This document shows, piece by piece, positions 1-46,547 of a stretch of 46,547 bases of DNA. The position numbers and the translations under genes were made by a program. The DNA lies in assembly GCA_017553445.1 (NCBI GenBank), contig JAFZMD010000058.1, forward strand, positions 1 through 46,547, given 5' to 3'. Every line of letters starts with the position of its first letter. Positions within the stretch are counted from its first letter, which is position 1. The notes below the pieces were generated by a model. It was not told where the DNA came from, searched no databases, and was given only the letters and a program-made list of their open reading frames with translations. The DNA is from Methanobrevibacter sp. GTDB lineage: Archaea > Methanobacteriota > Methanobacteria > Methanobacteriales > Methanobacteriaceae.

Positions 1-142
1 CATCTTTTAAAACCATGAATAAAACAACCATAAATATTAATATCTATAATAAAAGATTGTACTTCATAGTATATAAAATTAAAGGAAAATAAGTTATTTA
101 AAATTAGAAAAAATTGTGACTTCGTGTCACATCCTCAAAAAT

Positions 143-184
143 GAAAAAAAAGAAAAAATTGTTAATTAATTTTTAACAATTTTT
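143..184 (-). terminator. Hairpin terminator after the HD-RyR gene
   Basis: A perfect 12-bp inverted repeat (154-165 against 173-184) encloses the stop codon of the HD-RyR gene. On the minus strand it is followed by a run made almost entirely of T. The position fits the end of the six-gene operon that starts at 8549. Function is inferred from structure only. Confidence 0.55.
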
Positions 185-2406
185 AAATCAACATTTTTAC
201 ATAACTCAGGTAGAGTTTTGAATGTTAGCCTATTAGCTTCCTTGTTTTCATAATCCAATGCATCCCAGTTTACAAGATTTGGATTTGTTTTTGAAATATC
301 ATCTTTTACAGAACCATAAGTCCAACCTAAGTTAACTTTAAGTTTGTACCATGCTTCATGCTCCCTTTCAGCAAAGTAATCTATTGAGTCCGGATCAAAT
401 CCTTCAACTGCTTCTCCAGGAGAATCAATGTCAACAATGGAATATCCTCTTTGAGATAGGATTCTAATCAAGTAATCTGCCTGTTTGTAATTTGAATATT
501 TGATGTAATCAGGCAAATCTTCAAATGAAGTATTCTTATCATGTAAATTATGTATTTCAAAAGTTAAAAGTCTGATTTTACTTCTGACAACTTTCAAACC
601 TATTGACTGCATTAAATATGGGATTTCTCTAATCGGTTCACGGTCAAATTCCTTGATTTCTTCAGTTAATTCATCCCATGAAACCAGATATGGAGTAACG
701 AGGTTTTCAACATCTTTTTCTTCACCATATACCCAGCCAGTGCCGATTTTTTCTTCGCACCATTCATCATGTTCGAAAATTGCCAAGTCTTCAACTTCTT
801 CTGATGAAAACTCTGTGATTGCTTGTCTTTCATCATATTCATTTGCAAGCTCACATCCAATCATATCCAATTTAACTGGAATTGACCTTGCCTGTCTGAT
901 ATTGGCTATTTTAAGTTGAGGAGTTAGTTCATCAAAGGATTTTCTTTCATCGTATTTCTTTTGGAAGTCCTCATCGATTTCTTCACCGTTGTTAATTTTT
1001 TCCTGATATTGCTTTTCAATAAGTTCATTGTAGTGGTTGTGAATTAGAATAGCCAGGTTTTCGACATTTCTTAAAAGGATATCCGGAGCCTGAGTATCAT
1101 CAGACATTCTTTCGTTCAAAGTGAAGTATTGCTTTACGTCAGTAATGATTCTTAAACCGAATCTGAATGCACTTCTTATGGATAGGACGTTATTGAGCAA
1201 TTTTTCCTTATCTTCAGAAAAGCCTAAACCCATAGATCCGCTTTTAACAATATAATGTACATCAAGGGAATCGTCATCGATTTTTAAGAGCAATTCGTTG
1301 ACACGGCCTTTCTGCTTATCCTTTATTCCGAATGGCTGTCTGTTCCATTCCTGAAGCTCGTCACATAAAATCAAAAGAAATGCCAAAGGTGATTGGGACG
1401 GATGAAGATCCTTTAAACTGAATTGCTTTTGCAATACATTTCTGTAATAGTTATGTAATAAAATAGCTGATGCACTATCTACAATCGGATAGAAGAAAAA
1501 GTCATGATTTTTAGAATATTTCTGTATCAGATAACCATAAGAATTTAAAACAAGAATACATGAGAAGAATCCATGGTCAATGAATCCCATTTCACCCATA
1601 TCAATTACAAAGTGATCAAGATGCTTTGCAACTGCATTTACATCCACATTTTCAAAATCAGTGGAAATCTTATGGGCTATGATGTCTGTTGGCTTAAATA
1701 GATTTAAGAACTTGGATTCAGGATAGGTTACAGTGAATTCATCTGCAAAATTAGGATCCATCTTTACAATAGTGTTGAATTCATTAAAGTCTTTAAAATC
1801 AATTGCAGTATCGGCACCATAAGTGGAAGAAATTGATTTTACACCATCATTTATGAATTTTTTAAGCTGTTTTCCAATAATTTCAACGGGATATCCGATA
1901 TCGTGGAATAATGCTGCTACACCCCAACGGTATAAAAATTCCTCATCGGAAAAATCCCCATTTTTTAATCTGTAATATTTTTCATAAGGACTTTTAAGAA
2001 CATAACCTTTAAAGTATTCTCGGTATTTATTGTTCTGTGCATAAATTGCAATACCTAAAAGAAAAACATTTACGGAATGAATGAAATGATCTCTTTGTTT
2101 TTCAATTAAATCGCCAGTGCTTTCTTCATATTTTTTCATTGTTTTAACCAAATCAAGAAGGGTGTTTGGTTCTTTAACAATGCTTACTACTTTTCCATCG
2201 TCAGATTTATCTTCAGAAGTAATTTGATAAATCATGAAAAAGGTCCTATAAATTTCATATGCATTATAGGAATTTTCATTATCTAAAAATACGTCAATTC
2301 CTGCCTTTAATAAATCCTTGTAGTAATGACCGTTCTTATAGTCATCATACAATACTAAGTTATCGAAAAATTTATCGATATAATCCCTTAAATTGTTTTC
2401 ATTCAT
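166..2406 (-). CDS. HD-domain protein with two C-terminal RyR domains
   Basis: A 746-residue soluble protein with no signal peptide or membrane segment. The N-terminal half carries an HD-type metal-dependent phosphohydrolase signature: an early His pair (DHFIHSVNVF), ALFHDIGYP near residue 167, and later His residues (HGFF, LLHNYYR). The C-terminal quarter holds two RyR repeats, each with the H(D/E)-x-W ... GW-x-YG ... D ... P-x-L-V-x-W pattern, starting near residues 547 and 678. HD proteins hydrolyse nucleotides or phosphoesters. RyR domains are named from ryanodine receptors and in prokaryotes are poorly understood; a ligand-sensing role is inference. The gene is last in a six-gene operon with a kinase and a phosphatase, 25 bases after the previous gene. 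AAGGTG precedes the ATG. Domain calls are firm; substrate is unknown. Confidence 0.8.
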   Translation of the reverse strand: MNENNLRDYIDKFFDNLVLYDDYKNGHYYKDLLKAGIDVFLDNENSYNAYEIYRTFFMIYQITSEDKSDDGKVVSIVKEPNTLLDLVKTMKKYEESTGDLIEKQRDHFIHSVNVFLLGIAIYAQNNKYREYFKGYVLKSPYEKYYRLKNGDFSDEEFLYRWGVAALFHDIGYPVEIIGKQLKKFINDGVKSISSTYGADTAIDFKDFNEFNTIVKMDPNFADEFTVTYPESKFLNLFKPTDIIAHKISTDFENVDVNAVAKHLDHFVIDMGEMGFIDHGFFSCILVLNSYGYLIQKYSKNHDFFFYPIVDSASAILLHNYYRNVLQKQFSLKDLHPSQSPLAFLLILCDELQEWNRQPFGIKDKQKGRVNELLLKIDDDSLDVHYIVKSGSMGLGFSEDKEKLLNNVLSIRSAFRFGLRIITDVKQYFTLNERMSDDTQAPDILLRNVENLAILIHNHYNELIEKQYQEKINNGEEIDEDFQKKYDERKSFDELTPQLKIANIRQARSIPVKLDMIGCELANEYDERQAITEFSSEEVEDLAIFEHDEWCEEKIGTGWVYGEEKDVENLVTPYLVSWDELTEEIKEFDREPIREIPYLMQSIGLKVVRSKIRLLTFEIHNLHDKNTSFEDLPDYIKYSNYKQADYLIRILSQRGYSIVDIDSPGEAVEGFDPDSIDYFAEREHEAWYKLKVNLGWTYGSVKDDISKTNPNLVNWDALDYENKEANRLTFKTLPELCKNVDLKIVKN

Positions 2407-2431
2407 TTTTACACCTTACTAATTTATATCT

Positions 2432-3229
2432 TCATGAAATTAAATAAGTTTTATTATAAAAAATTTTTAAATCTTTTGCATAGTCAAAAACTTCATCTAA
2501 ACTCTGCATTTTTGAATATAGTTTTTCAATTTGTTTTTCGCTGAATTTGGAAGTATCTATATCATACATCATAGAATCCAAATCAACATATTCGTCCCAA
2601 TAATAAATAATTGGTTTTTTAAATACCTTATCATATGCTATCAGATATAACTCTAAAGAAATATCACCATATTCCTGCATTTTATTTAAATCCTTTTCAA
2701 TCTTTTCGTTAATCCAACTTGCCAAATGATCTACCATGAAAAATGGAATGGCATCACATTTACAGACTTCAGCGATTCTTTCAATTAGCTTTGAGTCAGA
2801 ATGTTTGAAATATTCATCAAAAAGCCAGAATAATTTTCTCACTTCATCGCTCATCAAATCCAAAAGATCATTTGACATGTCCAATGCTTCAACATCTTCA
2901 TCAAATGGGCCATTATACAATAAATCACAATAAAAAAGCTTGATGAATGGAGTTAATCCATTATTCTGACTGGAAAGATTGTAAAATAATTTATAAATAC
3001 TAATCCATTCATCACTGGAAAATTCACATTCCTCAAATAGTTTAAAATCATAATTGGAGAATTCAAAATCCAATTTGAAATTGGATTTGTCAAAAAAATT
3101 ATCAAATTTCTCAAATATCAATTTAGAATAATCTTTGGATGAATCAAAATCATTTATAAACTCATCAAAAATATAAAATAATGAGATAAATAACTCATTT
3201 TTTAATTCAAAGTACTTTTCTAAATCCAT
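2432..3229 (-). CDS. Acidic helical protein of unknown function
   Basis: 265 residues, very rich in Asp, Glu, Phe and Tyr, predicted largely helical and soluble. I do not recognise a family. It has no Cys clusters, nucleotide-binding loop or signal peptide. A GTGGTAAT ribosome site precedes the ATG. The start lies only 7 bases after the phosphatase stop codon, and the HD-RyR gene follows after 25 bases, so it is almost certainly cotranscribed with the kinase/phosphatase cassette. It could be an adaptor or a substrate of the kinase, but that rests on position only. Confidence 0.7.
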   Translation of the reverse strand: MDLEKYFELKNELFISLFYIFDEFINDFDSSKDYSKLIFEKFDNFFDKSNFKLDFEFSNYDFKLFEECEFSSDEWISIYKLFYNLSSQNNGLTPFIKLFYCDLLYNGPFDEDVEALDMSNDLLDLMSDEVRKLFWLFDEYFKHSDSKLIERIAEVCKCDAIPFFMVDHLASWINEKIEKDLNKMQEYGDISLELYLIAYDKVFKKPIIYYWDEYVDLDSMMYDIDTSKFSEKQIEKLYSKMQSLDEVFDYAKDLKIFYNKTYLIS

Positions 3230-3236
3230 ATTACCA

Positions 3237-3998
3237 CTAAATTAAAAATTTTAATTGCTTTTGCAAATCCTTCATTGAATTTAATTCTTTTGATAAATCA
3301 ATGTCCAAATATGTTTTTACTTTCGTATAAAAACTGGAAGCTAAAATCATTTGATTTCCATATAGCTTATATGATTCTACAACATTATGACCAATAACCA
3401 TATACTTTGCGTCAATTACTTCCAGGAAGTTATCAACATCGCTTTTTGTGTAATGGGTAAAATTATTATACCTATTCCATAAAAAATCATACAAAATGGG
3501 ACCTGAATAATCACTTTCAAAGATTTTATTAAAGGCTTCAATAGATTTAACCTTAAATGACGGTCCAGAATGAGATAAAAATAGTCCATTTGCAGTTTTT
3601 ACAAAATAAGGCATTGTCTTGAAGAATTTGATGTAATTAGTCAATGAAGGTTCAATGAATCCTTTCCTATAAGAAACCAGGTTTTCGAATTTTCTTATCA
3701 AATCTTCGCCATTTTTGTAAATCTCAGAGTTTACTATGTGAGCCCATTCATGATTTCCCAAAAGAGTATGAAAATTAGGACATTCGGATTTTTCAATAGC
3801 GTCATCCAAAATTTCAATAGACTTATCGTCATCACCTACAGCATGAATTAAATCCCCTAAAAATACAATATGAAAATCTGAATCATTTTCATCCCACAGG
3901 TTTACATATCTATTGTAATCCTCAAGATTTCCATGAATATCACTTACAACAATCAAACGACCATAGTCCGGCAATTCGATTAGTTTATCATTAAACAT
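3237..3998 (-). CDS. PPP-family metallophosphatase (Ser/Thr phosphatase-like)
   Basis: 253 residues with the full calcineurin-type metal-site series in order: SDIHGN (about 18-22), FLGDL (about 46), LLGNHEW (about 100), LSHSGP (about 142) and VIGHN (about 203). This layout matches the PPP/PrpE/ApaH group, which removes phosphate from Ser/Thr or cleaves Np4N nucleotides. Beside a Ser/Thr kinase and an FHA protein, a protein-phosphatase role is the most economical reading. A strong GGAGGG site overlaps the end of the 43-residue ORF just upstream, so the two are probably translationally coupled. Cytoplasmic. Confidence 0.85.
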   Translation of the reverse strand: MFNDKLIELPDYGRLIVVSDIHGNLEDYNRYVNLWDENDSDFHIVFLGDLIHAVGDDDKSIEILDDAIEKSECPNFHTLLGNHEWAHIVNSEIYKNGEDLIRKFENLVSYRKGFIEPSLTNYIKFFKTMPYFVKTANGLFLSHSGPSFKVKSIEAFNKIFESDYSGPILYDFLWNRYNNFTHYTKSDVDNFLEVIDAKYMVIGHNVVESYKLYGNQMILASSFYTKVKTYLDIDLSKELNSMKDLQKQLKFLI

Positions 3999-4002
3999 AT
4001 TA

Positions 4003-4134
4003 TCAACCCTCCATCATTTTATTTAATACTTCAATAACCTTTTTTAAATCATACATGGAGTTAAAATCTAAAAACTCCTCTGATTCAATGTTATTCAGTA
4101 TTATTGTAGGCCTTTTAATATCTTTTTTAGTCAT
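4003..4134 (-). CDS. Small protein (43 aa) between kinase and phosphatase genes
   Basis: A short ORF read on the minus strand. The product begins MTKKDIKRPTII and ends LNKMMEG, is charged and has no membrane segment. A GTGGGAT ribosome-site-like stretch precedes the ATG. The stop lies 4 bases before the phosphatase ATG, and its last codons contain the phosphatase ribosome site. It fills the otherwise odd gap in a compact operon, 62 bases after the kinase stop. Function unknown. A leader peptide or a small regulator of the kinase or phosphatase is possible. Moderate confidence because of length. Confidence 0.5.
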   Translation of the reverse strand: MTKKDIKRPTIILNNIESEEFLDFNSMYDLKKVIEVLNKMMEG

Positions 4135-4196
4135 ATCAATCCCACATAGTATATAGTCTATTTGAAATAGAATATAAATCAACTAAAGTTTTTTCT

Positions 4197-7100
4197 TTAA
4201 TCAAAGCTCGAATTCCTCTCATCAAGTTCATATAATTCTTTTACTATAATGAATAATAAATCATAATCCGAATCGTTAATGGCTCCAAGAGCTTTTTTTA
4301 TTAATTCATCAGGATAACTGCTGTAAATTCCTTCATAAATCAGATTGAAAAAGCTGTTTTTAATCACTTCATCCCTGTTTAAAGTCACGTATTCTTCAAT
4401 CAGTTGGCTGTGAACATCATGCAAAACATCAATCTCCCCATTTTCAATCGCCAAATCAAGTTTATCCTCCAAATTGTCAACATCAAATAAATCATCTTTT
4501 TTGGCAATGCCTATTTTATTCATGACATTTTCCAAAAGACTGGAAAAGTTAATATCATCCAATGATCTGCATGAAGCGTCATTTATATAATTTAAATATA
4601 ACAAGGCCTGATTAAGTGCTCTTTTATCTTTTTGTGCTATTTCAAGCATTCTTTCAAGATATTCCAAAATATCATTATCCTCAAAAGCCTCTTTTTGCTT
4701 TAAATAATTTATTCGCTTTAATACTTCAATATACTGCCTGAATAATTTTTTATAGGTTATTTCACCGAATTCCAATCTGAAATTATTTTCAAAAAATGGA
4801 ATTGACATTTCTCCACCAATTATCTTATCCGGCGATTTTTCATCAAGATTTAAAATGTCTGTGCCTTTATAGACTTTGATTGAATAATCATCATCATTTA
4901 GTTTTACTTTAAACTCACCATCAATGTTTAACGGCATTTTCAGGGATTCATTTTCGTTTGAAAATTCTATATCGAATCCTAAAAATGAGAATTTCCTATC
5001 CGATGCAAATACCTTTCCCGAAACAAGGTCATTTTCCTTATTTATTATTACTGAAAATTCATTTACAGTATTTTCAACTGGAGATTTGTCCAAACTTCCG
5101 GCATAAATAGCTGCACCCTTTGCAACAACCGTCAATGGATCAATAGCATATTCCAGAGGAATATCGAATTCTTCCCGAATCAAATCCTTAACAACTGGAC
5201 TTAAACAAGACCCACCAACCAAAATGATTTTATCAACGTCACCGTCTGAAAAATCGTTTTCATCCAATAACTTGTGGCATAAAGCAAATGTGGTTTTAAT
5301 TGATGGAGTTATGATTTCCTTTAACTCTTCATTGTTTAAAGTACATGCAAAATCATAGCCATCAAAAAGATTGCTGATGAATATATCTGATTTTAGTGAA
5401 AGTGACAAATCTTTTTTGGATTTTTCAGCAAGCAGCTTAAGTTTAGAAAATATTTTAGAATATTTAGGATTATTCAGATTAAAATCATCCAGGTTTAAAT
5501 CATTGATAATTTTTGGAACAAATGTGCTTTCCACAATTTTCCAGTCCAACGTATTTCCACCCAGATTATCCAAGCCCACTGTTGCAAGCTTTTCAATTTC
5601 TTCCCCGTTATCTTCAATAAGGGACACATTGAATGTGCCTCCTCCCAAATCATAAATCATCCATATTCCATTATCCTTATGGGAAGCCTTCAAATCATAG
5701 GCTAAAGCTACGGCTATGGGCTCCAAAATAAGATTATGTGACTTGAAACCTGCAAGTTCTGCAGCATCATTTATCGCCTTTGTTTTCATAGGATTTGAAT
5801 TGGCAGGACAGCAGATAACAACATCCTCAATGTTAACTCCATACTGATTAAAAACAGATGCCCGCAAATCTTTTAAGACTTCAGCAGACAATTCTTCTGG
5901 AAACAGCACTTTTGAAGATTTTTCAAATTTAAATGGTATTGGAAAACCCATATTGCCTTTAAATTCAGATACGGCATTTTTTGAATTGTTAAGTATTGCA
6001 TTTCTGGCGCTTTCACCTACCTGTAGATTATTGTCATCGTCGATTAAAACGGCAGATGGGGTAAAATCCTGACCTGTTCTATAATTTTTAATAATTATCG
6101 GTTTGCCGTCATTATAATAGGATATGACGGAGTCGGTTGTTCCCAAATCAATTGCATAATCCACAGCATTCTTTTTAACACGATTAATAGTTTTGAAATG
6201 CAATTTCATGTTTTGTTTCCATAATGACAATTTATAGCCATATTTTGATTTCAATCCCGAATCGCAAACAACTGCAAACTCAATCAGGTTGCTTGCATCA
6301 ACGAGATTGTTCAAGTTAACTAAACGAATTGATTCATTGACTATTTCTTCAAGAGAGAATGTTTTTAATGTATTGATAATATTAGCGTAAGTATCATGAA
6401 CTTTCACGTTTGAATCCATCAGCTCTTCAAGAGAAATGACCGCCTTTATCAAATTACCGTATTTTGCCAGGTCAATGAAGATTTTCCACAAATCAATATA
6501 ATATCCATAATTGTTCACTATATCCGGATTATATGCAATGGCTTCCTTTAACATGTTGGAAGATAATTTATAGTTTTCACCGCGCAGATTTATGCTGAAG
6601 GCCTTTGAAATCAGTTTAACATCAGGACGCCTGGATTTCCACATACGTAAAGTTTCACCGTAACACTGCCTGACATCATAATCTTCAAGGACTTCCTTTT
6701 CCAATATCTCAATAGCTTCATTCAGTTTATTTTCACATTTAGCAAGTTCAAATGCCTCTTTAAGATTATCATTTATAATATATTGGGAGTATTCATCAAC
6801 ATAATCGTTTTTAACAGGAGCTATCTCATCCATTGAAAATTCAGCCATTACCAATTCAACATCCGCTAAAAGTTCCGATGCGTCATGATATCTGTTTTCA
6901 GGATTTAAGTCTAAAGATTTCAGGACAATTTCATCCAATTTTTTGGGAATTTTATCATTATATTCGCTTGGAGCTTTTAAAGTAGTATTCCACGGTTTTC
7001 CGCCAAGAATTTCTTCCAGGCTAAACTCATCAATGTCATAAGGATAATTATTCGTCAGCAATTGATAAAAAATAACGCCTATGGCATAAATATCGGTTTG

Positions 7101-7721
7101 GGTTGAAACTACTTTTTTAAAACATTCCGGAGCCATATATGGCCTTGTTCCAGCCACGTCAATATCTGAAATATCAGTGGTTACTTCCTTTGCAAAACCA
7201 AAGTCGGAAATTTTAATTACAATGTCCCCACAGGCATTATAGCTAAGCAAAATATTATTTAACTTCAAATCCCTGTGAATTATAACTGGATTTGAGGAGT
7301 GCAGGACATTTAAACCATGAAGAATCTGCTTCATCAAATTCAAACATCGATTGATTGACATTAAAATATTTGAATTAATAAAAGAATTCAGATATTGCTG
7401 CAAATCTCCTCCGGGAACATATTCCATTACAAAATAAGCTTTATTCTCATTTGAATCCCTGGAAATTATTCCAGCATCATAAATACTGATGATATTTTCA
7501 TGCCTCAGTTGAGTTGCAAGCATGACTTCATGAAAAACTTGCCTGTTATTTGAATAATCTTGCAATGGCTGCTTGATTATCTTCATTGCACGCAGATCAT
7601 CTAAAAAAACATGTTTAACCAGATAAACTTCGGCAAAAGATCCTTCACCCAAGAATTTTTTTACTTCATATTGGCCATTGAAAAATTCTTCAACCATCTG
7701 TTTAGCTTTATTGAAGTCCAA
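4197..7721 (-). CDS. Ser/Thr protein kinase fused to Hsp70 (DnaK-like) ATPase
   Basis: 1174 residues. Residues about 18-290 form a complete Hanks-type kinase: glycine loop GEGSFAEV, Lys in AMKII, HRDLKLNN near 146, DFG near 174 and APE near 197, so it should be active. A helical, TPR-like linker of about 200 residues follows. From about 520 there is an Hsp70 nucleotide-binding domain with phosphate-1 IDLGTTDS, phosphate-2 YDLGGGTF near 690 and adenosine motif ILVGGS near 834, then a shortened beta region and a helical tail to 1174. The start codon is TTG, supported by a GGTGAG site six bases upstream; no better in-frame ATG is near. It lies 30 bases after the FHA gene. Kinase-Hsp70 in one chain is unusual; it may couple detection of misfolded protein to phosphorylation of the FHA partner (inference). 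The domain assignments are certain, the role is not. Confidence 0.92.
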   Translation of the reverse strand: MDFNKAKQMVEEFFNGQYEVKKFLGEGSFAEVYLVKHVFLDDLRAMKIIKQPLQDYSNNRQVFHEVMLATQLRHENIISIYDAGIISRDSNENKAYFVMEYVPGGDLQQYLNSFINSNILMSINRCLNLMKQILHGLNVLHSSNPVIIHRDLKLNNILLSYNACGDIVIKISDFGFAKEVTTDISDIDVAGTRPYMAPECFKKVVSTQTDIYAIGVIFYQLLTNNYPYDIDEFSLEEILGGKPWNTTLKAPSEYNDKIPKKLDEIVLKSLDLNPENRYHDASELLADVELVMAEFSMDEIAPVKNDYVDEYSQYIINDNLKEAFELAKCENKLNEAIEILEKEVLEDYDVRQCYGETLRMWKSRRPDVKLISKAFSINLRGENYKLSSNMLKEAIAYNPDIVNNYGYYIDLWKIFIDLAKYGNLIKAVISLEELMDSNVKVHDTYANIINTLKTFSLEEIVNESIRLVNLNNLVDASNLIEFAVVCDSGLKSKYGYKLSLWKQNMKLHFKTINRVKKNAVDYAIDLGTTDSVISYYNDGKPIIIKNYRTGQDFTPSAVLIDDDNNLQVGESARNAILNNSKNAVSEFKGNMGFPIPFKFEKSSKVLFPEELSAEVLKDLRASVFNQYGVNIEDVVICCPANSNPMKTKAINDAAELAGFKSHNLILEPIAVALAYDLKASHKDNGIWMIYDLGGGTFNVSLIEDNGEEIEKLATVGLDNLGGNTLDWKIVESTFVPKIINDLNLDDFNLNNPKYSKIFSKLKLLAEKSKKDLSLSLKSDIFISNLFDGYDFACTLNNEELKEIITPSIKTTFALCHKLLDENDFSDGDVDKIILVGGSCLSPVVKDLIREEFDIPLEYAIDPLTVVAKGAAIYAGSLDKSPVENTVNEFSVIINKENDLVSGKVFASDRKFSFLGFDIEFSNENESLKMPLNIDGEFKVKLNDDDYSIKVYKGTDILNLDEKSPDKIIGGEMSIPFFENNFRLEFGEITYKKLFRQYIEVLKRINYLKQKEAFEDNDILEYLERMLEIAQKDKRALNQALLYLNYINDASCRSLDDINFSSLLENVMNKIGIAKKDDLFDVDNLEDKLDLAIENGEIDVLHDVHSQLIEEYVTLNRDEVIKNSFFNLIYEGIYSSYPDELIKKALGAINDSDYDLLFIIVKELYELDERNSSFD

Positions 7722-7751
7722 TTAACTCACCAAGTTAAAAAGAGCATCTGC

Positions 7752-8549
7752 TTAAAATGAACAATAAATTACCGCTCCCCTAGCACCTTTGGATAATTTT
7801 AAAAATGAATTGTTTTTCAATTTGGTAGCTACCCCATTTGGAATTTTCCTACCTGAAATGAATGTTCCGTTTGTACTTGATTCATCTAAAATATGCCAGT
7901 GGTCATCCTTATAAAATAGCTTTAAATGAGGTTTTGAAACACTGGAAACGGTTGTATATTCATTATCCAATAGAATACTGAAAGATGCCAAATCACTTTG
8001 TTCAAAGTTATCCTTTCTTCCAATCAAAACTGTTTCATTTTTATGAACTTTAAATGATTTTCCTTTATCCACACCGCTGAATATTGTCAAAACACAATGT
8101 TCATCATCCTGGAATTTTTTATTGACGTTATATAACTCAAAAAAGGACAAAAGTCCTTCTGATAAAAAATTAATATCCAAAAACAAATCTTCAAATGCGT
8201 CCCCTTTCAGCACATAACACTTGACTTCCCTAAGACCGACTTTATTAGGTACCTCTTTTTTAACGAGGACTTCTTCTATTAAACCAGCTTGCATCAATTG
8301 TTTTAAATGCTGGCCCAACATCTGTGGAGTAATGTTAATATTGTAATTATTTAAAAGATAACTGTTTATTTCACGAGAATATAAAGGATCTTTTTTAAGA
8401 TTATTGTCTTCATCGGCATATGTCGTTTGAAAATCACGTAAAATTTCTAAAATGGAAAATCTGGCCGGATTATTTACTGCAGCCAATTTAACGGATATTA
8501 AATCCAAATCATTTAAATCGACAACTTCTGTTTCGATACTATCACCCAT
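7752..8549 (-). CDS. Winged-helix DNA-binding protein with C-terminal FHA domain
   Basis: 265 residues. The N-terminal part (about 15-110) resembles an ArsR-like winged helix: a helix with PARFSILEIL, then a recognition region with TPQMLGQHLKQL and a basic wing. The C-terminal part (about 155-265) is an FHA domain with LIGRK near 175, SKPHL, and STNGTFISG near 225, the residues that contact phosphothreonine. It is therefore probably a transcription factor controlled by phosphothreonine binding. First gene of the operon, directly before the kinase-Hsp70. A palindrome beside its own TATA box (8591-8606) is a candidate autoregulatory operator. ATG preceded by GGGGTAT. Confidence 0.88.
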   Translation of the reverse strand: MGDSIETEVVDLNDLDLISVKLAAVNNPARFSILEILRDFQTTYADEDNNLKKDPLYSREINSYLLNNYNINITPQMLGQHLKQLMQAGLIEEVLVKKEVPNKVGLREVKCYVLKGDAFEDLFLDINFLSEGLLSFFELYNVNKKFQDDEHCVLTIFSGVDKGKSFKVHKNETVLIGRKDNFEQSDLASFSILLDNEYTTVSSVSKPHLKLFYKDDHWHILDESSTNGTFISGRKIPNGVATKLKNNSFLKLSKGARGAVIYCSF

Positions 8550-8582
8550 ATAATATACCCCACAATATTTTTAAGAACTTAT

Positions 8583-8606
8583 TTATAAATTATCTAAAAA
8601 TAGATA
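8583..8606 (-). promoter_or_regulatory. Promoter and palindrome of the FHA/kinase operon
   Basis: On the minus strand a TATA-like box (8583-8592) lies about 35 bases before the FHA-gene start. Immediately upstream is a perfect palindrome, TATCTA-AAAA-TAGATA (8591-8606). Placed over the TFB/TBP site, it would suit a repressor such as the winged-helix/FHA protein itself. The motif is visible; the function is inferred. Confidence 0.45.
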
Positions 8607-8629
8607 TTTAATAATTACTAATTAATCAC

Positions 8630-9256
8630 CTAGATAGAACTACTTAAAACATCATGATAGTCTTTTAAATCTTTTTCACGTAAATTTAGATTTTGCATTA
8701 ATTCACAGACCAATGCGTCAAGAATGATGAATGCAGAAATTTCAAATGCACATCCCATTAAAATTAACTCCAATGGGTCTAAATCGCCTTCCAATTCAAT
8801 GCAGTTTTGAGGAAGAGATTCTATGATTATTTTAGCATCAGAAATACCTGCAAGGTCACAGTCCTCACTACCGCAGATACTTAAAAATTTAACATTATCC
8901 AATTCTGAATCACCAATAATCTCAGTAATGGAATTGGATTTGCCTGATTTTGAAACCGTAATGATGATATCCCCATCATTAATCCAAGGTGTAATCGTTT
9001 CACCAACCACATAAACATAATAACCCAAATGCATCAGTCTCATTGCAAAGGCCTTAGCAACAAAACCAGATCTCCCCGCACCTACAAGAAAAATTGTAGT
9101 TTTTGGATTTTTTGAAGTCCTTTTATTCGAAGCAGTTTTTATAATCTCCTTGAATTCCACAATAGCTTCCTTCTGATTTTCCACAACTAATTTGCATCTA
9201 TCTGCATTTTTTAAAATTTCATCTAAAGACAAATCCATATATTTTAACTGAGACAT
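8630..9256 (-). CDS. hxlB: 6-phospho-3-hexuloisomerase
   Basis: 208 residues, a single SIS domain with the sugar-phosphate loop VGAGRSGFVAKAFAMRLMHLG and TVSKSGKSN, the usual length for the PHI family. It interconverts fructose 6-phosphate and 3-hexulose 6-phosphate. In archaea without an oxidative pentose pathway this, with hexulose-phosphate synthase, supplies ribulose 5-phosphate and handles formaldehyde. Hexulose-phosphate synthase is not in this window. The ATG has AGGTAGAT upstream and lies 16 bases after rtcB, suggesting cotranscription. Cytoplasmic enzyme. Confidence 0.9.
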   Translation of the reverse strand: MSQLKYMDLSLDEILKNADRCKLVVENQKEAIVEFKEIIKTASNKRTSKNPKTTIFLVGAGRSGFVAKAFAMRLMHLGYYVYVVGETITPWINDGDIIITVSKSGKSNSITEIIGDSELDNVKFLSICGSEDCDLAGISDAKIIIESLPQNCIELEGDLDPLELILMGCAFEISAFIILDALVCELMQNLNLREKDLKDYHDVLSSSI

Positions 9257-9271
9257 ATCAATCTACCTATT

Positions 9272-10378
9272 TTAAGCTTTAAAATTATAAACCGGTTTTG
9301 CAATATCTAAAACATCAACAGAATCATTGATATTTGATAAAATTGATTCTGCAGGTTTATATGCCATTGGAGACTCATCAAGAGTACCTTTGCTAATGGA
9401 TGTTGTGTAAATTCCATCCATTGTTTTTTCAAACTCTTCAAGAGACAAAATATTTTTAGCGTCAGAACGTTTATATAAACGGCCGGCACCATGAGGAGCA
9501 GAATAATTCCAATCAGGATTACCTTTTCCCTTACAGATTAAAGACCCTACAGCCATATTGATTGGAATGATTAAAATTTCATTCTTACTGGCTGAAACTG
9601 CACCCTTACGCAAAATCATCTTATCCAAATCTATATAATTGTGAATGGTTGTGAAACTCTTTGTATAGTCAATACCATAATTACTCAAAATGGTGTCAAT
9701 GATAGCTTTACGGTTCAGTGATGCGAAATCCTGCATTATCTGCATATCATGCAAGTAATCTTCAAATAATTTACCTTCACAGTAAATGAAATCCTTATTG
9801 GAAGCCATGTTATGGAATCTTTTAAACTCTTTTAAAGCCTGATTCTGATAATACTCACAAACGTCAGCGCCGATTCTGCGGCTTCCGGAGTGGACAACCA
9901 ATATCAAATCGCTATCAGAAGTCCTATTGACTTCAATGAAATGATTTCCACCACCTAAAGTACCTAAATAAAAGTTACCTTCACTTCCTGCTTCAAGTTC
10001 GAAATAGCATTTAAGCCTTGTTAAATCCAAATTATTCATAAACTTATGGGGCGTGACTCTTTTTTCATATCCGTGAGGGACTTTAGTGCGGACAATATCA
10101 TCAAAACGTTCAAAGTCGATTTCATCAGCATCCAAATATACAACTTCCATTCCGCAGCCAATATCAGATCCTACAAGGTTAGGAACAACCTTATCCTCGA
10201 TTGTCATTGTAGTTCCAATGGTACAGCCGGCTCCAGGATGAATGTCAGGCATCATGCGGACAGTTTGGCCTTTGGCAATAGGCTGATTTAAAAATTGGAT
10301 AACCTGAGAAATGCTTTCGCTGTCAACATCATCAGTAAAAACCTTTGCAGTTGCATATTTTCCCTTAAGTTCAAACAT
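9272..10378 (-). CDS. rtcB: RtcB-family RNA ligase, short form
   Basis: 368 residues from the ATG at 10378, chosen because GGGGGTG sits just upstream of it; the in-frame ATG 18 bases earlier would overlap that site. RtcB joins RNA 3'-phosphate or 2',3'-cyclic phosphate ends to 5'-OH ends with GTP and Mn2+. All catalytic residues are visible: Cys in GSDIGCGM, His in GGGNHFIEV, VVHSGSRR and TIHNYI, and the guanylylated His in PHGAGR. Archaeal tRNA-splicing RtcB is usually about 480 residues, so this resembles the shorter bacterial-type paralogs used in RNA repair (inference). Upstream of hxlB. Whether the organism has another RtcB cannot be seen here. Confidence 0.9.
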   Translation of the reverse strand: MFELKGKYATAKVFTDDVDSESISQVIQFLNQPIAKGQTVRMMPDIHPGAGCTIGTTMTIEDKVVPNLVGSDIGCGMEVVYLDADEIDFERFDDIVRTKVPHGYEKRVTPHKFMNNLDLTRLKCYFELEAGSEGNFYLGTLGGGNHFIEVNRTSDSDLILVVHSGSRRIGADVCEYYQNQALKEFKRFHNMASNKDFIYCEGKLFEDYLHDMQIMQDFASLNRKAIIDTILSNYGIDYTKSFTTIHNYIDLDKMILRKGAVSASKNEILIIPINMAVGSLICKGKGNPDWNYSAPHGAGRLYKRSDAKNILSLEEFEKTMDGIYTTSISKGTLDESPMAYKPAESILSNINDSVDVLDIAKPVYNFKA

Positions 10379-10447
10379 GTTTTCACCCCCATACAATAAT
10401 TATTTAAATATTTGATTTGTATAGTATTTAAATTAAATAAATAGATT

Positions 10448-10467
10448 ACTTTAATCGAGTTATATTA
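10448..10467 (+). promoter_or_regulatory. TATA promoter for leaderless dgkA
   Basis: TTATATTA at 10460-10467 lies about 27 bases before the dgkA ATG at 10490, and no ribosome site is present, so the mRNA is probably leaderless. ACTTTA immediately upstream resembles half of the TAAAG-N6-CTTTA element found at other promoters in this window. Confidence 0.45.
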
Positions 10468-10489
10468 CAAGCAAATTAAATAAAGCAAT

Positions 10490-10834
10490 ATGTCAATAAT
10501 TAAAAGTTTCAAAGATGCAATCAGTGGAATAATCAATACAATTCCAACTGAAAGAAATTTAAAAATACAAGTTATAATAATGATATTTGTTATTGCGGCA
10601 GGCTTAATTGTTAGATTATCTAGTATAGAATGGATCATTTGTATTATCATATTTGGACTTGTAATAAGTGCCGAATTATTCAACACTGCAATAGAAAAAA
10701 CATTAGATTACATTAATGAAGATTACTGTGACGAATTTAAATTCATTAAAGATGCTTCAGCCGCAGCCGTTCTGGCTTTAGCCATTGCATCAGCCATTAT
10801 CGGATTGATTATTTTTGTTCCAAAATTGATTTAA
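10490..10834 (+). CDS. dgkA: DgkA-type membrane lipid kinase
   Basis: 114 residues with three membrane helices (about 30-48, 50-70 and 92-112) and the family signature ELFNTAIEKTLD followed by KDASAAAVL. The family is the small integral-membrane diacylglycerol/undecaprenol kinases. In an archaeon the substrate is more likely an isoprenoid alcohol or archaeal lipid precursor (inference). The gene reads divergently from rtcB, and its 3' end overlaps the converging small phosphatase gene by 26 bases. Probably leaderless. Confidence 0.9.
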   Translation: MSIIKSFKDAISGIINTIPTERNLKIQVIIMIFVIAAGLIVRLSSIEWIICIIIFGLVISAELFNTAIEKTLDYINEDYCDEFKFIKDASAAAVLALAIASAIIGLIIFVPKLI

Positions 10835-11252
10835 CCTTTTTTAACACACGACAGATTTCTAAAAAACACGCATCATAAAGCTCATAATCTCCGCCAACCG
10901 GATCGTTGATGTCTATAGGATATTCACCAATGAACTGTTTAATCGTGCGAATTTCCAAATCAGGATAATATATATGAATTTTAGATATATGATTTTGCTC
11001 AAACGTTAAGATCAAATCCATGTCTTCAATATTTGAATCTTTAAAGTTCGTTGCTCTATGTTTTGACAAATCGATTCCGTGAGATTTGCAGACATCGATT
11101 GTTTTTTGAGAGGATTTCATGCCAGTCACGGCTATAACCCCAGAGGAGTAAACTTCAGCCCCATCATAGATTTTTTTAAATATTGCTTCAGCCATTGCAC
11201 TTCTTGAAGTATTTCCCGCACATACAAACATTATTTTCATTTTAGATTTCAT
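10809..11252 (-). CDS. Low-molecular-weight phosphatase, arginine-phosphatase-type P-loop
   Basis: 147 residues of the LMW protein phosphatase/arsenate reductase fold. The N-terminal P-loop is CAGNTSRS (Cys11, Arg17), and the general-acid loop DINDPVGGD lies near residue 120. The fourth loop residue after Cys is Thr, as in the B. subtilis phosphoarginine phosphatase YwlE, whereas tyrosine phosphatases normally have Ile or similar there. Arginine-phosphate specificity is therefore a fair prediction, though unproven in archaea. GGGATGAT precedes the ATG. Convergent with dgkA. A paralogous phosphatase domain, fused to HEAT-like repeats, is at 22756-24486. Confidence 0.85.
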   Translation of the reverse strand: MKSKMKIMFVCAGNTSRSAMAEAIFKKIYDGAEVYSSGVIAVTGMKSSQKTIDVCKSHGIDLSKHRATNFKDSNIEDMDLILTFEQNHISKIHIYYPDLEIRTIKQFIGEYPIDINDPVGGDYELYDACFLEICRVLKKVKSILEQK

Positions 11253-11498
11253 GATATCATCCCATTTAACTAAATATCTAATACTTTAGGTTTATTTATC
11301 GCCATCCTGCTTTTCAAAAGTTTTTCTAAATTAGTTAATCCCACCATTTAAGCACCTATAGAATTAAGTTTATTTTAAATTAATATAAATAGTTGAAAGT
11401 TTCTTCTTTATCTAATTAGATGAATCAAATTCCATTCAGTTATATTTTTATAGGATTGTTAGAAATTTTTAAATTATAATTAAATTAAATTATTTTAT

Positions 11499-14400
11499 AT
11501 GGGACATGATTTTTCAAATCAGGACTCTGAAAATTTAGACAGACTAATACATTCAGACATTAAAGAGATTACCCTGGAATCCGACATTGTTTTAGATTCC
11601 GCTGAAATCAAAATCGATGCTGATGATTTGGTTATTGATGGTAACAATCATATTATTGATGGTGATGGTAAAACTCAAATTTTCCACATTACCGGAGATA
11701 ATATTATCCTGAAAAATATTATTTTTAAAAATGCCTATTCAAAAAAGAGCGGTGCGGCAATATCTAATTTTAAAAATAACTTAACCCTAATAAACTGTAA
11801 ATTTATTAATAATGCTTCTTTTGAAGGTGATGGAGGAGCAATTTATAACTGGAAAGGTTATTTAACCGTTGATGGGTGTGAATTTATTGATAACTCTTCA
11901 AAAAATAATGGGGGAGCAATTTGTAATGGAAACTCCATGGAAATAATTAACTGTAACTTTTCAAATAACTATTCGCAAAAAAATGGATTTTCAGTTTTCA
12001 ACAATTCCGATTCATCTTTAACTTTAAAGAATTCTAAATTTGAAAGAGATGATGAGACAATTTTACAAAACAATTATTTGAATAATGAAATTTTCAATAG
12101 AGGAATTATAAACATTGAAAATTCTGAAAAAAATATTCTTAAGGAATTTATCAGATATGGATTTTTACATGTTATTTCAGATGAAAGCAGACCTTTTAGA
12201 CATCTTAAAAATTTGATTAACAAAGGCGAAAAGGAAATTAATCTGAATTTTGATATTGAATTTGCAGACGGTGATGAAGAAATCGTCATTGATGTTGATG
12301 ATTTAATTATTGACGGTAACGGCCATACAATCGATGCATTGGCCAAAATAGGTATTTTCATAGTTAACTCCAAAAATATCACATTAAAAAATATTAACTT
12401 TAAAAATGCCAATTCCAAAGAGGGAGGATTGTTGATTAATGAAAACAGTTCCATTAATTTAATCAATTGCAGCTTTGAAAATAATATTTCAGAAACTGGC
12501 GGAGCCATCAATAATAAAGGAATACTTAATATAGAAAACTGTAATTTTGAAAATAATATCTCTAAAAATGATTTTGGTGGAGCAATAAACAATAAAGGCG
12601 AAATAACATTAATTAAAACTAATTTTAATAATAACATTTCCAAAAGTGCAGGGGGTGCAATCAATAATTATAATCATGCTGATTTGGAGGAATGCAGCTT
12701 CAAATCAAACATTTCACTAAAAGGGGGAGCGATTAACAACATAGATTCTGGTTTGATGAACATTATCAAATGCAATTTTGAAAAAAATATTGCATTTAAA
12801 CAGGGCAGCATAATCTTTAACGACAAATACATGAATTTGAAAAACACTGATTTTTCGGATAATTTTTCCAATGAAAAATGCCATGCAGTTTATCACAAAG
12901 GAGATGAAGACAGCGAATTACTAATTGAAAACTGTAAATTTTCACACAATCTCACAAACAATAGTTTAATATATCTTGAAGAAGGTTTTTGCCGAATTTA
13001 TTCTTCTAAATTTGATATAAACGATGGTTATTATTGCATTTATAATCAAAATGCGAATTTAAGATTTGAAAAGTCCAAATTCATTAATTTAAATAAAAAA
13101 GCTATTTTTAACAATGGAATTTTGAATATTAGAAAGGAAGAGAAAATAGAAAATCAGATAGAATTAGGTGAAAATAGCCAAGCATTAAGTTATATCGGTG
13201 AAAAAGTTCCAAAAGACTGGAAAGGCTTTACTTATTTAGATAATTTGGTTCACTCAGGTTCTAAATATTTAAATTTGGATTCAGACATAGTAATGCATTT
13301 TTCTGAGCAAGACTTTTATGAAAGTGGAATTGAAATTGACGTTGATGACTTAGTTATTGACGGGAATTACCATACTATTGATGCCAATAATTTTTCAAGG
13401 ATATTTATAATTTCTGCTAAAAATATTGTTCTTAAAAATATCCGATTCAAAAATGGAAAATATTTTAAAAACAAATTTGACGGTGAAAATGATGGTGGAG
13501 GTGCAATATATGCTCTTCCAAAATCTTCTATTGAAATATATCACTGCATATTCCTGGAAAATAAATCCAGAGAATCTGCAGGGGCTATATTAAACAGATC
13601 AGAATATTTAAAAATTAACACCATTCGCTTTGAAAACAATTATTCTAGAAATAAGGGTGGCGCAATACTAAATGAAAATTCCTCTGTTGAAATGACAAAA
13701 TGTGATTTCATTAAAAATTTTTCTGAATGTTGCGGCGGAATTTATAATGTGAATAGTCAATTAAAGATGTGTGAAGCAATATTTAATAACAATTCCGCCA
13801 ATAAATGCGGTGCATTTTTCAACCATGACTCTTTTGTTGAATTTATTGATTGTAAATTCATGAAAAATTCCTCTAAAGATTGTGCTGGGGCCATTTTAAA
13901 CTATAAAAATTCATGCCGATTCAAAAATTGTGATTTTTTAAAAAATAATTCGATTGAATCTGGAGGAGCAATCTTTAATAAATCTGGCGAGATAACTTTA
14001 AACGATTGTAACTTTTCTAAAAATTCATCTGAAGAAGATGGAGGTGCTATTTTTAATCTTGAAGGATGTTTTAAGTTGGTTAATTGTAATTTTAATAATA
14101 ATCATGCTTTAAACCGTGGCGGATCTGTTGAAAATAACTTTAACTCGAAATTATGTCTTTCCGAATGCAATTTTTTCAAGAACCATGCAAAAGATGGGGG
14201 AGCAATATCAAACATGAAAAAATGTAATTTAACAATAAAAGATTGCGATTTTAAAAATAATGATGCCTTAGAAAATGGAGGAGTTCTTTATAACTGGTAT
14301 GGGTTTGCAGACGTCAACACTTCAAATTTTATCAATAATGAATCAGAATATGCTGGAGCAATCGATAATTATTTAGGATGGGTTAATATTAAAAAATCCA

Positions 14401-14657
14401 ATTTTAAAGATAATAATGTTAAAAAGAATGGTGGAGCTATTTTTAATGGAGGAATGTTAGAATCTCTTGATGATTGTATTTTTGAGAATAATCACTCTAT
14501 TTTAAAAGGAGGGGCCATCTATACAACCAAAAGCAGTTCAGGCAATATTTCAAAACCAAATTTGATTCCAATGGTGCGAAGGGCAATGGTGGATTGGGTG
14601 GAGCAATATTCAATAATTCATTTTCTAATGGAAATGAAAATTTTTCCCTTGATTTGA
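11499..14657 (+). CDS. Beta-helix repeat protein, no signal peptide; frame broken near 14558
   Basis: 1052 residues in this frame, built from parallel beta-helix repeats with GGAI(F/Y)N and NC-x-F turns, as in methanogen adhesin-like proteins and Chlamydia Pmp repeats. An introductory cassette (LIHSDIKEITLESDIVL ... DGNNHIIDG) appears three times, near residues 16, 226 and 586. The N terminus MGHDFSNQDSEN has no signal peptide, so the protein is probably cytoplasmic unless exported unusually. A TATA-like AATTATAAT about 25 bases before the ATG and no ribosome site suggest a leaderless mRNA. The last 30 or so residues here are out of register. The repeat resumes in the -1 frame from 14558 to 14854. 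Role unknown; possibly a scaffold. Confidence 0.85.
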   Translation: MGHDFSNQDSENLDRLIHSDIKEITLESDIVLDSAEIKIDADDLVIDGNNHIIDGDGKTQIFHITGDNIILKNIIFKNAYSKKSGAAISNFKNNLTLINCKFINNASFEGDGGAIYNWKGYLTVDGCEFIDNSSKNNGGAICNGNSMEIINCNFSNNYSQKNGFSVFNNSDSSLTLKNSKFERDDETILQNNYLNNEIFNRGIINIENSEKNILKEFIRYGFLHVISDESRPFRHLKNLINKGEKEINLNFDIEFADGDEEIVIDVDDLIIDGNGHTIDALAKIGIFIVNSKNITLKNINFKNANSKEGGLLINENSSINLINCSFENNISETGGAINNKGILNIENCNFENNISKNDFGGAINNKGEITLIKTNFNNNISKSAGGAINNYNHADLEECSFKSNISLKGGAINNIDSGLMNIIKCNFEKNIAFKQGSIIFNDKYMNLKNTDFSDNFSNEKCHAVYHKGDEDSELLIENCKFSHNLTNNSLIYLEEGFCRIYSSKFDINDGYYCIYNQNANLRFEKSKFINLNKKAIFNNGILNIRKEEKIENQIELGENSQALSYIGEKVPKDWKGFTYLDNLVHSGSKYLNLDSDIVMHFSEQDFYESGIEIDVDDLVIDGNYHTIDANNFSRIFIISAKNIVLKNIRFKNGKYFKNKFDGENDGGGAIYALPKSSIEIYHCIFLENKSRESAGAILNRSEYLKINTIRFENNYSRNKGGAILNENSSVEMTKCDFIKNFSECCGGIYNVNSQLKMCEAIFNNNSANKCGAFFNHDSFVEFIDCKFMKNSSKDCAGAILNYKNSCRFKNCDFLKNNSIESGGAIFNKSGEITLNDCNFSKNSSEEDGGAIFNLEGCFKLVNCNFNNNHALNRGGSVENNFNSKLCLSECNFFKNHAKDGGAISNMKKCNLTIKDCDFKNNDALENGGVLYNWYGFADVNTSNFINNESEYAGAIDNYLGWVNIKKSNFKDNNVKKNGGAIFNGGMLESLDDCIFENNHSILKGGAIYTTKSSSGNISKPNLIPMVRRAMVDWVEQYSIIHFLMEMKIFPLI
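14558..14564 (+). other. Possible -1 slippery heptamer A-AAT-TTG
   Basis: At the exact point where the beta-helix reading frame moves to -1, the sequence is A AAT TTG in the incoming frame, matching the X-XXY-YYZ pattern of -1 frameshift sites. I see no convincing downstream stem or pseudoknot, so a simple one-base deletion is equally possible. Such heptamers are common in AT-rich DNA. Confidence 0.3.
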
Positions 14658-14854
14658 TTCATTGTGAGTTTGTTAATAATTATGCAAATGACAATGGTGG
14701 AGCTATTCTCAATAAAGGCCATGTAACTTTAAATAAATGTGACTTCATAAATAATAAAACTAATAAATGGGGCCAAACACTAAAACATGATGGAGACAAT
14801 GCAGAATTTTCAATGCGAAATACTGAATTTGATGATGAAAATTTCGAAAAATAA
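14558..14854 (+). CDS. Out-of-frame C-terminal part of the beta-helix protein
   Basis: In the -1 frame the beta-helix pattern continues without a break: GGLGGAIFNNS, then NNYANDNGGAILNKGHVTL and a final NTEFDDENFEK before the stop. It has no ribosome site or sensible start of its own, so it is the tail of the upstream gene. It is reached either by -1 frameshifting or cut off by a one-base deletion or sequencing error. Confidence 0.75.
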   Translation, partial: KFDSNGAKGNGGLGGAIFNNSFSNGNENFSLDLIHCEFVNNYANDNGGAILNKGHVTLNKCDFINNKTNKWGQTLKHDGDNAEFSMRNTEFDDENFEK

Positions 14855-15153
14855 GAACGTATATTAATGTAAATTATTTAACATTTTTGTGCAGGAATTC
14901 ACCGGATCATATAAGGCGAAGAGCTTCAAACAGATGAAAAAATTTATTTAAATGAAAACCATTATCTAAATGCTAAATTTTCACTTTTCCTTTTAATTTA
15001 TATTCATATTAATGAACAGTCCCATTTTTTCAATCCACCTACTTATTTTTCCTAAAAAATAAGTCTTCATATCCATCTAAAAAAGACGGTTAAAACAAAA
15101 GCTTTATTTGACTTTTATATTACCGAAGTCAAAAATCCAATTGAGGTGATAAT
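14855..15153. other. Intergenic region with hairpin and methyltransferase promoter
   Basis: No gene is seen. A 9-bp inverted repeat (15042-15050 with 15055-15063) could form a hairpin. A TTTTATATTA box around 15114-15121, preceded by GCTTTATTTGA, is a likely promoter for the methyltransferase gene. Confidence 0.4.
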
Positions 15154-15672
15154 ATGGATGCAATCATTAACGAGTACAAAAAACATGGTGTAGATAACTT
15201 CTACCGACTCCATGGAAACGATTATGAAAATCCTCACAGAGATATTGTTGAAAATATTATCATGGAAGCCAAAAGCAAATGGAACATCCAAGGCAACGTT
15301 TTGGATTTGTGCTGCGGTTCCGGAGAAGTTTCAAATGTCTTGAAAGACTGTGATGTCGAAGGCCTTGATCCATACACCAGTGAACTCTATGAAAAAAACA
15401 CAAACAACAACTGCATTGAAATGACATTTAAGGATATCGTTTGCAGAGGGCTTGAAAAAAGATATGACAATGTAATCTGCTCCTATGCATTACACCTATG
15501 TGAAAGGTCCATGCTTCCCATACTATTATACCGAATCAGTGAAGTCAGCGATAATCTTTTTGTAATTACACCTCACAAAAAACCGGATTGTGATGGGGAG
15601 TTCTTCAAAGAGAAAGAAAGAATGAAAAGAGAAAGAACAACCATTATCTGGTATGAGAGTAGAATTGCTTGA
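15154..15672 (+). CDS. Small class I SAM-dependent methyltransferase
   Basis: 172 residues. Motif I VLDLCCGSGEVS and the following acidic strand end EGLDPYT bind S-adenosylmethionine, and NVICSYALHLC is the motif IV region. This is a minimal Rossmann-type methyltransferase with little room for a separate substrate domain. The C terminus (KERTTIIWYE type) looks complete. The strong ribosome site GAGGTGAT fixes the ATG. The substrate cannot be told. It stands alone, between the beta-helix gene and a small membrane ORF/TPR pair. Confidence 0.8.
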   Translation: MDAIINEYKKHGVDNFYRLHGNDYENPHRDIVENIIMEAKSKWNIQGNVLDLCCGSGEVSNVLKDCDVEGLDPYTSELYEKNTNNNCIEMTFKDIVCRGLEKRYDNVICSYALHLCERSMLPILLYRISEVSDNLFVITPHKKPDCDGEFFKEKERMKRERTTIIWYESRIA

Positions 15673-15684
15673 TGAAATAATTTG

Positions 15685-15705
15685 CTTTATGTGATTTATT
15701 AATAA
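15685..15705 (+). promoter_or_regulatory. Promoter of the small-membrane-protein/TPR pair
   Basis: CTTTA-TGT-GATTTATTAAT matches the downstream half of the promoter element seen elsewhere in the window. The TATA-like part (15693-15703) would give a start near 15725, just before the ribosome site of the small ORF at 15738. Confidence 0.4.
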
Positions 15706-15737
15706 ATTCGGCTAAAGCAACTAACAGGTGTTAAAGA

Positions 15738-15878
15738 ATGAGTGAAATTTGTAAAACGAAATATAACCTAAAACTGTTGAAAACCATAATATTTGCCTTA
15801 ACCTATTTTATTTCACTTATTCTTTCAAAATCATCACAATTATTTAATTATTTTGATAACGAGGGATTAACATGTTAG
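15738..15878 (+). CDS. Small membrane protein (46 aa)
   Basis: A short ORF that begins MSEICKTKYN, then has one hydrophobic stretch (TIIFALTYFISLIL) and a polar tail. AGGTG lies eight bases before the ATG, a good archaeal ribosome site. The stop overlaps the first codons of the TPR gene, so translation of the two is probably coupled. No family is recognised. It is supported by the ribosome site, the promoter spacing and the overlap, but the length keeps confidence moderate. Confidence 0.45.
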   Translation: MSEICKTKYNLKLLKTIIFALTYFISLILSKSSQLFNYFDNEGLTC

Positions 15879-16846
15879 AAGAGTATATTGGAAACAAGAT
15901 TAGGGAAGCATATGATTTTATGCAAAATGACACTGAAAAAGCTTTAAATATTTTTGATGAAATCCTGGAAATTGAACCCGATAACATTGATGCTTTAAAC
16001 GGCAAAGGTTCCAGTCTGATGAAATTGAATAGGTTTGATGAAGCAGACCAGTATTTTAACCACTCACTATCAATTTGCAAGAATTCCTCCGCTCTTCTTA
16101 ACAAAGGCATTATTTTTAAACAAAAAAACGATTTTGAAAATGCATTAACCTATTATGATAAAGCCTGTAAAGTCAATCCCAAACTAGAAAATATCGTAAA
16201 TATATTGAAAAATGAAATTACAAATGTTAATGATGAAATAGATTTATCCGAGTTTAATGATGAAGCCAATGAGTTGATAAAACAAGGCATTGAATTTAAA
16301 AACCAGAAAAAGTTATGGGATTCGCTGGACTCATTTATGAGAGCTATTGAAGCTGATGAAACTTGCAAAGAACATGTGAATGAATTGATTGGTGAAATAA
16401 AAAGCATTTTTCAAAAAGAATTCTTATATAATGACGACCAATTCAATTCAGACAGCAAAATCGACAGATTAAAAATGCAAGCATTGAGAGCATTGATTAA
16501 AGAAAACAATCCCAGTAAAGCATTGACACTTATGGATCTTGTTTTAGAGCTGGATGAAAATGATATAAATACGCTAAACCATAAAGGCGGAGTATTGTTT
16601 ATCTGCGATGAATATGAAAAGGCGATTGAATGCTTTGATACGTGTTTATCGATAGATAAAGATTATTCATATGCCCTTTTTAACAAGGCGTTGGTGCTAC
16701 GGATTATGAATAAACTGCCCGAAGCGCTTCAATGCTTTGATGAACTTTTAAAAACACCACAAAATTATAATAAAGTAAAACCATACCAATTGGAAATCCT
16801 CGACAAGCTTCATGAAGAAACACAACATGATTTGATTTTAACCTGA
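15872..16846 (+). CDS. TPR-repeat protein
   Basis: 324 residues of tetratricopeptide repeats in two blocks, about residues 15-110 and 215-300, with typical A-x-x-x-(F/Y)-D-x-x-L and N-K-G phrases (ALTYYDKACKVNPK; AIECFDTCLSID). The repeats form a protein-binding superhelix. There is no signal peptide. The ribosome site GAGGGA lies inside the end of the upstream small ORF. Similar TPR proteins sit in the operon at 36555-40484. Partner unknown. Confidence 0.85.
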   Translation: MLEEYIGNKIREAYDFMQNDTEKALNIFDEILEIEPDNIDALNGKGSSLMKLNRFDEADQYFNHSLSICKNSSALLNKGIIFKQKNDFENALTYYDKACKVNPKLENIVNILKNEITNVNDEIDLSEFNDEANELIKQGIEFKNQKKLWDSLDSFMRAIEADETCKEHVNELIGEIKSIFQKEFLYNDDQFNSDSKIDRLKMQALRALIKENNPSKALTLMDLVLELDENDINTLNHKGGVLFICDEYEKAIECFDTCLSIDKDYSYALFNKALVLRIMNKLPEALQCFDELLKTPQNYNKVKPYQLEILDKLHEETQHDLILT

Positions 16847-17150
16847 CATTTTCGCTAAATCCAATCGATTATTGCATGAGATAACTCACTATTTTTTACA
16901 TATGCAGTTGAAACACCATTTTATAATCGCATACATTATAATTGTTTTAGGAGCCTTGAATTATTATTTTTGTAAAATCAAGTGATTAACCACCCAAAGA
17001 CAAAACTTTAGATAGTAACAAAAAGTTAGCATATAAAGAAAAACATTTAAAAAAGCAATTATTGATAAAGCATTTCCTTTATGTCATTTATTATATCAAA
17101 AGTTTAATATTATCAGTAATAATTAAATAAACAAATTTTGAGGTGATAAA
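16847..17150. other. Intergenic region before glmS
   Basis: About 300 bases. The 3' end holds the glmS promoter element (17066-17096). A 27-codon ORF at 16902-16985 with one hydrophobic stretch has no ribosome site and is not called. No RNA gene is recognised. Confidence 0.5.
17066..17096 (+). promoter_or_regulatory. glmS promoter with TAAAG-N6-CTTTA palindrome
   Basis: Perfect inverted repeat TAAAG-CATTTC-CTTTA at 17066-17081, five bases before the TATA-like TTTATTATAT (17087-17096). The spacing gives a transcription start near 17120, ahead of the GAGGTGAT ribosome site. The same element-plus-TATA layout occurs at seven other places in the window. Confidence 0.6.
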
Positions 17151-18929
17151 ATGTGCGGAATCGTTGGATGCATTTTAAAAAATAATGAAAATGTAGCACC
17201 GATTTTATTCAAGTGCATTTCTAATTTGGAATACAGAGGCTACGATTCAATAGGTTTAGCCACTTATGATAATAAAATTAATGTAAAAAAAGCAAAAGGT
17301 AAAATCAAGGAAGTGAATGATGAATTAAACTTCGAAAATATGGCAGGCAAATATGGAATTGCCCATACAAGATGGGCATCAGCAGGCAGGCCAACTGACG
17401 AAAATGCACATCCTCATCTTGATGATACCGGAAGGATTGCTGTTGTTCACAACGGTACTCTGGAAAACTATACCGAACTTAAAAATAAACTGATTGAAGA
17501 AGGCCGCAGCTTTGAATCATCAACCGATACTGAAGTCATTCCTCATCTTATTAGAAAATATGTAGATGAAGGTCTTGATTTGGAGCATGCGTTAAGAAAA
17601 ACCATTGAAGATTTAAAAGGATCTTATGCTATCGTTGCAATCTCACAGGATGAAGTGGGAAAAATCGTTGCAACACGTAAAGATTCCCCTTTAAGTTTAG
17701 GATTTGGAAAAAACGGTTATTATGTTGCTTCAGACTCACCTGCCATTCTTGAATATGCTCGTGATGTCATAAGGCCAAAGGAAGGTGAAATTGCAATTCT
17801 AACAGAAGACGGCATTGTAATTCATGATGAAGATGATAATGGGGTGAAAAGAAAACCTACAAAAATCACATGGACTGCAGATATGGCTAGAAAAGAAGGT
17901 TATGAATACTTCATGTTAAAAGAGATTAACGAACAGCCTTTAGCCGTTAAAAACACATTAGGTCAAAAAAATAATGTGAAAAAAATCATTGAAGAAATTG
18001 GTGAAGTCAAAAGAATCTGCTTTGTTGCATGCGGAACGTCTTATCATGCTTCAATTACCGGCAAATACCTGATTGAATCCCTTGCAGGAATCCCATGCGA
18101 TGTTGTAATTGCATCAGAATTCAAATACACTGCAAAAACATGGAATGAAGAAACATTGATGGTATTTATCTCACAATCCGGTGAAACCGCAGACAGCCTT
18201 ACTGCATTGAGATATGCAAAAGAAACTTCACACACATTAGCTATCGTTAATGTAGCCGGTTCAGCCATGTGGGAAGAAGCGGATTATGTCATTCAAACAC
18301 AGGCAGGCCCTGAAATCGGAGTGGCAGCAACAAAAACATATCTTGCACAGCTTACGGCAATCTATCTTTTAGCAGGAACAATTTCAAAAAATGATGAAAT
18401 CATTGATCAGTTAAATGAGGTTCCAAAATACATTGAAGAGGCAGTTGCAAAAAGCGATGAAATCAAAGCCCTATCCAAAAGATATAACTTCGTACATAAT
18501 GCGTTTTATCTTGGAAGAGGTTTTTCATACCCAATTGCTCTTGAAGGTGCATTAAAATTAAAAGAAATTACTTATGTTCATGCTGAAGGCTATGCTGCAG
18601 GAGAGTTAAAGCACGGCCCATTAGCATTAATCAATGAGGACATGCCTGTAATTGTAGTTATCCCTCCAGGCGATGACTATAATAAAACATTGGTGAATTT
18701 AGAGGAAGTCAAAGCACGTGGAGCCAGTGTTTTAGCCGTGGGAAGTGAAGGAAATGAAGATTTAAAATCAAAATCAAAGGAAATGATTTCAATCAATCCA
18801 AAAGTTCCAGATATCCTTGCGCCTCTGGTTTATACCGTACCTTTACAATTGCTTGCATACTATGTAACCGTTGATAAAGGATTTAACCCAGATCAGCCTA
18901 AAAACTTGGCAAAAGTAATTACTGTTTAA
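17151..18929 (+). CDS. glmS: Glutamine-fructose-6-phosphate aminotransferase (isomerising)
   Basis: 592 residues, normal GlmS length. The N-terminal glutaminase begins MCGIVGC with catalytic Cys2, and has HTRWASAG and VVHNGTLENY. Two SIS domains follow with intact sugar-phosphate and isomerase residues: CGTSYHA, SQSGETAD, GPEIGVAATKTY, LKLKEITYVHAEGYAAGELKHGPL and the C-terminal NLAKVITV Lys. It makes glucosamine 6-phosphate from fructose 6-phosphate and glutamine, feeding UDP-GlcNAc and wall or glycan synthesis. The GAGGTGATAAA ribosome site fixes the start. A hairpin terminator follows. A diverged paralog is at 20038. Confidence 0.96.
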   Translation: MCGIVGCILKNNENVAPILFKCISNLEYRGYDSIGLATYDNKINVKKAKGKIKEVNDELNFENMAGKYGIAHTRWASAGRPTDENAHPHLDDTGRIAVVHNGTLENYTELKNKLIEEGRSFESSTDTEVIPHLIRKYVDEGLDLEHALRKTIEDLKGSYAIVAISQDEVGKIVATRKDSPLSLGFGKNGYYVASDSPAILEYARDVIRPKEGEIAILTEDGIVIHDEDDNGVKRKPTKITWTADMARKEGYEYFMLKEINEQPLAVKNTLGQKNNVKKIIEEIGEVKRICFVACGTSYHASITGKYLIESLAGIPCDVVIASEFKYTAKTWNEETLMVFISQSGETADSLTALRYAKETSHTLAIVNVAGSAMWEEADYVIQTQAGPEIGVAATKTYLAQLTAIYLLAGTISKNDEIIDQLNEVPKYIEEAVAKSDEIKALSKRYNFVHNAFYLGRGFSYPIALEGALKLKEITYVHAEGYAAGELKHGPLALINEDMPVIVVIPPGDDYNKTLVNLEEVKARGASVLAVGSEGNEDLKSKSKEMISINPKVPDILAPLVYTVPLQLLAYYVTVDKGFNPDQPKNLAKVITV

Positions 18930-18953
18930 TGAAGTAGAAATACTTCATTTTTT
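18928..18953 (+). terminator. Hairpin-plus-T terminator of glmS
   Basis: A nine-base inverted repeat around a GAAA loop, overlapping the glmS stop codon, is followed by TTTTTT. It looks like an intrinsic terminator. Confidence 0.65.
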
Positions 18954-19041
18954 CTATTTTTCAAAAGAAGTTAGTAAAAAAAGTTTAAACTCAGTAATCA
19001 GCATAATAATTAAAAAAAATAGCTTGAAAAAGTTATAACTT

Positions 19042-19608
19042 TCAAGCGTATGATTTGTAAGACAATGGTCCCAATTCTTTAGCGATTTTCCTTGCACGAT
19101 TACGCAATTCAAAATCAGGACACTCCCTTGATATTTTACGTAAAATCTTAGCATCTTTTAGATAGTAATGAGCGATTGTCAATCTTAACTCCCAGTCGCA
19201 GGAATTAAGTGCAATATCTTCTAAAAAATCTTCTCTCCACACACCATTAAAAGCACTCCATCTGATTTCTTCATTTTCATCATTAATGGCAATGTATGAT
19301 AATACAAACTCATTTTCAATTCTTTTTAAAGCGTGTTTTTTAATGTCATCATCTTCACTACTGAAAAATATATCAATGAATTGCCTATCATCAAAAGAAA
19401 AAACAAGGTCAAAATATGGGCTATCCTTTACCTGTATAATCGTCCAGGAAGCGAAATTTAAAACCATGTCTTCAAACATGTTTCCGGTTGATTTAATCTT
19501 ATCCGCATATACTTTATTTCCAAGGATTTTAAATTCCATTTCTTTATTGGACGGATCTTTAATTTTTAAAGTTTTATAGAATTTTTCAAAATTTACTTTT
19601 TTACCCAC
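19042..19608 (-). CDS. HEAT-like repeat protein with unknown N-terminal domain
   Basis: 188 residues. The second half has three or four short alpha-solenoid repeats of the IA-x-N-D-x-x-x-(E/V)(I/V)R type (VLSYIAINDENEEIRWSAF; IALNSCDWELRLTIA). The first 90 residues are not recognised. Start codon GTG, supported by GAGGTGA seven bases upstream. The repeats resemble those at 22756, 41848, 42262 and 44765. Soluble. Function unknown; a binding scaffold is likely. Confidence 0.65.
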   Translation of the reverse strand: MGKKVNFEKFYKTLKIKDPSNKEMEFKILGNKVYADKIKSTGNMFEDMVLNFASWTIIQVKDSPYFDLVFSFDDRQFIDIFFSSEDDDIKKHALKRIENEFVLSYIAINDENEEIRWSAFNGVWREDFLEDIALNSCDWELRLTIAHYYLKDAKILRKISRECPDFELRNRARKIAKELGPLSYKSYA

Positions 19609-20037
19609 TTTTTCACCTCACAACATTATATATAAAAATTTATTTTAAAAACTATTTAAATGATATAAATCAATTACTTTAATCAGCCGATTAAATTATT
19701 TAAGATACAGATAATGATTATTTGACTCACTAAACTGGAAGAAGCCCAAGAATTCTTACACAAATGATAAAACAGGTTAAATCAAAACTTTAGCAATAAA
19801 AGACTTAAAAAAAGAACTTTGAATAAGGATAAATTTGATAACATATTTTGACACATCCTCATTCAAAACTAAAAATACGGAATGTAATATGCCGACTAAA
19901 CATCAAAAGATGTCATGTAATATTATGAAAGATAGAATATATGAAACTTTTCATCTTACTTCTAAACCCAATAAATAAATAAAAAACTTTCAATGATTTA
20001 TAATACTGTTAATACATATAATTAATATGGTGAAAAG
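19609..20037. other. Divergent intergenic region between HEAT-like gene and glmS2
   Basis: About 430 bases with no gene seen. At 19660-19681 there is a minus-strand TATA box with a TAAAG half-site just upstream. At 19987-20005, CTTTCAAT-GATTTATAATA is a likely promoter of the second GlmS gene. A small inverted repeat ACATC-AAAA-GATGT is near 19900. No RNA gene is recognised. Confidence 0.45.
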
Positions 20038-21807
20038 ATGTGTGGAATTGTTGGATGCGTTTTAAAAGAGAATAAAAATGTAGCGCCTATTTTATTTGAA
20101 TGCATTTCTAAATTAGAGTATAGGGGCTATGATTCAGTGGGATTGGCTACTTTTGATGATGTGATTTATGTTAAAAAGTCTAAAGGAAACATTGAAGAAT
20201 TAAATAAAACTCTCAATTTAGCAAACCTGCCCGGAAGATATGGAATAAGCCATTTGAGATGGGCCAGCGTTGGCAAGCCGTCAAATGAAAATACTCATCC
20301 CCATCTTGATGAAAAACATTCAATAGCAATTGTCCATAACGGCACTCTTGAAAATTATGACGAACTTAAAAATGAATTAATTGATGAAGGTCATGTATTT
20401 TACTCTGAAACAGACAGTGAAGTTATTGTTCATTTGATTGAAAGATATATGGATAAAAATCTGGATTTGGAACATGCATTGAGAAAAACCACACAACATC
20501 TTGAAGGAAGTTATGCGATTGCTGCAATTTCTAAAAATGAACCTGGAAAAATTGTTGCAACAAAAAATGACTCTCCATTAAACGTGGCTATGGGTGATGA
20601 AGGTTATTTCGTTACATCGGATCTCCCAGGCACCATTGAATATGCAAGAAACGTGATTAAACTGAAAGATGAGGAAATTGCAATTTTAGATGAAAATGGT
20701 ATTGCCATTCATGATGAAACCGGAAAAGATAAGGATTTGAAATTTACATACATTGATTGGGATTTAAAAAATACTGAAGTCAAATCTTTTAAACATTTCA
20801 TGATTAAAGAGATTCATGAACAGCCCCATGCAATAAACCAGACATTAAAGCAAAAGAACAAAATTCAAAAAATCTTTGATGAAATTGGAGAAATCAAAAG
20901 AATCTGTTTTGTGAGCGAGGGAAGCTCTTATAATGCATCAATAACGGGAAAATACCTTTTTGAATCACTTACCAATATTCCAACAGACGTTGTTAATGCA
21001 TCGGAATATGATTACACTTCAAAAACTTGGGATGAGGACACGTTAGTTATTTTTATTTCACAAATGGGCGAAAGTCCTGACATCATTAGAGCATTCAGAC
21101 AAGCCAAAAAAACATCAAAAACACTGGCTGTTGCAAATGTCTCTGATCCAACTATTGCAGAAGAATCAGAAAACTTTATTCAAACAATGGCCGGACCTGA
21201 AATTGGAATGTGTGAAACGAAAACATATATTGCACAGTTAACAGTCATTTATATGATTGCAGGAATACTTTCCCAAAACAATGCCATTATAAATGAATTA
21301 TACCATATCCCAGCATATATCTACGAAGTTCTCGAAAAAAGCGATGAAATTGAAGAACTGACTGAAAGATATGCATTTGAAGATAACGCATTGGTCATAG
21401 GGTCCGGATTTGCATATCCGATAGCTCTTGAAGGATCATTGAAACTGATGGAAACTGCAGGAATATATGCAATCAGCTGTGGTGGAGGCGAGTTGAAACA
21501 AGGAAAACTTACATTAGTCAATGACAATATTCCAGTTATTGTGGTTGTTCCGCCAGGCAAGGATTATCAACAGACAATGAATGACCTGCTGCAGGTTAAA
21601 ATGTTTGAAGGCACCATATTAAGCGTTGGGCCGAAAGATGATGAGGAACTAAATAACATTTCAGATTCCGTAATTGAAATCAATCCCCAAGTGAGAGACA
21701 TCTTCGCCCCGTTGGTTTATATCACAGCCTTGCAACTGCTGTCATATTACATTTCAGTGAAAAAAGGTTATGATCCGGATAGGCCAGGAAAAATAGTGGC
21801 GGTATAA
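20038..21807 (+). CDS. GlmS paralog with altered isomerase site
   Basis: 589 residues, collinear with glmS at 17151. The glutaminase half keeps Cys2, HLRWAS, VVHNG-like VHNGTLENY and SETDSEV, so glutamine hydrolysis is plausible. The SIS half departs at functional positions: CGTSYHA is SEGSSYNA, SQSGET is SQMGES, GVAATKTY is GMCETKTY, and ELKHGPL is ELKQGKL near residue 485, replacing the His that opens the sugar ring in E. coli GlmS. Three residues are missing before the C-terminal Lys (GKIVAV). It therefore either uses a different sugar phosphate, works only as a glutaminase/aminotransferase, or is regulatory. TGGTGAA precedes the ATG. Its neighbour downstream is a beta-helix gene. Confidence 0.88.
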   Translation: MCGIVGCVLKENKNVAPILFECISKLEYRGYDSVGLATFDDVIYVKKSKGNIEELNKTLNLANLPGRYGISHLRWASVGKPSNENTHPHLDEKHSIAIVHNGTLENYDELKNELIDEGHVFYSETDSEVIVHLIERYMDKNLDLEHALRKTTQHLEGSYAIAAISKNEPGKIVATKNDSPLNVAMGDEGYFVTSDLPGTIEYARNVIKLKDEEIAILDENGIAIHDETGKDKDLKFTYIDWDLKNTEVKSFKHFMIKEIHEQPHAINQTLKQKNKIQKIFDEIGEIKRICFVSEGSSYNASITGKYLFESLTNIPTDVVNASEYDYTSKTWDEDTLVIFISQMGESPDIIRAFRQAKKTSKTLAVANVSDPTIAEESENFIQTMAGPEIGMCETKTYIAQLTVIYMIAGILSQNNAIINELYHIPAYIYEVLEKSDEIEELTERYAFEDNALVIGSGFAYPIALEGSLKLMETAGIYAISCGGGELKQGKLTLVNDNIPVIVVVPPGKDYQQTMNDLLQVKMFEGTILSVGPKDDEELNNISDSVIEINPQVRDIFAPLVYITALQLLSYYISVKKGYDPDRPGKIVAV

Positions 21808-21939
21808 CATGCATAATGCTTAACAGATGCACCAATAATTTTAATACTTGTCATTAAAACTCAAATAATTTACACATTGTTTTGAATTATTATCAGTCGA
21901 ATAACATTAATCAATTTAAAATCAGGAGGATATGTAGGT

Positions 21940-22755
21940 ATGAACCATTCAAACAGCAAAAGTTTTGGATTTTTATCTTCATTAATCAGATTCTCCGGGG
22001 AAATTACCCTGGATTCAGATATTGTCCTGGAGGATAGTGACATCAAACATTTTGATGATGGAATTTACATCCTAAAAAGTGGCATTACCCTAGATGGGAA
22101 TGGACATACAATTGATTGCAGAAATAAGGCAAGAGTGTTTTACAACATTGGTCAAAATGTAAAAATGAAAAATTTAATTTTTAAAAATGGAAATACCACC
22201 AAAAAGGAAGGAACATATTCCCAAAGAAGATATGGGGGAGCAATATACAATCTCGGAGAGATAACATTTGAAAATTGCAAATTTTATGACAACCAATCAC
22301 ATTCATTTGGTGGAGCCATAACAAATCAGGACGAATCCATTTTAAGATTATCCCATTGTGAATTCATTAATAACAGCTCCCATGAAGCGGGAGCAATATT
22401 CAACAAAAGCATTTTAGAAATAGACAACTGTTTATTTAAAAGTAATTCTGCAGTAGGCTATGGTGGAGCCATAACAAATGAAGGTTTTTTAAAAGTAAAC
22501 AATTCAATTTTCTGTGAAAATAACTGCGGTGAATCTGGCGGTGCAATAAACAATTATATCGCATTATTAGAATCGAAAAATAGCAAATTTATTAAAAACA
22601 CTTCAATATATCGCGGAGGATCCATTAATAGTTTCAGTGGATTTTTAAAACTAAAAAATCTTAAATTCATAGAAAATAAATCAGCGCGAAATGGTGAGGA
22701 TAATTTAAGAAATATTGGAAGGAACATCAAAGCCATGAATTGTGAATTTAGATAA
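21940..22755 (+). CDS. Short beta-helix repeat protein, no signal peptide
   Basis: 271 residues. After a short N terminus (MNHSNSKSFGF) comes the same introductory cassette as in the genes at 11499 and 42262 (EITLDSDIVL ... LDGNGHTID ... MKNLIFKNG), then about seven GGAI(Y/F/T)N beta-helix turns. There is no signal peptide and no membrane anchor. AGGAGG is close upstream of the ATG. The stop codon abuts the end of the convergent phosphatase-HEAT gene with no spacer. Function unknown; probably an intracellular scaffold or binding protein. Confidence 0.75.
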   Translation: MNHSNSKSFGFLSSLIRFSGEITLDSDIVLEDSDIKHFDDGIYILKSGITLDGNGHTIDCRNKARVFYNIGQNVKMKNLIFKNGNTTKKEGTYSQRRYGGAIYNLGEITFENCKFYDNQSHSFGGAITNQDESILRLSHCEFINNSSHEAGAIFNKSILEIDNCLFKSNSAVGYGGAITNEGFLKVNNSIFCENNCGESGGAINNYIALLESKNSKFIKNTSIYRGGSINSFSGFLKLKNLKFIENKSARNGEDNLRNIGRNIKAMNCEFR

Positions 22756-24486
22756 CTACATATGCTTGGATGCAATCCTTCTGATTTCTGCATCTTCATC
22801 ATTTAATGCCAAATCCTTTAAAACATCCTTATTCTTAATATTTTTAACGGCAATACGGCGAGCAAAATAATTTGATGATGAACGAGCAATTTCAATAAAT
22901 ATCTCTTCAGATTTTATCCTGCTAATTGCAGCAAATATCATATCAACAAAATGTGAATTGCAGCAGATTTTTAACAATGAAGATTCCTTATGAATTTTTT
23001 TAATGGCCTTGCGCCTAATCCTCCAATCATCAGAATAACAGACCCTAACTAAATAAGATTCCCTTCTAGTATAATTAATTATAAAATCAACATACTCAGG
23101 AAAGTCAAATGCAATTTCTTCCAAATATTCATCATCTGTTAAATTTATTATGACCTGTTTTCGAATAATAGAATCATTTTCATTGTAAAAGATCTCTTTT
23201 AAAACATTATTATTTCTAATCTTTGAAGTGGCTTCTAACCTGACTTTGTATTGCGAATCATTTAACGCCAAATATTCAAGAAGAGAGTAATCATACAAAT
23301 GAGATACTGCAGCACAGCGCAAATCCAAATTATCATCATTTAATGCAATTGTGCGAAGTAATGTCTGATCAGATACTTTAGAAATAGCAGAATATCTAAC
23401 TTTAATATCTGAATCATATAATGCCAGCTTAGCAAGAACCTTTTGATTGGTAATTTTTCTTATTGCATGAAACCTGACATTGGGATTTGAATCATTTACA
23501 GCAATATCATCCAATATTTCTTCACTTTGAATTCTGTCAACAGCTTTTTGTCTAATAATGCCATGACAATTAAACCTTGCAAGAATTTCTAAAATTTCCT
23601 GACTTTTAATTATTTCCACAATGTCTTCTTGTTTAAAATCCTTTAATAAATCATATACCAAGTCACTGTCAGATATTTTTTCTATTGCCCCCATTATAAT
23701 TTCTTTATTTTTGGAATTGGTCACAATATCCTTTAAAATATCATTATCTTCAATTTTATTTATAGCTTCAAGACAAACTTCAATGCTGGAGTCATTATTA
23801 GCTATATGATTTAAAATCAAAACATCATCAATATTTCTACAGGCAACTTGGCGAACATAAAATTTAGGATGATTTAAAGCTAAATTAATTAATAGATCTT
23901 GATTTTTAATCTTTTCTGTGATTTTTCTATTGACAATAACTGTTGAAATATCATAAGTCAAATCATGCAAAATGGATTCTTCATTGATTTTATCTAAAGC
24001 ATCTAAACGAAGAGATGTGGGTTTTTCTTCATCCTTTATGATTTCAAGGACATCCAAATTATGGAGATTTTCTACAATCTTTTCCATATACTCCTTTATT
24101 TCATAAAAACACATTTCATATATTAATAAATCCCCACCGAAAGGGTCTTTAATATCCAGATAATCCTCTTCACCAGCATACTCCTTAATTGTATAGATTT
24201 CCAAATTAGGATATGATTTTCTTAAGCTATCGCGAATATCTTGGGTTAATGTCAATATCAAATCATCATCTTCGATTTCCAAATCATGGAAATTTTTAGA
24301 TTCATGATTTTCTAAATCAAGATTATTGAGTTTGCAAATTGCAATTGCATTGTCAGCAGCTTTTTGACCGCCATATGCTGACATACCTGCTGATAAAACA
24401 TCAATATCTGTTTCAAATGATTTGAATATTGCTTCAGCCATTGGACTTCTGCAGGTATTACCATGACAAACAAAAACTATTTTCAT
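22756..24486 (-). CDS. Low-molecular-weight phosphatase fused to HEAT-like repeats
   Basis: 576 residues. Residues 1-140 are a complete LMW phosphatase: P-loop CHGNTCRS (Cys7, Arg13) and acid loop DIKDPFGGD. As in YwlE, Thr is at the P-loop position that favours phosphoarginine. Residues 145-576 are about 17 short alpha-solenoid repeats of roughly 24 residues with the pattern (V/I)L-x-x-(I/L)A-x-N-D-x-x-x-x-VR-x-x-A-x-x-(K/R)I. The repeats probably bring substrates to the phosphatase. Such a fusion is unusual. No signal peptide. The stand-alone relative is at 10809, and repeat relatives are at 19042 and 41848-45721. Confidence 0.88.
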   Translation of the reverse strand: MKIVFVCHGNTCRSPMAEAIFKSFETDIDVLSAGMSAYGGQKAADNAIAICKLNNLDLENHESKNFHDLEIEDDDLILTLTQDIRDSLRKSYPNLEIYTIKEYAGEEDYLDIKDPFGGDLLIYEMCFYEIKEYMEKIVENLHNLDVLEIIKDEEKPTSLRLDALDKINEESILHDLTYDISTVIVNRKITEKIKNQDLLINLALNHPKFYVRQVACRNIDDVLILNHIANNDSSIEVCLEAINKIEDNDILKDIVTNSKNKEIIMGAIEKISDSDLVYDLLKDFKQEDIVEIIKSQEILEILARFNCHGIIRQKAVDRIQSEEILDDIAVNDSNPNVRFHAIRKITNQKVLAKLALYDSDIKVRYSAISKVSDQTLLRTIALNDDNLDLRCAAVSHLYDYSLLEYLALNDSQYKVRLEATSKIRNNNVLKEIFYNENDSIIRKQVIINLTDDEYLEEIAFDFPEYVDFIINYTRRESYLVRVCYSDDWRIRRKAIKKIHKESSLLKICCNSHFVDMIFAAISRIKSEEIFIEIARSSSNYFARRIAVKNIKNKDVLKDLALNDEDAEIRRIASKHM

Positions 24487-24590
24487 ACTATCAAATCCAA
24501 TTTAAAAATTTATTATTTCATTTTCTTTAATTTTTCGCCACAACCATTACGTCTATTGAAAAAGTCCCATTTTCCAGCCATTAAAAAATT

Positions 24591-24618
24591 TAAAAAAAGT
24601 TGAATGGAAAATTCAACT
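24591..24618 (-). terminator. Hairpin-plus-T terminator of the adhesin gene
   Basis: An 8-bp stem, AGTTGAAT with ATTCAACT, has a five-base loop, overlaps the adhesin stop codon and is followed on the minus strand by seven T. Strong intrinsic-terminator shape. Confidence 0.65.
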
Positions 24619-27264
24619 TATTGTTATTGTGTTTGAAACGGATGCGCCATTAGCATATGCAGATGTTATAATATATTTTCCGGCCATTAGATTAATGTTT
24701 AAACTGGCTATACCTTCATCATCAGTTATCTTATTATAGAATACTCCATTGATGTTGAAGATTATTTTTTGATTTGCATATGCTTTGCCGGTGCCGTCAA
24801 CAAGTTTGGCTTTGAATTGGGTTCCATCCTGATACTTCATATTAACATCACTCGCCGTTAAAACCGGTTTAACTGTGATGCTGTTGGAAGCCCTTAACCC
24901 GTTGTAATTGGCCGTAATGATATATTTTCCTGGCGGCAAGTTAATATTCATGTTTACATAACCATTTTCATCAGAATATCTTTTATAGAACACACCGTTT
25001 ATGTTAAACTCAATACTGACATTTTTGCCTACAGGATTTCCTTTTTCATCAAGCAAGCGAACCCTGTAGTGAGAATCATTTTTAAAGTACTTTGTTAAAT
25101 CATAGTTTTCGGTTATTGTAGGTAAAACTGTGATTGCAGTTTTATGATTTTCGCCAGTGCTTGGATTTTTAGCGGTTAAAATATATTCCCCCGGATTTAA
25201 ATTAATATTCATGCGGGCAATACCATTATCATCAGTGTTTCTTTTATAAAAAACACCATTAATATTGAATTCCACTTGAGTGTCTTTAGCCAATGGCTTA
25301 CCGTTTGAATCCAAGAAAGTACCCTCATACTGAGTTGCATTTCTATACATTTTTGTGAAATCACCAGCAATGATAGTATCTTTAATGGTAACTGTTGATT
25401 TGGTCTTAAATTCACCGCATTGGGTTGTTACATTGTATTCACCGGAGTTTAATCCCAAAGCAATAGAAGCTTGGCCGTTATCATCAGTAGTTTTTTCATA
25501 GGTTTTGCCGTTGACAGTGATTTTAACGGTAGCATTTTTAAGAGGAGAATTATTCTTATCATATACCGTTGCAACAAAGCGTTGAGAACCGCCATAATAC
25601 TTTGTGACATCCGGTGCGTCAATTCGGACAAAAGGATAAATATTTACTGTGAAAGTATTGGAGTATATGTCGCCAACCCATGAGCCGTCTTCATAATATC
25701 CGTTATTGTATTGGACTGAAACCGTATGGTTGCCGATAGACAATCCGTGCAAGGTTTCACTGACGGTACCGTTTTCCATACTGTAATAATTTGGCTCACC
25801 GCCATCAACAGAAATGTATGCGAATGTATATGGGCTTGCAGGAGCATTTACCGTTACATTGAAATCCTCATCCTCTTGCACTTTATCCGGAATGTCGACT
25901 GTGATATTTTTACTGTTTTTTATAACAGACACTTCCTGAATTGAATGATATTTACCTGATCCTCCAGTGTCAAATTCCAAATAATACTTGTTTAAACCTA
26001 TTTTGTTGCTTGATAAATCTACACTGGAACGGCCGCCATCAATTACTCCTGAAACTATAAGTTTTCCTTTAACATCACCGGAATAGTCATAAACATCGAA
26101 TTTTCCGCCATATACCCATTCATGAGTTATCATGGAAAATGAAAACTCCTCACCCTGACTTACGTAGGCAGGAGCATTGACCGTAGGAGTGACGATGATT
26201 GTTTCTCTAGCAGTTAACGTACCGAAATCATCTCCAACATAAGTGGCTGTAAATGTGGTTTCACCGAGATACTGTACATTCCAAGCATAAATTGTATGGA
26301 CAGCATATCCTTTTGAATAAGAAACATCGAAAACATGATCATTGTAGCTAATAGTCAGTTTACCTTTTGCTTCACGAGGCAGGTATATATAAGCAGTGTT
26401 ATCATTCCTCAGATATTGAACATAACTGTAAAATCCCAATTCAAGTTTAGGATTGGCTGTAGGTTCAAATTCGGCCACCAAAACATTTTCCTCTTTCAAT
26501 ACTTTAGCAGCACCATTTTCAGTGAATGTTATTTTAATATCATAAGTGCCATAATCGTCCAATAAATCAGATGCTGAAAGATATCTGGACCTGTTTCCTG
26601 AATCTGCAGTCCCCTCAAAGCATCCGTTCAAAACATTGTAATTCATCTTGCGGGTACCGTTTACAAAAACTTCCAAAGTTCCATTCTTTACATTATTTGA
26701 ATCAATGATGATGAAACTGGCCATATTCCAATATTCCTGTTCACAATAATAAGGATTTGAAATATAAATGTCAAAATCTTCCTTTTCATTTAAAGTTACT
26801 TTATCATCAATTAACATATTGCCCTCAAACTTAACCTTAATTTCATATTCACCATAATCCAAAGCCAAATCATCAGGACAGATTGATTTGGAACATATGT
26901 TATATGTACCGTTTTCATCTTCTTCAACAGCGAAATGACCTTCAGTAAGAGGAACATTAAGTTTATCGACATTATCTACTGAGATTGTGAAAGTTCCGTT
27001 CTTCTGACAATAGGAATTCATATAAATTAAACTGGCCTTATCCCAATCCCATTTGCCATAGCTATAATCTTCCTGAACATATACATAAAAATCTTCATCG
27101 TAGTATGACCCATCACCTAAAATATCTGCTGAATCATCTACAAGAGAAAAATTGTCATTACCAGTTGCAATTTCATCATTTTGAGCAAAGTCAGATGCAC
27201 TTGCAACACCCAGAGTCAGCATCGTTATTAAAAATATGCCAACGATTAAAAATTTATATTTCAA
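24613..27264 (-). CDS. Secreted adhesin-like protein with Ig-like repeats
   Basis: 883 residues. A clear Sec signal peptide (MKYKFLIVGIFLITML ... ASA) is followed by beta-rich modules with YGxYxIKVxF phrases. From about residue 565 there are four Big_1-like Ig repeats of about 80 residues, three of them carrying FNINGVFY and each ending in a GEY/GKY-(I/N)-(I/V)-T strand. This matches the adhesin-like proteins of Methanobrevibacter, which act at the cell surface. No C-terminal membrane helix or wall-binding repeat is seen, so attachment is unclear. The promoter carries the TAAAG-N6-CTTTA palindrome and a hairpin terminator follows, so it is a single-gene unit. Confidence 0.9.
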   Translation of the reverse strand: MKYKFLIVGIFLITMLTLGVASASDFAQNDEIATGNDNFSLVDDSADILGDGSYYDEDFYVYVQEDYSYGKWDWDKASLIYMNSYCQKNGTFTISVDNVDKLNVPLTEGHFAVEEDENGTYNICSKSICPDDLALDYGEYEIKVKFEGNMLIDDKVTLNEKEDFDIYISNPYYCEQEYWNMASFIIIDSNNVKNGTLEVFVNGTRKMNYNVLNGCFEGTADSGNRSRYLSASDLLDDYGTYDIKITFTENGAAKVLKEENVLVAEFEPTANPKLELGFYSYVQYLRNDNTAYIYLPREAKGKLTISYNDHVFDVSYSKGYAVHTIYAWNVQYLGETTFTATYVGDDFGTLTARETIIVTPTVNAPAYVSQGEEFSFSMITHEWVYGGKFDVYDYSGDVKGKLIVSGVIDGGRSSVDLSSNKIGLNKYYLEFDTGGSGKYHSIQEVSVIKNSKNITVDIPDKVQEDEDFNVTVNAPASPYTFAYISVDGGEPNYYSMENGTVSETLHGLSIGNHTVSVQYNNGYYEDGSWVGDIYSNTFTVNIYPFVRIDAPDVTKYYGGSQRFVATVYDKNNSPLKNATVKITVNGKTYEKTTDDNGQASIALGLNSGEYNVTTQCGEFKTKSTVTIKDTIIAGDFTKMYRNATQYEGTFLDSNGKPLAKDTQVEFNINGVFYKRNTDDNGIARMNINLNPGEYILTAKNPSTGENHKTAITVLPTITENYDLTKYFKNDSHYRVRLLDEKGNPVGKNVSIEFNINGVFYKRYSDENGYVNMNINLPPGKYIITANYNGLRASNSITVKPVLTASDVNMKYQDGTQFKAKLVDGTGKAYANQKIIFNINGVFYNKITDDEGIASLNINLMAGKYIITSAYANGASVSNTITIS

Positions 27265-27310
27265 AAAATAACAACCCCCAAATTAATTTATAATAAATAT
27301 TTTGTACTAT

Positions 27311-27343
27311 TTATATTATAAATTGATTAAAGCAATTACTTTA
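27311..27343 (-). promoter_or_regulatory. Adhesin promoter with TAAAG-N6-CTTTA palindrome
   Basis: Read on the minus strand: TAAAG-TAATTG-CTTTA (27328-27343), then ATCA and a TATA-like ATTTATAATATA (27311-27324). The adhesin ATG lies about 47 bases downstream of the TATA box. Confidence 0.6.
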
Positions 27344-27379
27344 TACAACAATGTATAATGAGCATCAATAACTTTGAGT

Positions 27380-28264
27380 TCATTTAGGATTGTTTATCAG
27401 TGCACAATCAGAACACACCAACCCCATTATCCCATAATCAAATTCCAAATTAGATCCCGAACAATCCCTGCAGACAGAATCATATTCCAAAATAACATGA
27501 CCGCAATTTCTACAAAGCAACTTTGAAGATTTTTTATCATAGATTACATTAAATTGACCGCAATTTCTACATTTAAACTTGTTTAAATCAATATAAGGTG
27601 AAAAATCTGTAAAAATATCATCGAATGAATTTTCCAATTGATTGTGCCAGTTGCTGTAAAATTCCATTTTTACAAAAACACTGCAGTTTTCAAACATCTT
27701 TTCAAATTCACATTCCTCATTTATCTTCCAATCCTTAATTGAGCCTATATCTTTTATCTTTTCACAACGTTTGAACATGTACTGCATGTTTTTAACATTT
27801 TCTACATCAAAAGATTCCAAACCGTTAACAGTTTCCAGATTAGTGCAATATGCAAACATTCGGCTTAAATCAGATATGTTACTGGTATCCCATGAATCCA
27901 AACCGGAAACAGTTTTCAAACTTTTTAAATCATAAAACATACATTTTAAAGAAGTTACATTGGATTTAACATTTAATGCGACAATAGCTTTAACATTTTT
28001 TAATTGATTATGTCCATATCTTGAAAATGAGAATTTCTTGTAAAAAAAGTAATTGGACAAATCCTCCTTTTGAGATAAATCCAGACTGATATAAACGATA
28101 TCAGCCAAATCTTTCACTTCACTAAAATCTGTGAGATTTTCACCATTTTTTAATATGATTAAGCAATCAATGCCATCCAATTCATAAATACTTTTTGTAG
28201 TTGTGTTTAACTTTTCAAAATCAGCCAAATCTTCATTGTAGAAAAAATCACAATCATATTCCAT
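27380..28264 (-). CDS. BspA-type leucine-rich (DUF285) protein with C-terminal zinc ribbons
   Basis: 294 residues. The middle holds DUF285/BspA-like repeats: a string of W-(D/K)-x-(S/E)-(N/C) and M-(F/Y)-x-x-C phrases (SLKCMFYDLKSL, LSRMFAYCTNLETV, NMQYMFKRCEKI). The C terminus has Cys pairs CRNCGQ, CRNCGH, CRDCSG and CSDC, forming two zinc ribbons. The N-terminal part (EKLNTTTKSIYEL ... LADIVYIS) is shared with the broken gene at 40609-41204. No signal peptide, unlike secreted BspA proteins, so it is probably an intracellular binding protein. Function unknown. Confidence 0.75.
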   Translation of the reverse strand: MEYDCDFFYNEDLADFEKLNTTTKSIYELDGIDCLIILKNGENLTDFSEVKDLADIVYISLDLSQKEDLSNYFFYKKFSFSRYGHNQLKNVKAIVALNVKSNVTSLKCMFYDLKSLKTVSGLDSWDTSNISDLSRMFAYCTNLETVNGLESFDVENVKNMQYMFKRCEKIKDIGSIKDWKINEECEFEKMFENCSVFVKMEFYSNWHNQLENSFDDIFTDFSPYIDLNKFKCRNCGQFNVIYDKKSSKLLCRNCGHVILEYDSVCRDCSGSNLEFDYGIMGLVCSDCALINNPK

Positions 28265-28285
28265 GATTAATATTATGTTTTTATG

Positions 28286-28304
28286 AAAGAAAATGTTTTT
28301 CTTT
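28286..28304. promoter_or_regulatory. Palindrome upstream of the leucine-rich/zinc-ribbon gene
   Basis: AAAGAAAA-TGT-TTTTCTTT is a perfect 8-bp inverted repeat about 20 bases before the ATG at 28264. It may be an operator; it is related in composition to, but not the same as, the TAAAG-N6-CTTTA element. Confidence 0.3.
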
Positions 28305-28359
28305 AATAGAATAAGTCTAAAGAATTATTAAAAAATATGTTAATTGAAATAAAGAAATG

Positions 28360-28389
28360 AAAAAAGAGAAAGTAAAAAAATACTTTCTC
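28360..28389 (-). terminator. Hairpin-plus-T terminator of the EF-1alpha unit
   Basis: GAGAAAGTA and TACTTTCTC form a 9-bp stem with a six-base loop, followed on the minus strand by TTTTTT. It lies just after the EF-1alpha stop codon. Confidence 0.7.
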
Positions 28390-28400
28390 AAATTTTAAAT

Positions 28401-29642
28401 CTATTTAGCAGGAGTTACATCAAGACATAATCCTGCTGCAACAGTTTCACCCATGTCCCTGATAGCAAATCTACCCATTTGTGGGATTCTTTTTGCTTTT
28501 TCAATGCACATTGGTTTAGTAGGTCTAATTTTTACAATAGCTGCATTACCGGTTTTTAAGAAATCTGGGTTTTCTTTTTCAACTTGACCAGTAGATGGGT
28601 TTAATGTTTTAACTAATTCAGTGAAAGTACATGCTACCTGGGAAGTGTGGCAGTGGAATACTGGAGTGTATCCAACAGTGATTACACCAGGGTGTTGTAA
28701 AACAACGATTTGAGCTTCAAATTCTTTTGCAACAGTTGGAGCGTCACCAACGTGTCCTACTACATCTCCTCTCCTTACGTCATTTTTACCTACACCCCTT
28801 ACGTTGAATCCAATGTTATCACCAGGTTCAGCAACAGCCATGTCTTCGTGGTGCATTTGAATAGATCTTACTTCACCGGATACACCGGCAGGTTCAAAGA
28901 CTACTTTTTCACCGTTTTTCATGACCCCAGTTTCTACTCTTCCAACGGTAACAGTTCCTACACCAGTAATGGAGTATACATCTTGAACTGGAACCCTTAA
29001 TGGTAAATCAACTGGTTTTTCAGGAGCAGATAATTTGTCAAATGCTTCAAATAATGCATCTCCTTTGTACCATGGGGTGTTTTCAGATTTTTCTTTAAGG
29101 TTGTCACCTTCAAATGCGGATACTGGAATGAATGCTACTTCGTCAGGGTTGAAACCTACAGTTTTAATTAAAGCAGATACTTGTTCAATTAATTCGTTGT
29201 ATTTTTCTTCAGAGTAATCAACTAAGTCCATTTTGTTGATTGCAACGATTAATTGCCCGATACCTAAAGTTCTGGATAAGAATACGTGTTCTTTGGTTTG
29301 TGGCATTACACCATCGTCTGCTGCTACAACCAATACGGCTGCATCTGCCTGGGAAGCACCTGTAATCATGTTTTTAACGAAGTCCCTGTGTCCTGGGCAG
29401 TCTACTACAGTGTAGTCGTATTTTTTAGTGGAGAATTTTTGGTGAGCTAAATCGATAGTAATTCCGCCATCTCTTTCTGCTTTTAATGTGTCCATAACAT
29501 TTCTGAATCTGCTTTCTCCTTCATCTAATTGTTGTTCTGCGATTGCACCAGCTTTTAATAATACGTGTCCAACTAAAGTGGATTTTCCGTGATCTACGTG
29601 TCCAACAAATGCTAAGTTAATGTGTTCTTTTTCTTTTACCAT
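28401..29642 (-). CDS. tuf: Translation elongation factor EF-1alpha
   Basis: 413 residues, normal archaeal length. GTP-binding motifs are [20 protein letters not shown] and VSAFEGD, followed by two beta-barrel domains. It delivers aminoacyl-tRNA to the ribosome. Switch I reads ERDGGITID where most homologs have an (E)RERG(V/I)TID type sequence, a small departure. The usual neighbours (rpsL, rpsG, EF-2, rpsJ) are missing: it follows a vWA gene by 37 bases with only a GGAGGT ribosome site in the gap, so the two are probably cotranscribed. Whether it is the only EF-1alpha gene or an extra copy cannot be decided from the window. Confidence 0.95.
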
Positions 29643-29679
29643 TATTATCTACCTCCTTTTTAGTCAATTAACAAAACAT

Positions 29680-30339
29680 TTAGAATAAACCTATTTTCCA
29701 ATCATCGCCGACTTCTTCATCCTCTTCACATTCTTCATATGATTCTTTGAAAGATGAAACGCTATCGAATAATGCTCCAAAACCTGCAGCACATTTTTCA
29801 TAATTGGCTGAACGTTCTCTTTCAATACCAATGCTTGATGCTTCTGCATAGGAATCGATGTCAGCACCGATGAATAAGAATTCCCAATCATGATTTTTGA
29901 TGAGATTTTTAACATCAGCTCTGGAATATTTTTCAGATGCATTTTCCAAACCATCGGTTGTGATGACAAATAAAACTTTGTTATTTACTTCTTTATCAAA
30001 AGAGACAATAGTATGACCAACTGCATCCAATAATGCTGTACATCCACATGCAAAATATTCTTCACTTGTTAATGCCTCCACATCAGCTATTGGCTTTCTA
30101 GTGTATAGAATTTCATATTCATCATTGAAGAGCACAAGAGTAACGCGAGTATTTGGATTTTTAACTCTTTCTCTTTGAATAAATGAATTAAATCCTCCAA
30201 TAGTATCTTCTACAGAATCACACATGGATCCGCTTTTATCCAAAACGAATATCAAATCCATATCGACATGTGAAGCATTTTCATTTGTAACAACATTCTT
30301 TTCATTTATCTTTTCAAATGAATCTACAGTTCGTTTCAT
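29680..30339 (-). CDS. vWA-domain protein (TerY/YegL-like), first copy
   Basis: 219 residues, one von Willebrand A domain with an intact metal-ion site: DKSGSM near residue 33, Thr in GCTALLDAVG and Asp in TTDGLEN. The short intracellular vWA type is typical of TerY/YegL proteins that work with kinases, phosphatases and chaperones. AAGGAGGT precedes the ATG. Its promoter has the TAAAG-N6-CTTTA element, and EF-1alpha follows in the same direction. About two thirds of the sequence matches the neighbouring vWA gene by eye, so this is a tandem duplication. Confidence 0.88.
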   Translation of the reverse strand: MKRTVDSFEKINEKNVVTNENASHVDMDLIFVLDKSGSMCDSVEDTIGGFNSFIQRERVKNPNTRVTLVLFNDEYEILYTRKPIADVEALTSEEYFACGCTALLDAVGHTIVSFDKEVNNKVLFVITTDGLENASEKYSRADVKNLIKNHDWEFLFIGADIDSYAEASSIGIERERSANYEKCAAGFGALFDSVSSFKESYEECEEDEEVGDDWKIGLF

Positions 30340-30437
30340 ATTTTACCTCCTTAATATTGATTTAAAGTTTTATTCTCCAGATTAATCCAGAAAAATGAAG
30401 ATTATGCATCTCCAATACATAATATCTTTTAAAAGAC

Positions 30438-30465
30438 ATATAAATCACGTAAAGGAAATGCTTTA
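30438..30465 (-). promoter_or_regulatory. vWA/EF-1alpha promoter with TAAAG-N6-CTTTA palindrome
   Basis: On the minus strand TAAAG-CATTTC-CTTTA (30450-30465) is followed by CGTGATTTATATG, whose TATA part spans about 30438-30447. It sits 10 bases after the stop codon of the upstream vWA gene. The same N6 (CATTTC) is used in the glmS copy. Confidence 0.6.
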
Positions 30466-30474
30466 AATGAAAAT

Positions 30475-31128
30475 TTAATCCAGCTCTTTTTTCCAGTCGC
30501 TTCCTCTAACCTGTTCATCATTTTCATAAGACCTTTTGAATCTTGAAACATCATTGAATAATGCACCAAGACCGGCGCTAGATTTATGGAATTTAGCTGC
30601 ACGATATCTAGGAATTCCAAGATTTCTTGCTTCGGAATATGAGTCAATATTTGCTCCAATGAATAAGAATTCCCATGGCTTTTCATTGATGAGTTTTTTA
30701 ACCTGATCCTTTGTGAATTCCTTTGAAGCATTTTCCAAACCGTCGGTTGTAATGACAAACATGACTTTTTTACATACTTCACCGTCAAGTGAAACAATTG
30801 TCCTTCCAACTGCATCAAGAAGTGCAGTACAACCGCCTGTGCAATATTCCTTATTAGTTAATTGCTTAACTTCATCAATTGGTTTTCTGGTGTATAAGAT
30901 TTTATATTCATCATCAAAAAGAACTAAAGTTACACGAGTATTTTTATTATTTGCCCTTTCCTTTTCAATGAATGAATTGAAACCGCCAATCGTATCCTCT
31001 TCAATATCCCACATGGATCCGCTTTTATCCAAGATAAATACTAAATCCATGTCAACATCTTCATTATCATTTAAGCTATTGAACGATTTTACATTAGTCA
31101 CATTTTTCAAATCTGAAAATAAACCCAT
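30475..31128 (-). CDS. vWA-domain protein (TerY/YegL-like), second copy
   Basis: 217 residues, a close paralog of the protein at 29680. Metal-ion site: DKSGSM near 34, Thr in GCTALLDAVG and Asp in TTDGLEN. A strong GGAGG site precedes the ATG. Only 57 bases separate it from the last tRNA of the array, and the TATA-like stretch there is very close to the ATG, so it may be partly read through from the tRNA promoters. No signal peptide. Likely an intracellular assembly factor; partner unknown. Confidence 0.88.
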   Translation of the reverse strand: MGLFSDLKNVTNVKSFNSLNDNEDVDMDLVFILDKSGSMWDIEEDTIGGFNSFIEKERANNKNTRVTLVLFDDEYKILYTRKPIDEVKQLTNKEYCTGGCTALLDAVGRTIVSLDGEVCKKVMFVITTDGLENASKEFTKDQVKKLINEKPWEFLFIGANIDSYSEARNLGIPRYRAAKFHKSSAGLGALFNDVSRFKRSYENDEQVRGSDWKKELD

Positions 31129-31185
31129 TATTTTCCTCCAAAATTTTTTTATATCGCAACCATAACAATTTTTTGATTACGGAAC

Positions 31186-31262
31186 GGTACCGACAGGATT
31201 TGAACCTGCGAATTGCCTAGACTAGCAATCTAGCGTAATCGGCCTGACTATACGACGGTACC
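31186..31262 (-). tRNA. tRNA-Ser(GCT), short variable loop
   Basis: Perfect 7-bp acceptor (GGTACCG), 5-bp anticodon stem CTAGA/TCTAG with loop TTGCTAG, and a good T arm. The anticodon GCT reads AGC/AGU serine codons, and the discriminator is G, as in archaeal Ser, Asp and Asn tRNAs. The variable region is only 7 bases, whereas the two other Ser tRNAs here have the long arm that serine tRNAs normally need. Charging with Ser is therefore uncertain. Confidence 0.75.
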
Positions 31263-31321
31263 AACATTTTGAATAGGGATAAAACCATAATATGGATTAA
31301 ATCCCCATATATGGCAGAAAT

Positions 31322-31391
31322 GAGAACGGAAGGATTTGAACCCCCATCAGATGGTCTGGAGCCAACTATGCTGCCGTTACACCACGTCCTC
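31322..31391 (-). tRNA. tRNA-Trp(CCA)
   Basis: 70 bases. Acceptor GAGGACG pairs with CGTTCTC with a G-U pair; anticodon loop CTCCAGA. The anticodon stem contains one U-U mismatch (second pair). No intron. Small D arm. Confidence 0.8.
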
Positions 31392-31476
31392 ATTCAGTTA
31401 GATGTACGGGCAGAGATTTGGAAGCAATCCTCTTCTTGCAAAGAGGCATTTTCCATTAGAACTGCCCATACAAAAT

Positions 31477-31546
31477 GCTAAAGTCGGGAGTCGAACCCGA
31501 ATCCTAACCTTGGAAGGGTCATATGCTACCATTACACCACTAAAGC
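31477..31546 (-). tRNA. tRNA-Gly(TCC)
   Basis: Anticodon loop CTTCCAA; T arm TCGGG/CCCGA is perfect. The acceptor GCTTTAG against CTTTAGC has two adjacent U-U mismatches (pairs 4-69 and 5-68), which is unusual. A decayed copy of this gene lies at 31634-31702. Confidence 0.75.
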
Positions 31547-31553
31547 AACTAAT

Positions 31554-31624
31554 AGGTCCGGTGGGATTTGAACCCACGTCGACCGCTGATCAGGCTTCCA
31601 GTTTCCCAACTAAAATACGGACCT
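31554..31624 (-). pseudogene. Degenerate tRNA-Ile(GAT)
   Basis: Acceptor (AGGTCCG/CGGACCT) and T stem are perfect and match the intact tRNA-Ile at 31703. The D stem keeps only two of four pairs, the anticodon stem three of five, and base 37 is C. It looks like a decaying duplicate. Confidence 0.6.
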
Positions 31625-31633
31625 ATATACAAG

Positions 31634-31702
31634 ACAAATATGCTGAATCAAACCAGAATATTTGCCTTGAAATGATTATATACCACCATTTCACCACCAA
31701 AT
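31634..31702 (-). pseudogene. Relic of tRNA-Gly
   Basis: Aligns over nearly its whole length with tRNA-Gly(TCC) at 31477: TGGTG-x-AATGGT near the 5' end and TTTCAAGG at the anticodon (now TTC). Acceptor and T stems no longer pair. A dead duplicate. Confidence 0.5.
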
Positions 31703-31774
31703 AGGTCCGATGGGACTCGAACCCACGACCTCACGCTTATCAGGCGCACACTCTACCAACTGAGCTACGAACCT
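31703..31774 (-). tRNA. tRNA-Ile(GAT)
   Basis: Canonical 72-base cloverleaf; anticodon loop CTGATAA, T loop TTCGAGT, acceptor AGGTTCG/CGGACCT with one G-U. Confidence 0.92.
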
Positions 31775-31791
31775 ATATTCATTCATCAAAA

Positions 31792-31862
31792 GGTGATGCC
31801 CGGAATCGAACCGGGATAGAACAGCTCTGCAGGCTGCCACCTTGCCAATCGGTCACATCACC
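31792..31862 (-). tRNA. tRNA-Cys(GCA)
   Basis: 71-base cloverleaf; acceptor GGTGATG/CATCACC, anticodon loop CTGCAGA in a GCAGC/GCTGT stem. Confidence 0.92.
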
Positions 31863-31864
31863 AG

Positions 31865-31938
31865 GGCGACATATGGGATTTGCACCCATTCCACAAGCTT
31901 CACAGACTTGTATGCTGACTCATAACACTAATGTCACC
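31865..31938 (-). tRNA. tRNA-His(GTG), atypical loops
   Basis: Coordinates include the extra G at -1 and C73, the tRNA-His hallmark. Anticodon loop CTGTGAA. The T loop reads TGCAAAT instead of TTC-type, and the nine-base D loop (TATGAGTCA) lacks the GG pair, so the normal D-loop/T-loop contacts would be absent. It may be functional or failing. Confidence 0.75.
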
Positions 31939-31951
31939 ATACCCATAAAAC

Positions 31952-32022
31952 GGTGAAACCGGGAATCGAACCCGGATTAATGGGCTGACAACCCATCATA
32001 CTAGCCGCTATACTATTTCACC
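31952..32022 (-). tRNA. tRNA-Asp(GTC)
   Basis: Perfect acceptor GGTGAAA/TTTCACC, anticodon loop TTGTCAG in an ATGGG/CCCAT stem, G73. Canonical. Confidence 0.93.
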
Positions 32023-32093
32023 AAAACTCCTGAAATGGAGGTATTGAAGTATATCTTCAATACCAAAATCACCTAATTTCCTGCTGGTTAAAT

Positions 32094-32164
32094 GGTCATA
32101 CCGGGAATCGAACCCGGGTTAACGGATCGAAAGTCCATTGGGATTGCCTCTACCTCATATGACC
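32094..32164 (-). tRNA. tRNA-Glu(TTC)
   Basis: Acceptor GGTCATA/TATGACC, anticodon loop CTTTCGA in an ATGGA/TCCGT stem, T arm CCGGG/CCCGG. The D stem has one weak pair. Confidence 0.9.
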
Positions 32165-32275
32165 TTAATTTTGGATTGAAGTAAAAACTCCAATCCCGGA
32201 GATTAAATAATGAAAGATTTTTACCAATTATGGCAAAGTTTGGCAATAATCCATTTGATTTTTCAAATGGATAAT

Positions 32276-32347
32276 CGGGAAGATGGGACTCGAACCCATG
32301 AAAACTCGGTCTACAGCCGAGCGTAATAGCCACTATACCACTTCCCG
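32276..32347 (-). tRNA. tRNA-Tyr(GTA)
   Basis: Acceptor CGGGAAG/CTTCCCG with the C1-G72 pair typical of archaeal tRNA-Tyr; anticodon loop CTGTAGA in a CTCGG/CCGAG stem. Confidence 0.93.
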
Positions 32348-32357
32348 AAATATTTAT

Positions 32358-32428
32358 AGGCTTGAAGGGATTCGAACCCCCGACCGTCTCGGTGTAAACG
32401 AGATACTCTCCCACTGAGTTACAAGCCC
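32358..32428 (-). tRNA. tRNA-Val(TAC)
   Basis: Anticodon loop TTTACAC in a TCTCG/CGAGA stem; acceptor GGGCTTG/CAAGCCT with a G1-U72 wobble; T arm GGGGG/CCCTT. Confidence 0.9.
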
Positions 32429-32433
32429 AAAAA

Positions 32434-32506
32434 GGGTAAAGTGGGATTTTAACCCACGACCTTCCGGTTAAAAGCATGTGCATTCAACCATTCTGGCCAC
32501 TTACCC
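32434..32506 (-). pseudogene. Degenerate tRNA-Lys(TTT)
   Basis: Acceptor GGGTAAG/TTTACCC and T stem GTGGG/CCCAC hold, and the loop CTTTTAA gives anticodon TTT. Only two of five anticodon-stem pairs form (ACATG against CCGGA), and the T loop is TTAAAAT, losing the invariant C56. Probably non-functional or very unstable. Confidence 0.6.
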
Positions 32507-32583
32507 AAAGGGAACTGAAGATGAAACTTCAATCCCCAATTCGATTATTACATAAGGCATTTTTAAGATTATTCATCTTAAAC

Positions 32584-32654
32584 GGACATAGGAGGCTTCG
32601 AACCCCCATCTCTCGGTTAACAGCCAAGTATTTTACCTGTTAAAATATACGTCC
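32584..32654 (-). tRNA. tRNA-Asn(GTT)
   Basis: Acceptor GGACGTA/TATGTCC, anticodon loop CTGTTAA in a CTTGG/CCGAG stem. The D stem is made only of A-U pairs (TTTT/AAAA), a weak arm. Confidence 0.87.
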
Positions 32655-32666
32655 ATTAATCTGAAT

Positions 32667-32738
32667 AGCGAAGGTCGGATTCGAACCGACGGTCTTGAGG
32701 TCATGAGCCTCCTGGGTTAACCACTACCCCACCTCGCT
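32667..32738 (-). tRNA. tRNA-Met(CAT), probably initiator
   Basis: Anticodon loop CTCATGA. The acceptor begins AGCG with an A1-U72 pair, and the D region GTGGGGTAG is like archaeal initiators. The anticodon stem has two G-C pairs next to the loop rather than three, so elongator Met is not fully excluded. Confidence 0.85.
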
Positions 32739-32795
32739 ATATAAACCATGCATTAAATCACACAGCTTTAAATTAGAGATATAAAATCTTAAAGT

Positions 32796-32868
32796 AGTCC
32801 TGTCTAGAATCGAACTAGAACTATGGGTTCCAAAGACCCACGTGCTTACCATGTTACACTACAGGACT
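32796..32868 (-). tRNA. tRNA-Gln(TTG)
   Basis: Acceptor AGTCCTG/CAGGACT, anticodon loop CTTTGGA in a TGGGT/ACCCA stem, T arm TCTAG/CTAGA. Canonical. Confidence 0.92.
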
Positions 32869-32875
32869 ATTAAAT

Positions 32876-32947
32876 GGGGAAATCAGGATTTGAACCCAAA
32901 TCGAATGCTCCCAGAGCACCCTTGCTACTAGATTACACCATCTCCCC
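32876..32947 (-). tRNA. tRNA-Pro(TGG)
   Basis: Acceptor GGGGAGA/TTTCCCC; loop TCTGGGA gives anticodon TGG with C at position 33. The anticodon stem GGTGC/GCATT has two G-U pairs. Confidence 0.85.
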
Positions 32948-32955
32948 ACATGAAT

Positions 32956-33028
32956 GGGCTGCACCGGATTTGAACCGGTGACAAGGGGCTCTTCAGGCCC
33001 CCGCTCTCCCAGGCTGAGCTAACAGCCC
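32956..33028 (-). tRNA. tRNA-Phe(GAA)
   Basis: Acceptor GGGCTGT/GCAGCCC, anticodon loop CTGAAGA in a GGGGC/GCCCC stem. First gene of the 17-tRNA block after the promoter doublet at 33311-33454. Confidence 0.93.
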
Positions 33029-33310
33029 AAATTAATATGTTAAGGCTAAAATAAAAAAAAAACAATTGCCTGAAAATCATTTTAAAAAGCCAGCAAATTA
33101 TCACAGGAATAATTTAAAAGCTAAACTTCAACAGGAAATAAATTCCTACAGGACAAACCTAATTTTTTAAATTTTATGGTAATTTGGTAGACTACCATAA
33201 AAGTAATGGGATGATTGATCTATTCATTACAGCTATGGCAGCTACTTTGATTACACGGCCAATACATTGAACTAAACATAATTTCTCACAATATATAATT
33301 TATTTTTGAA

Positions 33311-33341
33311 TATATATAAATCACATAAAGAAAACACTTTA
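33311..33341 (-). promoter_or_regulatory. tRNA-array promoter, copy A
   Basis: Minus strand: TAAAG-TGTTTT-CTTTA (33326-33341), then TGTGA and the TATA box TTTATATATA (33311-33320). It would drive the tRNA-Phe to tRNA-Ser block. Confidence 0.6.
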
Positions 33342-33487
33342 CGCAACAATATCACATGATCCGAAAAGCAACAGCCTAAACGAACCATACCAAGTTTACT
33401 ATATACAATAATCTAAACTTAACGATATATAAATCACATAAAGAAAACACTTTACGCAACAATATCACATGATCCGAAAAGCTACAC
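33312..33487. repeat. Promoter repeat doublet 1
   Basis: A unit of about 113 bases (33312-33425) followed by a partial second unit (33426-33487) nearly identical over its first 55 bases. The same doublet recurs at 34482-34637. Each unit carries one palindrome and one TATA box. Confidence 0.75.
33426..33454 (-). promoter_or_regulatory. tRNA-array promoter, copy B
   Basis: TAAAG-TGTTTT-CTTTA at 33439-33454 with GATTTATATA next to it on the minus strand, the second promoter of doublet 1. Confidence 0.6.
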
Positions 33488-33506
33488 TTTTCCAAATCAT
33501 ACAAAT

Positions 33507-33590
33507 AGGTGCGGTGGGATTTGAACCCACGGAGGACTATACCGGCGAATCTTAAGTCCGCCCTCTTTGACCAGGCTGGAGTACACACCT
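33507..33590 (-). tRNA. tRNA-Leu(TAA), copy 1
   Basis: 84-base class II tRNA with a long variable arm; acceptor AGGTGTG/CGCACCT, anticodon loop CTTAAGA. One of three near-identical copies alternating with Ser tRNAs. Confidence 0.92.
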
Positions 33591-33607
33591 ATACAACATA
33601 TGAAAAC

Positions 33608-33691
33608 GCCATGTGGAGGATTCGAACCTCCGGTATCTAACGATACGCTCGCTCTCAAGGCGAGCACCTTCGACCACTCAGCCAACACAGC
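33608..33691 (-). tRNA. tRNA-Ser(TGA)
   Basis: 84-base class II tRNA with a long variable arm; anticodon loop CTTGAGA; G73. Near-identical to tRNA-Ser(GGA) outside the anticodon arm. Confidence 0.92.
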
Positions 33692-33700
33692 AAAAAAAAT

Positions 33701-33784
33701 AGGTGCGGTGGGATTTGAACCCACGGAGGACTAAACCGGCGAATTTTAAGTCCGCCCTCTTTGACCAGGCTGGAGTACACACCT
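33701..33784 (-). tRNA. tRNA-Leu(TAA), copy 2
   Basis: As copy 1 but anticodon loop CTTAAAA. A TATA-like box at about 33829-33838 on the minus strand, between this gene and tRNA-Ser(GGA), could start transcription here. Confidence 0.92.
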
Positions 33785-33840
33785 ATACGAAATCTAAAAG
33801 CCATAATTACAAATGTAACACTTAAATCACATATATAAAC

Positions 33841-33924
33841 GCCATGTGGAGGATTCGAACCTCCGGTATCTAACGATACGCTCACACTCCAAGCGAGCAC
33901 CTTCGACCACTCAGCCAACACAGC
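33841..33924 (-). tRNA. tRNA-Ser(GGA)
   Basis: Class II; loop TTGGAGT gives anticodon GGA. The stem has one G-U. Differs from tRNA-Ser(TGA) only around the anticodon, consistent with duplication followed by anticodon change. Confidence 0.92.
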
Positions 33925-33932
33925 ACAAAAAT

Positions 33933-34016
33933 AGGTGCGGTGGGATTTGAACCCACGGAGGACTAAACCGGCGAATCTTAAGTCCGCCCTCTTTGACCAG
34001 GCTGGAGTACACACCT
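33933..34016 (-). tRNA. tRNA-Leu(TAA), copy 3
   Basis: Near-identical to copies 1 and 2; anticodon loop CTTAAGA, long variable arm. Confidence 0.92.
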
Positions 34017-34090
34017 ATACAATATTTAAAAGCGTTACATGAATCATATCATAATAATTTTCTGAAATCAAACATATTACTATAACAAGC

Positions 34091-34170
34091 AGGTATGGAG
34101 GGATTTGAACCCCAGAAGCACTATGCATTTATTTTTCAGCCACTCTTTGGCCTGGCTTAAATACATGCCT
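34091..34170 (-). pseudogene. Degenerate tRNA-Leu
   Basis: Keeps the class II outline of the neighbouring Leu genes (AGGCATG start, GCCAGGCCAAAGAG in the D arm, T arm TGGGG/CCCTC-like, CATACCT end), but the anticodon stem is destroyed and one acceptor pair is lost. A fourth, decayed Leu copy at the upstream end of the array. Confidence 0.6.
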
Positions 34171-34338
34171 AATAATATCCTTGATAACCAACGTTAATGG
34201 AAAATTAAAACTAATATATGAATTAATTTAAAATAATTAATGTCAAATTTTCCATTTCACCAAAAATCTAAAAATGAGCATTCATGACAACAAACTAGCT
34301 AGCAAATTGTCATGTGCCAAATGCAAACAAACAGATTT

Positions 34339-34359
34339 AGATCTTACGCTTGAAGATCT
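34339..34359 (-). other. Anticodon-arm-like hairpin, possible tRNA relic
   Basis: AGATCTT and AAGATCT pair perfectly around a seven-base loop. On the minus strand the 5' side reads GTAGTGTAATTCTGGTTAA, similar to the D arm of tRNA-Gln at 32796. No T arm or acceptor can be formed. Confidence 0.3.
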
Positions 34360-34481
34360 TTTAACCAGAATTACACTACAAATTTTACTAACCATTATTA
34401 TCACTACTTTTTATAATTTATTATCTTTTTAATTTTTATACGGACCAATTATTTTCCGCTAATATAATATTTATTTATACC

Positions 34482-34512
34482 TTTATATAAATCACATAAA
34501 GAAAACACTTTA
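34482..34512 (-). promoter_or_regulatory. tRNA-array promoter, copy C
   Basis: TAAAG-TGTTTT-CTTTA at 34497-34512 followed on the minus strand by TGTGA and the TATA box TTATATAA (34482-34490). Directed at the Leu/Ser tRNA block. Confidence 0.6.
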
Positions 34513-34596
34513 TACGACAATACCACATGACCCGAAAAGCAACAGCTTAAACGAACCATACCAAGTTTACTATATACAATAATCTATACTCAGAGA

Positions 34597-34625
34597 CATA
34601 TAAATCACATAAAGAAAACACTTTA
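34597..34625 (-). promoter_or_regulatory. tRNA-array promoter, copy D
   Basis: TAAAG-TGTTTT-CTTTA at 34610-34625, then TGTGATTTATATG on the minus strand (TATA about 34597-34605). Confidence 0.55.
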
Positions 34626-34781
34626 TGCAACAATGAAATCAACTACAATTAAGAAAACACCTGCTTTAAAGCGATTAAATAGAGCATTACCATTACAAAA
34701 ATGAAAGGTGAAAATACAAGAATAGCTTCCCAGTCTATATCCGGCAAAATAATACCTCACAGTGAATTTTTGTAATTGGAA

Positions 34782-36542
34782 CTAGTAGAAACTAGCTCCA
34801 ATTTCGGTTGTTGCATTATGCAATTCTTTTGTTTTTACAGTGATTTGAACAACATCCTCATCACTGACAGCCTCTTTTAACTCAACAATCAATGTTTCGA
34901 TTCTTTCAACATCTGATAGAGGAATTTGATCTCTAAATTCGGGATCAAAGATGAATTTTTCAGCAGCATAAATAGCGGAGTCTGCATCATTTCTAAGTTG
35001 AGCTAACCTGTATTTTTTCTCATCTGCTTCCGCATATTCATTTGCTTCCTCAATAGCTTTTTGAATTTCACTATCTGACATTTTCATTGAAGAATCAATG
35101 ATGATTGACTGGTTAATACCTGTTGAAAGTTCTTTGGCAGTTGCATTTAAAATACCGTCTGCATCAATTTCATAGGTAATCTCAATTTGAGGAACACCTC
35201 TTGGAGCTGGCGGAATTCCATTTAATAGAAATGAACCTAACTGTGCATTATCATCTGCCATCTTACGTTCACCCTGAACAACATTTACATTTACGCCAGT
35301 TTGGTTATCCTGAGCGGTTGAATAAATCTCACTCTTTTTGATTGGAATGGCTGTGTTTCTAGGAATGATTACAGAGGTGGAACCGTCTGAAACTTCAGTA
35401 CCTAAAGATAATGGGGTTACATCAACCAAAATTAAGTCACCGATTACCCCATCAATTACACCTGCCTGGATTGCTGCTCCCTGTGCAACACATTCCATCG
35501 GGTCAATTCCTCTTTCAACTTCTTTGTCAAGATATAATTCCACATATTCCTGAACGATTGGCATTCTGGTAGGTCCCCCGACAAGGATTACCTTATCAAT
35601 GTCTTCTGAGGTCATTACTGCATCATCCAATGCCCTTTGAATGGTTTCACCACCCCTTTTTACAATTTCCTCTACGAGTGATTCTAATTTGGAACGATTA
35701 ATTGTAGTTATTAAGTCCAATGGCTGACCATCATCATCAATTGCAATGAACGGCAAGTTGATTTCAGTCTCAACAGTATTGGACAATTCAATTTTTGCTC
35801 TTTCAGCAGCTTCCTCCAATCTCATTTCCGCTTTGGCATCATCCAATAAGTTAATGCCGTGTTCATCATTGAACTCATCTGCAAGATATTTCTTCAAAGC
35901 AAAATCCATATCCTTTCCACCAAGCTGAGTATTACCGCTAGTGGATTGAACTTCAAAGATTCCATCTCCGAATTCCATGATTGTTACATCCAAAGTTCCT
36001 CCACCCATATCAAATACCAAAATGTTAATGTGCTCATCTGAAATTTTATTCAAACCGTAAGCAAGGCTTGCTGCTGTTGGTTCATTCAAAAGCCTTAGCA
36101 CGTCAAGACCTGCAATCTTACCAGCATCCTTAGTGGCGGTTCTTTGATTATCATCAAAATATGCAGGTACGGTAATTACGGCTTTTGTAACTTCTTCTCC
36201 GAGGAATTCTTCAGTATCCCTTTTAATTTTTTGCAGGATAAAAGCAGAAATTTGCTGTGGAGTATATTCTTTTCCCTGAATTTCCACAGTATAATCTGAT
36301 CCCATTTTTCTTTTGATTGCTTTGATGGTATCTTCAGGATTTGTAATGGCCTGTTTTTTTGCAGGCTCTCCAACGAGCAAATCCCCATCTTTAGTGAATG
36401 CAACATAACTAGGGAACGCTTTTCCGTATACGGTTACGCCTTCTGCACTTGGAACAATAGTCGGCTTTCCGTCAATATATACACAAGCTGCAGAGTTACT
36501 TGTTCCCAAATCAATTCCAATTATCCTTTCGTTTTCACTCAT
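34782..36542 (-). CDS. dnaK: DnaK-type Hsp70 chaperone
   Basis: 586 residues, somewhat short for DnaK (about 610-640). The ATPase domain has [40 protein letters not shown] and [11 protein letters not shown]. The linker region DVTPLSLG is followed by a complete substrate-binding beta domain ([25 protein letters not shown]) and a shortened helical lid. It folds or disaggregates proteins with DnaJ and GrpE, neither of which is encoded nearby. Instead it ends an operon of TPR proteins, which often dock on Hsp70 tails, although the C terminus here (EIGASFY) is not the EEVD motif of eukaryotic partners. The GGAGG site and 12-base spacing indicate cotranscription with the TPR gene upstream. Confidence 0.92.
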
Positions 36543-36554
36543 TTTATTCCTCCT

Positions 36555-37940
36555 TTATTTTAGTTTCATCATATAAAGACTTTTTAATAAATAATCAATA
36601 TCCTCATTTGCTCCTTTGTATTCCAAATATTTTTTAAAACAATATATCGCCTCATCCACAAATTCAGGATAGTAAAAGCTTAAATCATATGCTATGCAGG
36701 CCTTATTCAGGAAATAAACATCCTTGTTTCTAAAGTATCTGAGACTGCCGGAAATATTATTGCAATACCTGTATGCCAATAGCTTATAATCCGGAGACTT
36801 GAACTTTGATAACAATGCTGCAAAATAAAATTTAATGTTATATATATTGTAATAATCAGTCGGACAGTTTTTTAATGCAATATCCAAAAAGACAAAAGCA
36901 TCATGGTAATTTTCACGAACAATGGCTTTTTTGGCCTGATTGAAGTTTTGATTTGCTACATTAATACTGTTTGAAACGTTTATCTGAAATTCATTGCTTT
37001 GCCTTGCATAATTAATATTTCTTTTGGAAAATTTATGGACATTTCTTGCTTCCATTATGTTGACAAAACGATTGAAAGCACTTATTCCATAAATAGGATT
37101 GTAATTATCGGTTTTATTGTCATCTATGAATTTGAACAAACCAGTCTTTTCATATAGTGGGATGTCTATTTCGCCTTCCAACTGTTCGAAAGGGTCATAG
37201 CCCAGAATTGAAATAACACTCTCCTTAATCTTATCCTCTGATTCAAGCTCAAACATCCTCACAATATCCTCATCATTTAAATCAAGCTGCTGTTTAATAA
37301 TCTCTTTAGTCAAATTCTCCTTATATGAATCCTTTAAGTAATGCATATGAAAAAGCAAATCTTCATAAGGCATTGTTCTTAAGATAAATTCCACCTCATC
37401 TTTGGCCAATCCGTAAAATCTTAATTCACGTCTGAACGCATCAATGTTTAATGACTTTTTGCGCCTGTACAATTCATTTTCTCTCTGTTTGAAAATCAAT
37501 CCAAACTCATAATACTTACGGATTTTTGAGAAATCCTCATTATCCAGTTTCTTAAAGTATTGGAAATATTTTCTGGCGCTTTCCTCCTTATCATATTCCT
37601 TTAAGATAATTGCAAGATAATACCAGTAATTAGCATTAGTGTTATCAAGATTAATAGCATCCACAAGAGAACGATAGGCATCAACCCATCTATTTAAACC
37701 AATTAATGATATTGCACGACCAAACAATGAGTCAATATGATGTTCATCCATTGTTAATACAAGATCAAAGCAATTTAAAGCTTCTTCATAATCCTTAAGC
37801 TTATTTAGAACCTGACCTATATCCTTTCTTATATCAAACGGACATCCTTTTTCATCAATTGCCATTTCATAATAATTCAAGGCGTCTTCAAATCTGCCTT
37901 TTTCTTCCAATTCTTTTGCATATTCAATTAATTTTGACAT
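36555..37940 (-). CDS. TPR protein upstream of dnaK
   Basis: 461 residues. N-terminal TPRs (about 5-140; ALNYYEMAIDEKG, ALNCFDLVLTMD) are followed by a helical middle with no family I recognise and further TPR-like helices at the end (DAFVFLDIALKNCP; AIYCFKKYLEYKG). The middle contains LGYDPFEQLEGEI-type phrases. AGAGGTTAATA precedes the ATG two bases after the upstream stop codon, so the genes are translationally coupled. Probably a co-chaperone or scaffold for the Hsp70 encoded 12 bases downstream (inference). Confidence 0.8.
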   Translation of the reverse strand: MSKLIEYAKELEEKGRFEDALNYYEMAIDEKGCPFDIRKDIGQVLNKLKDYEEALNCFDLVLTMDEHHIDSLFGRAISLIGLNRWVDAYRSLVDAINLDNTNANYWYYLAIILKEYDKEESARKYFQYFKKLDNEDFSKIRKYYEFGLIFKQRENELYRRKKSLNIDAFRRELRFYGLAKDEVEFILRTMPYEDLLFHMHYLKDSYKENLTKEIIKQQLDLNDEDIVRMFELESEDKIKESVISILGYDPFEQLEGEIDIPLYEKTGLFKFIDDNKTDNYNPIYGISAFNRFVNIMEARNVHKFSKRNINYARQSNEFQINVSNSINVANQNFNQAKKAIVRENYHDAFVFLDIALKNCPTDYYNIYNIKFYFAALLSKFKSPDYKLLAYRYCNNISGSLRYFRNKDVYFLNKACIAYDLSFYYPEFVDEAIYCFKKYLEYKGANEDIDYLLKSLYMMKLK

Positions 37941-37942
37941 TA

Positions 37943-39127
37943 TTAACCTCTGACTTCTGAAAAGATCTGTTTGAATCGATATAATTCATCATAAGAAAAG
38001 TTAATCTTGATATCTATAAGATTCTGTCTTAAAACTGAATTAATCATGTCAAATTTTTCATCATTTTCTAATACCACTTCACTTTTGAATTCACAACCTT
38101 TGTTTTTAAGTATAACACGGTCTGATAAAAACTGCAATTTAATTTCTTCAACCATTTCCTTTGTAAAGAATCCATCCAGCATATAAATAATGTCACTGGC
38201 TAGAGTATTTCCAAGTTCGACTGCTTTTTTAACCTTTTTTTCGTCCAATTCTTCATTTTCTAAAATAACATTAAATGACTCATAATTCTTATACGGTACA
38301 TAATTACATTCAACTGCATGTGCACAATATTCATTCATCAAACGCCAGTAAGTGTCATGGGTAATTGAATACCATGAAAAAGCTTCAATAGTATCACTAT
38401 TTTGAGATTCATAAAGATACATAACAGTATTTTTGAAAATTTCAAATAACAAATGATGGGCCAATTCATGAATCATTGCTGCAATTTGAATTGTTTTAAG
38501 ATTATTTAAATCAATTCTAGCTTTCTTAAATCCATAAGTCCCCTTTATGATATTGTCATCTGAATCATATGTAAAATCCAAATCGATGAAATGTTGGCTG
38601 AACTCTTTTACTTTCTCAAAAATATCTGAATTGGTAGATACTTCAGTAAAATTATCCAACACAATATCATCCAGGATTTTTTTATAGACAATTGAATTCA
38701 ATCCTTTTTTAGACAGCAATTTGATATTTTTATTTGTTGTGAAGATAACCATATTGTCTATTTTATTGGGATAATTGCCTATTTCCAGGTCGTTTGGACT
38801 TAAATTTATGAAATTTTCAATATTTTCTTTTAACTTAATATATTCATTATTATTTTGATCAATAGAAACTGCTCTTTGGCATGCTCTTAATGCTTTTTTA
38901 TAGTTTGAAAGCCCAATAGACACTTTAGACTTTAAATACCATGCATATGCAGAATTACGATTGATATGAATAGCATTTGAGATTGAATCATCTGCTTTTT
39001 CAAATGATTTTTCATCGATGTATTTTTCACATCTCCTAACCTCAATTTCAAATGTTTTTTGACTGCCATCCATAAAAATATTTAACATTTTATAAGTACT
39101 TAAATTGAGTAAAGCATTTGCTTTCAT
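37943..39127 (-). CDS. TPR protein with HELAHH zinc-protease-like domain
   Basis: 394 residues. TPRs occupy about 30-110 (KKALRACQRAVSIDQNN). The rest carries a zincin motif, MIHELAHHLLFE near residue 222, and a downstream NEYCAHAVE that can supply the third, Glu, zinc ligand, as in compact gluzincins. No signal peptide, so it is a cytoplasmic metallopeptidase or a degraded relative of one. The start codon overlaps the stop of the preceding gene by one base. Its place between TPR proteins and an Hsp70 suggests protein quality control (inference). Confidence 0.75.
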   Translation of the reverse strand: MKANALLNLSTYKMLNIFMDGSQKTFEIEVRRCEKYIDEKSFEKADDSISNAIHINRNSAYAWYLKSKVSIGLSNYKKALRACQRAVSIDQNNNEYIKLKENIENFINLSPNDLEIGNYPNKIDNMVIFTTNKNIKLLSKKGLNSIVYKKILDDIVLDNFTEVSTNSDIFEKVKEFSQHFIDLDFTYDSDDNIIKGTYGFKKARIDLNNLKTIQIAAMIHELAHHLLFEIFKNTVMYLYESQNSDTIEAFSWYSITHDTYWRLMNEYCAHAVECNYVPYKNYESFNVILENEELDEKKVKKAVELGNTLASDIIYMLDGFFTKEMVEEIKLQFLSDRVILKNKGCEFKSEVVLENDEKFDMINSVLRQNLIDIKINFSYDELYRFKQIFSEVRG

Positions 39128-39648
39128 CAGCCTTTTACTGAATTTGCCTTGTTTACAACATCCTCATAGAAGTCTTCATCCACACAGTCGGCATCCAGTT
39201 TTAATGCTTCATCACACTCTTTAAGTGCAAGCACATAATATCCCAGGTAATACAGGCAATATGCATTACCTATGATTGGATTTACATCCATTGAATCAAG
39301 TTTTAAAGCCTTGTTAAAACAGACCTTTGCCTCTTTGATTTTAAAATCCTTAATTAAAGCAAAACCCTCATCACATAAATCCATTACTTCAGGCAAACTT
39401 TCATGAGGCCTTAAAATATATCCGCAGGCATCACAAACATCATCATCATCAGAATCTATGATTCTTCCACAATTTTCACAAATCTCATATGATGACAATT
39501 TTCTAAAATCAAAATCACAGAATGGACAAATTACAAAAAACGGATTAATCCGATAACCGCAACTTGGGCAAGTCTTTGACTTATCCCCCTCCAAATACCT
39601 ATAATCCTTACTGTATGAAGAGGCATTCCTTTTTTTGTAATCCATCAT
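39127..39648 (-). CDS. Zinc-ribbon/TPR protein
   Basis: 173 residues. Two N-terminal zinc ribbons, CPSCGY/CPFCDF and CENCGR/CDACGY, are followed from about residue 85 by TPR-like helices (AKVCFNKALKLDSMDVNP; ALKECDEALKLDADC). The C-terminal part is nearly the same as that of the next protein upstream, so they share a duplicated TPR module. GAGGTGAA precedes the ATG, which overlaps the upstream gene end. Soluble. Probably an adaptor in the same complex as the other TPR proteins. Confidence 0.8.
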   Translation of the reverse strand: MMDYKKRNASSYSKDYRYLEGDKSKTCPSCGYRINPFFVICPFCDFDFRKLSSYEICENCGRIIDSDDDDVCDACGYILRPHESLPEVMDLCDEGFALIKDFKIKEAKVCFNKALKLDSMDVNPIIGNAYCLYYLGYYVLALKECDEALKLDADCVDEDFYEDVVNKANSVKG

Positions 39649-40484
39649 TTCACCTCATTGGCCTTTGCCTTGACTTTTCTATGAAAGACCCTATCAATGG
39701 ACTCGATATCCATATTGATTGCTTTTTTACATTCTTTAAATGACAATACATAATAACCCAAATAATACAGGCAATATGCATTACCTATAACAGGATTGAC
39801 ATCCTTTGAATCAAGTTTTAAAGCCTTATTGAAACATACCTTTGCATCCTTAATCTTGAAATCTTCAATATAGCCAAATCCTTCATCACACAAATCCGTG
39901 ACTTCTTTTAAGGATTCATGAGTATAAACGGCATCTTCCACATCAATGCCTATCAGTTCATCGTAATATTTTAAAAAAACAGGATCTATTTCAAAACGGT
40001 CAATATCATCAATCAATTCATAGGAATAATCCTTTTTACCCAGGCAATTAAAACAATAAGCCTGACAAAGCAAAGCTTCAATATTATCGCTTTGGATAGT
40101 TAAAACCCTATCAAAAAATAATTTGGCTTTATTAAACTCGCCTTTTTTAATTAAATTAGCGCCGGATTTTAAAAGAGAAGGAATCTTACTCTCTTCAGAT
40201 ACTTTGGGAGTTTTTTTAACAGTATTTTTTGCCTTAAAAGAAACTGCATTATAAAATTCATCAGGGACAATTCCCTCTTCAATGCTTTTAGCCTTTTCAG
40301 CCATTTCCAAAGCTTTCTGGAACTCGCCCATAGCATCAAGGCATACTGCTTTTGCAAAAATTATTGGGGCATTATCAGGATTTTTATTCAATAAATCATC
40401 AACAACGTTGTTTGCTCCTTCAAAATCCTTTTCTTCAATAAGTTCATGCACTTTAAATAATAAAAGCAAGTCATTTAAATCCAT
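39645..40484 (-). CDS. TPR protein, first gene of the TPR/dnaK operon
   Basis: 279 residues from the ATG at 40484, chosen because GGGGGTGA lies seven bases upstream; the GTG nine bases earlier would fall inside that site. Three TPR blocks are seen (ALEMAEKAKSIEEG; AKLFFDRVLTIQSDN; AKVCFNKALKLDSKDVNP). The last block duplicates the one in the zinc-ribbon protein. The gene ends in a four-base overlap with that gene. A promoter resembling the window's palindromic type lies at 40518-40549. Confidence 0.82.
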   Translation of the reverse strand: MDLNDLLLLFKVHELIEEKDFEGANNVVDDLLNKNPDNAPIIFAKAVCLDAMGEFQKALEMAEKAKSIEEGIVPDEFYNAVSFKAKNTVKKTPKVSEESKIPSLLKSGANLIKKGEFNKAKLFFDRVLTIQSDNIEALLCQAYCFNCLGKKDYSYELIDDIDRFEIDPVFLKYYDELIGIDVEDAVYTHESLKEVTDLCDEGFGYIEDFKIKDAKVCFNKALKLDSKDVNPVIGNAYCLYYLGYYVLSFKECKKAINMDIESIDRVFHRKVKAKANEVK

Positions 40485-40517
40485 TACTTTCACCCCCAGA
40501 TAAAAATATTTTTAGGA

Positions 40518-40549
40518 TATTATATAAGTCAATGAAAGCAATTCATTTA
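40518..40549 (-). promoter_or_regulatory. Promoter of the TPR/dnaK operon, degenerate palindrome
   Basis: On the minus strand AAATG-AATTG-CTTTC, then ATTGACTTATATAA: the same layout as the TAAAG-N6-CTTTA promoters, with mismatches in both halves. TATA part about 40520-40528. Confidence 0.45.
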
Positions 40550-40608
40550 TTTAAAAAAAAAGTAAAATTATTGGTATGGGAAGTTGAAATCATTGATTCT
40601 AACTTCAT

Positions 40609-41204
40609 TCATGAAGTTGACTCATCATCTTCAGAATTTTCAAAAATCATACTCATTAATGCAACAGCCATAAACCATGAAGACAAATCCTCATCAATCG
40701 GATTATAATCAGTCATCCTTTTTCTATATTCCTCTCGGGAATAATCCTTCAAGACTGTTTGAACGAATTCTTCATCAAATATTCCATCCATTAACAGTGC
40801 AGCTGCAACCAAGTTAGCATCTTGTGGAAATTTTTGAGCCCATACAAAGAAATACAAAGATAAAACATTGCTTCGGCACTTAAATTATATGCTGGAAACT
40901 CAGTAACAACAATAGCTTTAAGAGATATCAAACCAGAATATTTGTATGATAAGTCATGGCATTCAGATAAGTCTTCACTGACATATATGATATCTGCCTT
41001 ATTTTCCACATCATCCCAACTTGTTAGATTGCTTGCGTCATTTAAGATTATCAACACACCGAAATCGCCCAAATCAAAAATACTTTCACTCGTCGTATTT
41101 AATTTTTCAAATTCCTTTAGACATTTAGTTAACGTGATTTCATTATTTGAGATTTTACCGTTTAAATATCCGATATAAGAATCCTCTAGTTTTTTAAAAG
41201 ACAT
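40609..41204 (-). pseudogene. Frameshifted relative of the leucine-rich/zinc-ribbon gene
   Basis: The start is taken at the ATG at 41204, which has GGAGG six bases upstream. The first about 115 residues (EFEKLNTTSESIFDL ... KADIIYVS) match the N-terminal domain of the protein at 27380. Near 40840-40880 the frame must shift by -1 to continue into an acidic helical tail (KFPQDANLVAAALLMDG ... SEDDESTS) ending at 40609. The tail has no start or ribosome site of its own. The gene is probably broken by a one-base deletion, or read by frameshifting. It follows the PNKP-like gene directly. Confidence 0.55.
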
Positions 41205-41222
41205 GTTTGCCTCCAAAAACAT

Positions 41223-41678
41223 TCATTTAGGCAATTCATCCCATTCGCATATACTAAAACCGTCACCGTCAATAAACACAGAATACAACTTGTCAAACCC
41301 TTCATCGTAGCTTGGAAACTCCAATTTTGCATAAGTCGATTTGACACCCTTATCGGGAATGCGAGCTCTGCCTTCCCTTTTGGCATTTCGCTTGAGACAA
41401 TCTTCTATCGATGATTTAAAAAAATATCCGTGAATTTCATAATCCGTATCCTTTAAAAAATCGAAATATTTTTGTCGGACTTCCCTTGTGGGATTGGTAT
41501 TGTCGACTACAAATGACTCGCCATTATCAATGCATTTAGTCAATAGCGTATTTTCCCTACTTCTCCTTTTTAACGTATCCAAGTTAACGTGAACATAATC
41601 TGAAAAATATTTATTGTAAAATGTTGTCTTGCCGCTTGCCTGGATGCCGATAAAGATTACAGCTATTTTTTCACACAT
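41223..41678 (-). CDS. PNKP-like P-loop kinase
   Basis: 151 residues. Walker A is GIQASGKTT. The order YVHVNLDTLKRR, then VVDNTNPTREVRQKYFDF and RREGR-like RNAKREGRARIP, strongly resembles the kinase domain of polynucleotide 5'-kinases such as human PNKP. It would phosphorylate a nucleic-acid 5'-OH, though relatives also act on small molecules. No phosphatase or ligase domain is attached. The next ATG downstream begins right at its stop codon. Possible partner of the RNA repair enzyme RtcB at 9272 (inference, distant). Confidence 0.78.
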   Translation of the reverse strand: MCEKIAVIFIGIQASGKTTFYNKYFSDYVHVNLDTLKRRSRENTLLTKCIDNGESFVVDNTNPTREVRQKYFDFLKDTDYEIHGYFFKSSIEDCLKRNAKREGRARIPDKGVKSTYAKLEFPSYDEGFDKLYSVFIDGDGFSICEWDELPK

Positions 41679-41847
41679 AATATCAGTTTAATATTTTAAC
41701 AGGAAAATTGTAAAATTTCTACTATTCTCATAGAACTACAGCTAATTTATATTTTTAAATTTTTAATTATATAAATTAATGAAATAGACTAATTTAATGA
41801 AAACATTGAAATATATAACCAAAATTACTTTAAATTAAGATGAAATT

Positions 41848-42132
41848 TTAATCTAAAAGTTTCTTCAACCTTTCTTTTGCGGATTTGCGGACAAATCTAT
41901 TCTCATCATTCTCAATGACATTTAGAATGAATAATTTATCTTCAATATGCCAGATTGCATTTACACGAACCCAAGAATGAAGATTGGTTTTTGCAATTTC
42001 TTTTAATTTTATTTCATCATTGACATAATTAACCGCCTCATTTCTTACATATTTATCATTGTTCGTCAGTGCAATATCAATCAAATCATCCTGATTGGTT
42101 AACTTTCTTACATCCTTTACACTTATCACCAT
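41848..42132 (-). CDS. Small HEAT-like repeat protein
   Basis: 94 residues, made only of three short alpha-solenoid repeats (LIDIALTNNDKYVRNEA, LKEIAKTNLHSWVRVNA, ILNVIENDENRFVRKSA). GAGGTAGA precedes the ATG. Its promoter (42168-42197) resembles the palindromic type. The repeats match those in the larger proteins at 22756, 42262 and 44765; it could be a stand-alone adaptor or a remnant of a longer gene. Confidence 0.7.
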   Translation of the reverse strand: MVISVKDVRKLTNQDDLIDIALTNNDKYVRNEAVNYVNDEIKLKEIAKTNLHSWVRVNAIWHIEDKLFILNVIENDENRFVRKSAKERLKKLLD

Positions 42133-42167
42133 TCTACCTCTTTATTATTAAAAAATTTAGATAACCA

Positions 42168-42197
42168 GATATAAATAAATGAAAACTATTGCTTTAT
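42168..42197 (-). promoter_or_regulatory. Promoter of the small HEAT-like gene, degenerate palindrome
   Basis: On the minus strand TAAAG-CAATAG-TTTTC, then ATTTATTTATATC. The left half of the palindrome is intact, the right half changed. Confidence 0.4.
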
Positions 42198-42261
42198 GGG
42201 TCTGCAAATATGCAGCAGGACAAAAAAAGTTAGATTTAAGAAAAGTTATTGTTTTAGGTGA

Positions 42262-44505
42262 CTAGCACAATCTCTCCTTACTTTCAAATACATCATCAGC
42301 TTCATTATCCTTAAAAGTACAGTCCATTACCATCAAATCACAATATGTCCTCACACATCGCGTATTAGGAATTAAGCGATGTTCAGGAGGATTTGTGAAT
42401 ATTGCGCCTCCTTTTTTAGAAGAATTATCTTTTAAATCACAATTTTCAATTTTAAAAATCCCAAAATTACCTATTGCTCCGCCCAAACATTTCGAAGAGT
42501 TATTTGAAAAGTTAGCGCATTCACATGAAACTTTACATTTTCTATGATTATATATTGCGCCGCCGCACCCGTCTGATTGATTATTACGGAAATCTGACTC
42601 ATAAATAGAAAATTTACGCAGGTTAAATATTGCTCCGCCCAAGCAGCCTGCAGAATTATGCGAGAAACTGCTGTTATCACATTCCGCCCCATATGACCCA
42701 TAATGGTATATTGCGCCGCCGCTTAAAGTTGATTTGTTGTTTTTAAAATCTGATTTTGAAATAAAAAGTCCACCCTCATTAAATATTGCTCCGCCACTTT
42801 CTTCTGCACGATTTTCCTCGAAAGTTGAATCATAAATCTTCAAACTGCCATCATTTTTTATTGCTCCACCGTTTCCGGCAAATCCATTTTTAAAAACAAT
42901 ATCCTGAAGTTTAATACTTCTACCGGTTACATTAAAAATCCGTGTTTTTCCACATGCATCTATTGAATGGCCGTCCCCATTGATAATCATGCCATCGATA
43001 TCCAATTCAATGCCGTTTAAAAATAGCAATTCCTCACCATCTTTTAAAACAATGTCTGAATCCAAAACTATCTCTTTTTTGCCGCTTCGGATTAACTCAT
43101 CCAGATGTTTAAAGCTTTCCTGTCCCATAACATGCACATATTTCTTATGAGCCTTATTTAATGCTCCCGGAATTGAATAGGGCATGTTACAATCCTTACC
43201 ATAAGTTTTAATTTCTAAAACGACTTCCTTTACCAGAGGATTATCCGAATTGTAGATTGATCTTCTAAGAATGCGCTCGTCATCGATTTGTGCAATTGCA
43301 AAAGTTATCAGTTCTTTATCCTCTTCCTTGGATACGATTTTATTAAGCAGATTATCATTCGTTAGGGAGAAAATAATTCTTCTTCGAACAAGATCTGAAG
43401 GATTTTCATCCCAGAAATCCAATAAAATCTGGCTTGTATAGAACTTGGTTGCTGCAATGCGTCTGGTTTTCACAGATCCATTAACTATCAGCTCGAACAG
43501 CTCTTCTTGTGTTAATGGACAAGGCGAATTCAGCTTATACATTGCATATAGTTTGGATTCATTGGGAAAACCCTTTCCAAAAACCTGTTTAAGCGTTGAT
43601 TCATCTTCAATAGCATTTACTGCTTCATCTATAAATTGGCCATTTTTAAGTAAATCTAGCAATATTTGCTCTGATTTAATTTTTGACACAGCCAAAGTGC
43701 GTGCTCCATACCATTGGCTTTCTTCAGATACTTTCAAAAGAAGTTCATCCGAATGAATTTTTTTACATGCCAAAGAAGATACATGACCAAAAGTGTTCCT
43801 AACGGCAATTTTATATAAAATTTCCTCATTCTCAATGCGCTTGACACAGGCAATTTTAATATTTTCGCTCACATCATTTAATGCAAAATTTCCAAAAAGC
43901 TTTTCATCGTTTAAATTAGGATTGCTTATTGCCTGGACTCTGACATACGTATTCTCATCATTAATTGCAATATCCCTTAATATTTCTTCATTTGTTAATC
44001 TGCCAACTGCAAACATTCTGACTTTATAAGAAGAATCATTCAATGAGATGCTTTCAAATAGCTTTTCATCATCAATCTTGGATAGTGCCTTTAGTCTGAT
44101 TGACGGATGAGGGTCATTTTCTGCAATAGCCGCCAATGTCTTTTCATCACTAATGTAATCAAACAATAATGAACGTATATGCCAGTTTGAATCCTTTTGA
44201 GCAATATTTTCAAGAATATCCGGGTTTTTAATTTTTCTTAAGGCAAGGCGCTTAACTTCATTGTTTTTTTCCAAAAATACTATTTCAGACAGGAAAATTT
44301 CATCAGTTATTTTTCTTAAAGCCTCTTTTCTAACCCTATAAAAAGAATCGTTTAAAGCATAATTTTTTAGAATATCCTCATCAGAAGTTTTTTTGGCGAT
44401 TAACCTTCTAACCCACTTGTTTGGATGGTTGAAGTTCATATCCTGATTATTTTTTCTAAATTCGCGAACTTCCTTTTGGGATTTCTCATCTACTTTATAA
44501 CACAT
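42262..44505 (-). CDS. HEAT-like repeats fused to a beta-helix domain
   Basis: 747 residues. Residues about 25-450 are some 16 short alpha-solenoid repeats (ILRDIAINDENTYVRVQAI type). After a linker (YSIPGALNKAHKKY) comes the cassette ELIRSGKKEIVLDSDIVL ... INGDGHSIDACGKTRIF, also found in the proteins at 11499 and 21940, and then about seven GGAI(F/Y)N beta-helix turns. No signal peptide or anchor. The fusion shows that the beta-helix cassette works in the cytoplasm, or at least with the same partners as the HEAT-like repeats. No clear ribosome site. Function unknown. Confidence 0.82.
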   Translation of the reverse strand: MCYKVDEKSQKEVREFRKNNQDMNFNHPNKWVRRLIAKKTSDEDILKNYALNDSFYRVRKEALRKITDEIFLSEIVFLEKNNEVKRLALRKIKNPDILENIAQKDSNWHIRSLLFDYISDEKTLAAIAENDPHPSIRLKALSKIDDEKLFESISLNDSSYKVRMFAVGRLTNEEILRDIAINDENTYVRVQAISNPNLNDEKLFGNFALNDVSENIKIACVKRIENEEILYKIAVRNTFGHVSSLACKKIHSDELLLKVSEESQWYGARTLAVSKIKSEQILLDLLKNGQFIDEAVNAIEDESTLKQVFGKGFPNESKLYAMYKLNSPCPLTQEELFELIVNGSVKTRRIAATKFYTSQILLDFWDENPSDLVRRRIIFSLTNDNLLNKIVSKEEDKELITFAIAQIDDERILRRSIYNSDNPLVKEVVLEIKTYGKDCNMPYSIPGALNKAHKKYVHVMGQESFKHLDELIRSGKKEIVLDSDIVLKDGEELLFLNGIELDIDGMIINGDGHSIDACGKTRIFNVTGRSIKLQDIVFKNGFAGNGGAIKNDGSLKIYDSTFEENRAEESGGAIFNEGGLFISKSDFKNNKSTLSGGAIYHYGSYGAECDNSSFSHNSAGCLGGAIFNLRKFSIYESDFRNNQSDGCGGAIYNHRKCKVSCECANFSNNSSKCLGGAIGNFGIFKIENCDLKDNSSKKGGAIFTNPPEHRLIPNTRCVRTYCDLMVMDCTFKDNEADDVFESKERLC

Positions 44506-44764
44506 TGATTATATATTTGACCTAAATGTTAATAAGTTTAATTTAATGAAAATCCTTAAGTTAGCCGTTTAGAGTTTTTCATACATCAAAATCGTTTAAG
44601 ATAATTAGAAATAGCTTTCATAATTTAAATGGTAATCAGCAAAAAACAGCAAATAATAATATCCATCCGCCATTAACTGCAAGGGTATTGGATTTGAAAG
44701 TAAACTTGAAACACAGATATACATCCACAAGATGATTTAGGTGGGAAAATTCAAAATGTAGGAG

Positions 44765-45721
44765 TTAATGCGGAAATGAGTAAGTAGAATTCTTAGTTCT
44801 TTCCAAAATTGAAGCTGCCGCTTTACATATTCTCGGATCTTTATGATTTTCCATTATATATTTTAAATTTGACTTATATCCAATTAAGTTCAGTGCTTTG
44901 ATAGCTATTTTACGATTCGGATAATCAAAAACGATTGTTGTATATATTTCATCTCCGGGAAACATGTCCGATACCACATGACTGCCATGAATATTGTCCT
45001 CGTCATCGCCATCATTTGGAATATACTTGCTTTTGGGGGCCAATGGCACTTTTAAAAGTTCCCTTAACTTTTCATCATCCTTAAGTCCCATTGCAACCCT
45101 TATTCTGCATTCATGATTTAGTTTTCCACCATACAATAGCTCACTTAACTTTTTATAATCCTTTAGTCTTTCTGCAACCATTATCTCTTTATCCCTGTCC
45201 AATTCGCCGCTATACAATAACTCGGATAACGCATCATTTCCTACCGCCCTCATCGCATATCTGTAAACATAGATGGACTTGGATTTTTTAACTACCTCCA
45301 TCAGCTTTGAAGTATCCTTAATTCTCATGCAGGCAAATCTTGCCATGGTATCAGTATCACCTAAAGGAAATACAGCATATTTGGGATTTTCCAGGGCAAA
45401 TTCAAGCAGGACATCCTCATATTTTTCACTGTCACAATAATCTATAAACCTCGTGCCGGCTTCATGCCTTACAAAATCACTGGAATCATTTAAAATCAAA
45501 TCAAGAAGTATTTCATCATTATTAACTTGCCTAATGGCCTGCATTCTTAAAAAAATATCTCCATCGTAAGCATAATCTGCAAGAATGCTTTTATCTTCAA
45601 TATTGTCAGCTGCTCTAATTCTAACTCGAATATCAAAATCAGGATTTTTAACTATTTCAAGCAATTGGTTTTGGTCTTTAATTTTTTCAACGTCATCAAC
45701 AGTTAATTTTGAAGCATCCAT
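44765..45721 (-). CDS. HEAT-like repeat protein
   Basis: 318 residues of short alpha-solenoid repeats (LLDLILNDSSDFVRHEAG; MARFACMRIKDTSKLMEV), with two shorter duplicated repeats in the middle (ALSELLYSGELDRDKEI and KLSELLYGGKLNHECRI) and a less regular acidic loop near 230-250. TATTATATATG-like TATA at about 45744-45753 is 25 bases before the ATG and there is no ribosome site, so the mRNA is probably leaderless. Soluble scaffold protein; role unknown. Confidence 0.72.
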   Translation of the reverse strand: MDASKLTVDDVEKIKDQNQLLEIVKNPDFDIRVRIRAADNIEDKSILADYAYDGDIFLRMQAIRQVNNDEILLDLILNDSSDFVRHEAGTRFIDYCDSEKYEDVLLEFALENPKYAVFPLGDTDTMARFACMRIKDTSKLMEVVKKSKSIYVYRYAMRAVGNDALSELLYSGELDRDKEIMVAERLKDYKKLSELLYGGKLNHECRIRVAMGLKDDEKLRELLKVPLAPKSKYIPNDGDDEDNIHGSHVVSDMFPGDEIYTTIVFDYPNRKIAIKALNLIGYKSNLKYIMENHKDPRICKAAASILERTKNSTYSFPH

Positions 45722-45852
45722 ATGCTAATGTTTAATTTTTATCATATATAATGTTATTATAAGTTAATCCGGGGATTTTTCTATTAATGGGTGAATTAGA
45801 CTGAAAAATAGCGAAATTAAGAATATCTTAAACTTTAGAAATTTAAGTGCAC

Positions 45853-45880
45853 TAAAGAAATTACTTTATTTGATTTATAA
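45853..45880 (+). promoter_or_regulatory. Promoter with TAAAG-N6-CTTTA palindrome before small membrane gene
   Basis: TAAAG-AAATTA-CTTTA at 45853-45868, then TTTGATTTATAA. The TATA part lies about 27 bases before the ATG at 45904, predicting a leaderless mRNA. Confidence 0.6.
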
Positions 45881-45903
45881 GCAATCTAAAATAATCTATA
45901 TGT

Positions 45904-46188
45904 ATGGGAGAATATACTAAAATTAAGGGGATAGTGCTTATAGGAGTTGGATTATTTATTTTTTCTTTAATTGAATGTATATATTACGTTTTTACTTATG
46001 GCCATCCTGTCATATGGCAGGAGCTACTCACTACGAAAATATTGCTATTATCAATACCTATATTATTTATAATAAGCGTAATAGTCAAAATAATTAAGCG
46101 AAATGAAGATTTTGAAGACATACTATTGGAAGTATATGGTCCGTTTCTGATTTGGGTAGCTCTGCTATCTTTGGTAGCGAAAAATTAG
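45904..46188 (+). CDS. Small membrane protein (94 aa)
   Basis: Three hydrophobic segments (GIVLIGVGLFIFSLIE; ILLLSIPILFIISVIVKI; VYGPFLIWVALLSLVA), so an integral membrane protein. No family recognised. No ribosome site is present, but the palindromic promoter spacing fits leaderless translation from this ATG. It is divergent from the HEAT-like gene at 44765 and convergent with the WD40 gene. Function unknown. Confidence 0.6.
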   Translation: MGEYTKIKGIVLIGVGLFIFSLIECIYYVFTYGHPVIWQELLTTKILLLSIPILFIISVIVKIIKRNEDFEDILLEVYGPFLIWVALLSLVAKN

Positions 46189-46274
46189 CCATGAATGATT
46201 CAAAAAAAGTTATTCAAAGGAAAACATTTAAACTCTTAAATGATTCCTTTAAATTATTAAATTAATCCCCAAAT

Positions 46275-46547
46275 TTAATTTTTAAACTCAAAGAACCTTA
46301 CATTACCTAAGACATCTCCAATTACTAATTTATCACCACTAACACTAATTGCAGTTGCATAGATATCCAAGTAATAAGTATATTTACACTGATTATTTTT
46401 CCATAATTTTAATGTATAATCTTTAGATACACTAATAATCTGAGAATCATCTGCATAAATATTAATAATTTCTTTTTCATGACCTTTTAAACTGGTTGAT
46501 TGATTTTCATCCAAATCAAATACCTCTAAAGATCCGTCTTCATAACC
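46275..46547 (-). CDS. WD40-repeat protein, C-terminal part (5' end outside window)
   Basis: The frame is open to the window edge and encodes beta-propeller blades: GYEDGSLEVFDLDE, then LKGHEKEIINI ... DYTLKLWKN and a final GDKLVIGDVLGNVRFFEF before the stop. The GH ... LW spacing is typical of WD40 repeats. WD40 propellers are protein-binding platforms. The gene is truncated here, so other domains (for example a kinase) could lie upstream. Confidence 0.75.
   Translation of the reverse strand, partial: GYEDGSLEVFDLDENQSTSLKGHEKEIINIYADDSQIISVSKDYTLKLWKNNQCKYTYYLDIYATAISVSGDKLVIGDVLGNVRFFEFKN

What the first reader, a model, noticed from the sequence alone, without database searches (positions are those of the whole stretch)
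166..8606. Six-gene phospho-signalling operon with kinase-Hsp70, FHA regulator, phosphatase and HD-RyR effector
Seen: tightly packed minus-strand genes with 4-62 base gaps encode a winged-helix/FHA protein, Ser/Thr kinase-Hsp70, a 43-aa protein, a PPP phosphatase, an unknown acidic protein and HD+2xRyR. Known: FHA domains read phosphothreonine, PPP enzymes reverse it, HD proteins cleave phosphoesters. Inference: a complete circuit in which the Hsp70 half senses unfolded protein or nucleotide state, the kinase marks the FHA regulator, the phosphatase resets it, and HD-RyR is an output or second-messenger enzyme. I know of no described archaeal system of this make-up.
Basis: partly seen in the sequence, partly recalled or inferred. 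Interest (0 to 1): 0.85.

Follow-up and report, generated by a model that had tools for sequence, protein, structure and literature searches.

The report
Archaeal phospho-signalling operon with HD-RyR effector
Rumen- and gut-type methanogens of the Methanobrevibacter group share a real, movable gene cluster that looks like a phosphate-based on/off switch (kinase, phosphate reader, phosphatase) wired to an RNA-repair enzyme and to proteins whose domains resemble those that bind ADP-ribose immune signals, so it is probably a stress or virus response that has not been described.

Summary
The genes are there exactly as described: six same-strand genes with gaps of 4-62 bases and intact key catalytic or binding motifs. 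The set is conserved: 21 genus genomes have the kinase-Hsp70 fusion, all have the FHA gene, 20 have HD-RyR, and gene order recurs. Three corrections matter. (1) The system is larger: an RtcB RNA ligase and a SIS protein precede FHA in the same order elsewhere, and this RtcB occurs almost only in genomes with the kinase; a second HD-RyR follows across a contig break. (2) The fused Hsp70 half keeps its ATPase but has no detectable peptide-binding domain, whereas paralogues keep one, weakening 'senses unfolded protein'. (3) HD-RyR is separable cargo: FHA and kinase-Hsp70 trees agree, the HD-RyR tree does not. Bacterial HD-RyR genes sit next to TIR/STAND/LRR genes, one Methanobrevibacter has two TIR genes upstream, and RyR residues match a phage enzyme that cleaves cyclic ADP-ribose immune signals. 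The conserved 43-residue protein and the FHA tail share a Thr motif, a candidate phosphosite. Best reading: a kinase/FHA/PPP phospho-switch controlling an RNA-repair and ADP-ribose-nucleotide response; function unproven.

The parts
9272..10396 (-). RtcB-family RNA ligase (374 aa), first gene of the extended cluster
   Evidence: Pfam RtcB 5e-59. DIGCG, GGGNH, VVHSGSR and PHGAGR active-site motifs present. Occurs in 16 of 139 family genomes, 15 of which have the kinase/Hsp70 system; same order RtcB-SIS-FHA
8630..9256 (-). SIS-domain sugar-phosphate isomerase-like protein (208 aa)
   Evidence: Pfam SIS 6.6e-14; nearest NCBIfam RuMP_HxlB 8.5e-36 but below its cut-off; 15 bases after RtcB and 80 before FHA
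7752..8549 (-). Winged-helix + FHA regulator (265 aa); near-invariant Thr7 in the N-terminal tail, hydrophobic residue at +3
   Evidence: FHA 1.2e-9, weak ArsR/HxlR-type HTH. G177 R178, S202, H208, N227 G228 T229 invariant in 18 homologues
4197..7721 (-). Fused Ser/Thr kinase - middle region - Hsp70 ATPase - beta-sandwich - helical tail (1174 aa)
   Evidence: Pkinase 3.5e-51, HSP70 5e-61 ending at profile position 377 of 599. K47, E65, D151, N156, D173 invariant in 17 orthologues
6870..7670 (-). Kinase catalytic domain (aa 18-284)
   Evidence: catalytic residues
5085..6152 (-). Hsp70 nucleotide-binding domain (aa 524-879)
   Evidence: DLGTT, EP, DLGGGT and VGG motifs conserved in most orthologues
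4212..5060 (-). C-terminal Ig/FnIII-like beta-sandwich (about aa 888-982) and helical bundle (about aa 989-1170); no peptide-binding domain detectable
   Evidence: AlphaFold2 model pLDDT 87.4; no PDB match at E<=1e-3; alignment break against paralogous Hsp70
4003..4134 (-). Conserved 43-aa protein with T-[VIL]-[VIL]-L-N motif
   Evidence: Found downstream of the kinase in all 14 loci examined; coding-type substitution pattern
3237..3998 (-). PPP-superfamily phosphatase (253 aa)
   Evidence: Metallophos 7.5e-12; profile matches PP1 at 5.9e-8; metal ligands D20, H22, D49, N82, H143, H204 invariant in 20 homologues, but GDxVDRG is replaced by GDxIH
2432..3229 (-). Acidic protein (265 aa), optional component
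   Evidence: 4 of 139 genomes, always between PPP and HD-RyR; fused to HD-RyR in G086 (1021 aa)
166..2406 (-). HD-RyR protein 1 (746 aa): HD domain plus two RyR domains
   Evidence: RyR 1.6e-28; AlphaFold2 pLDDT 86.3, nearest PDB folds human RyR3 Repeat12 including ADP, ATP and AMP-PCP complexes
1327..2088 (-). HD metal-binding region (H107, H110, H168, D169, D349)
   Evidence: Invariant in the 41-sequence HD alignment; one tandem copy (L068:5067-7334) has lost it
589..804 (-). RyR domain 1: H546, W549, D588 align with RyDEP H75, W78, D117; RyDEP H100 is Thr here
   Evidence: Alignment with the RyDEP gene itself, phage DyoEdafos gp78
211..384 (-). RyR domain 2: H683, W686 kept; RyDEP D117 position is Asn725

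Best explanation
The cluster is a movable phospho-switch module, RtcB-SIS-FHA-kinase/Hsp70-43aa-PPP-(acidic)-HD-RyR-HD-RyR. Inferred working: the Hsp70-type ATPase half, which has lost its peptide-binding domain, acts as a nucleotide- or partner-controlled regulator of the attached Ser/Thr kinase. When triggered, the kinase phosphorylates a Thr in the N-terminal tail of the winged-helix/FHA protein and the matching T-V-I-L-N motif of the 43-aa protein. The FHA domain reads these phosphothreonines in cis or trans, changing DNA binding or complex assembly, and the PPP enzyme reverses it. Outputs are RNA repair (RtcB), a sugar-phosphate enzyme (SIS) and HD-RyR proteins. In HD-RyR the RyR domains bind, and domain 1 might cleave, an ADP-ribose-type nucleotide, and this controls or feeds the HD phosphohydrolase. 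The most likely setting is a stress or virus-infection response. Shown: gene content, order, co-occurrence, conservation of catalytic and binding residues, no detectable peptide-binding domain, TIR neighbourhoods of HD-RyR elsewhere. Inferred: phosphorylation targets, ligand, regulation, purpose.
For: Order and content recur in many genomes. Co-occurrence across 139 genomes: kinase/Hsp70 with FHA 30 of 32 (p=3e-22), with HD-RyR 26 of 32 (p=3e-16), RtcB with kinase/Hsp70 15 of 16 (p=2e-10) (not corrected for phylogeny). FHA and kinase-Hsp70 trees both join G000 with G039 at 100% support. Catalytic and phosphothreonine-binding residues intact. Shared motif K-T-V-[IL]-[IL]-D (many FHA tails) and P-T-V-[IV]-L-N (43-aa protein). 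PPP profile matches PP1. RyR domain 1 has the RyDEP catalytic pair H75/D117 and the stacking W78; the phage RyR domain binds or cleaves 2'/3'cADPR (PMC13232231, preprint). 12 of 38 direct neighbours of HD-RyR elsewhere carry TIR domains and 6 carry DUF4062 (DUF4062 paired with NACHT/AAA and WD40 or TPR where read singly). Methanobrevibacter G088 has TIR, TIR, 242 aa, HD-RyR on one strand. Paralogous kinase/Hsp70/PPP operons in G056, G078 and G084 have a TIR-PMP gene at their head.
Against: No transcript, phosphorylation or ligand data. The window's own genome has no TIR_2 gene, so no local source of a TIR signal is known. HD-RyR occurs without the kinase in 7 genomes and its tree conflicts with that of the kinase. 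RyDEP H100 is not conserved in domain 1, domain 2 has Asn for the catalytic Asp, and most phage RyR homologues tested bind without cleaving. The PPP motif GDxVDRG is absent, so its substrate may not be a phosphoprotein. The HD region has no close solved relative by sequence. SIS-FHA has an 80-base gap with possible TATA-like sequence, so FHA may have its own promoter.
Confidence: 0.45

Rival explanations
1. A proteostasis (heat or unfolded-protein) regulator: the Hsp70 half binds misfolded protein, releases the kinase, and the FHA regulator induces chaperones.
For: Paralogous operons combine the same kinase and Hsp70 with a ClpB-like disaggregase (TIGR03346, 738.9 bits) and keep a peptide-binding domain. 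A DnaK paralogue with TPR proteins lies 27 kb away in the window and is conserved at 92-93% in relatives.
Against: The fused protein has no detectable peptide-binding domain. No DnaJ or GrpE was recognised in the cluster. RtcB, SIS and HD-RyR are not chaperone functions.
Confidence: 0.2
2. A Thoeris-like antiviral system in which HD-RyR is the receptor-effector for a TIR-made cyclic ADP-ribose, with the kinase/FHA/PPP part only setting its expression.
For: TIR in 12 of 38 proteins adjacent to HD-RyR elsewhere and upstream of it in Methanobrevibacter G088; RyDEP residues in domain 1.
Against: No TIR_2 gene in the window's genome; most archaeal HD-RyR neighbours that were scanned are not TIR proteins.
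Confidence: 0.2
3. An RNA-damage response: HD-RyR, kinase and FHA tune an RtcB-based repair pathway after ribonuclease attack, analogous to RtcR-controlled rtcB operons.
For: This RtcB is nearly restricted to genomes with the system (15 of 16) and its active-site motifs are intact.
Against: About half of kinase-bearing genomes lack RtcB; no CARF or RNA-end sensor seen.
Confidence: 0.15

Closest known systems
Sulfolobus archaellum regulatory network (ArnA FHA, ArnB vWA, kinases ArnC/ArnD, phosphatase PP2A)
   Same: Archaeal Ser/Thr kinases, an FHA transcriptional regulator and a PPP phosphatase form a phospho-dependent gene switch (PMC5300886, PMC10470591)
   Different: No Hsp70 fusion, 43-aa protein, RtcB or HD-RyR; ArnA works with a vWA partner, and no vWA gene is in this cluster
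Kinase + HSP70 fusion reported in Pirellula (PMC1262709)
   Same: One polypeptide with Ser/Thr kinase then Hsp70 homology
   Different: Reported as a domain architecture in a planctomycete; the passages read describe no operon, FHA partner or function
Thoeris (TIR enzyme plus cADPR-binding effector) and phage RyDEP
   Same: HD-RyR homologues neighbour TIR genes; RyR domain 1 has the RyDEP H/W/D residues (PMC13232231, preprint)
   Different: No TIR_2 gene in this genome; the RyR is fused to an HD domain in a cellular protein; activity untested
GarA/OdhI-type FHA switch of actinobacteria (from memory)
   Same: FHA protein with a conserved Thr in a short N-terminal tail, candidate kinase site
   Different: Here the FHA protein also carries a winged helix and sits with its kinase and phosphatase
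HSP70-, kinase- and phosphatase-associated NTP-dependent conflict systems (PMC7159879)
   Same: Hsp70 without its peptide-binding domain, kinases and phosphatases occur in conflict-type loci
   Different: Those are GTPase or MoxR-vWA centred; none of their core genes was recognised here

Membership tests
RyR domain family (PF02026) | Score above the curated cut-off | tested here: met
   99.2 bits against 27.4, two stretches
RyDEP-type cADPR glycosidase | Catalytic dyad H75/D117 and stacking W78 | tested here: met
   H546, D588, W549 in domain 1; domain 2 has Asn in place of Asp
RyDEP-type cADPR glycosidase | Phosphate-binding H100 | tested here: not met
   Thr571 in the window protein; His in some orthologues
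RyDEP-type cADPR glycosidase | Cleaves 2'/3'cADPR | not testable with these tools
   needs biochemistry
HD phosphohydrolase | Pfam HD score above cut-off | tested here: not met
   14.2 bits against 22
HD phosphohydrolase | H...HD...D metal residues | tested here: met
   Invariant in A9, 41 sequences; lost in a few tandem copies
Hsp70 chaperone | Nucleotide-binding domain | tested here: met
Hsp70 chaperone | Peptide-binding (SBD-beta) domain | tested here: not met
   Pfam match ends at 377/599; paralogue SBD matches DnaK (8.8e-7) but not the fused protein; model shows one Ig-like sandwich plus helices and no Hsp70 among the PDB matches listed
PPP phosphatase | Two-metal ligand set | tested here: met
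   D20, H22, D49, N82, H143, H204 invariant; PP1 is best profile match
PPP phosphatase | GDxVDRG motif | tested here: not met
   GDxIH in place of GDxVDRG
FHA phosphothreonine reader | Arg, Ser, Asn/Gly core residues | tested here: met
   R178, S202, N227 G228 invariant
RtcB ligase | Metal and GMP-binding residues | tested here: met
   Motifs align with RtcB-family structure 2epg
Sulfolobus Arn network | FHA regulator with vWA partner, kinase, PP2A | tested here: not met
   FHA, kinase and PPP present; no vWA gene in the cluster
Thoeris | TIR gene with the effector | tested here: not met
   No TIR_2 match in own genome (assembly 91% complete)

The most novel reading that the evidence does not exclude
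HD-RyR is a widespread, undescribed receptor-effector family for TIR-made ADP-ribose signals in bacteria and archaea, and Methanobrevibacter has rewired it to a kinase-Hsp70/FHA/PPP phospho-switch with RNA repair, giving an antiviral or damage-response system of a kind not previously described in archaea.
Probability: 0.25. Interest if true: 0.85.

Novelty: new variant of a known kind. Interest (0 to 1): 0.6.

Why it matters
If right, it gives a compact archaeal phospho-signalling circuit with kinase, reader, phosphatase and candidate substrate in one operon, directly testable in vitro. It would also give a cellular (not phage) role for RyR domains, linking them through HD enzymes and TIR genes to ADP-ribose signalling, in methanogens of agricultural importance.

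Tried and rejected
1) Canonical unfolded-protein sensing by the Hsp70 half: weakened by absence of a detectable peptide-binding domain. 2) A fixed six-gene circuit: rejected, since RtcB-SIS belong to it, the acidic gene is rare, and HD-RyR has its own history. 3) Known defence system: PADLOC gave only generic kinase hits (mad6, PD-T4-6 and others), a weak Csa3-type HTH hit for the FHA protein, and nothing for HD-RyR, PPP or the acidic protein. 4) Local TIR partner in this genome: none for TIR_2. 5) HD-RyR in viruses: no relative found in IMG/VR with the patterns used. 6) HD-domain identity through PDB profile search: nothing significant. 7) Contaminant contig: GC 0.326, within the 0.302-0.376 of 16 other stretches sampled from the genome, and relatives G038 and G039 have HD-RyR 1 and 2 side by side with the same genes downstream. 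8) A search for nSTAND1 in the genome gave nothing. 9) Literature searches for RyR domains with Hsp70/FHA, or for Methanobrevibacter kinases or FHA, found no description.
Full report
OBSERVATION. The six genes are in the sequence at the stated coordinates with gaps of 25, 7, 4, 62 and 30 bases. Pfam confirms the FHA, kinase, Hsp70, metallophosphatase and RyR domains. The acidic protein and the 43-aa protein match no Pfam family, and the HD domain is below its cut-off, though its H/HD/D residues are invariant in a 41-sequence alignment. The 43-aa ORF is a genuine gene: it recurs downstream of the kinase in all 14 loci examined, with conserved T, L-N and FLD residues (the 13-locus core and a third-position-biased substitution pattern).

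EXTENT. In relatives the order is RtcB-SIS-FHA-kinase/Hsp70-43aa-PPP-(acidic)-HD-RyR-HD-RyR. This RtcB is not housekeeping: only 16 of 139 family genomes have it, 15 of them with the kinase/Hsp70 system. The second HD-RyR of this genome starts contig C85 and is followed by the same genes as in G038 and G039, where HD-RyR 1 and 2 are adjacent, so C82 and C85 are very probably neighbours. The acidic gene is rare (4 genomes) but always sits between PPP and HD-RyR, and in G086 it is fused to HD-RyR.

CONSERVATION. Across 139 genomes kinase/Hsp70 co-occurs with FHA (30 of 32) and HD-RyR (26 of 32). These p-values ignore phylogeny. Trees add independent information: kinase-Hsp70 and FHA both join G000 to G039 with full support, while HD-RyR groups G000 with G038, G074 and G069, and G039 with G094. 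FHA and kinase-Hsp70 thus look like an inherited pair, and HD-RyR like exchangeable cargo; it also occurs without the kinase in 7 genomes. Some copies carry stops or are split (G022, G031, one of two in G094), as expected of a dispensable module.

KINASE-HSP70. Kinase residues K47, E65, D151, N156, D173 are invariant in 17 orthologues. The Hsp70 half matches only the nucleotide-binding part (profile 4-377 of 599). Paralogous operons carry kinase and Hsp70 as separate genes, and their 840-aa Hsp70 keeps a region that matches the DnaK peptide-binding domain (8.8e-7), with no counterpart in the fused protein. The modelled C-terminus (pLDDT 87) is an Ig/FnIII-like sandwich and a helical bundle, with no solved match at E<=1e-3.

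PHOSPHO-SWITCH. The FHA core residues are invariant. The FHA tail has a near-invariant Thr7, mostly K-T-V-[IL]-[IL]-D or x-T-E-[IVLF]-[IV]-D. The 43-aa protein has [PSAN]-T-[VIL]-[VIL]-L-N. Both place a hydrophobic residue at +3, a preference of some FHA domains (own knowledge). I infer these are the kinase's sites and the FHA's ligands; untested. The phosphatase profile is nearest to PP1 with all metal ligands kept but a changed second motif, so protein phosphatase activity is plausible, not shown.

HD-RYR. The model (pLDDT 86) matches human RyR3 Repeat12, solved with ADP, ATP and AMP-PCP. A 2026 preprint (PMC13232231) shows a phage RyR protein, RyDEP, cleaving 2'/3'cADPR, and related ones sequestering them. 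Aligning RyDEP itself (phage DyoEdafos gp78) to our domains: H75, W78, D117 are H546, W549, D588 in domain 1; domain 2 has H683, W686, N725; H100 is Thr in domain 1. HD-RyR relatives of about 575 aa with one RyR occur in Clostridia, Chloroflexi, Coriobacteriia and Thermoplasmata. Of 38 adjacent co-directional proteins 12 have TIR, 11 LRR and 6 DUF4062; several are TIR-NB-ARC-TPR, TIR-LRR, or DUF4062-NACHT/AAA-WD40 proteins. This sample may contain near-duplicate loci. In Methanobrevibacter G088 two TIR genes and a 242-aa gene precede HD-RyR. Paralogous kinase/Hsp70/PPP operons in G056, G078 and G084 start with a TIR-PMP gene; G081 has a gene of the same size in that place, not scanned. The own genome has no TIR_2 gene, so the signal source here, if any, is unknown.

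COMPARISON AND NOVELTY. The nearest archaeal logic is the Sulfolobus Arn network (PMC5300886, PMC10470591), which shares kinase, FHA and PPP but not the rest. Kinase-HSP70 fusion is known as an architecture from Pirellula (PMC1262709). No paper found describes the combination. I rate it a new variant of a known kind, with a less probable reading as a new TIR-linked response family.

LIMITS. Most relatives are metagenome bins. All function is inferred from sequence and models. The RyDEP source is a preprint. The literature library is partial.

Noticed in passing
window 17066, 27328, 30450, 39110 and others; relatives L062, L067, L069, L074, L083: Palindrome TAAAGCAnnTGCTTTA: 8 matches (<=2 mismatches) in the window against 0.44 expected; 4 of the 6 sites with <=1 mismatch in the whole genome are in this contig, and 7 of 9 in G038 are in its operon contig. 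Sites often lie 40-130 bases upstream of RtcB, FHA, a GlmS-like gene and paralogous operons. Possible operator of the FHA regulator; the window's own RtcB promoter carries only a degenerate copy.
   Followed up: partly
L080, L085, L086, L079, L084, L066, L087-L090: Paralogous operons: ClpB-like AAA+, kinase, two unknowns, full Hsp70, PPP, small protein, TPR/M78-like protein; a variant in G056, G078, G084 has a TIR-PMP gene at its head.
   Followed up: partly
window 34782-40493: DnaK paralogue with TPR and unknown genes, 92-93% identical in G038, G074 and G086, about 27 kb from the operon.
   Followed up: no
window 11499-14657: 1052-aa right-handed beta-helix/PMP-repeat protein whose first residues do not look like a signal peptide.
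   Followed up: no
window 31184-34017: Cluster of 20 tRNA genes by ARAGORN, including three tRNA-Leu(taa); Rfam adds two weak tRNAs.
   Followed up: no
L068 (G086) 2590-13646: Four HD-RyR genes in tandem, one fused to the acidic protein; one copy has lost its HD metal residues, suggesting conversion to a binding-only role.
   Followed up: no
L167 9992-14572: Coriobacteriia contig with HD-RyR about 1.8 kb from an RtcB gene 49% identical to that of the window, on the opposite strand.
   Followed up: no
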